In this document: positions 1 through 27,114 of the stretch, in pieces
Layout of the letters: each line of letters opens with the position of its first letter
How positions within the stretch are numbered: the first letter of the stretch is position 1
Virus record (IMG/VR): IMGVR_UViG_3300049491_000481
Coordinates: 1-27,114 of that record
Strand: one strand, 5' to 3'
Length of the DNA stretch: 27,114 nt
Source of the DNA: a virus
Position numbers and translations under genes: made by a program
The notes under the pieces: model-generated
What the model was told of the DNA's origin: nothing
Databases searched by the model: none
Seen by the model: the letters and a program-made list of their open reading frames with translations, nothing else

Positions 1-380
1 GCCGCCGCAGAGAACGAACTTACCGCGAAGCCTGGGCTTGTAGCACTGCTATAGACGGGTTCCCCGGTTACAAGCTTGCCTGACCAGACACTGATACTCG
101 TTACAATTCCCCGCAGGAGGAAGTAGTCAGTAGCTCCCGAGGCCACCGCCTTGTACGCCATAACGTTTGGAGCACGAAGCGAGAGGGACCGGGGGTTGTG
201 AGGTGCGACAAGACCGCCTGAAAGAACAGACAAGAGGTCGCCAGTGTTGACGCCAATTGCTGTGGTGAACTTGCCGTGAAATCCACGGTCAGCGATATTG
301 AAGTTAGCATTGATGCCACTGTCCCAGTCTGCCTGACCTTGGGCTTGGCCTTCAAAATTGTTGTTGTTGGTAAAGCTCAT
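1..380 (-). CDS. Partial virion-associated protein downstream of the tail hub
   Basis: This open frame runs off the left edge, so only about the first 126 residues are visible. It begins MSFTNNNNFEG and continues without a stop through QAQGQADWDSGINANF and GKLVTGEPVYSSATSPG. I chose the ATG at 380 because it overlaps the stop of the hub gene as ATGA, and a GGAG lies 8 bases upstream. A second in-frame ATG at 386 is too close to that GGAG. The fragment is polar, glycine- and asparagine-rich and has no signal peptide or membrane segment. I do not recognise a family. Its place directly after the tail tip hub is where many siphophages encode a tail-tip accessory, fibre or receptor-binding protein, so that role is inferred from position only. 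Confidence 0.75.
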   Translation of the reverse strand, partial: MSFTNNNNFEGQAQGQADWDSGINANFNIADRGFHGKFTTAIGVNTGDLLSVLSGGLVAPHNPRSLSLRAPNVMAYKAVASGATDYFLLRGIVTSISVWSGKLVTGEPVYSSATSPGFAVSSFSAA

Positions 381-3300
381 TTCCATAGCTCCAAGCTGCA
401 AACGGAAGATGCAAGGGCATCACCAATTTCATTATATGGCGTAACCTTGAAAGCGCAGTTGCCCTTCCACGCTCCATTGTCTGAAACATTATCAGCAATT
501 GAATAGGTGTAGTTGTTTGAGGTAACAGAGAGTGAGCGCACAACGCTACCGCTTCCATTATATACCTCGACGCGGAAGGAATACGACCCTGGTGTGAAGT
601 CTCCATACCCTCCATAACCATTGCCGAGAATACCAAAGCCACGGATTGTTGACGTATCATTCCAGGCAAGATTGATATCAACCTCAGAGCCAACCCACTC
701 CCGCTTCAGGCCGCGATGGTCATAGCTATTGACGAAGCGGACATCAGCAGGCAGAGAAGGAAGCCAACCAGTGCCCTTGATGACATAGCTCTTGGCGTTA
801 ATAGAACTTATGTCTGGTCCGACGCCAAGGAAGTTGTACGGCTTGACCTTGTAGTAGATGGTTGTGCCGATCTTGTTCTTCGCAATGTCCTGCTTGAAGA
901 CGCCGCCGCCATGCTTGAACATTTGGTCGCCAGAGCTATGCTCGTGATGGATTGTTCCTCCCCATCCACGGAACACCTTGTCAAAGCGATAGCGGTTCTG
1001 GCTAACAAGAGTCACACCCTCGTATGCGATCATTTCCGATCCAACAAGCATAGTCGCAGCACCGGCAGCGCGGCTTTCTTGACCAGCAGCGCCGAGTGTT
1101 GCCTCAAAGAATACGCTACCTGTGCTGTAGTAGTCAGATGTTGGATACATCACAACCTCAACACTCTCGGCAACCTCATCAGTATCAGGAAGGCCACCAA
1201 TCAAGGTAGCAGCAATCTGATACGGGTCAACCCTAAGAGCGCGGGCATAAGTGACGCCATCTGTTGAGGCGTACAATTCAGCACCGGCTGCAAAGTTCCA
1301 AGTAGACCAGCCGACAAAGATATGCGGCGGCTCTGTGTCCATTGCGGCCGGGACTTCATACATGCTGAAGTCACGGAGCACAGGCATTGCGCCAGCCTTG
1401 CTTGTAAACGAGGCAGAGGTAATGTCTAGCGTGTCACCAGAGGATGCGAGCATATACTCGAATTCTTGCTTGGCACTTATATCAAACTTGCCGCGCTTGT
1501 TCTCCTTCCAAGATATGATCCTGGCAATAACGCCGTTGGCGAGCGCCGGATGGTAGCTGTCTTGTAGGGTTATGACATCGCCAGGCTCAAGGTCTTGGTC
1601 CTTCCAACCTAGTGAGAAGTCATATGTGTCTCGGGCATACAAGTTGGTCCAGAGCGCCCGCACCGCCATTGTGCGAGCCATGCCTTCCTGCATCACGAAG
1701 ATAGCAGGATACTCTCGCATACGGATGCCATTGAGGTCTTGATCAACTTCATCTGCTTCCTCGACTTGGTTTTGGGCATACTCCAAATTGCGGTCAAAGT
1801 AGTTGACCCGAATTTTGTTGAACGTATCTTGTAGCGCACCTTTAGTAACACTGACTGGCGGCTTTCCTTGCTCGACAATGAGGTGATGATTGTCAATTGT
1901 TCTGACTGGCGACGCTGCTCCATCGAGATACTCCAACCTCTTGAATTTGACCACACCATTAGATATTGACAGAAAGCCACCATAGGTGGTCAACACATCA
2001 TCAATTGTCGCAAGTGTCCCCTGTTCGCGGCGGAACTGCGCAGATACCTTGAAGTTATTCAACTCGCAATAATCAAGAGTTTCCTGGTATGAGTCCTGAT
2101 CAATCATATCATCAGTCAGACCGATCCCGAGGAATGGATTGGCAAGCAATTCATATATGATGTATGGAGGATACACATCCTCACCGCCAACAATCGCAAA
2201 CGATCCGAACCGCCCAATCACCTCATGGCGAACATTGAAGCTAGGCGTATAGTCATACAGGTGATGGAGGAAATACATTTCCTCAGTATCAGGCATGTAA
2301 GCGAACATGCTGAACTGATAGTTGACTTCATCGGTGGTCCCATCCCCGAACTGCGACCTGTTGTAAGGCTCCCCTTCAAACGCTGTAATCTGCGTAAACT
2401 TGCCGGTGATCTTACTGTAAGCAAATACCCTTCCCCTGGCATAGGTGCTATAAGGCGATGCCTGATTCCCAACCCTTGATGAATCATCCGTCAATGTTTG
2501 CGAGAATGTCACCAAGAATGTTCCGGCGTTCGGCCCGCTTGTCAATTCAATTACTGATGGTGCAGGATAATAGTCAGACGGCACAGTAGCATTATATGTT
2601 ACGCCGTCAGCATTAAGGCTCCGGTCACTGAATGGAATAACACTAACGTTTGCACCATCAACAAAGTCAGCATTCGCGATCACCGCGGTGTAGGTGACTC
2701 CATCCATTGGTCCATCAATAAGTGCCGGATCAAACTCACCCATCACCCCTAGGTCAAGATAGAAGATAAACCCGGTTGGGTACAGGGCACCATAGGTACT
2801 TATGAATGTGTTGCTTGGTGCAAGCTCAATGTCTGCTTCACCAACATAGCTATAAATCCGCGTGCCATATATTGGCTCCCCGGTCAATAACTCTACATCA
2901 CCAGTGAAGTATGGAAGGGCAAACCATCTTGTCCAGGCAAAGCGGCTTGTATCAAGAGCCTGGTTTCCAAAGTCACCCAAACCATCTGAATCACCAAGTT
3001 GGTTCCGATTGACATCCATTGTACCGGGGCCGGGCCCATCAGGTACATAGGCATCTGATCCAATAAGTTGATTCAGTGAAGGGAAGAAGTAGGCATAGAG
3101 ATAGTTGCTGCTGAAAGGTATGCCATTATAGACAACAAGGATGCCGCTGTCCATGGTCTTGTTATCGACAAGTGTGATAAGTGACGGCCTGTAAATCCCA
3201 GAGGCAATATTTATATGGTCAAAGAACTGATACCCAACACACTCAAGGCTACCGGCACTGTTGATCTTGAACACAACAGCATAAGAGCCATTGAATGGAA

Positions 3301-4342
3301 ATGTTGTTCTGGTCCCAACGGCAATTATGTAGTTGTACGGGTGAGCGACCGCAAGATGGATATACTGGAATGTAGAGGAAGTCAGATTGGCAAGGTTTGG
3401 GCTGTACGCTGCTACAATCTCATCCAACTGCTCTGATGTGTATTGTTGAACGAATGCAAATGCTGTACCAGCCCCGCCCGCCCGGCGATAGATGCGATAT
3501 GAATCCTGCTTAGAGTGAAGGCAGTATGTCTTGCCATCGTCACCGGTGAAGAATGGAGTGCCGCCCGTAACGATGTGCGGTTCAACGACGCTATCAAAGT
3601 AGGTATCAACGATGTGCTCATAATTAAATGCTGCGTCGCCTGGGCCAATCTCAAACGACATCTGCGGAACGCTTGGTGATTGTCCAAGGTCTAGTTGCTT
3701 GAATCCTACCCAAGCCGTATGTGGCCAGCGGACTGGTACGCCTTCATCGGCCGCAATCTCATCCCATCCAGCATCAAGGCTGGTAGGGTCATCAGCAGTC
3801 AATCCAGGCCCAGACCCTTTATAGAAGAAAGCATCCTGAAACCTCATGGACACTTTGTCTTGCTCAGAGTTGTGGCTGTCGCCGCCTACATATTCAATGG
3901 CGCCAGCGTTGCTTGCTATAATCTGCCGTACAGTTTCATCATTGAGGCGGTCAGGGCCAAGCCATCCCTTAATCAAATTGACCTTTGTGGGCACCATCGC
4001 AAGATGGAATACCATGTCCCACTTATAGTCATATGAGATGCTTGAACTCTGCTGCGCCTTACCGCCTCCGCCAGAGCCTCCAAGCTTACTGTCATCAGAG
4101 CCGCCTTCGTTACGGGTGACGGTGTAGTCGTGCTGCCAGCACATCTGGCTGCTTATGCGGTTTGTTCCGAAGGCGATTGGTATTGTAATGCCGCGAAGAG
4201 AAGTATTCCACCGGGGCATTTCCTCTGCGCCCGGATCGAATATGTCATTCTTCTCTTGCTTAGGTCCAAACAGCCATGAGCCGACCAGCCAACCAACTGC
4301 CAGTCCTATTCTCCAAACCCCTGGTCCTGCTAAGAACGCCAT
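377..4342 (-). CDS. Tail tip hub protein, gpJ/phage-tail_3 type, with large internal insertion
   Basis: 1321 residues. This is the central tail-tip protein that in related phages and gene transfer agents closes the tail tube and carries receptor contacts. Residues 9-27 are hydrophobic (GVWRIGLAVGWLVGSW). About 45-232 is the N-terminal hub part (ITIPIAFGTNRISSQ; PSVPQMSFEIG). The conserved continuation, YPPYIIYELLANPFLGIGL, comes only at 724-742 and is followed by the phage-tail_3-type domain (VSAQFRREQGTLATIDDVL, LEPGDVITLQD). In relatives these two parts are normally close together, so about 480 residues (roughly 238-718) appear inserted. The last 130 residues look like a fibronectin-III-type beta sandwich. 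The start ATG at 4342 overlaps the NlpC/P60 gene by 13 bases, with GGA 8 bases upstream. Confidence 0.88.
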   Translation of the reverse strand: MAFLAGPGVWRIGLAVGWLVGSWLFGPKQEKNDIFDPGAEEMPRWNTSLRGITIPIAFGTNRISSQMCWQHDYTVTRNEGGSDDSKLGGSGGGGKAQQSSSISYDYKWDMVFHLAMVPTKVNLIKGWLGPDRLNDETVRQIIASNAGAIEYVGGDSHNSEQDKVSMRFQDAFFYKGSGPGLTADDPTSLDAGWDEIAADEGVPVRWPHTAWVGFKQLDLGQSPSVPQMSFEIGPGDAAFNYEHIVDTYFDSVVEPHIVTGGTPFFTGDDGKTYCLHSKQDSYRIYRRAGGAGTAFAFVQQYTSEQLDEIVAAYSPNLANLTSSTFQYIHLAVAHPYNYIIAVGTRTTFPFNGSYAVVFKINSAGSLECVGYQFFDHINIASGIYRPSLITLVDNKTMDSGILVVYNGIPFSSNYLYAYFFPSLNQLIGSDAYVPDGPGPGTMDVNRNQLGDSDGLGDFGNQALDTSRFAWTRWFALPYFTGDVELLTGEPIYGTRIYSYVGEADIELAPSNTFISTYGALYPTGFIFYLDLGVMGEFDPALIDGPMDGVTYTAVIANADFVDGANVSVIPFSDRSLNADGVTYNATVPSDYYPAPSVIELTSGPNAGTFLVTFSQTLTDDSSRVGNQASPYSTYARGRVFAYSKITGKFTQITAFEGEPYNRSQFGDGTTDEVNYQFSMFAYMPDTEEMYFLHHLYDYTPSFNVRHEVIGRFGSFAIVGGEDVYPPYIIYELLANPFLGIGLTDDMIDQDSYQETLDYCELNNFKVSAQFRREQGTLATIDDVLTTYGGFLSISNGVVKFKRLEYLDGAASPVRTIDNHHLIVEQGKPPVSVTKGALQDTFNKIRVNYFDRNLEYAQNQVEEADEVDQDLNGIRMREYPAIFVMQEGMARTMAVRALWTNLYARDTYDFSLGWKDQDLEPGDVITLQDSYHPALANGVIARIISWKENKRGKFDISAKQEFEYMLASSGDTLDITSASFTSKAGAMPVLRDFSMYEVPAAMDTEPPHIFVGWSTWNFAAGAELYASTDGVTYARALRVDPYQIAATLIGGLPDTDEVAESVEVVMYPTSDYYSTGSVFFEATLGAAGQESRAAGAATMLVGSEMIAYEGVTLVSQNRYRFDKVFRGWGGTIHHEHSSGDQMFKHGGGVFKQDIAKNKIGTTIYYKVKPYNFLGVGPDISSINAKSYVIKGTGWLPSLPADVRFVNSYDHRGLKREWVGSEVDINLAWNDTSTIRGFGILGNGYGGYGDFTPGSYSFRVEVYNGSGSVVRSLSVTSNNYTYSIADNVSDNGAWKGNCAFKVTPYNEIGDALASSVCSLELWK

Positions 4343-4785
4343 TGTTCATCCAATGTATATTTCTTGTATGCCCTAGGTTGGTTCCCAATCAGGAACCTAG
4401 TCATTGGCGTAACAACTACTGATCCAAACCCTGTCTTGCCGTAAGAATGGATCACGTTGCCTCCACCAACATAGATAGTGCCGTGAGCGAAATTCCTACC
4501 AAACTTAAAGACTACAAGATCAGCTGGCAGCAATTCACGCGTCGGCCTAATATACGGTTTAATGAAGTCGAGGTAAAGCTCATTGCCATCCTTGTGCATA
4601 GACCAGTCTTCAGGATAGTCGTCTGGGAATGGCTCTGCTGGTATTCCAAGAACGCGCTTATATGATTCATAGATCAGACCGCCACAGTCAACACCGACGC
4701 CCTTGACCCTGCCTTTGTGATGATACGGTGTGCGCAACCAAGTAAGCGCCTCCGCAACAATGCTATCCCTCCACTCAAAAGGCAT
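4330..4785 (-). CDS. NlpC/P60 family tail-tip peptidase
   Basis: 151 residues from the ATG at 4785. NlpC/P60 enzymes cleave peptidoglycan stem peptides. In tail clusters of this type (compare lambda gpK and the gene transfer agent homologue) they act at the tail tip, during assembly or on cell-wall entry. The catalytic cysteine lies in VDCGGLIYESY (Cys34). The catalytic histidine is in NFAHGTIYVGGG (His101), and a polar residue follows in NVIHSYG (His113). An in-frame frame extends upstream to 4854, but starting there would overlap the preceding gene by 80 bases and add 23 residues that do not look like the family. The chosen start overlaps the previous stop by 11 bases. No strong Shine-Dalgarno is visible, which suggests translational coupling. 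Confidence 0.9.
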   Translation of the reverse strand: MPFEWRDSIVAEALTWLRTPYHHKGRVKGVGVDCGGLIYESYKRVLGIPAEPFPDDYPEDWSMHKDGNELYLDFIKPYIRPTRELLPADLVVFKFGRNFAHGTIYVGGGNVIHSYGKTGFGSVVVTPMTRFLIGNQPRAYKKYTLDEQWRS

Positions 4786-5605
4786 TTTCTTGCTTTGGTA
4801 TCCAAGGGAACCCAAGGAAGTTGCCAGCATTGTTGAACTTGGAAGTGCAGTCATCTATCAATCGTTTGCGGCAACCTGGGTACAGGCTGAACGTATCACC
4901 ATCTGCGATTGGGTATGGGTAGGCGTGGGAGAATTCGATTAGCTGCCCAGTGTGTGTACGCACCGATCTAGCACTGCCAGAGTTTGCTCCGCTTGTTAGA
5001 GTAAATCGCCCGCGCTCGTAGTACCCTGGAGATTTTGAGCTTATAGCAACGAATACGCCTAGCCTATACCCGCTCGAAACGTTTGCCACAATGCTAGATA
5101 CTGTCACCGAAGACGTATCATACCCGCAACCCGGGGAACCGAAGCGCCATGCGCACTGATCCAAATAGGTGTAGTACGGCCACTCAATGTTAATTGAATT
5201 GAAGAAGTTACGAGCCTGCCCAGTGATCTGGTCCCTATTGTATCCATAGTCCCCTAACTTGCCCCGGTATATTTCAACAGAGCCAAGGTCAGGAGAATTC
5301 GTCAGCACCCTCTTCACAACAACTGAAGCCATCTCAAGATCATTGTTAGCCATGAGATAGTCAAAGTCAGAACCACTATTGGTGATTGTGAAGTCTATGG
5401 TAGCGATTGTAAGGTCAATGCCCTCCTCAATTCCCTGCGCAGTGTTACCGGGGAAGGGGATGTAATTATAGCCACTACTGATGACAGAGTCATTGCTGAT
5501 TGCCCAACGCCATGTCTTGTTCTTTGAAGTCATGGTGATGAGTTCAGTAATGAGTACTGTGTCCTGCTGGCACGCGAGCCAGAAGGCGCTGGAGACGCTA
5601 CGCAT
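4775..5605 (-). CDS. Tail tip protein, DUF2163 / phage BR0599 family
   Basis: 276 residues. The family forms part of the tail-tip (baseplate hub) complex between the distal tail protein and the large hub. The N-terminal two thirds match the DUF2163 pattern (start MRSVSSAF, beta-rich middle, VEIYRGKLGDYGYN). The C-terminus has the characteristic BR0599 signature YPGCRKRLIDDCTSKFNN followed by NFLGFPWIP. Conserved cysteines (CAWRFGSPGC and CRKRLIDDC) in such proteins may bind a metal or an iron-sulphur cluster; that is family knowledge, not visible here. The start ATG at 5605 overlaps the DUF2460 gene by 8 bases, with GGAG upstream. An internal ATG at residue 25 is less likely because it would remove the typical MRxxS start. 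Confidence 0.88.
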   Translation of the reverse strand: MRSVSSAFWLACQQDTVLITELITMTSKNKTWRWAISNDSVISSGYNYIPFPGNTAQGIEEGIDLTIATIDFTITNSGSDFDYLMANNDLEMASVVVKRVLTNSPDLGSVEIYRGKLGDYGYNRDQITGQARNFFNSINIEWPYYTYLDQCAWRFGSPGCGYDTSSVTVSSIVANVSSGYRLGVFVAISSKSPGYYERGRFTLTSGANSGSARSVRTHTGQLIEFSHAYPYPIADGDTFSLYPGCRKRLIDDCTSKFNNAGNFLGFPWIPKQENAF

Positions 5606-6164
5606 TCGGGATCAACTCCTGGATCACTATGGTGGTATCAAAGATGTTCCAAATCTTTGACTGCTCAGAGTATTGATCAGAAAATGCCACCTTGCGGAAG
5701 AACTCGAAGGAGGCAACCCAAGTAGACGATTGGGCAACGAGAACCTGTATCCATCCATTATCTAGCGAAGCAACATAGTGCGATCCGCTTACTAGGTTCC
5801 CAGAACGCGAGTCACGGATAAGGAAATTGCCGCTATCAGGAATGACCTTGTAGCTGTTGACCTGCCGGAGATAGAAGCCGCTCCCAGAGGCTGCAGCCGG
5901 CTGAGTGATGCCATTAGCCTTGTAGTCATATGGGTCCTTGAATAGGAACGGGGTGACCTGCCCCTTCTGTTGGTTCCAGAAGTTGTGTAGCGATGACTGC
6001 TTGACTTCTGTAATGTTTGATGCCTTGATGGCATAGCGGTACAGAGGGCGCTGCCAAGCAGTCGATCCTTGACGCTCTCCAGAGTCATAGTAATTGACCT
6101 CTTCAGCCCAGATCGGTGTCCGGTCAAAGTCGGCCCATACCGGTGATGATGGGAATATGTTCAT
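5598..6164 (-). CDS. Distal tail-type protein, DUF2460 family
   Basis: 188 residues. DUF2460 proteins sit at the distal end of the tail tube and link tape measure and tube to the tail tip in gene-transfer-agent-like tails. The typical opening is present: FPSSPVWADFDRTPIWAEEV, then YYDSGERQGSTAWQRPLYRY (an SGxxxR element) and the helix around LHNFWNQQKG followed by TPFLFKDPYDY. The protein is soluble, with no signal or membrane segment. The gene overlaps the tape measure stop as ATGA at 6161-6164 and the next gene by 8 bases. The order tape measure, DUF2460, DUF2163, NlpC/P60, hub is the standard order for this tail-tip class and supports each call. Confidence 0.88.
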   Translation of the reverse strand: MNIFPSSPVWADFDRTPIWAEEVNYYDSGERQGSTAWQRPLYRYAIKASNITEVKQSSLHNFWNQQKGQVTPFLFKDPYDYKANGITQPAAASGSGFYLRQVNSYKVIPDSGNFLIRDSRSGNLVSGSHYVASLDNGWIQVLVAQSSTWVASFEFFRKVAFSDQYSEQSKIWNIFDTTIVIQELIPNA

Positions 6165-9100
6165 CTGTGATTCAACCTTGTCCGCTGGTTCATTGCCGCG
6201 TGTAGCGCAGAACCGTTACGCATAAAGAGTTCAGCAACGCTGGCCGCGTCAACGGCGTGGATGATAAATGTATCACCACCACCGCCCATATTTTTTTGCT
6301 GCTCCTTGGTCTGGATCGATACGCGCTCACCCTTGGATGCTTTGAAGGCTACGATGTTCTGGTCAACACCACCGCGTCCATCGACCATAAAGCTACCACC
6401 GGCCGCAAAGCCAAGAAGACCGCCGCCTGATCCGATACCGCCGCCACCAAATAGGCCAATCATGATCTGCTTCGCGAGGTAGTCGGTCACCGCCTTAGTA
6501 ATGGCATGATAGAAGTCTAGCAAGACATCCTTGGCGCTCTTGGTTCCGGTTACCAGACCATAGAGGGCATCGCTGATGCTGCTCTCCATAGCGCTCGTCA
6601 CAGTGCTCATAAAACTCTTCCAAGCTTGGCCGCTTGCTGTTACAGAGTCAATGACTGCTGCGCTCCCCTCTTGAAGCTTGGCGCGGATCGCCTCTAGCTT
6701 GGCGATGTCGGCATTCGCCGCTTCTGGAGACAAGACGCCTGTGTTGGAAAGACCCTGAATGCGTACAATCTCTTGGGTGATTTGGTCAAGCAGCTTTTGG
6801 ATTTCATCTGTCTTTTGCTGAACCTTTGCTGCTTCATCATCCATCCCTGCTTCGCTCAGCATGCTATTCACAGACTGAGTAAGACTGTCTATCTTTACTT
6901 TTGCTGCTTCAGCAGCATTGTTAGACCGGGCCTCAGCCCGAGCGAGTTTGTCGGATGCGTCGGCAGCATCCTTCTTTGCCTTTGTTTGCTTTATGTATGG
7001 CTTATCATCAACGTGTTCTGTGACAAGCTTCTGAGCAGCAGCATACTCTGCTTCCAGTTCAGTAAGGTGCGAAGTTATCTCTGCCCTTTGCTCATCAGTG
7101 AGATTGGCGTTTTCAAGCGATGTCTTGTATTCATCGACGCGATCACGAAGCAACTCAAGTTGCTTGGTAAGAGTTGCTTGGTTCTCAAAGGACTGCGGTA
7201 TGGATGTTGAGAACTCTGTGATAGAATTCTTGACCTTGTCGAACTCGTCAGCGACATTGCCAAGCTTGACCGATCCAATGCGTTTCGCTTCACTCTCGAC
7301 TTGTGCTGCCAGCTTATTAAGGTTTTGGGCATATTCTTCAAATAGACCTTGCTTTACAAGATCGCCAGATGCCATTGAGTCGTCAATGCCCTTCTGAGCA
7401 ATGGCCATCTGCTCAGATATTGTCTGCCCATACTCCATAATCTTTGTGAGGGCTTCTTGCTGGCTATCATAAATGACCTTGCCAGTCTGACCAAAGTCAA
7501 CCTCAACCTTGGCTAGGCTCTTATGGATATTCTCTGATAGGCTTGATAGCGGATCAGCCCCTTGTGCGGCATCAACCTTACTTGTCTGCTCATTCAGGTT
7601 ATCAAAGAATTTGTTTACGGCATTAAGGTTCTCTTTCGCCTTGCTGCCGACATTGGCAATCCCATCACCAATCCGGTTAATGTTGTCTGGAAGATCACCC
7701 TTGAGATCATTGTTGGCGGTGTGCGCTATGTCACCAAGAACACCAAGGCTGCCAGACATATCTTCGAGCAGCTTCTTTTGCGCTTCCCCATATAGTTCAT
7801 TAAAGCTTGGAAGTTCAGTTCCAAACTTTGTCGGGTCAAATAGGTTCTTGACAAATGCGCCAAGAGTGGCGAACATTGACATGACGTCAATGACAAACTT
7901 AGCAATCTCCGCTCTTGCCGCGTATGTTGCGCCTATGGCTGCGCCTGCCAGCGCACCCTTTGGGCCGAAGGTATAGAAGCCAATCACACCACCGATAACT
8001 GCGGAGCTACCTATGGAGCTACCCATAGCTGCCGTGAACAGTTCCTGTACAGTCGCGAGGAAAGCCCCGGTTGCAGCTGAAGACTTTGCAAGCTCATCAC
8101 TAAAGGCGGCATAGGCAGCGCCAAGAGCAATTCCTTTCGTTCCAAATAGAACGAAGCCTAGTATGCCACCTCCAACAATCTCAGCAGGCATCGATCCAGT
8201 AACATGAGCGACTGCTGTTGCTATATTGCCTATTGTAGTGATAAGGTTCTGCGCCGGTACAATTGCGGCCGCAATCCAACGTGCTGTCTTCTCGAAGCTT
8301 TGCCAGATTTGATCAATCCAAACAACACCAGCTGGTGTGTCAAGGAAAGAAATAAACTCGTACATCTTTGTTGTCGCTAGCTGTACGAGCGCCGTAAACT
8401 TATGCATTATGCCGCTGTTGTTGAGCAGCTGATCGGCTACGCGAGTGAAAGCAGTATCCAACTGCGCCAGTGCGCCACGGAATGTGCTTATGAACTTAGT
8501 AGCATTTCCTCCATATACTTTTTCAGTCAAGTTAATGAACTTGTCGAAGAAGTCAGTAAAGGCAATCTTGCCCTTACTCACCTTATCAACAAATTCGCCG
8601 ACCGTCATGCCCATTGACTTAGCGGCAATACGCATAGAGGTTGGCATTGCTTCACCCAACTGCTGGCGAAGCTCTTCCATAGACACAGTGCCTTTACCGG
8701 CCATCTGCGTGATAGCATAGATGCCACGCTTGAACTCTTCAGAGGATGCGCCAAACGAAGCGAAGGCATCCATCATAGTCCGAAGCGGGCCATCACCATT
8801 GGCGCCAGAGATAGGCTCTATACCTGCTGACTTTAAGCGAGTGAAGGACTCAGTAATTGAGTCAAGGCTGAACGGGACATTTTTTGCTAGTTCAAAGACA
8901 TTCTTGATTGAATCTTGTGCAGCATTTACGCCACCAGACAGGGTTGCCATCCGTGTACGGAACACTTCCATATCCACGCCACGATTGAAGAAGTCTCCAA
9001 ACTTCTTGCCGACAGCAACGGCAGTTATCCCGAGGGCAATCAGGTTAGCGCTAATCCCGCGCATCTGAAGGTCCATGGAATTGAAGCCGGAACGCATATT

Positions 9101-9268
9101 AGAGAACATCCCAGTAGCACTGTTGTTGAACCGGGATAGGGAATTGTTTGACTGATTAAATGTATTGCTCATCCTGCTGGCAGCTTGGTTGAGCTGCTGC
9201 TGCAGATGATTGAAATTGTTTATCGCTTGATTGATCTGTACAGCGACATTAATAGTTACGTCAGCCAT
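6161..9268 (-). CDS. Tape measure protein
   Basis: 1035 residues from the ATG at 9268. It sets tail length, fills the tail tube and is ejected ahead of the DNA. The first 60 residues are heptad-rich (INQAINNFNHLQQQLNQA). A classic tape-measure N-terminal domain follows (ELAKNVPFSLDSITESF, MAGKGTVSMEELRQQLGEAM, KGKIAFTDFF). Two glycine/alanine hydrophobic stretches (around GGGILGFVLFGTKGIALGAA and SAVIGGVIGFYTFGPKGALA) could cross membranes on ejection. Long charged coiled-coil stretches come next. The C-terminus is of the lambda gpH type (MESSISDALYGLVTGTKSAK, GFAAGGSFMVDGRGGVDQNI). The frame can be extended to a TTG at 9292, but the ATG at 9268 overlaps the frameshifted chaperone stop by 8 bases and follows AGGGCGG, so I prefer it. 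Confidence 0.93.
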   Translation of the reverse strand: MADVTINVAVQINQAINNFNHLQQQLNQAASRMSNTFNQSNNSLSRFNNSATGMFSNMRSGFNSMDLQMRGISANLIALGITAVAVGKKFGDFFNRGVDMEVFRTRMATLSGGVNAAQDSIKNVFELAKNVPFSLDSITESFTRLKSAGIEPISGANGDGPLRTMMDAFASFGASSEEFKRGIYAITQMAGKGTVSMEELRQQLGEAMPTSMRIAAKSMGMTVGEFVDKVSKGKIAFTDFFDKFINLTEKVYGGNATKFISTFRGALAQLDTAFTRVADQLLNNSGIMHKFTALVQLATTKMYEFISFLDTPAGVVWIDQIWQSFEKTARWIAAAIVPAQNLITTIGNIATAVAHVTGSMPAEIVGGGILGFVLFGTKGIALGAAYAAFSDELAKSSAATGAFLATVQELFTAAMGSSIGSSAVIGGVIGFYTFGPKGALAGAAIGATYAARAEIAKFVIDVMSMFATLGAFVKNLFDPTKFGTELPSFNELYGEAQKKLLEDMSGSLGVLGDIAHTANNDLKGDLPDNINRIGDGIANVGSKAKENLNAVNKFFDNLNEQTSKVDAAQGADPLSSLSENIHKSLAKVEVDFGQTGKVIYDSQQEALTKIMEYGQTISEQMAIAQKGIDDSMASGDLVKQGLFEEYAQNLNKLAAQVESEAKRIGSVKLGNVADEFDKVKNSITEFSTSIPQSFENQATLTKQLELLRDRVDEYKTSLENANLTDEQRAEITSHLTELEAEYAAAQKLVTEHVDDKPYIKQTKAKKDAADASDKLARAEARSNNAAEAAKVKIDSLTQSVNSMLSEAGMDDEAAKVQQKTDEIQKLLDQITQEIVRIQGLSNTGVLSPEAANADIAKLEAIRAKLQEGSAAVIDSVTASGQAWKSFMSTVTSAMESSISDALYGLVTGTKSAKDVLLDFYHAITKAVTDYLAKQIMIGLFGGGGIGSGGGLLGFAAGGSFMVDGRGGVDQNIVAFKASKGERVSIQTKEQQKNMGGGGDTFIIHAVDAASVAELFMRNGSALHAAMNQRTRLNHR

Positions 9269-9889
9269 TACCGCCCTGCTTGGAAGCCTCAACCAGCATA
9301 GTGTTCTTGGTGTCGCGTATCACATCAAACGCCGACAAAAGGTAAGCGTCACTTTCCGCAATACAAGAATCATCTGGTGTACGATACATTAGCCATCCGT
9401 CCTTAGTCAACTCGTAGCACTTGTTGAACCAAGACAGATAGTAGGCGCAGCCGAAGTGGTACTCAGTACGCAGGCCGGATATTAGGTCAGAGGCATTTGG
9501 AGCCCCTGACCACCGAACTGCTTTCCTCAGTTTCCCTCGTCATTATCCCCCGGTGTAGAGATTGCTGAAAGCTTCAACATGATCTCCATGGCAAGGCCGA
9601 TGAATGCTGAGTACCTCACGATCTTCGGAAGGTCAACAACCCCATCATCATCTTCCAGGTTAAACAACTTGGCATACTTCTCCAGCAGGCTACCAGCAGT
9701 CAAGAGAACTTTCGCCGCGTCTGGCTTGCCATCTGCTGCTACGTTTGAACGCATTGCATCAAGCATTGCCATAAGATCGGCAAAGTCCATAACACCCAAG
9801 GTCACACTCACCTGCTCGGCTTCCGGCAATTTGTCGTTGCCATTCCAAGTCGGAATGAATGTGACCTGTTTTGTGAACTTAAATTTCAT
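9261..9889 (-). CDS. Tail assembly chaperone, frameshifted long form (gpGT-like)
   Basis: A -1 slip at 9530-9536 avoids the TGA at 9527 and enters a frame that stays open for 89 codons to a TGA at 9261-9263, giving a 209-residue fusion. The extension reads LRKAVRWSGAPNASDLISGL, then TEYHFGCAYYLSWFNKCYEL, and ends EASKQGGNG. It has no suitable start of its own in the first part and would otherwise leave a 260-base gap in a genome with essentially no gaps. The product stops inside the tape measure start (ATGGCTGA). In lambda and many other siphophages the rare GT form bridges the tape measure to tail tube subunits; the same role is inferred here. The evidence is direct reading of both frames; no expression data are available. 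Confidence 0.85.
9527..9889 (-). CDS. Tail assembly chaperone, short form (gpG-like)
   Basis: 120 residues, encoded between the tail tube gene and the tape measure gene, exactly where siphophages place the tail assembly chaperone that coats the tape measure during tail polymerisation. It starts MKFKFTKQVTFIPTWNGNDK, is acidic and helical in the middle (FADLMAMLDAMRSNV, VVDLPKIVRYSAFIGLAMEI), and ends STPGDNDEGN. The start ATG at 9889 has a strong purine-rich leader (AAGGAAGGGG) upstream. The last two sense codons, with the base before them, form the slippery heptamer GGGAAAC, and the stop TGA follows immediately. Most ribosomes should make this short form. The family is too divergent for me to name from sequence alone, so the call rests on position, size and the frameshift. 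Confidence 0.82.
   Translation of the reverse strand: MKFKFTKQVTFIPTWNGNDKLPEAEQVSVTLGVMDFADLMAMLDAMRSNVAADGKPDAAKVLLTAGSLLEKYAKLFNLEDDDGVVDLPKIVRYSAFIGLAMEIMLKLSAISTPGDNDEGN
9530..9536 (-). other. Programmed -1 ribosomal frameshift site GGGAAAC
   Basis: On the minus strand the heptamer reads G GGA AAC in the chaperone frame (codons GAG GGA AAC TGA). This is the canonical X XXY YYZ arrangement, so both tRNAs can re-pair after slipping back one base. The stop codon directly follows the heptamer and would favour pausing there. I did not find an obvious strong stem-loop just downstream by eye. Confidence 0.85.
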
Positions 9890-9908
9890 TTGTGCCCCTT
9901 CCTTGAGG

Positions 9909-10973
9909 TTAGTAGGTTGAAGTTACGTTCGTCAAGAACGCCTCAATCATATAGAGTGAGGTAGTATCCCGTTCTGCCTTCGCGGTGAACGAGGTCTGGA
10001 GACGATTGGGTCCGCCAATCGGGGTGCTCCAGGTCAAGTACTTCATCTGCGGGATGTCGATCTGCAGAGAAGGGAAAAATGCTGACGACGGATTGCCGAG
10101 AACGCTTGTGCTCCTGGTATCGCGCAGAGTTGCCCGCAGTGTGCGATTTTCATAAGCAATGAAGGCATCATATTCCGCCTGTGAGCGGAACGACAATGTG
10201 CCCTTCATATTGATGCGCCGGAAGTCATTGACCTGATACTCAGCATTGTACTTGGTACCATCAAGAAGGACAACACCTTCAATCGGAACATTCAAGTTAA
10301 TGTTGAGGCTCTCAAAATTGGTATTCGACACCAAGTTGGAGAAGCCAGTCTGGCCAGAGGACACCTGGATAGATGCCTGATCCCAAATCCACGGCTTGGA
10401 GCCAGCAATCTGAGAGAGCGCAGAAATGCTGGAAGTACGGGCAAACCGCTCAACCTTGCGAGCCATGATGTGAACAGTGGCGTCAATAAGCTGGTTGGCT
10501 TGAATGTTCCACTCAATGCCATAGGCGCACATCCCCTGATAGAAGAATGCTGAGCCCAAGTCCTTGTAGACCATCATGGTATAGGCCGGCAAGAAGTTCT
10601 TGTCGTCAACTGCAGTCTGGATCGGAAGGAAGCGATGCTGAATAGCACCAAGAGCGCCCATCACGTTCGGATTGGCATTGACTGAACCAACGGCGCAAAG
10701 TACGGTACCAGATGACTGACCAAAGACAGCACGCATCCAATCGCCAATAGCATTCGGATCAGGAACAATCTTGATATCGCCAGCAGCACTCTCCAAGCCT
10801 TTGTGCGACGGCGGAGCATCCTTGTAACCGGTGATGGAGCCTTCCTCCAATTCGGAAATGGTATGCTCGATAGATTCACTGACGAAGTTGTGCCAGCGTG
10901 TAACACTCTGGACGCTCAGGTACAAGGAGTCAGAGCGCGTCAGAGCTATTTGGGAACCAGTACCAGAGGGCAT
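9909..10973 (-). CDS. Major tail tube protein
   Basis: 354 residues. It polymerises into the tail tube. It begins MPSGTGSQIALTRSDSLYL, an opening common to a phage tail tube family, and ends with the beta-rich segment TSFTAKAERDTTSLYMIEAF. Its length is larger than the roughly 200-250 residues of simple tube proteins, which suggests an added surface domain. A repeated internal pattern (NINLNVPIEGVVLLDG, RRINMKGTLSFRSQAEYDAF) resembles the duplicated tube fold. The Shine-Dalgarno AGGAGAAGG just upstream of the ATG is strong, as expected for an abundant protein. The gene lies immediately before the chaperone pair and after a putative tail terminator. The call is confident for role and moderate for the precise family. 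Confidence 0.85.
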   Translation of the reverse strand: MPSGTGSQIALTRSDSLYLSVQSVTRWHNFVSESIEHTISELEEGSITGYKDAPPSHKGLESAAGDIKIVPDPNAIGDWMRAVFGQSSGTVLCAVGSVNANPNVMGALGAIQHRFLPIQTAVDDKNFLPAYTMMVYKDLGSAFFYQGMCAYGIEWNIQANQLIDATVHIMARKVERFARTSSISALSQIAGSKPWIWDQASIQVSSGQTGFSNLVSNTNFESLNINLNVPIEGVVLLDGTKYNAEYQVNDFRRINMKGTLSFRSQAEYDAFIAYENRTLRATLRDTRSTSVLGNPSSAFFPSLQIDIPQMKYLTWSTPIGGPNRLQTSFTAKAERDTTSLYMIEAFLTNVTSTY

Positions 10974-10982
10974 TGCCTTCTC

Positions 10983-11438
10983 CTATGGAGTTGCGTCAAC
11001 AGAGACTTCGGCAAAAAAATCAAACTCTGCCGAAGCAACGTGCCCCTTCATTTCATTGTTTATCGCAGCAATGCCCGCCGCGAAGTCCACTGATGGACCG
11101 ATAGTAGAGGTAGCAATTATCGCACTGAAAGCGCGATTGGCTTGAAGCCGCAACTGAACCTCTTTCAGAATGCGGTCACGAACTATAGCCGCTTTCCTGA
11201 ATTCCGTAAAGTCCATTGCAACAACCATAATACGGAATTGGAGTGTTCCGTAATATCCATTAGGAATGCTAATGAGATTAAGGTTTGCCTTTGGAAGATT
11301 GATACATACACAAGGGAAATTGCCCAAGAGAAGATCACGCTCCATGGCCTCAATGAACCATTCCTTTATGACGTCAGTGTAAGTGCCGGCAACAAGGATG
11401 GTCTTTAGATCGGCCTGAACCTGATAGAAGTCAATCAT
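10983..11438 (-). CDS. Putative tail terminator / tail completion protein
   Basis: 151 residues, beginning MIDFYQVQADLKTILVAGTY. It lies between the virion morphogenesis gene and the tail tube gene, where the tail terminator (lambda gpU-like role) is usually encoded. The size fits. The sequence has an amphipathic N-terminal helix, a hydrophobic strand region (LQFRIMVVAMDFTEF), a helix (AIVRDRILKEVQLRLQANRA) and a final strand (SAEFDFFAEVSVDATP), an alpha-beta pattern compatible with that fold. The start ATG overlaps the preceding stop by 8 bases. No catalytic motif, signal peptide or membrane segment is present. The function is inferred from position, size and secondary-structure pattern; a structural search would be decisive. 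Confidence 0.62.
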   Translation of the reverse strand: MIDFYQVQADLKTILVAGTYTDVIKEWFIEAMERDLLLGNFPCVCINLPKANLNLISIPNGYYGTLQFRIMVVAMDFTEFRKAAIVRDRILKEVQLRLQANRAFSAIIATSTIGPSVDFAAGIAAINNEMKGHVASAEFDFFAEVSVDATP

Positions 11439-11943
11439 GCCAATTCATCCTTATGATCCTCTCAACCCACCGGTCAACAATAGGTCCAGAAATCTTGAGT
11501 GACTCTTCACGTGTTGGAAATATTCTTCGCGGAGGAATGACTGATTCACTTCTGCTATTGAATACTCCAAGACCGCTCGCGGCCATTACTGGCCCCTTAA
11601 CTGCTGGAGAGGTGAACCCCTCTTCATGCATTTGGATAGACCATCCAGTTGGCCGGCCACTAAAGTAGACGGTTGCTGTTCCGGCAGAGAGGTTTGAGCG
11701 AAAGCGGATTTGGTCACGGATTGGAAGAAGCGCCTTGCGCCGGCCAGTCGCCAACTTTGTCGACTTGGCAAGAGGAGCCCAACTCCCACGGCCTTGTGTG
11801 GTTATTGTCTCCTTGGTATAGAGCATCAAGCCCTTACCTATCTCGTCAAGAAGCACCTTACGTGATCGCATAGAAGCCTTCAAACCATTTACAGCATGGT
11901 TGAAGTTCTTCATATCGACATTGACTTTAATTCCCGGCTGCAT
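11431..11943 (-). CDS. Phage virion morphogenesis protein (head-tail/tail completion)
   Basis: 170 residues from the ATG at 11943. The sequence follows the virion morphogenesis family pattern (P2 gpS / Mu gpG-like): a helical N-terminus, then GRGSWAPLAKSTKLATGRRK, the strand SAGTATVYFSGR, a conserved histidine in IQMHEEGF, and IPPRRIFP near the end followed by a C-terminal helix. Family members act at the head-tail joint or in tail completion. A TTG 6 bases upstream (11949) is possible, but the ATG has GAGAG at a suitable distance. The N-terminus overlaps the DUF1320 gene by 17 bases and the C-terminus overlaps the next gene by 8, so the three connector genes are translationally linked. Confidence 0.8.
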   Translation of the reverse strand: MQPGIKVNVDMKNFNHAVNGLKASMRSRKVLLDEIGKGLMLYTKETITTQGRGSWAPLAKSTKLATGRRKALLPIRDQIRFRSNLSAGTATVYFSGRPTGWSIQMHEEGFTSPAVKGPVMAASGLGVFNSRSESVIPPRRIFPTREESLKISGPIVDRWVERIIRMNWHD

Positions 11944-12415
11944 CTTCAACTCTCAGATCGAGGTCTGCCTGTTGACGCTGAATATCAGCCTGCTGCTCAT
12001 CTGCCGGAAGCACTGGCGAGAACACAGAGTGGTATCCCTGCGTAGTGCTCCAAGCTTCCTGATCCCCGGTTGTAGACAGCGAAGCAGAACCGATGCTAAG
12101 CGTGCCAGAGTCAACCATGGACAACATCTCAAGTGCCCGATCATACCGGGGTTGGAAGAAGTCAGGCTTGCCCGGCAGATGATCAGTGAGCATGTTGAAG
12201 ATGGCAATGTCTGCCGTAACTTGCGTTATGAAGGCAGGCACAACCGTAAGAGGAACTGCATAGCGGCGCCCAATACGAGCATCAACGAAACTCTCAGCAT
12301 CACGTATGAAGATGGAGGATACATTGACTGACGACACCTGCAAGTCCTCAGAGCCGATAAGCGTAATGATCGGACGATACCGGCTGACAACATCATCAAA
12401 GACGGCATAGCTCAT
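11927..12415 (-). CDS. Head-tail adaptor, DUF1320 (Mu gp36-like)
   Basis: 162 residues. It has the usual DUF1320 opening MSYAVFDDVVSRYRP, a helical body typical of head-completion adaptors (SSIFIRDAESFVDARIGRRY, TQVTADIAIFNMLTDH, FFQPRYDRALEMLSMVDSG) and a glutamine/aspartate-rich tail. In Mu-like heads the homologue sits between portal and tail. The Mu-like portal and protease elsewhere in the block support the assignment. The start overlaps the stop of the small membrane protein as ATGA at 12412-12415. The leader directly upstream lacks a strong Shine-Dalgarno, so coupling is likely. Confidence 0.82.
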   Translation of the reverse strand: MSYAVFDDVVSRYRPIITLIGSEDLQVSSVNVSSIFIRDAESFVDARIGRRYAVPLTVVPAFITQVTADIAIFNMLTDHLPGKPDFFQPRYDRALEMLSMVDSGTLSIGSASLSTTGDQEAWSTTQGYHSVFSPVLPADEQQADIQRQQADLDLRVEDAAGN

Positions 12416-12600
12416 ATATTGACTCCGCTGAGCAGCCCACTCTTTATAAGCAGGAGAAGGATTGCAAGAAGGATCGCCAAAGCAAATGCTATTTGCTTGA
12501 ACGTCCCATCAATCATCGGAAGATTGTCGAGAAGCAACTTGAACAACCCGAGGCAAGCCCCGATGATCAGCACCCAAACGATTAATGCTATAATACTCAT
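12412..12600 (-). CDS. Small two-helix membrane protein (holin-like candidate)
   Basis: 62 residues with two hydrophobic segments: residues 3-24 (IIALIVWVLIIGACLGLFKL) and about 37-56 (IAFALAILLAILLLLIKSGL). They are separated by a short polar loop LLDNLPMIDGTFKQ. This layout, including the proline-methionine loop, resembles a family of small phage membrane proteins often encoded beside head genes. It also resembles short class II holins with two transmembrane helices. No endolysin is adjacent, and the spanin-like genes are 6 kb away, so a holin role is uncertain. It overlaps the glycosyltransferase fusion stop as ATGA and has a good GGAGGT leader 10 bases upstream of the ATG. An alternative is a membrane anchor or accessory for the neighbouring transferase. 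Confidence 0.72.
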   Translation of the reverse strand: MSIIALIVWVLIIGACLGLFKLLLDNLPMIDGTFKQIAFALAILLAILLLLIKSGLLSGVNI

Positions 12601-15467
12601 TGCCAGTAACCTCCAGAACGTTTCTCAATCTGCTCCCTGATTGCCTTCTCAGCAATCTCGGTCGCTTCAGTGGAACTGGTGAATACTCCTTGATATTCAG
12701 CCACCATGCCCTCAAGTTCAATTCGCACCTTGACCTCGTGACCTTGGTTGAGGACGCGGTTTGCTTGAGAGTAGTAGTGGAGGCTATTCTGCGGTCCACT
12801 ACCAATGAACAAGAACTCATCCTTGTTCGCCCTAAAGAAGTCAACTGCTTGCTTGGCAATTGCCATTCCTTCGTCAACCCGCTTCTGCTCCATCATCCAT
12901 GCCATCTGGTGGAACAGGTCGCGGAACCAGAGAAACTTGCCGATCTTTCGATCAGGGTAGCACTTGCGATCCCAAACGAGCAAAGGCCAATTCCTAGCAA
13001 AGCGATCACGCCGGACACCTTCGTTGACGTATCCAGTATGACCAATGTCGATTGAATTAAGTAGCATAGTGAATCCAGGTCCACCATTGAAGCCAACTTC
13101 TGCATGCTCGTGGACCTTTCCAAAGAAGGTAAACTTGCCGTTGTTACGATAGACACGCGCTGGTTTGTCTAGCTGCGTCGGTGCTCCGCGCGGCTCTACT
13201 GTAAAATGATGCTGGTGTACAGCATAGCTGTCGAAAGCATTGTCCTTGAGATAGCTTGCAAGATCGCCTCCAGAAAGATACTCATCAGTATCAATCCAAA
13301 ATACCCAATCAGTCTCAAGGCCCATAACAGAAGCGTTTCGAGCATCATCAAATCCGAACTTGTCCACTTCAATCTTAGGCACATCGACTATGGCAAAGTC
13401 AATGTGTGGATAACGCGACATATACTCTTCTGCCAGCAGCCGCGTCTTGTCCTTGCTTGGCCCGAGGGCGATCCTGATTTGGCTTGCATGATCAACAATC
13501 GATTGGAGGCATCGTACAATATATGCTTCTGCATCCATCGCAATGATTGCAAAGCCGACGCTCTGCCTGAACCTTGCCATCTTGGCTTTCATGAGCGGAT
13601 CAACCAACTTGGCTGGCTTCTGATCAGCAAAGTACATCATCACAATATTGCCGACAATACGTCCATCACGTGACTTCGCGTGCGGAAGGAAAGACATCTG
13701 TTGAGCACTCTTCGTATCATACATAATACGAAGCATGTCTTTGGTGATGTGCCAGATATGCGCGCGCCAAGCCCACTGACTCGGGTTATTGACTAGGCCA
13801 TCCCATTCCCAGGGCCCGTGAGGCACGCTGATGATCATCATTCCGCCCGGCCGCACTTGAGCCTCGACGCGGTCAGACACTTCCCATGGCTTGAGGGTGT
13901 GCTCAAGAACCTCAGCGATAATGGCGGCATCAAACTTCTCTGATACTGCCTCTGGCCAGTTCTCAGTTTCACCAAGGTGGAATTCAACATTGGTGATGTT
14001 CGCTTCTGCAGCATACTTCTTGCAGAGCTCAACATTGGTTTCCACAATGTCAATACCGACAAAGCGCTTATTTGGAAAGTCTATCGCCAGTTGGAGGATG
14101 ATCGGCCCTTCAGCGCATCCGTACTCTAACACGCTATTAAGCACGTGTTGATCGGAGGATAGTAGGCGCTTGATCTCCTCGTAGCGTGCTGAGCCCTTGA
14201 GAGTGCGCATGCCCCGGCGTTCGGGAACACCTTTCGCCTCCTCCAGTTCATATATGCCCTTGTAGTGCTCAGAGATAGTCTTATCCCCGGTTATGAACGG
14301 ATAGTATTTCTTGATGTGATCCTGCCAATAGGAAACGCCATACTTATCGGCCACCGCCTTCGCAGCGAATACATCACCATCCATAATGAGGGACTTGGCG
14401 CCGCTGTAAGGCGACGGGCGACGTGCTACAAAGCGTTCTTCCCAATCCAAGGCTACCGGACCCCATCCTAGGTCTTTGCGCTTTAAGCACCGCCTAGCGA
14501 TGGCTGCAGAGTAAGTTTCGTCTGTAGTAACCCGCCGCACCGAAGCGGCGAAGTGTTCACAGAAAGCATCCGATCCAATGTCTTCCTTCCCCCATAGGAC
14601 GGAATGGCCGCAATCTTGGATTGTTTCCGGCAAAGCACCAATCGGCGTATAGATAATCGGCAACCCTTCAGACATTGCCTCGCGAGCGATGATGCAAGAC
14701 ACTTCCTCGAAGATTGTAGGATAGACATATGCGGCCGCAGTCCTCATCATTTGGCGAAGCTGCTTCTGCGTCTTGGCTCCAACAATCTCTACATTCGGCA
14801 GAGCCTTGGCCATAGTGAAGACATGGTTGTAGTAGTCAGTCATGTGCGGCGGCCAGTTGTCGTACATCGCCACCTTAAGCGTGTACTCTGGCAGCCGGCT
14901 CATTATGCCACCAGGACGGACAAGATTGATCAGGCCACGTTCTGGACGGGCCGCAAATAGCAATTCATTCTTGGACCGGGGGATGTCCATCAACTTGCCA
15001 ACATCAAAGATGCCGTTACGGGTGGCCCAGATATGGGAGAGTGGATAGCCAATGATCTTGTGAAGCTGCTGGCGGTGGAATTCTGAGACGGTCCAAATCT
15101 CGTCAATGTTCCAGGCAAAGCTCATCAGCGGTCCCATGGTAGCGTAGGTAGCCAAATCATGGCACCATAGGACATTCTTCTTGCTCTGATTTGGGAAGCT
15201 CAGGAAGTTTGGATCGCGGGACGCTATGATGATGTCTACTTCTGACGTCGTGATGAAACCCTGGTACTGAGAGATTGGCGACCAACGGACGCCGATGTCG
15301 TCTATGCCTTCCCACTCACTATTGCAGAATACCGTCACCATGTGCCCTTGGAGACGCAGTTCCTTGGCCATACATATAGCAGCCGTCTCACTACCACCGA
15401 GTGATTTGATATCTAGCGTATTTGGACCAGCTGCCATGCCACCAAACACAATTACAACTTCAGACAT
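12597..15467 (-). CDS. Fusion enzyme: GT4 glycosyltransferase - SAM methyltransferase - GT2 glycosyltransferase
   Basis: 956 residues, three enzyme domains. Residues 1 to about 345 are a GT-B fold GT4 transferase: LGGSETAAICMAKEL near the start, WCHDLA, IWTVSEFHRQQL, RNGI, and the signature E-x7-E (EEVSCIIARE, Glu255 and Glu263) with EGLPIIYTPIGALPE. About 395-620 is a class I methyltransferase: motif I VLEYGCAEG (446-454), acidic GIDI (Asp473), EVLEH (519-523), VRPGGMMIISVPHG. About 635-900 is a GT-A fold GT2 transferase: FAIIAMDAEAYIVRCLQSI, FDDARN, DxD in FWIDTDEYL (Asp726, Asp728), FGKVHEH, GHTGY. All three look intact. The gene lies between the major capsid gene and connector genes and overlaps the next as ATGA. 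The substrate is unknown: a capsid or tail glycan is likely, DNA or host surface sugars are alternatives. Confidence 0.93.
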   Translation of the reverse strand: MSEVVIVFGGMAAGPNTLDIKSLGGSETAAICMAKELRLQGHMVTVFCNSEWEGIDDIGVRWSPISQYQGFITTSEVDIIIASRDPNFLSFPNQSKKNVLWCHDLATYATMGPLMSFAWNIDEIWTVSEFHRQQLHKIIGYPLSHIWATRNGIFDVGKLMDIPRSKNELLFAARPERGLINLVRPGGIMSRLPEYTLKVAMYDNWPPHMTDYYNHVFTMAKALPNVEIVGAKTQKQLRQMMRTAAAYVYPTIFEEVSCIIAREAMSEGLPIIYTPIGALPETIQDCGHSVLWGKEDIGSDAFCEHFAASVRRVTTDETYSAAIARRCLKRKDLGWGPVALDWEERFVARRPSPYSGAKSLIMDGDVFAAKAVADKYGVSYWQDHIKKYYPFITGDKTISEHYKGIYELEEAKGVPERRGMRTLKGSARYEEIKRLLSSDQHVLNSVLEYGCAEGPIILQLAIDFPNKRFVGIDIVETNVELCKKYAAEANITNVEFHLGETENWPEAVSEKFDAAIIAEVLEHTLKPWEVSDRVEAQVRPGGMMIISVPHGPWEWDGLVNNPSQWAWRAHIWHITKDMLRIMYDTKSAQQMSFLPHAKSRDGRIVGNIVMMYFADQKPAKLVDPLMKAKMARFRQSVGFAIIAMDAEAYIVRCLQSIVDHASQIRIALGPSKDKTRLLAEEYMSRYPHIDFAIVDVPKIEVDKFGFDDARNASVMGLETDWVFWIDTDEYLSGGDLASYLKDNAFDSYAVHQHHFTVEPRGAPTQLDKPARVYRNNGKFTFFGKVHEHAEVGFNGGPGFTMLLNSIDIGHTGYVNEGVRRDRFARNWPLLVWDRKCYPDRKIGKFLWFRDLFHQMAWMMEQKRVDEGMAIAKQAVDFFRANKDEFLFIGSGPQNSLHYYSQANRVLNQGHEVKVRIELEGMVAEYQGVFTSSTEATEIAEKAIREQIEKRSGGYWQ

Positions 15468-15468
15468 C

Positions 15469-15484
15469 AGAAAGTGCCCTTTCT
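15469..15484 (-). promoter_or_regulatory. Hairpin abutting the start codon of the fusion enzyme gene
   Basis: On the minus strand the sequence AGAAAG GGCA CTTTCT forms a perfect 6-bp stem with a 4-base loop. Its 3' end is one base from the ATG at 15467. The only Shine-Dalgarno-like string (AAAGGG) is in the 5' arm and loop. Folding would therefore hide the ribosome site or change its distance to the start. A role in lowering or timing translation is inferred. Confidence 0.6.
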
Positions 15485-15492
15485 ATGGAGGC

Positions 15493-15528
15493 GATGGACG
15501 GAACGAGGGGCACCACGCTCCGTCCATC
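15493..15528 (-). terminator. Inverted repeat downstream of the major capsid gene (possible attenuator)
   Basis: Ten-base perfect arms GATGGACGGA (15493-15502) and TCCGTCCATC (15519-15528) enclose a 16-base loop. No T-run follows on the minus strand, so it is not a classical intrinsic terminator. It may be a partial terminator, an RNA-processing site or a 3' stabiliser for the capsid message. Confidence 0.5.
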
Positions 15529-15553
15529 TACCCATTGCGCGCTTGGGGTCCGA

Positions 15554-15575
15554 TTACCAGTGTGCCCCCTGGTAA
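15554..15575 (-). terminator. Second inverted repeat just after the capsid stop
   Basis: Seven-base perfect arms TTACCAG and CTGGTAA flank an 8-base loop, 5 bases beyond the capsid stop codon. With the 10-bp repeat and the start-codon hairpin it makes three inverted repeats within 107 bases, in one of the few gaps of the late block. A drop in expression between the capsid and enzyme genes is inferred. Confidence 0.5.
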
Positions 15576-15580
15576 CTAGA

Positions 15581-16543
15581 TTACGTCGAGCAGAGTGAGC
15601 CGACGCGGATCATCAGATCGCTAGACACGATCTTCTCATCCTGGTAGTAGCTCACATCAATCTCATACTTCTTCCGGCGCGGGTCAAACGGATAACGCTG
15701 AACGGCCATTGGAGTTCCAAACAACGGCGAAGTCCACCGGAAGGCCTGAGCCCAAGTATCGGCAAACTGTCCGTTCAAGGTATCGATGTAGCCCATCCAG
15801 AGATTGCCGTTGCCGGCCCAGACGTCTGCGTAGGTGCCATCCTGCGGGTCTTTTTCCACCGCGGTGTTGACTTGGACTGTCGGCATCAAAACGTTCTTGA
15901 TTTCCAACAGATTGCCGATCTGCTGAGCCGTAACCACGCCGCCCTTGTCTCCAAAGAGAATGTCGCGGAACTGATCATTGACTCGCAGCTTGGTTAGTAC
16001 ATTGCGCGGCAAGACCAAGGTATTCGGCATCTTGCCGGTGATATCCTTGAAGCTATCGCGCCAGCCAAGAAGGTCGGTATATGCGGTGCGAGCCGCAGAG
16101 TTCCAACCAGAGGTAGCGAGGAAGATGGTCGCCACGTTTGCAGAGGTCACAGCAAGCTGCGCAACCCGCATTTCGTAGTCCATCATCAACCGGTCAGTTA
16201 CGTACAGGGCATTGTTCTGTGCCCAGCTGAGTACTGCGTCGGCATTGACTTCATCCTCAACAGGCCATTCGGCACCCAGCGAATAGTTCTTCGCATAGTA
16301 GGTGTCGGACGAAACGGTGAAGCTGACTTTCTTGCTGAGTCCCATCGGTGCGCGGGCAGTAATGCCAGCTTCATGACGGAACCATTCCTTTGCAGCAAAC
16401 TTCCAATACATGTTCGACTGTTTGTCGACATTGATGATTGGAAGCAACTGCTCCGCAATCATGCCCTCTGTGCGCCGGCCAACAACAACGTTGGAAAGCG
16501 GCACATCGATGTGAAGTTCGCGGCCAGTGCTGGGTGCGGGCAT
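15581..16543 (-). CDS. Major capsid protein
   Basis: 320 residues, beginning MPAPSTGRELHIDVPLSNVV. It follows protease/scaffold and decoration genes, the usual place for the major head protein. It has the feel of an HK97-fold capsid protein of the coat family seen in Mu-like heads: an extended N-terminal arm (GRRTEGMIAEQLLPIINVD), a helical spine with YEMRVAQLAVTSAN, and the segments TGKMPNTLVLPRNVLTKL and VWAGNGNLWMGYI. The C-terminus is a beta-rich axial region (FDPRRKKYEIDVSYYQDEKI). Scaffold cleavage sites cannot be read. The ATG at 16543 has a very strong leader (AGAAGGAGG) as expected for the most abundant protein. Role confidence is high from context and moderate from sequence. Confidence 0.85.
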   Translation of the reverse strand: MPAPSTGRELHIDVPLSNVVVGRRTEGMIAEQLLPIINVDKQSNMYWKFAAKEWFRHEAGITARAPMGLSKKVSFTVSSDTYYAKNYSLGAEWPVEDEVNADAVLSWAQNNALYVTDRLMMDYEMRVAQLAVTSANVATIFLATSGWNSAARTAYTDLLGWRDSFKDITGKMPNTLVLPRNVLTKLRVNDQFRDILFGDKGGVVTAQQIGNLLEIKNVLMPTVQVNTAVEKDPQDGTYADVWAGNGNLWMGYIDTLNGQFADTWAQAFRWTSPLFGTPMAVQRYPFDPRRKKYEIDVSYYQDEKIVSSDLMIRVGSLCST

Positions 16544-16558
16544 CTATGTGCCTCCTTC

Positions 16559-16978
16559 TTACGGCGTGGCCTGAGCGATTGAACCAGACACAACGTTGGC
16601 AATAAGCGTCGGCTTAATGTCAACAGTCGTGATAGCACCAGAGGCTGCGGCAGACATAATCACGCCGAAGTCAACGATGCCGGATAGATCGCCGGAGTTA
16701 ATCTTGACGACCCAGCCGCCCGAAAGGACGCGGCAATGATCACCGAGCGATACGGTGCCGCCGGCAATTGCCTTCGATTCACCTTCCATCGCCACGCTAG
16801 CAAACTCACCGGCCTTTGGCTGGTTCTGGAGAATACCAGTGCCAGTGCCAAGCGGTGCTAGACGCACAAGTCCCGGTGCCGGTGATCCGGCAACGAGTTC
16901 AACAACCTTGAACTTGGAAGACGACAAGTCCACCGAGGAAACAAAGCTGAAGCATTCGAGTTCACGCTGATAAGCCAT
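16559..16978 (-). CDS. Capsid decoration (cement) protein, DUF2190-like
   Basis: 139 residues, small, beta-rich, glycine/alanine/serine/valine-rich and low in aromatics. It lies between the protease/scaffold and the major capsid gene, the classical place for a gpD-like cement protein. The pattern VRLAPLGTGTGILQNQPKAG and GGTVSLGDHCRVLSGGWVVK resembles DUF2190-type decoration proteins, which stabilise expanded heads and cover capsomer junctions. There is no signal peptide or membrane helix. The leader GTAAGGAGGG is a strong ribosome site. It could be an acceptor for the nearby glycosyltransferase fusion because it would be exposed on the head surface, but that is speculation. Confidence 0.75.
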   Translation of the reverse strand: MAYQRELECFSFVSSVDLSSSKFKVVELVAGSPAPGLVRLAPLGTGTGILQNQPKAGEFASVAMEGESKAIAGGTVSLGDHCRVLSGGWVVKINSGDLSGIVDFGVIMSAAASGAITTVDIKPTLIANVVSGSIAQATP

Positions 16979-16989
16979 CGGCGCCCTCC

Positions 16990-17535
16990 TTACGACAGCA
17001 CAAGATAGCGCTGCTTCAAGTCAGCATCGCCAGCAAGCACCTTATTCAAAGCCTGGGAATAGGTTGTCTTGCCGGTAGTGTCGGCTTCAACCAGTGCCTT
17101 GGCCTTATGGTCAACTTCGTCAGCAGCGTTGGCGAACTTCTCATTCTTATTCTCGCCATCACCCTTTTCAGAAGTGTCCACAACTTTGCCGGAAGCCGCA
17201 AGGAATTCCTTGAACATGACGGCCATGGACTTCTCATCCTTGCCAAACATGATCTTGGTGTCCTTGCTGGACAGGGCGGCAAGAGCGAAGTCGCGCTGCT
17301 TCGGCAGCAACTTGCCCTCTTTGATAGCCGCGTCAACAAGCGCGACTGCTTCCACCTGAGCTGCCGCCGCTTTGACGGTTTCGAGCTCAGTCACGAGGCC
17401 GTCCTTGGCTTTGGTGACGACATCCAACTTCGTAGTCAGATCGGTCACCTGCGCCGTGAACTTGGCTTCGTTGTCGGAAACAGCCTTTGTCACCGCAGCA
17501 GCAATCAGGCTATCAACCTGTTCCTGCGTAAACAT
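16990..17535 (-). CDS. Possible separate scaffold protein from an internal start
   Basis: Inside the protease gene an in-frame ATG at 17535 (MFTQEQVDSLIAAAVTKAV) lies exactly at the boundary between protease and scaffold parts and would give a 181-residue scaffold. An AAGGA lies about 10 bases upstream, within GAAAAGGAAACTAAAGGC. Lambda (Nu3 within C) and Mu (Z within I) make their scaffold from such nested starts, so this is a reasoned parallel. No direct evidence of use exists in the sequence beyond the ribosome-site-like string and the domain boundary. Confidence 0.55.
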   Translation of the reverse strand: MFTQEQVDSLIAAAVTKAVSDNEAKFTAQVTDLTTKLDVVTKAKDGLVTELETVKAAAAQVEAVALVDAAIKEGKLLPKQRDFALAALSSKDTKIMFGKDEKSMAVMFKEFLAASGKVVDTSEKGDGENKNEKFANAADEVDHKAKALVEADTTGKTTYSQALNKVLAGDADLKQRYLVLS

Positions 17536-18060
17536 GCCTTTAGTTTCCTTTTCGGTCGTCAGCTCAGTCGGCTTGATTGCCGCAGAGAACTGATGTATTG
17601 GGCCAGATTTAAAGAGAGCATTTGCAAGGCCAGCCAAATCCTTGACTGCCGGCATTTCTACTCCCAGAAGTGATACTGCCGAAAGCACGCGGTTGAATTT
17701 CTTCCCCTTGTGCTCGATCCCGGCATCCCAGTACACTTCCGCGCTCACATTGTGGTAACGGCCTTGACGTATAAGGTCAATGAGCGCCTCAGGGACATTT
17801 GCGATATCAGCGAACAACTTTCCACCAATACGCCACACCTTCTCGATCCAACCAAGCGCCGGAATGCCATCCTTCTGGCCAAACCATTTCTGGGCATCCG
17901 TATGTCCGAGCTTGAGGTGCGGTTTGACAATGTTACTGCCATTCAATTCATTGAAGGCGGTAACCATATCGTCAAGGTCTGCTTCGGTAATGTTAATCTT
18001 GCCGGACATAGCATTATGCTGACCAGCACCGAAGATTTCTAGGTTGGAGATACTCGGCAT
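16990..18060 (-). CDS. Capsid maturation protease with C-terminal scaffold (Mu gpI-type)
   Basis: 356 residues from the ATG at 18060. The N-terminal half is a Mu gpI-like serine protease that matures the procapsid: the catalytic histidine is in PHLKLGHTDAQ (His53), followed by ALGWIEKVWRIGGKLFADI. The likely nucleophile serine is in YHNVSAEVYWD (Ser106), and SAVSLLGVEMPAV follows. From about residue 176 the sequence becomes a charged coiled coil (VTDLTTKLDVVTKAKDGLVT) typical of an internal scaffold, ending in an acidic/lysine-rich segment. A GTG at 18069 is in frame, but the ATG is preceded by AGGTG at the right spacing. It precedes decoration and major capsid genes in standard order. Confidence 0.88.
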   Translation of the reverse strand: MPSISNLEIFGAGQHNAMSGKINITEADLDDMVTAFNELNGSNIVKPHLKLGHTDAQKWFGQKDGIPALGWIEKVWRIGGKLFADIANVPEALIDLIRQGRYHNVSAEVYWDAGIEHKGKKFNRVLSAVSLLGVEMPAVKDLAGLANALFKSGPIHQFSAAIKPTELTTEKETKGMFTQEQVDSLIAAAVTKAVSDNEAKFTAQVTDLTTKLDVVTKAKDGLVTELETVKAAAAQVEAVALVDAAIKEGKLLPKQRDFALAALSSKDTKIMFGKDEKSMAVMFKEFLAASGKVVDTSEKGDGENKNEKFANAADEVDHKAKALVEADTTGKTTYSQALNKVLAGDADLKQRYLVLS

Positions 18061-18106
18061 GATTGACACCTATAAGTGATTTTATTTTGTACGTAAAGCC
18101 CAATGT

Positions 18107-18775
18107 TCAAGGTGGCGACATGTGGCAGGTCGCGCACAATGAGAATGGCTTGATCTGGAGTGAACCGGGGTCATCCCAGACAGTACCAACGACGCCTTTG
18201 TTCTCGGCATCGAGACAGCAGGTTGTGATTTTGCCGTCCTGTAGGACAACGCCCCACCCGGATCGAAGATACTCGCACACCAACTTGGGCGCCGACACGT
18301 ACCAGTTCGGAACCTGCCCGGCCCAATCGAAAGCCCCGGTCACAAACTGATCATTCAGGTATAGAAGAATGCCATACTTCTTGGCGATCTGAACTGCTTT
18401 GCCTGCCATCTCAGGCCTATGCAGCGAGATCATAACTCCAACGTTCAACTTCTGGCACTCTGCCGCTATCTCCTCGGTGAATGTCGGAAGGCCATTGGTC
18501 GAGAAAACGATTGGCATATTCGCATTCAAGGCACGGGCAGCCCTCAGCATGTCCAGGAACTGAGGATGCATGGTTGATTCGCCAATGCCTGTAAACGATA
18601 GCTCTCTTTGATACCCTACTTCCAGAAAGAATTTCACCCACGATAGTGCCTTCTCGAATGTCTCCCATTTCATATCCTCCTTTGGGCGCTGCATCTTTGG
18701 GTGCGGGCAATACTGGCACCGAAGATTACAGCGCGTGGTTACTTCAATCTGCTTGATCTGCACAATATGCGTCAC
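18107..18775 (-). CDS. Radical SAM enzyme with SPASM/twitch-like C-terminus
   Basis: 222 residues. The radical SAM cluster motif is TTRCNLRCQYCPHP (Cys16, Cys20, Cys23, a C-x3-C-x2-C), which binds a 4Fe-4S cluster and cleaves S-adenosylmethionine. A GGE-like SAM contact is FTGIGEST (63-66), and FSTNG follows at 91-95. The C-terminus has Cys167, then GKITTCCLD (Cys186, Cys187) and CATC (Cys214, Cys217), a pattern like a twitch or short SPASM domain holding an auxiliary cluster. Such enzymes often modify peptides or sugars. The start is a GTG overlapping the previous stop as GTGA, with AAAGGTGAT upstream. It lies in the virion operon between the spanin pair and the head protease. The substrate is unknown; unlike QueE, it has an auxiliary-cluster-like tail. 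Confidence 0.9.
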   Translation of the reverse strand: MTHIVQIKQIEVTTRCNLRCQYCPHPKMQRPKEDMKWETFEKALSWVKFFLEVGYQRELSFTGIGESTMHPQFLDMLRAARALNANMPIVFSTNGLPTFTEEIAAECQKLNVGVMISLHRPEMAGKAVQIAKKYGILLYLNDQFVTGAFDWAGQVPNWYVSAPKLVCEYLRSGWGVVLQDGKITTCCLDAENKGVVGTVWDDPGSLQIKPFSLCATCHMSPP

Positions 18776-19017
18776 TGCATCACCTTTCCAGGCGCCAGAG
18801 TGATCACAGGTTGCTGTGTAGTCAGATATTGCTCATACTGAAGGTATATGGCTTCAACCTCCTCAACAACTTCAATGAAGGTGTCTGGGTCGCGGAATAC
18901 TATGCGGGTGCCGAACAACCTTAATTCATTCATGATCCTTGGCATCATGAATTGGATTGTCACCAGGTTTACGCAAACTGGTTGCTGCGTATGTATCTCA
19001 ATTAGTTTTATGATCAT
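18772..19017 (-). CDS. Small FlbD-like protein coupled to the radical SAM gene
   Basis: 81 residues from the ATG at 19017 (MIIKLIEIHTQQPVCVNLVT). The order of short strands then a helix (TRIVFRDPDTFIEVVEEVEA) recalls small FlbD-like proteins that are common in phages and have no settled function there. An in-frame ATG at 19032 would add five residues (MGYTA); the ATG at 19017 has GGGG about 9 bases upstream. It overlaps the lipoprotein gene by 20 bases at its start and the radical SAM gene by 4 at its end, so it is co-translated with both. It could be a partner of the radical SAM enzyme, but nothing in the sequence proves that. Confidence 0.65.
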   Translation of the reverse strand: MIIKLIEIHTQQPVCVNLVTIQFMMPRIMNELRLFGTRIVFRDPDTFIEVVEEVEAIYLQYEQYLTTQQPVITLAPGKVMQ

Positions 19018-19225
19018 TGCAGTGTACCCCATAGGCTTTCTTCAGATCGCGGAGTGCCCTCTTACGATCCTTTCCTAATGCGGCCAATTCCGCATCAGTG
19101 AACTTGGTCAACATCCTCTCGTAACCAATCGTGTTGATTTGGTCACAGAAGTCACTTACAACTACCTGCTGCTTGCAACCAGCAAGTAGCAGACTAGCTA
19201 CGAAGATCAGTATCAACTTGTTCAT
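18998..19225 (-). CDS. Small lipoprotein, putative o-spanin (Rz1-like)
   Basis: 75 residues with a clear lipoprotein signal: MNKLILIFVASLLLAGC, with lipobox LLAGC and the lipid-attachment Cys17. The mature part is short (SDFCDQINTIGYERM, then a charged helix KDRKRALRDLKKAYG and a late cysteine). Small phage lipoproteins with an FCD motif and a C-terminal cysteine occur in lysis regions. The gene overlaps, in another frame, the preceding gene for a short protein with an N-terminal membrane helix, which is the arrangement of Rz/Rz1 spanins that fuse inner and outer membranes at lysis. An outer-membrane location is inferred. Confidence 0.68.
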   Translation of the reverse strand: MNKLILIFVASLLLAGCKQQVVVSDFCDQINTIGYERMLTKFTDAELAALGKDRKRALRDLKKAYGVHCNDHKTN

Positions 19226-19388
19226 CAGTCACGTTCTCCTTTACTATATCACGAGTAATCGAGAGGCGGGAATTCAGTTCAGCCAACTCCTTGGCTATCT
19301 GAGCCTTCTCTCCATCCTTCATGCTGATCTTCGTAGTGATGAAGCCAATAAGCCGGATGAGCGCTAGGATTGCTGCTACCCAATTCAT
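19194..19388 (-). CDS. Small N-terminal-anchored coiled-coil protein, putative i-spanin (Rz-like)
   Basis: 64 residues: an N-terminal hydrophobic segment (NWVAAILALIRLIGFITTKI) followed by a charged amphipathic helix (EKAQIAKELAELNSRLSITR) and an acidic tail. This is the topology of an inner-membrane spanin, although it is very short for one; Rz proteins are usually over 100 residues. The gene overlaps the lipoprotein gene by 32 bases and overlaps the previous stop as ATGA. A strong AAGGAGGTT leader lies upstream of the ATG at 19388. Alternatively it is a small holin-like or anti-holin protein. No endolysin gene is visible in this window. Confidence 0.6.
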   Translation of the reverse strand: MNWVAAILALIRLIGFITTKISMKDGEKAQIAKELAELNSRLSITRDIVKENVTDEQVDTDLRS

Positions 19389-20413
19389 AGTGGGAACCTC
19401 CTTGAGGATACGCCAGGATAGTTTCTATTCAATTTCGGATATGTCCGCGTCAGCCCGCCGCCACCAGAACTGACAACGCCAAGGGCAATTGTTGCTGAGA
19501 ATGCTGAATTGATAATTGATGATTCATCAATTCTTAGTCCAATTGCAGCCGTTGCCGACTCAGAGCCTTGGAATGTCGCAGACAGGCCAGTGTCCATGAT
19601 GGATGCGCTTGCTGAGAATGATCCAGACAGCTTTGCATCCATAAGCACTTGGCCGCTGGATAGAGTGTACACTGCGGCAGTTGCTGACATTGAAGTAGAT
19701 GAACGAGCATCCTTGGCAACATATTTGTATTCATAAAATGGACATATGAAGCAAGCACCATCAGTTGATACAGCCTGCATTGTCGGGCCAAACGATTGGT
19801 TAGAGCCATCCGCGGTGACAACCTTATATTGGCTAATCTGTTCCTGACCAGATGTTGTCGTTCCAATTCCAACCGACTGCGCTGTTGACCAACTACCATC
19901 CAGTGTATCTGAGTCGCCAGTCCTTGTTCCATTATACTCGCGCCCGAATATGCCAATTACAAGGTGCCCAGCCTGAACCACTGAAGCAGCAGTTAGCGTG
20001 CTGTTAGTTCCAGTAGTAACTTGCGGAATGACATGAACAAGTGTATAGCCACTTGTTGGAACAATCTCCCAAAGAGTAACGACGCCAGCCACTATGTTCG
20101 GGCTAAAGTTCATTGTGATGCTGTCGCCGGTCGTCAGTGTTCCAACATCTTGCTCTGTATAATATATGCGCGTTACAGTGCCAGCATTCGCAGCGCCAGG
20201 GTCAAGAAGGGCGCTTCTTGAAGAAATGTAAGTATTGCCTTTAGTATCGCTTATGCTGGAAAATGGATCAGCACCATTAGTGCCGCTATTGTCGTATGTG
20301 AATGCAACCCAAGCCCTACTTCCTGCTGCAAAGTTTCCAGAAGGAGCAATGGAATATGATGCCGCAGAGGCATTCTGCGTATTGGTCCCCCTGGCTGTTA
20401 CTGAAATTGCCAT
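19385..20413 (-). CDS. Virion-associated beta-rich protein (putative fibre/appendage)
   Basis: 342 residues, beginning MAISVTARGTNTQNASAAS. It is serine-, threonine-, alanine- and glycine-rich with alternating strand patterns (AAGSRAWVAFTYDNSGTNG, GDSITMNFSPNIVAGVVTLW, GHLVIGIFGREYNGTRTGDS). The last 120 residues contain repeats of small residues (SATAAVYTLSSG, SGSFSASASIMDTG, SAFSATIALGV) and end in a basic, proline/tyrosine tail TRTYPKLNRNYPG. This composition is typical of phage surface or fibre proteins. It is the last of the host-contact cassette and overlaps its neighbours by 1 and 4 bases. No enzyme motif, signal peptide or membrane helix is visible. The exact place in the particle is unknown. 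Confidence 0.7.
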   Translation of the reverse strand: MAISVTARGTNTQNASAASYSIAPSGNFAAGSRAWVAFTYDNSGTNGADPFSSISDTKGNTYISSRSALLDPGAANAGTVTRIYYTEQDVGTLTTGDSITMNFSPNIVAGVVTLWEIVPTSGYTLVHVIPQVTTGTNSTLTAASVVQAGHLVIGIFGREYNGTRTGDSDTLDGSWSTAQSVGIGTTTSGQEQISQYKVVTADGSNQSFGPTMQAVSTDGACFICPFYEYKYVAKDARSSTSMSATAAVYTLSSGQVLMDAKLSGSFSASASIMDTGLSATFQGSESATAAIGLRIDESSIINSAFSATIALGVVSSGGGGLTRTYPKLNRNYPGVSSRRFPL

Positions 20414-20826
20414 CAGTCAAACCCCATTGAGATTGAACCGGGGTTGAATATGAGAATTTCATTTGAATTGACGTTCACGAGGCTCCTGATGCTGAATGCC
20501 CCTATAAAGCTTGCTGATCCAACATCTGTGTTAGCATCAAACATCAGAAATGAGTCAAGTTGCATGCTTCCTGAGAATGTTGGGATGGATGGGTTGGTAA
20601 TTTGAAGTGTTGCCGCAAACCATTTGAGCCCGCCACTCGCTGGAAGAAAGTCTCCAGATATCACCTTGAACAGGCCAGCACTGTTTACGTGATTTGCTGT
20701 ATAGCTATTGACATTGGAAGAGTCGGCATAGCCAGTCTGATACCAAAGGGTATTTGGGCGCGTGTAGCTTGCTCCACCAATAAAGTGGTCAAGCAACTTG
20801 TTCTTGATGCCAATGGACAGAGGCAT
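20413..20826 (-). CDS. Putative tail fibre-family protein, paralogue 2
   Basis: 137 residues from the ATG at 20826 (MPLSIGIKNKLLDHFIGGAS); the frame continues further upstream, but that part only shadows the previous gene. The NKLLDHFIGGASY opening matches the adjacent gene's NKMLDHLFGGATY, and both have the same length, so this is a tandem, diverged copy. The family occurs widely in phages and is often annotated as tail fibre protein. This copy has lost the usual 'wG' segment and ends NEILIFNPGSISMGFD. It starts two bases after the previous stop and ends as TGATG into the next gene. Its ribosome site is weak, so coupling is likely. Confidence 0.75.
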   Translation of the reverse strand: MPLSIGIKNKLLDHFIGGASYTRPNTLWYQTGYADSSNVNSYTANHVNSAGLFKVISGDFLPASGGLKWFAATLQITNPSIPTFSGSMQLDSFLMFDANTDVGSASFIGAFSIRSLVNVNSNEILIFNPGSISMGFD

Positions 20827-20828
20827 GA

Positions 20829-21242
20829 TCAGTCCAACTGTAGAGTTAGCGAGCCCACACCAATAATCGGCGCATCGCCGCTGATGATATTGCGGGCGGT
20901 CGCTATCGATCCGACACCGACGAACGCTCCAAGGCCGGTTGAGGTTGGGTTGTCCCAAACCGTTACCCATCCAACTAAGCCCCACGATCCCGAAGCGGTC
21001 GGGAACGCAATAGTGCTGACGTTACGCTTGACGCCGCCAGATGCGGCATTAAAGTTGTTCGAGCTATTGACGACTGCAACGCGGGAGTAATTGCTGCCTG
21101 ATGGCTCAGCAAGCCCAGCCGCAGTGTCAAGAGGATCGGCAGTGCTCAGACCAATCCAAAGCGTAGCAACCTGAGAATAGGTGGCTCCACCGAACAAGTG
21201 GTCAAGCATCTTGTTTTCATAATTGTCAGAGAAGCCAACCAT
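20829..21242 (-). CDS. Putative tail fibre-family protein, paralogue 1
   Basis: 137 residues. It begins MVGFSDNYENKMLDHLFGGA and follows a widespread phage pattern: TLWIGLSTADPLDTAAGLAE, then PSGSNYSRVAV, FNAASGGVKRN, IAFPTASGSWGLVGWVTVWD, and a terminal ISGDAPIIGVGSLTLQLD. Members are usually annotated as tail fibre or virion proteins; their fold is compact and beta-rich. The leader AAGAGGTGAATT before the ATG is a strong ribosome site. The next gene is its diverged copy. A difference in receptor or glycan contact between the copies is possible but not shown. Confidence is good for the family and moderate for the role. Confidence 0.8.
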   Translation of the reverse strand: MVGFSDNYENKMLDHLFGGATYSQVATLWIGLSTADPLDTAAGLAEPSGSNYSRVAVVNSSNNFNAASGGVKRNVSTIAFPTASGSWGLVGWVTVWDNPTSTGLGAFVGVGSIATARNIISGDAPIIGVGSLTLQLD

Positions 21243-21252
21243 AATTCACCTC

Positions 21253-21423
21253 TTAGGATTTGACGTCGCGGACGCCAAGTTCAGCCTTAAGTGTCCTCTT
21301 TGACCGCCGCGTGGTTGCTGCGGCAAGATTGACACTGTCTGTGACGGCTTTGTTGATCCTTGCACCATTAAGCACGATCTTGGAAGCCATTTGATTTACT
21401 GCACCATTCGGATCAGTAGCCAT
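21253..21423 (-). CDS. Small basic protein of unknown function
   Basis: 56 residues: MATDPNGAVNQMASKIVLNG, then ARINKAVTDSVNLAAATTRR and a basic end SKRTLKAELGVRDVKS. The start is supported by a TAATG overlap with the previous stop and by an AAGGTGA upstream. It ends 10 bases before the next ATG and fills an otherwise unexplained gap in a gene-dense block. The sequence is helical and basic at the C-terminus, without signal or membrane segment. I do not recognise it. Its place among fibre genes suggests a small virion or fibre-assembly component. Confidence 0.7.
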   Translation of the reverse strand: MATDPNGAVNQMASKIVLNGARINKAVTDSVNLAAATTRRSKRTLKAELGVRDVKS

Positions 21424-21695
21424 TAGAATGTCACCTTACTTGCTGTTACAAACAGCGCATCAATTTGCGCTGACGACAACTTCAATGCAGCGCCCAAACC
21501 CAGCAGGGTAGGAGAGTCACGATGAAGTTCAGTCGCATATTCCCAAGCAATTGCTGTTGCTGGGGATGCCGCAGCTGCAGAGTTCACTGCCGCCAAAAGA
21601 CCTGCATTCGACAAGGCAACCCGAGCCTGGGCCATGGATACAACCAAAGGCTTTGATGCATTGCGTTCCCTAATTTCATCCATACCATACGGCAT
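21423..21695 (-). CDS. Small helical protein, tail-fibre-associated family
   Basis: 90 residues: MPYGMDEIRERNASKPLVVS followed by a conserved-looking helical part (QARVALSNAGLLAAVNSAA, AIAWEYATELHRDSPTLLGL, LKLSSAQIDALFVTASKV). The 'R-ALxxAGLL ... IAWEYAtexxRDSP ... LxLsxaQiDaLF' pattern recurs at the end of tail-region proteins in many phages, especially of alphaproteobacteria, and has no assigned function. Here it is a free-standing gene linked by TAATG overlaps at both ends. A chaperone or adaptor for the fibre protein encoded just upstream is plausible, from position only. Confidence 0.72.
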   Translation of the reverse strand: MPYGMDEIRERNASKPLVVSMAQARVALSNAGLLAAVNSAAAASPATAIAWEYATELHRDSPTLLGLGAALKLSSAQIDALFVTASKVTF

Positions 21696-22564
21696 TATAC
21701 TGCTTGACCTCCAGATGCTGTAGTACCAGACACATTGCCTGGTGGTGTATTTGTCTTGGTCAACACCGAGTTGGTGTTAACATCATACTGCTTCCCGGTG
21801 AATGTCCCGCTATGCGAATTCTCCCGGTACAGCCCGTAAGACAACTCTCCAAGGAACATGAACGAATCATTCATAGCGAGCGGGCTATTGGTAGTCATAG
21901 CATTCAAAAATATCCAGACATATCCAAAAGTGCTGCAAATGACAAAGTTGTCTATTGCTGATACACTCAAGGCAAGGACTGGATTTCCATAAATCTCAAC
22001 ACGGCCACCATATCCCATATCTACAATAGCATAGAATGTGCCGGTGTACTTCATTGCCTGAGCTGTGAAGCCATTAATATAGTCTCCGCCAGCGGAAACC
22101 ATATTGTTGTAGTAGCAGTTAATTGCTGCAGCATTACCACTCGTGCCATGAATGGTGATATAGTTCAAGTAGACCGTTGACTGGCCGCCACTATTTGCAG
22201 TAAGATATATGCAGCCATTATCATTTTCAACAATTCGACACGCTGCGACGTTTGACCGGTTGCCTTGGATGAGGATTGATCCACTGAACTTTCCAACAGA
22301 GTCATCAGAGAATATCCCTTCATAGTCACCATCTGCGAGATTAAGTACAACTGTATAGCCAGACGGGTCAACATTTACAGCAAGCCATAGGTAAGCATAC
22401 TGAAGTGTCTTGAAAGGCTTTACTGCCGTACCGTCCCCGGAGGTATCACTTCCAGTTGTTGAGACATAAAATTGAGCATTCGCAGTGCATATGCGCTTTG
22501 TTGCATTGCGCGACCGGAAGTCGTCAATTAAGTCTTCAAGGCTGGTGCGCCGGATAAGGGTCAT
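21695..22564 (-). CDS. Right-handed beta-helix tail fibre/spike-like protein
   Basis: 289 residues. After a short N-terminal part (MTLIRRTSLEDLIDDFRSRN) it has the typical start of a parallel beta-helix: AQFYVSTTGSDTSGDGTAVK, PFKTLQYAYLWLA and YTVVLNLADGDYEG. Rungs of the type GSILIQGNRSN, CIYLTANSG and TVYLNYITIHGTSGN follow. The C-terminus (GTFTGKQYDVNTNSVLTKTN, GTTASGGQAV) resembles the trimerisation ends of phage fibres. Such proteins bind or cut host surface sugars; no catalytic residues can be assigned by eye. It overlaps the portal stop as ATGA, unusual because fibre genes normally sit with the tail genes. Confidence 0.78.
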   Translation of the reverse strand: MTLIRRTSLEDLIDDFRSRNATKRICTANAQFYVSTTGSDTSGDGTAVKPFKTLQYAYLWLAVNVDPSGYTVVLNLADGDYEGIFSDDSVGKFSGSILIQGNRSNVAACRIVENDNGCIYLTANSGGQSTVYLNYITIHGTSGNAAAINCYYNNMVSAGGDYINGFTAQAMKYTGTFYAIVDMGYGGRVEIYGNPVLALSVSAIDNFVICSTFGYVWIFLNAMTTNSPLAMNDSFMFLGELSYGLYRENSHSGTFTGKQYDVNTNSVLTKTNTPPGNVSGTTASGGQAV

Positions 22565-23976
22565 TGCCCTGGCTTCCTTCTGCTCGGCCTTGTACGCCCA
22601 GAACGCGAGTCAGTCTTGCGAGCACTGACCGGCTTCTTGGCGTTCTTGTTGCCAGCAATTCCGCCTCCAGCACCAGCAGGTGCAGGAGGATTGAGTGCTG
22701 TTTCCTTGGCGATATTGATGATCTCATCGGCATTCTCTTCATCCCTCACAGGCAAGCCAAGGATTGACCTTGCGAAGTTCACATCTTCTTGATCCGGGTC
22801 AATAAGTCCAGCGTTGAATAGCTCCTTGATCGCGTCGGTGATCTCAAACGCTTCAAACTCGCCATAGTCCTGCCAGATTAATGTCGGATACTCCTTGACG
22901 TTAAAGTTTGCATCACAGAGCGGCCTTATGATCTTTGCGCTGACTTCCTCTGCCAGCTCAATTCCGATCATCTGTATGACCTTCATCAACGTGCGAAGAT
23001 GAAGGCGAGACTGGCTATCAGAGCCACGCTTAGTATCAACCCCCATGCCAAGAAGCGCAGGAATGAGCATGCTTGTTGCGATACGGACATCGTAGTGGGT
23101 GAGGGCTTCGTCATATTTGGCTTGTCCAGCGCGTGTCGCTTCGATAAGCTCGACCACGACACCATCTGGAACAAGGATGTCGGTTTTCGAGGAAAGCCCA
23201 TTCAATATCTCCTTCAACTTGGTCTTCAACTCATCTGAAGCGCCAGCAGGATACTTCATCATCATGAGCGGCGCACCAAAGCGCTCCAAGAACACATTCC
23301 AGAATTGGGTGATGTACTTCTTGGACCACCAACTACGGTAGGCCGCGCGAAGATCGCTTGTGCCGTAGTGATTGGAGAATTGCTTCTGATAGGCGTAATG
23401 GAACACCTTCTCAGGCTCCATAACAATTTCCTTCATCTGCGGGCCTTGACCGGGCTTCTGAATGAAATTGACGATGTTCCCTGATATGTCGATCTTGATG
23501 TACATATACTCAGGGTCGCGGAACTTGATGTTCTTCAAGTGCAGTTGCGGCTTCTCACTTGATGGGAAACCGCCCTTGATCTCCCAAATTAGCTCACCGG
23601 CGCTGAAGCCAAACTCGAAAGCCGACAGAGCCTCAACCATGAGCCGGCCAAAGCCAATGTCCCGCAGGTTCTTGGCTATGAAATCGGCAGCTTCCTTATC
23701 TTGGGCATTGTCGGAAGCTGGCTTAATATCGAATGGCCGGCCGCAAATCAGGGCCTTCTTGTACGTCAGGCAGGCCTTGACCTGATCATCTGTTAGCATT
23801 TCACGGTAGACGCGCCAACCCTTGCGGGTCAGCAGGTCATCTGCGGACAGCATCTCAAAGCTATCCTTCTTACCTCCAGGCAGAGCCCAAGAGATCATGT
23901 GGCCTGTTGCTACAGTGACCTCTTTCTCTGCCTCTGACGGGCGGCCAACACGTTTAGCTGTAGGCTTGATCGCCAT
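22561..23976 (-). CDS. Portal protein, DUF935 (Mu gp29-like)
   Basis: 471 residues. The portal forms the ring at the head vertex through which DNA enters and leaves. The DUF935 pattern is clear: DDQVKACLTYKKALICGRPF, the stretch FGFSAGELIWEI, FRDPEYMYI, KVFHYAYQKQFSNHYGTSDL, RSWWSKKYITQFW, LERFGAPLMMMKYPAG and ALLGMGVDTKRGSDSQSRLH. The last 60 residues are low-complexity and basic (NPPAPAGAGGG, then KKPVSARKTDSRSGRTRPSR), probably a flexible DNA- or scaffold-binding tail. The start ATG at 23976 overlaps the terminase by 23 bases. A Mu gpF-like minor head protein, commonly next to such portals, is not seen here. Confidence 0.93.
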   Translation of the reverse strand: MAIKPTAKRVGRPSEAEKEVTVATGHMISWALPGGKKDSFEMLSADDLLTRKGWRVYREMLTDDQVKACLTYKKALICGRPFDIKPASDNAQDKEAADFIAKNLRDIGFGRLMVEALSAFEFGFSAGELIWEIKGGFPSSEKPQLHLKNIKFRDPEYMYIKIDISGNIVNFIQKPGQGPQMKEIVMEPEKVFHYAYQKQFSNHYGTSDLRAAYRSWWSKKYITQFWNVFLERFGAPLMMMKYPAGASDELKTKLKEILNGLSSKTDILVPDGVVVELIEATRAGQAKYDEALTHYDVRIATSMLIPALLGMGVDTKRGSDSQSRLHLRTLMKVIQMIGIELAEEVSAKIIRPLCDANFNVKEYPTLIWQDYGEFEAFEITDAIKELFNAGLIDPDQEDVNFARSILGLPVRDEENADEIINIAKETALNPPAPAGAGGGIAGNKNAKKPVSARKTDSRSGRTRPSRRKPGQ

Positions 23977-25468
23977 ATCCGAAATCCATGTCTGCGGTGG
24001 CCCTATCGCCGCCTAGTTCAAATTCAATGCCGCCATCCCACTTTGGTGTCGATGTCACGCCTAAGTAGGGTGTCATGCCCATCACCAGGTTATCGGCGTA
24101 GTCAGGAGAGGCATTCTCATCACCCAACCGGTCAATCATGTCCCGCTTGCCTTCAACCTTGATCTTTTCATTAACGTAGTCATACTTCACCGAGGCAAGT
24201 TCATTCACTATAATCTCATTCTCGGGAATTTTCGAGAGGTTTTGTTCGAACCTTCTCCGCAAGTACCACCAGTCACGCGAACGCCGGTTGCTAAACATCC
24301 GTATATCTTCAGCCGGGTCAACGCCAATGATGAACTTGGCTGATCCGTTATATGGCGTTACTGGTACGCCATACCTACGGGCAACGTCAACGACGCCGCC
24401 GCCAACCCCCGGTTCATCAACAATCACTGCCCCGCGTATAAGGTCGCCTACGCCGTATGCGCCGTGGATGTAAGCCTCAGCCAAAATGTCCGCGCAATGT
24501 ACAGCTGAAGTCTTCGGCCAAGAGTGCATCGCCAGGCAATGGTTCTTCCGGTATATGCCAAGTGTTGTCTTGTTGCCGCCATACCGCGCTACGTCCATGA
24601 CAATCGTCACCGGGTCAGCGATCCGGTCCAAATATGGTAGTTCAATGAACTGCGCCCTGTGCGCCCATTCCATCGGGATGACCACATCATCGGCCTCTCG
24701 CGGGAACACACCCCGCACACGGGCATCATACACGCCGCCAAGGCCATACTTGGAGGCCATTGTCTTGCGGTACTTCTCAGACACGCGCTTAGATACAAAG
24801 GTTTTGCCGTCAATCTTTGTAAATAGCGTGGTCGGGTCACCGGTGACAGTGATTCTGGAGTACAGCGCACTATTCTTGGTGAAGCTGTTGTAGAACTCAC
24901 CCGCCGTATTCACAGGGTTGCCGGCCATGAGGATGCGCGCCTCTTGGCCGGTTTCGTCGGCATTCGACATAATGCCTTCAATCACCTCAAAGATCGGCCC
25001 CGGCACACCTGGTGCCTCGTCAACGAGGACCAGGACCGCCGAGTTGTGGAAGCCCTGCATGTTCTCTTGCTTATTAGATGTACGTGCTGTAGCGAACCAG
25101 TTGCGCGGGTACTTTTTATTCCTTATGTGCGTACTACTGAAGTCCCACTGGTTCCGCAAATCCTCCGGCATTCTCATATGCCACTTGCCAAATTCAGGCC
25201 ACAACACATCCATTAGCTGTGCCGCAGTCGGCGCTGTGGCCGGCACCAAGCTCAACGGCCTCGTCACGAGAAACACCCAACCTGCCCAGGACATGCATGT
25301 GGTCTTGCCAACACCATGCGCACTCTTCATCGAGACACGACCGGGGCCGAATAAGTCAATCAGTGCTTCACCTTGATAGTCCTCAGGTGTCACCCCGAAC
25401 CAGTCCTTGATTGCCTCTACTGGGTGAGTGCCCCAGTATTCAATTGCTTTGGCTAATTTGCTTGACAA
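23954..25468 (-). CDS. terL: Terminase large subunit
   Basis: 504 residues. It is the ATP-driven DNA packaging motor and nuclease. ATPase: Walker A SAHGVGKTT (49-57), adenine-region SLVPATAPTAAQ, Walker B VLVLVDEA (145-152) and the coupling motif ILMAGNP. RNase H-like nuclease: IVMDVARYGGNKT (Asp292), VIVDEPGVGGGVV (Asp351) and ASPDYADNLVMG (Asp456/Asp459). No ATG precedes the conserved N-terminus; an in-frame TAG lies five codons upstream. I therefore take the TTG at 25468, which has GGAG at good spacing (TGGAGAGAGCCA). It overlaps the putative small subunit gene by 29 bases and the portal by 23. Confidence 0.95.
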   Translation of the reverse strand: MSSKLAKAIEYWGTHPVEAIKDWFGVTPEDYQGEALIDLFGPGRVSMKSAHGVGKTTCMSWAGWVFLVTRPLSLVPATAPTAAQLMDVLWPEFGKWHMRMPEDLRNQWDFSSTHIRNKKYPRNWFATARTSNKQENMQGFHNSAVLVLVDEAPGVPGPIFEVIEGIMSNADETGQEARILMAGNPVNTAGEFYNSFTKNSALYSRITVTGDPTTLFTKIDGKTFVSKRVSEKYRKTMASKYGLGGVYDARVRGVFPREADDVVIPMEWAHRAQFIELPYLDRIADPVTIVMDVARYGGNKTTLGIYRKNHCLAMHSWPKTSAVHCADILAEAYIHGAYGVGDLIRGAVIVDEPGVGGGVVDVARRYGVPVTPYNGSAKFIIGVDPAEDIRMFSNRRSRDWWYLRRRFEQNLSKIPENEIIVNELASVKYDYVNEKIKVEGKRDMIDRLGDENASPDYADNLVMGMTPYLGVTSTPKWDGGIEFELGGDRATADMDFGYGDQAYS

Positions 25469-25859
25469 TGGCTCTCTCCACTAGATCATCGAAGCTGTTC
25501 TTCTCATCCTGCTCATCTTCGTGGACAATCTTGTGAGCGTGCATTGTCGGCAATTGCTTCGCAGCCAAGAATTCGGCAGCAGACAATCGCTCAGACATCT
25601 TAGGGACCATAAAGGCTACCTCCTCGTAAAGTACACCATCCTTTTGGATGATGTGCTTGAAGGGTATTGGCTCACCAAGCATTACCTTAGCAAGGAACCC
25701 AATCGGATCATATTGCTGAATCCGTAGGAGGTGATCCTTTATGGGGATCAGTGCCACTGCGGACTTGTCCTTCTGCCTGGAGAATGTAACTGGAGTCATG
25801 ATCTCTGGATCATTCTTCTTGGCTGCCCGAACGATGTCCTTAATTGATGTTTTGCGCAT
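25440..25859 (-). CDS. Putative terminase small subunit
   Basis: 139 residues from the ATG at 25859 (MRKTSIKDIVRAAKKND). It lies directly upstream of and overlaps the large terminase, the usual place of the small, DNA-recognising subunit. The segment YDPIGFLAKVMLG followed by RLSAAEFLAAKQLPTMHAHK resembles the 'yDPl-fL-vm ... RlxAAkxxlPyvHxk' pattern in small terminase-like proteins of alphaproteobacterial phages. The N-terminus is basic, the C-terminus acidic (HEDEQDEKNSFDD). The frame is open up to a TTG at 25877; neither start has a strong ribosome site, so the exact start is uncertain. The function is inferred from position and this partial pattern. Confidence 0.72.
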   Translation of the reverse strand: MRKTSIKDIVRAAKKNDPEIMTPVTFSRQKDKSAVALIPIKDHLLRIQQYDPIGFLAKVMLGEPIPFKHIIQKDGVLYEEVAFMVPKMSERLSAAEFLAAKQLPTMHAHKIVHEDEQDEKNSFDDLVERAIVKQISQSN

Positions 25860-25905
25860 AAGCTCAATTGAAATCAATTGACGCTACTGCAGCGCCAATG
25901 GGGTG

Positions 25906-25913
25906 TATATATA
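25906..25913 (-). promoter_or_regulatory. Possible -10 region for the leftward late operon
   Basis: On the minus strand CTATATATAC lies about 50 bases before the putative small terminase ATG. The -35 side is poor (CTTTTC at a 17-base spacing). A good TTGACA box at 25997-26002 has no matching -10 at the normal distance. A phage-encoded late activator or a middle-type promoter is possible. Confidence 0.3.
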
Positions 25914-26129
25914 GCTGAAGCGGTAGTGGATGAAAAGGGGGGTGGACATGTGTATGCGCCGCTGGGACGCTTGGACGATGCGGGAAAAGATTCCTATGTC
26001 AAGTTTTGCCTGCTCGCGGTGAAAAAGGGGTGACACTGCAGCCACCCCCAAACCAGCGGACTCGATAACAGGCCGGCACCACCACCAGCCACGCACCCAC
26101 TCAGCACCACTACACCACCACCAACCATA

Positions 26130-26199
26130 CCCATACGCCCTGCCTGCCCTTCCTCCCCACCCCATAGTCCTATCTCCTCCCCATACGCCCTGCCCGCCC
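26130..26199. repeat. Direct repeat, 20 bp, two copies 50 bp apart
   Basis: The string CCCATACGCCCTGCCTGCCC at 26130-26149 recurs at 26180-26199 with one change (T to C). The period is exactly 50 bases. It lies in the C-rich, gene-free interval near the terminase genes. A protein-binding iteron or packaging element is possible. Confidence 0.7.
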
Positions 26200-26218
26200 A
26201 CTCGCCAAGGGTCGAGCG

Positions 26219-26271
26219 GCCCTCCTACCTACCTAGCCTCTGTAACCCCGTGTAGCGGGGTCTAGGAGGGC
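26219..26271. repeat. Nested inverted repeat in the control region
   Basis: Outer arms GCCCTCCTA (26219-26227) and TAGGAGGGC (26263-26271) are perfect 9-mers. Inside them ACCCCG (26245-26250) and CGGGGT (26256-26261) form a 6-bp stem with the loop TGTAG. There is no T-run, so this is more likely a structural or protein-binding element than an intrinsic terminator. Confidence 0.65.
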
Positions 26272-26295
26272 TGTAGGGCGGTCTACTATAGAGAG

Positions 26296-26313
26296 AGGCT
26301 ACCCTACTAGCCT
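26296..26313. repeat. Short inverted repeat in the control region
   Basis: AGGCTA (26296-26301) and TAGCCT (26308-26313) are separated by CCCTAC. This is the second hairpin-like element within 100 bases upstream of the rightward promoter-like sequences. Confidence 0.5.
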
Positions 26314-26359
26314 AAGAGGCCCTCACCCCGTCTCGGCGCACGGCAGACCCCTTCCCCGG

Positions 26360-26424
26360 TGTTAGACAATTATTAGTGATAGGGCCTATTTAGTGCTAGA
26401 CTTATCTAGGTAGTTGGATAATAC
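26360..26424 (+). promoter_or_regulatory. Two tandem promoter-like sequences with operator-like palindrome
   Basis: The octamer TGYTAGAC occurs twice, at 26360-26367 and 26394-26401, 34 bases apart. Each could serve as a -35 region: TAGACA (26363-26368), 18 bases, TATTTA; and TAGACT (26397-26402), 16 bases, TAATAC. The second overlaps a palindrome CTAGA CTTA TCTAG (26396-26409) that could be an operator. Both face the gene at 26464. Confidence 0.5.
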
Positions 26425-26433
26425 TCTCTCTTA

Positions 26434-26467
26434 CGGGCAATTAAGCCCGATTGGAGAACCGAAATGA
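26434..26467 (+). promoter_or_regulatory. Leader hairpin and conserved ribosome site
   Basis: CGGGC (26434-26438) and GCCCG (26445-26449) form a 5-bp stem with the loop AATTAA just before the ribosome site. GGAGAACCGAAATGA (26453-26467, including the start codon) recurs with one change at 26938-26952 before the next gene, which supports both starts. Confidence 0.6.
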
Positions 26468-26892
26468 AAGCCTTCCGTAAACCCTCTAAGCTAGACGCTG
26501 GCCGCGTTGAGTCGTCTATTAAGACGGCTGATGAATATATCCTCTGGACTGGCTCTGAGAAGCCTAACTGGCGTAAGGCGTCTGGCCGTACTGCCTGCCT
26601 CCGCTTGGTTACTGAAAAGCGTAAGCCAGTTTCCCTCGCGGCGTGGTATGGCCGCGCTGCCGATGCTGCCTCGAAGCTTACTGGCTTCGATAGTGACTTT
26701 GCCCGTGGCGGCCTCTCCCTCGCCCAGGGAGCAAAACCGGCAGTCCATTTCCTTCTTACGAAAGACGCTGAGGGGAATTTCCGCGCGGTGAAGAATATCC
26801 CCTTCCCTGATCCGTCCTTCTCTGCGAAGTCGATCAAAGCTGGCGACATTGTGATCGCTGCCGAAAAGAAGGCGATTGCCGCGCCTAAGTGA
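26464..26892 (+). CDS. Rightward (early-type) protein of unknown function
   Basis: 142 residues, MKAFRKPSKLDAGRVESSIK at the start and KAGDIVIAAEKKAIAAPK at the end. The protein is basic, with tryptophans in EYILWTGSEKPNWRKASGRT, and appears soluble; no signal, membrane helix or catalytic motif is seen. It is the first gene on the plus strand, preceded by tandem promoter-like sequences, a small leader hairpin and a GGAG ribosome site 7 bases from the ATG. Position and orientation suggest an early gene, perhaps acting on the host or on DNA, but I do not recognise a family. Codon choice (CGT, GCT and CTC rich) looks more biased than in the late genes, which fits high early expression. Confidence 0.82.
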   Translation: MKAFRKPSKLDAGRVESSIKTADEYILWTGSEKPNWRKASGRTACLRLVTEKRKPVSLAAWYGRAADAASKLTGFDSDFARGGLSLAQGAKPAVHFLLTKDAEGNFRAVKNIPFPDPSFSAKSIKAGDIVIAAEKKAIAAPK

Positions 26893-26900
26893 CGTCGAGC

Positions 26901-26926
26901 GGAGGAGAGGAATTTCCCTCTCCTCC
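26901..26926 (+). terminator. Strong intergenic hairpin
   Basis: GGAGGAGAGG (26901-26910) and CCTCTCCTCC (26917-26926) are perfect 10-base arms around AATTTC, nine bases after the stop of the previous gene. AATTCC rather than a T-run follows, so it may be a weak terminator, a processing site or a 3' stabiliser. Its purine arm could also mimic a ribosome site that is masked by pairing. Confidence 0.65.
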
Positions 26927-26948
26927 AATTCCCTGATGGAGAACCAAA

Positions 26949-27074
26949 ATGACGACTGCCGAGAAAATTGCCCGCCTACTCAACACAGATTGGCGCGCCA
27001 TTGATGCTATGCTGCGTATGGGCTTCACTGAAGTCCAGATCATCCGATCCTACCTCGTGCCGGCTGTAAGCTGA
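26949..27074 (+). CDS. Small protein of unknown function
   Basis: 41 residues: MTTAEKIARLLNTDWRAIDA, then MLRMGFTEVQIIRSYLVPAVS. It is supported by the conserved GGAGAACCAAAATGA leader shared with the previous gene and by a TGATG overlap with the next start. It is a short helical protein without a membrane segment; the pattern could form two helices like a small DNA-binding domain, but it is too short to assign. It is the second gene of the rightward unit. Confidence 0.65.
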   Translation: MTTAEKIARLLNTDWRAIDAMLRMGFTEVQIIRSYLVPAVS

Positions 27075-27114
27075 TGGCGAACCTGCTGGTGACGGCTGTA
27101 GGGATGCTCTGGGC
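27074..27114 (+). CDS. Start of a further gene, cut by the window edge
   Basis: An ATG at 27074 overlaps the previous stop as TGATG and opens MANLLVTAVGMLWA before the window ends. The start is hydrophobic and could be a signal or membrane segment. Only 13-14 codons are visible, so the call rests on the overlap alone. Confidence 0.4.
   Translation, partial: MANLLVTAVGMLW

Follow-up and report, generated by a model that had tools for sequence, protein, structure and literature searches.

The head operon and its fusion gene

The window analysed here is the whole 27,114-nt stretch (positions 1 to 27,114) of IMGVR_UViG_3300049491_000481, a metagenome-derived viral contig from IMG/VR. Its head genes are read from the minus strand. 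A BtrN-like radical SAM enzyme with a conserved Cys set (18107..18775, minus; PF04055 2e-13; BtrN 2.7e-15) precedes the head maturation protease (16990..18069, minus; phrog_976 8.6e-36), a head decoration-like protein (16559..16978, minus; phrog_673 7e-8) and the major capsid protein (15581..16543, minus; phrog_1005 4.4e-47). A Mu-like portal gene and the gene of a putative terminase are located further upstream; for the terminase, position is the guide, its family phrog_5902 carrying no function. In Arthrobacter phage Ottawa, the gene in the same place as the decoration-like gene is annotated as head fiber protein, a likeness by position. The radical SAM gene is a facultative accessory: of 61 comparable loci, 17 carry it and 44 do not, and in 6 it stands between the capsid and enzyme genes. 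Its product may modify either the sugar or its acceptor.

Directly after the capsid gene, across a 113-nt gap, lies the gene of a 956-aa protein (P0001; 12597..15467, minus) that starts with ATG at 15467 and whose stop codon ends at 12597. An earlier note, made from the sequence alone, had already placed this gene behind the capsid gene with its stop overlapping the following one; both statements hold, and the strand, which it did not state, is minus. The overlap is 4 nt (ATGA) and involves a 62-aa ORF (12412..12600, minus) with two hydrophobic, TM-like segments, for which no family was found. This ORF has an ATGA overlap at its other end as well, with the next virion gene, which encodes the head-tail adaptor gp36 (Mu Gp36 family; 11927..12415, minus; PF07030 4.5e-17; phrog_195). 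Stop codons are abundant on the plus strand of 12597-15467.

Three enzyme domains follow one another in the chain, as the earlier note had read from its motifs, and Pfam recognises them in the same order: GT group 1 (PF13692, 2e-8), methyltransferase (PF13847, 6.6e-19) and GT2 (PF00535, 6.5e-5). The N-terminal GT4 domain of GT-B type (14433..15467, minus; residues 1-345) carries GGSE (24-27), HD103-104, RPERG174-178 and the pair E255-x7-E263. The class-I SAM methyltransferase domain (13593..14327, minus; residues ~381-625) contains G450 and G454 within EYGCAEG (448-454), E519xLEH523 and H570. The GmaR/SunS-like GT2 domain of GT-A type (12954..13580, minus; residues ~630-838) has D726xD728E729, GKVHEH783-788 within FGKVHEH (782-788), and H810xGY813. 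The remaining helical tail (12597..12953, minus; residues 839-956) is modelled by AlphaFold2 as helices at 841-905 followed by two strands and a helix. Structure prediction, which had been proposed as a check, folded all parts in one confident single chain (pLDDT 89.6, pTM 0.88). A search for hydrophobic TM segments in the fusion enzyme found none.

The class of each domain could be assigned with some precision. PF13692 and PF00534 both score above cut-off on the GT4, and Foldseek matches it to GlgM, PimA and BshA; the methyltransferase belongs to class I by its PF13847 match and its two glycines, which are invariant or nearly so. A GT-A fold, the DxD, GxxHE and HxGY motifs and domain-long homology place the GT2 in the GmaR/SunS group. 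Profile searches against solved structures returned GmaR (2.9e-32), SunS (8e-22) and ThuS (3e-19) at the top, with the whole catalytic region aligned, while the other parts matched more distant methyltransferases and MshA-like GT4s. With the AlphaFold2 model as Foldseek query, SunS ranked first (5.6e-14), followed by retaining GT4s, including the three named above; the exopolysaccharide enzyme HepE was also among the close GT4 structures. The SunS equivalog TIGR04195 gives the fusion enzyme only 22.5 bits against a cut-off of 350, so the enzyme would work like the SunS subfamily and be no member of it; the GmaR/SunS similarity of the GT2 is at superfamily level.

Catalytic residues are near-invariant in 110 fusions: GGSE, HD, RPERG and ExxxxxxxE in the GT4, the SAM glycines and ExLEH in the methyltransferase, and DxDE, GxxHEH, HxGY and RN in the GT2. 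E255 is E in 93 and D in 17 of the 110, and E263 is E in 108. The loss of catalytic residues, named by the earlier note as grounds for abandoning its reading, was thus not seen. Wherever complete, relatives are encoded in one ORF of about 940-1090 aa, with few exceptions. That the window comes from a metagenome-derived contig could favour an assembly error or a decayed pseudogene; this reading is already contradicted by the recurrence of such single ORFs with retained catalytic residues in more than 100 independent contigs and by the confident single-chain model, and its probability is negligible. For the same reasons the fusion is not a product of chance.

Linkage to the capsid gene among relatives

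Single-sequence scans of viral and genome collections with the enzyme gave no match, and detection of relatives needed alignment-based scans. A capsid-protein scan of viral contigs yielded 50 loci and a radical SAM protein scan 3 more; GT4, methyltransferase and GT2 lie downstream of the capsid gene in nearly all of them, at capsid identities down to ~30%. In the capsid-first set, reaching the same identity, a homologous GT4 was found downstream in 60 of 60 distinct informative loci, a count whose main bias is that 19 loci with less than 5 kb downstream and no match were set aside as uninformative. Full fusions make up 45 of the 60, which answers the architecture search near capsid genes suggested earlier; 15 are partial, mostly by contig-end cuts, and none lacks the enzyme. 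The sole complete GT4-only ORF in this set is that of L019.

Scanning with an enzyme alignment detected 407 relatives, and the 80 best were taken further. Of the 78 viral loci (L133-L210), 69 have a capsid gene of this family upstream in the same orientation. Eight of the other nine hold less than 3 kb upstream, and in L200 the enzyme gene is inverted with respect to the capsid gene. The fusion is therefore genetically linked to the structural genes. In relatives the enzyme gene frequently abuts the adaptor gene that follows it, or overlaps with it, and some relatives carry extra GTs, methyltransferases, SDR or carbohydrate-binding modules in the same slot. The locus had first appeared as an isolated oddity. 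The intact three-domain enzyme in a head operon stands, and its gene turns out to be conserved in a large lineage of uncultured phages.

Divergence of the enzyme was compared with that of the structural genes over 56 non-redundant loci. Mean identity is 0.39 for the GT4, 0.40 for the GT2, 0.39 for the major capsid protein, 0.35 for the portal and 0.32 for the methyltransferase; conservation of the two glycosyltransferase domains matches that of the capsid protein and exceeds that of portal and protease, whereas the methyltransferase is less conserved. Spearman correlations of pairwise distances with those of the capsid protein were 0.65 (GT4), 0.55 (methyltransferase) and 0.64 (GT2), compared with 0.71 for capsid protein and portal. 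The enzyme co-diverges with the capsid protein about as well as the portal does, indicating the behaviour of a core gene and not of swapped cargo.

Contigs with homologues over most of the enzyme length include some with the assignments Desulfobacterales, Deltaproteobacteria, SAR324, Myxococcales, Zixibacteria and Poribacteria. The capsid gene ahead of the fusion in L064 is of a different family, the SU10-type SU10_MCP (PF17236, 1.5e-52), and in the Myxococcales loci L059 and L062, where no capsid gene was recognised, the fusion is preceded by small proteins of no known family. Four loci (L069, L072, L073, L207) encode GT4+GT2 versions, so the methyltransferase may have been inserted later, or these versions may have lost it. 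An apparent GT4-only protein in L068 was rejected as this architecture, its GT4 being joined to PBP1B. Among 50,697 records of cultured phages, no place covers 80% of the fusion enzyme. Cultured phages with distant capsids (24-26% identity) lack the enzyme, judging by the one examined, Roseobacter phage RDJL Phi 1, in which no gene annotated in this way adjoins the gene of the distantly related capsid; glycosylation would thus not be a general requirement of that capsid fold. A 767-aa protein behind the capsid gene of Arthrobacter phage Ottawa was considered as a possible cultured relative and rejected, as it has no GT domain.

The leader RNA

The gap from the capsid stop to the enzyme start codon (15468..15580, minus) encodes a structured leader (RNA fold z = -3.76 versus shuffles) that is conserved in close relatives. 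Three hairpins are recognised in it. H1 (15554..15575, minus) exposes the loop GGGGGCAC, a mimic of the ribosome-binding site; H2 (15493..15528, minus), with a 13-bp stem, has the loop GGTGCCCC, complementary to both the ribosome-binding site and the H1 loop; a small hairpin (15469..15484, minus) beside the start codon carries the ribosome-binding site AAAGGGCAC itself. In 18 close relatives, which include the window and some near-duplicates, a hairpin ends 19-31 nt ahead of the start codon, and pairing of 7-9 bp between its loop and the ribosome-binding region is found in 17, the exception being L003. Seven of these sequences, window included, have the upstream hairpin that directly follows the capsid gene; its loop is a repeat of the ribosome-binding sequence, and in L134 the two change together.

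Covariation was assessed in an alignment of 16 sequences, from which L003 and one near-duplicate were left out. The seven inner pairs of the hairpin are standard in 111 of 112 cells; this proportion is inflated by the hand-picking of sequences for the hairpin, and the both-sided changes (CG to UA in three sequences, GC to AU in one and GC to CG in one) are better evidence. Sliding controls collapse and none of 500 shuffles reaches the observed covariation score, although this control leaves the relatedness of the sequences in place. No Rfam family matched the leader above its gathering score, and the two sub-threshold matches lie elsewhere. TATAAT occurs ahead of the enzyme gene in some relatives, and a sigma-70 promoter was considered there; it was rejected after negative consensus scans in L141 and in the window. 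A terminator-like hairpin follows the capsid gene in L141.

Comparison of these sequences gives good evidence that the leader RNA controls translation of the enzyme. By pairing with the ribosome-binding site, the hairpin loop appears to limit its synthesis, which would suit a catalyst required at much lower copy number than the capsid protein. More tentatively, capsid glycosylation might be an obligate morphogenetic step, with capsid protein and enzyme forming a fixed pair and the H1, H2 and ribosome-binding-site hairpins, competing through one 7-bp pairing, setting the ratio of enzyme to capsid translation; this extension is rather doubtful.

Proposed function and precedents

P0001 is a real, conserved fusion that most likely glycosylates a virion protein. 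It would probably be a soluble, late-expressed enzyme in which the GT2 attaches, the GT4 extends and the methyltransferase caps a glycan. Action on virion proteins in the cytoplasm is the best reading because the GT2 is closest to the protein and peptide glycosyltransferases GmaR and SunS. GmaR is the flagellin O-GlcNAc transferase of Listeria, and SunS and ThuS are peptide S-glycosyltransferases; their acceptors are cytoplasmic proteins or peptides. They share with the fusion the GT2 motifs DxD, R-x-F/Y-R, GxxHE, HxGY and RN, whereas they lack GT4 and methyltransferase domains and are not phage-head genes. Recognition of the flagellin acceptor by GmaR is thought to depend on its TPR region (PMC9638930). 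The helical tail of the modelled fusion would occupy the place of this region, a comparison by position alone.

In the proposed scheme, the GT2 would use a host nucleotide sugar to place the first sugar on a Ser, Thr or Cys residue of a freshly synthesised virion protein; the product of the adjacent gene, the major capsid protein, is the most plausible acceptor. A second sugar would then be added by the N-terminal GT4, and O-methylation of the glycan by the central methyltransferase would form a cap. The benefit may be surface shielding or stability. Acceptor, step order, donors, timing and benefit are all predicted here. The donors are probably host-derived, as an NDP-sugar dehydratase family was found in only 2 of 21 larger contigs. 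The earlier note had imagined that one sugar is added, then a methyl group, then another sugar. That order is not indicated, since the GT2 resembles the enzymes that place the first sugar on a protein, and attachment by the GT2, extension by the GT4 and a methyl cap are more likely. A conserved Ser/Thr/Cys tail of the capsid protein was considered as glycosylation site and rejected: there is no such tail, and the C-terminal Cys of the window's capsid protein is not conserved. Proximity to the capsid gene could also reflect expression timing.

Other targets can be weighed against the same data. If the head operon provided late expression only, the enzyme could modify sugars of host LPS or capsule, for instance to block superinfection or to aid progeny release. 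Surface-polysaccharide pathways commonly use GT4 and GT2 enzymes, HepE-type enzymes are among the close GT4 structures, and serotype conversion by phages is well known. Nevertheless, the fusion has no membrane segment, its GT2 is nearest to protein and peptide glycosyltransferases, and such cargo is usually facultative, whereas none of the informative relatives is without the enzyme. It also stays beside the capsid gene, even when, as in L064, this gene belongs to another family. A host-surface target is hence improbable, and of the earlier suggestion that the enzyme acts during particle assembly or on the host, the assembly-linked glycan enzyme is retained and the host part is weakened. Still less likely is the glycosylation and methylation of modified bases in phage DNA. 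Glycosyltransferases of hypermodifying phages are well established (cited in PMC12619734), but the head-operon position and the alignment of the GT2 with protein glycosyltransferases speak against this target, and thymidylate-synthase-like genes were found in 1 of 21 larger contigs, a count that covers one base-precursor family in contigs that may be incomplete.

Within the preferred reading of virion-protein glycosylation, and compatible with it, the acceptor might be a different virion protein, such as the decoration protein, the adaptor or the tail tube, or else a phage peptide whose maturation involves the radical SAM enzyme. Genes for decoration, adaptor and tail-tube proteins share the operon, mycobacteriophage glycans are found on tail tubes too (PMC12619734), and the radical SAM gene sometimes intervenes between capsid and enzyme genes. 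The capsid gene, however, is the constant upstream neighbour, and the absence of the radical SAM gene from most loci argues against a peptide; such acceptors are possible, though less likely than not.

The nearest functional analogue is A064R of chlorovirus PBCV-1, a 638-aa GT-GT-MT protein acting on the N-glycan of the capsid protein Vp54 (PMC9614988). Like the fusion, it combines two glycosyltransferases and a methyltransferase in a single soluble chain encoded by the virus. It builds and methyl-caps a capsid glycan (PMC9614988), the role proposed here from sequence, and may serve as a working precedent, by likeness without shown homology. It differs in the type and order of its domains (GT-A rhamnosyltransferase, novel GT, methyltransferase), in belonging to a eukaryotic virus, in making the distal glycan part only, and in that chlorovirus GT genes are described as early-expressed. 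The architecture had been thought new. A GT4-MT-GT2 fusion in a head operon indeed appears undescribed in the literature searched, whereas the GT/GT/MT principle for capsid glycans is known from A064R (PMC9614988). In mycobacteriophages such as Che8 and Rita, glycans on the capsid and the tail tube have been linked to glycosyltransferases that the phage encodes (PMC11256854, PMC12619734). These phages have Actinobacterial hosts and no three-domain fusion is described for them (PMC11256854, PMC12619734); the glycosyltransferase genes of the F1 phage Maravista are found close to the 3' end of its genome, unlike the capsid-adjacent fusion. Two BFVD proteins of uncultured Caudovirales (A0A6J5T3W3, A0A6J5M7M7) are large multi-domain GT/MT proteins whose alignments span most of the chain, with low TM-scores of about 0.3 to the fusion model. 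The literature searched, subscription papers excluded, describes neither the GT4-MT-GT2 architecture nor its capsid adjacency or leader RNA, and in the same literature no report joined glycosyltransferase, radical SAM, major capsid protein, phage and head-tail.

The finding is of considerable interest because the enzyme looks like a core gene. Only a few systems with glycosylated phage virions have been reported, and the modification has been regarded as an optional shield. In the present case a single polypeptide, apparently a complete machine for protein glycosylation, behaves as a structural core gene would, across phages with capsids only ~30% identical. The RNA leader makes the dosage of enzyme to capsid directly testable, and the fusion, if it works as proposed, would be a compact tool for cytoplasmic protein glycosylation. 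Glycosylated capsids would then be the rule in an uncultured phage lineage of considerable size, and the data suggest that decoration of the particle with sugars is a routine building step across the group.

Leader RNA of the enzyme gene

The stretch between the capsid stop and the start codon of the fusion gene (15468-15580, minus strand) contains a candidate for a new cis-regulatory RNA in which the loop of a hairpin covaries with the ribosome-binding site of the enzyme gene. The candidate RNA also occurs at loci of other contigs carrying relatives of the enzyme or capsid gene, including L134, L135, L138, L140, L152, L006, L137 and L149, among others. A capsid-proximal hairpin that mimics the ribosome-binding site is present in seven relatives, the window counted among them.

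Genes of the head operon and other window ORFs

Both the enzyme gene and the head-tail adaptor gene are translationally coupled to the 62-aa two-TM-like ORF lying between them (12412-12600, minus strand), and in many relatives the adaptor directly abuts the enzyme gene. The head operon also includes a BtrN-like radical SAM gene (18107-18775, minus strand), which is facultative among relatives; it separates the capsid and enzyme genes in some and forms a tandem pair at L036, L040 and L043. Elsewhere in the window, there are two adjacent paralogous fibre proteins (20413-21242, minus strand). PF23140, the family of Podophage GP4 fiber I protein Gp80, is matched by both of them, but only weakly by the second. 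A 142-aa plus-strand ORF (26464-26892), which has no match in Pfam or PHROG, overlaps a 147-aa ORF on the minus strand (26406-26849).

Unusual arrangements among relatives

Three tandem enzyme copies are found at L207 (1939-10898). Two of them, 694 and 690 aa long, have the GT4+GT2 architecture, and the other, of 973 aa, is GT4-MT-GT2. The Acidiferrobacterales locus L068, where a GT4 domain is joined in frame to penicillin-binding protein 1B (1297-4368) and the capsid gene is split into two ORFs, is a decayed prophage or a chimeric assembly. No recognised capsid gene was found in the Myxococcales contigs L059 and L062, in which the fusion is preceded by three small proteins (8376-9655 and 8467-9974, respectively) that are rich in beta structure and belong to no known family. 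Their low-confidence model (pLDDT 63) gave weak jelly-roll-like matches, and this arrangement possibly represents an undescribed element.
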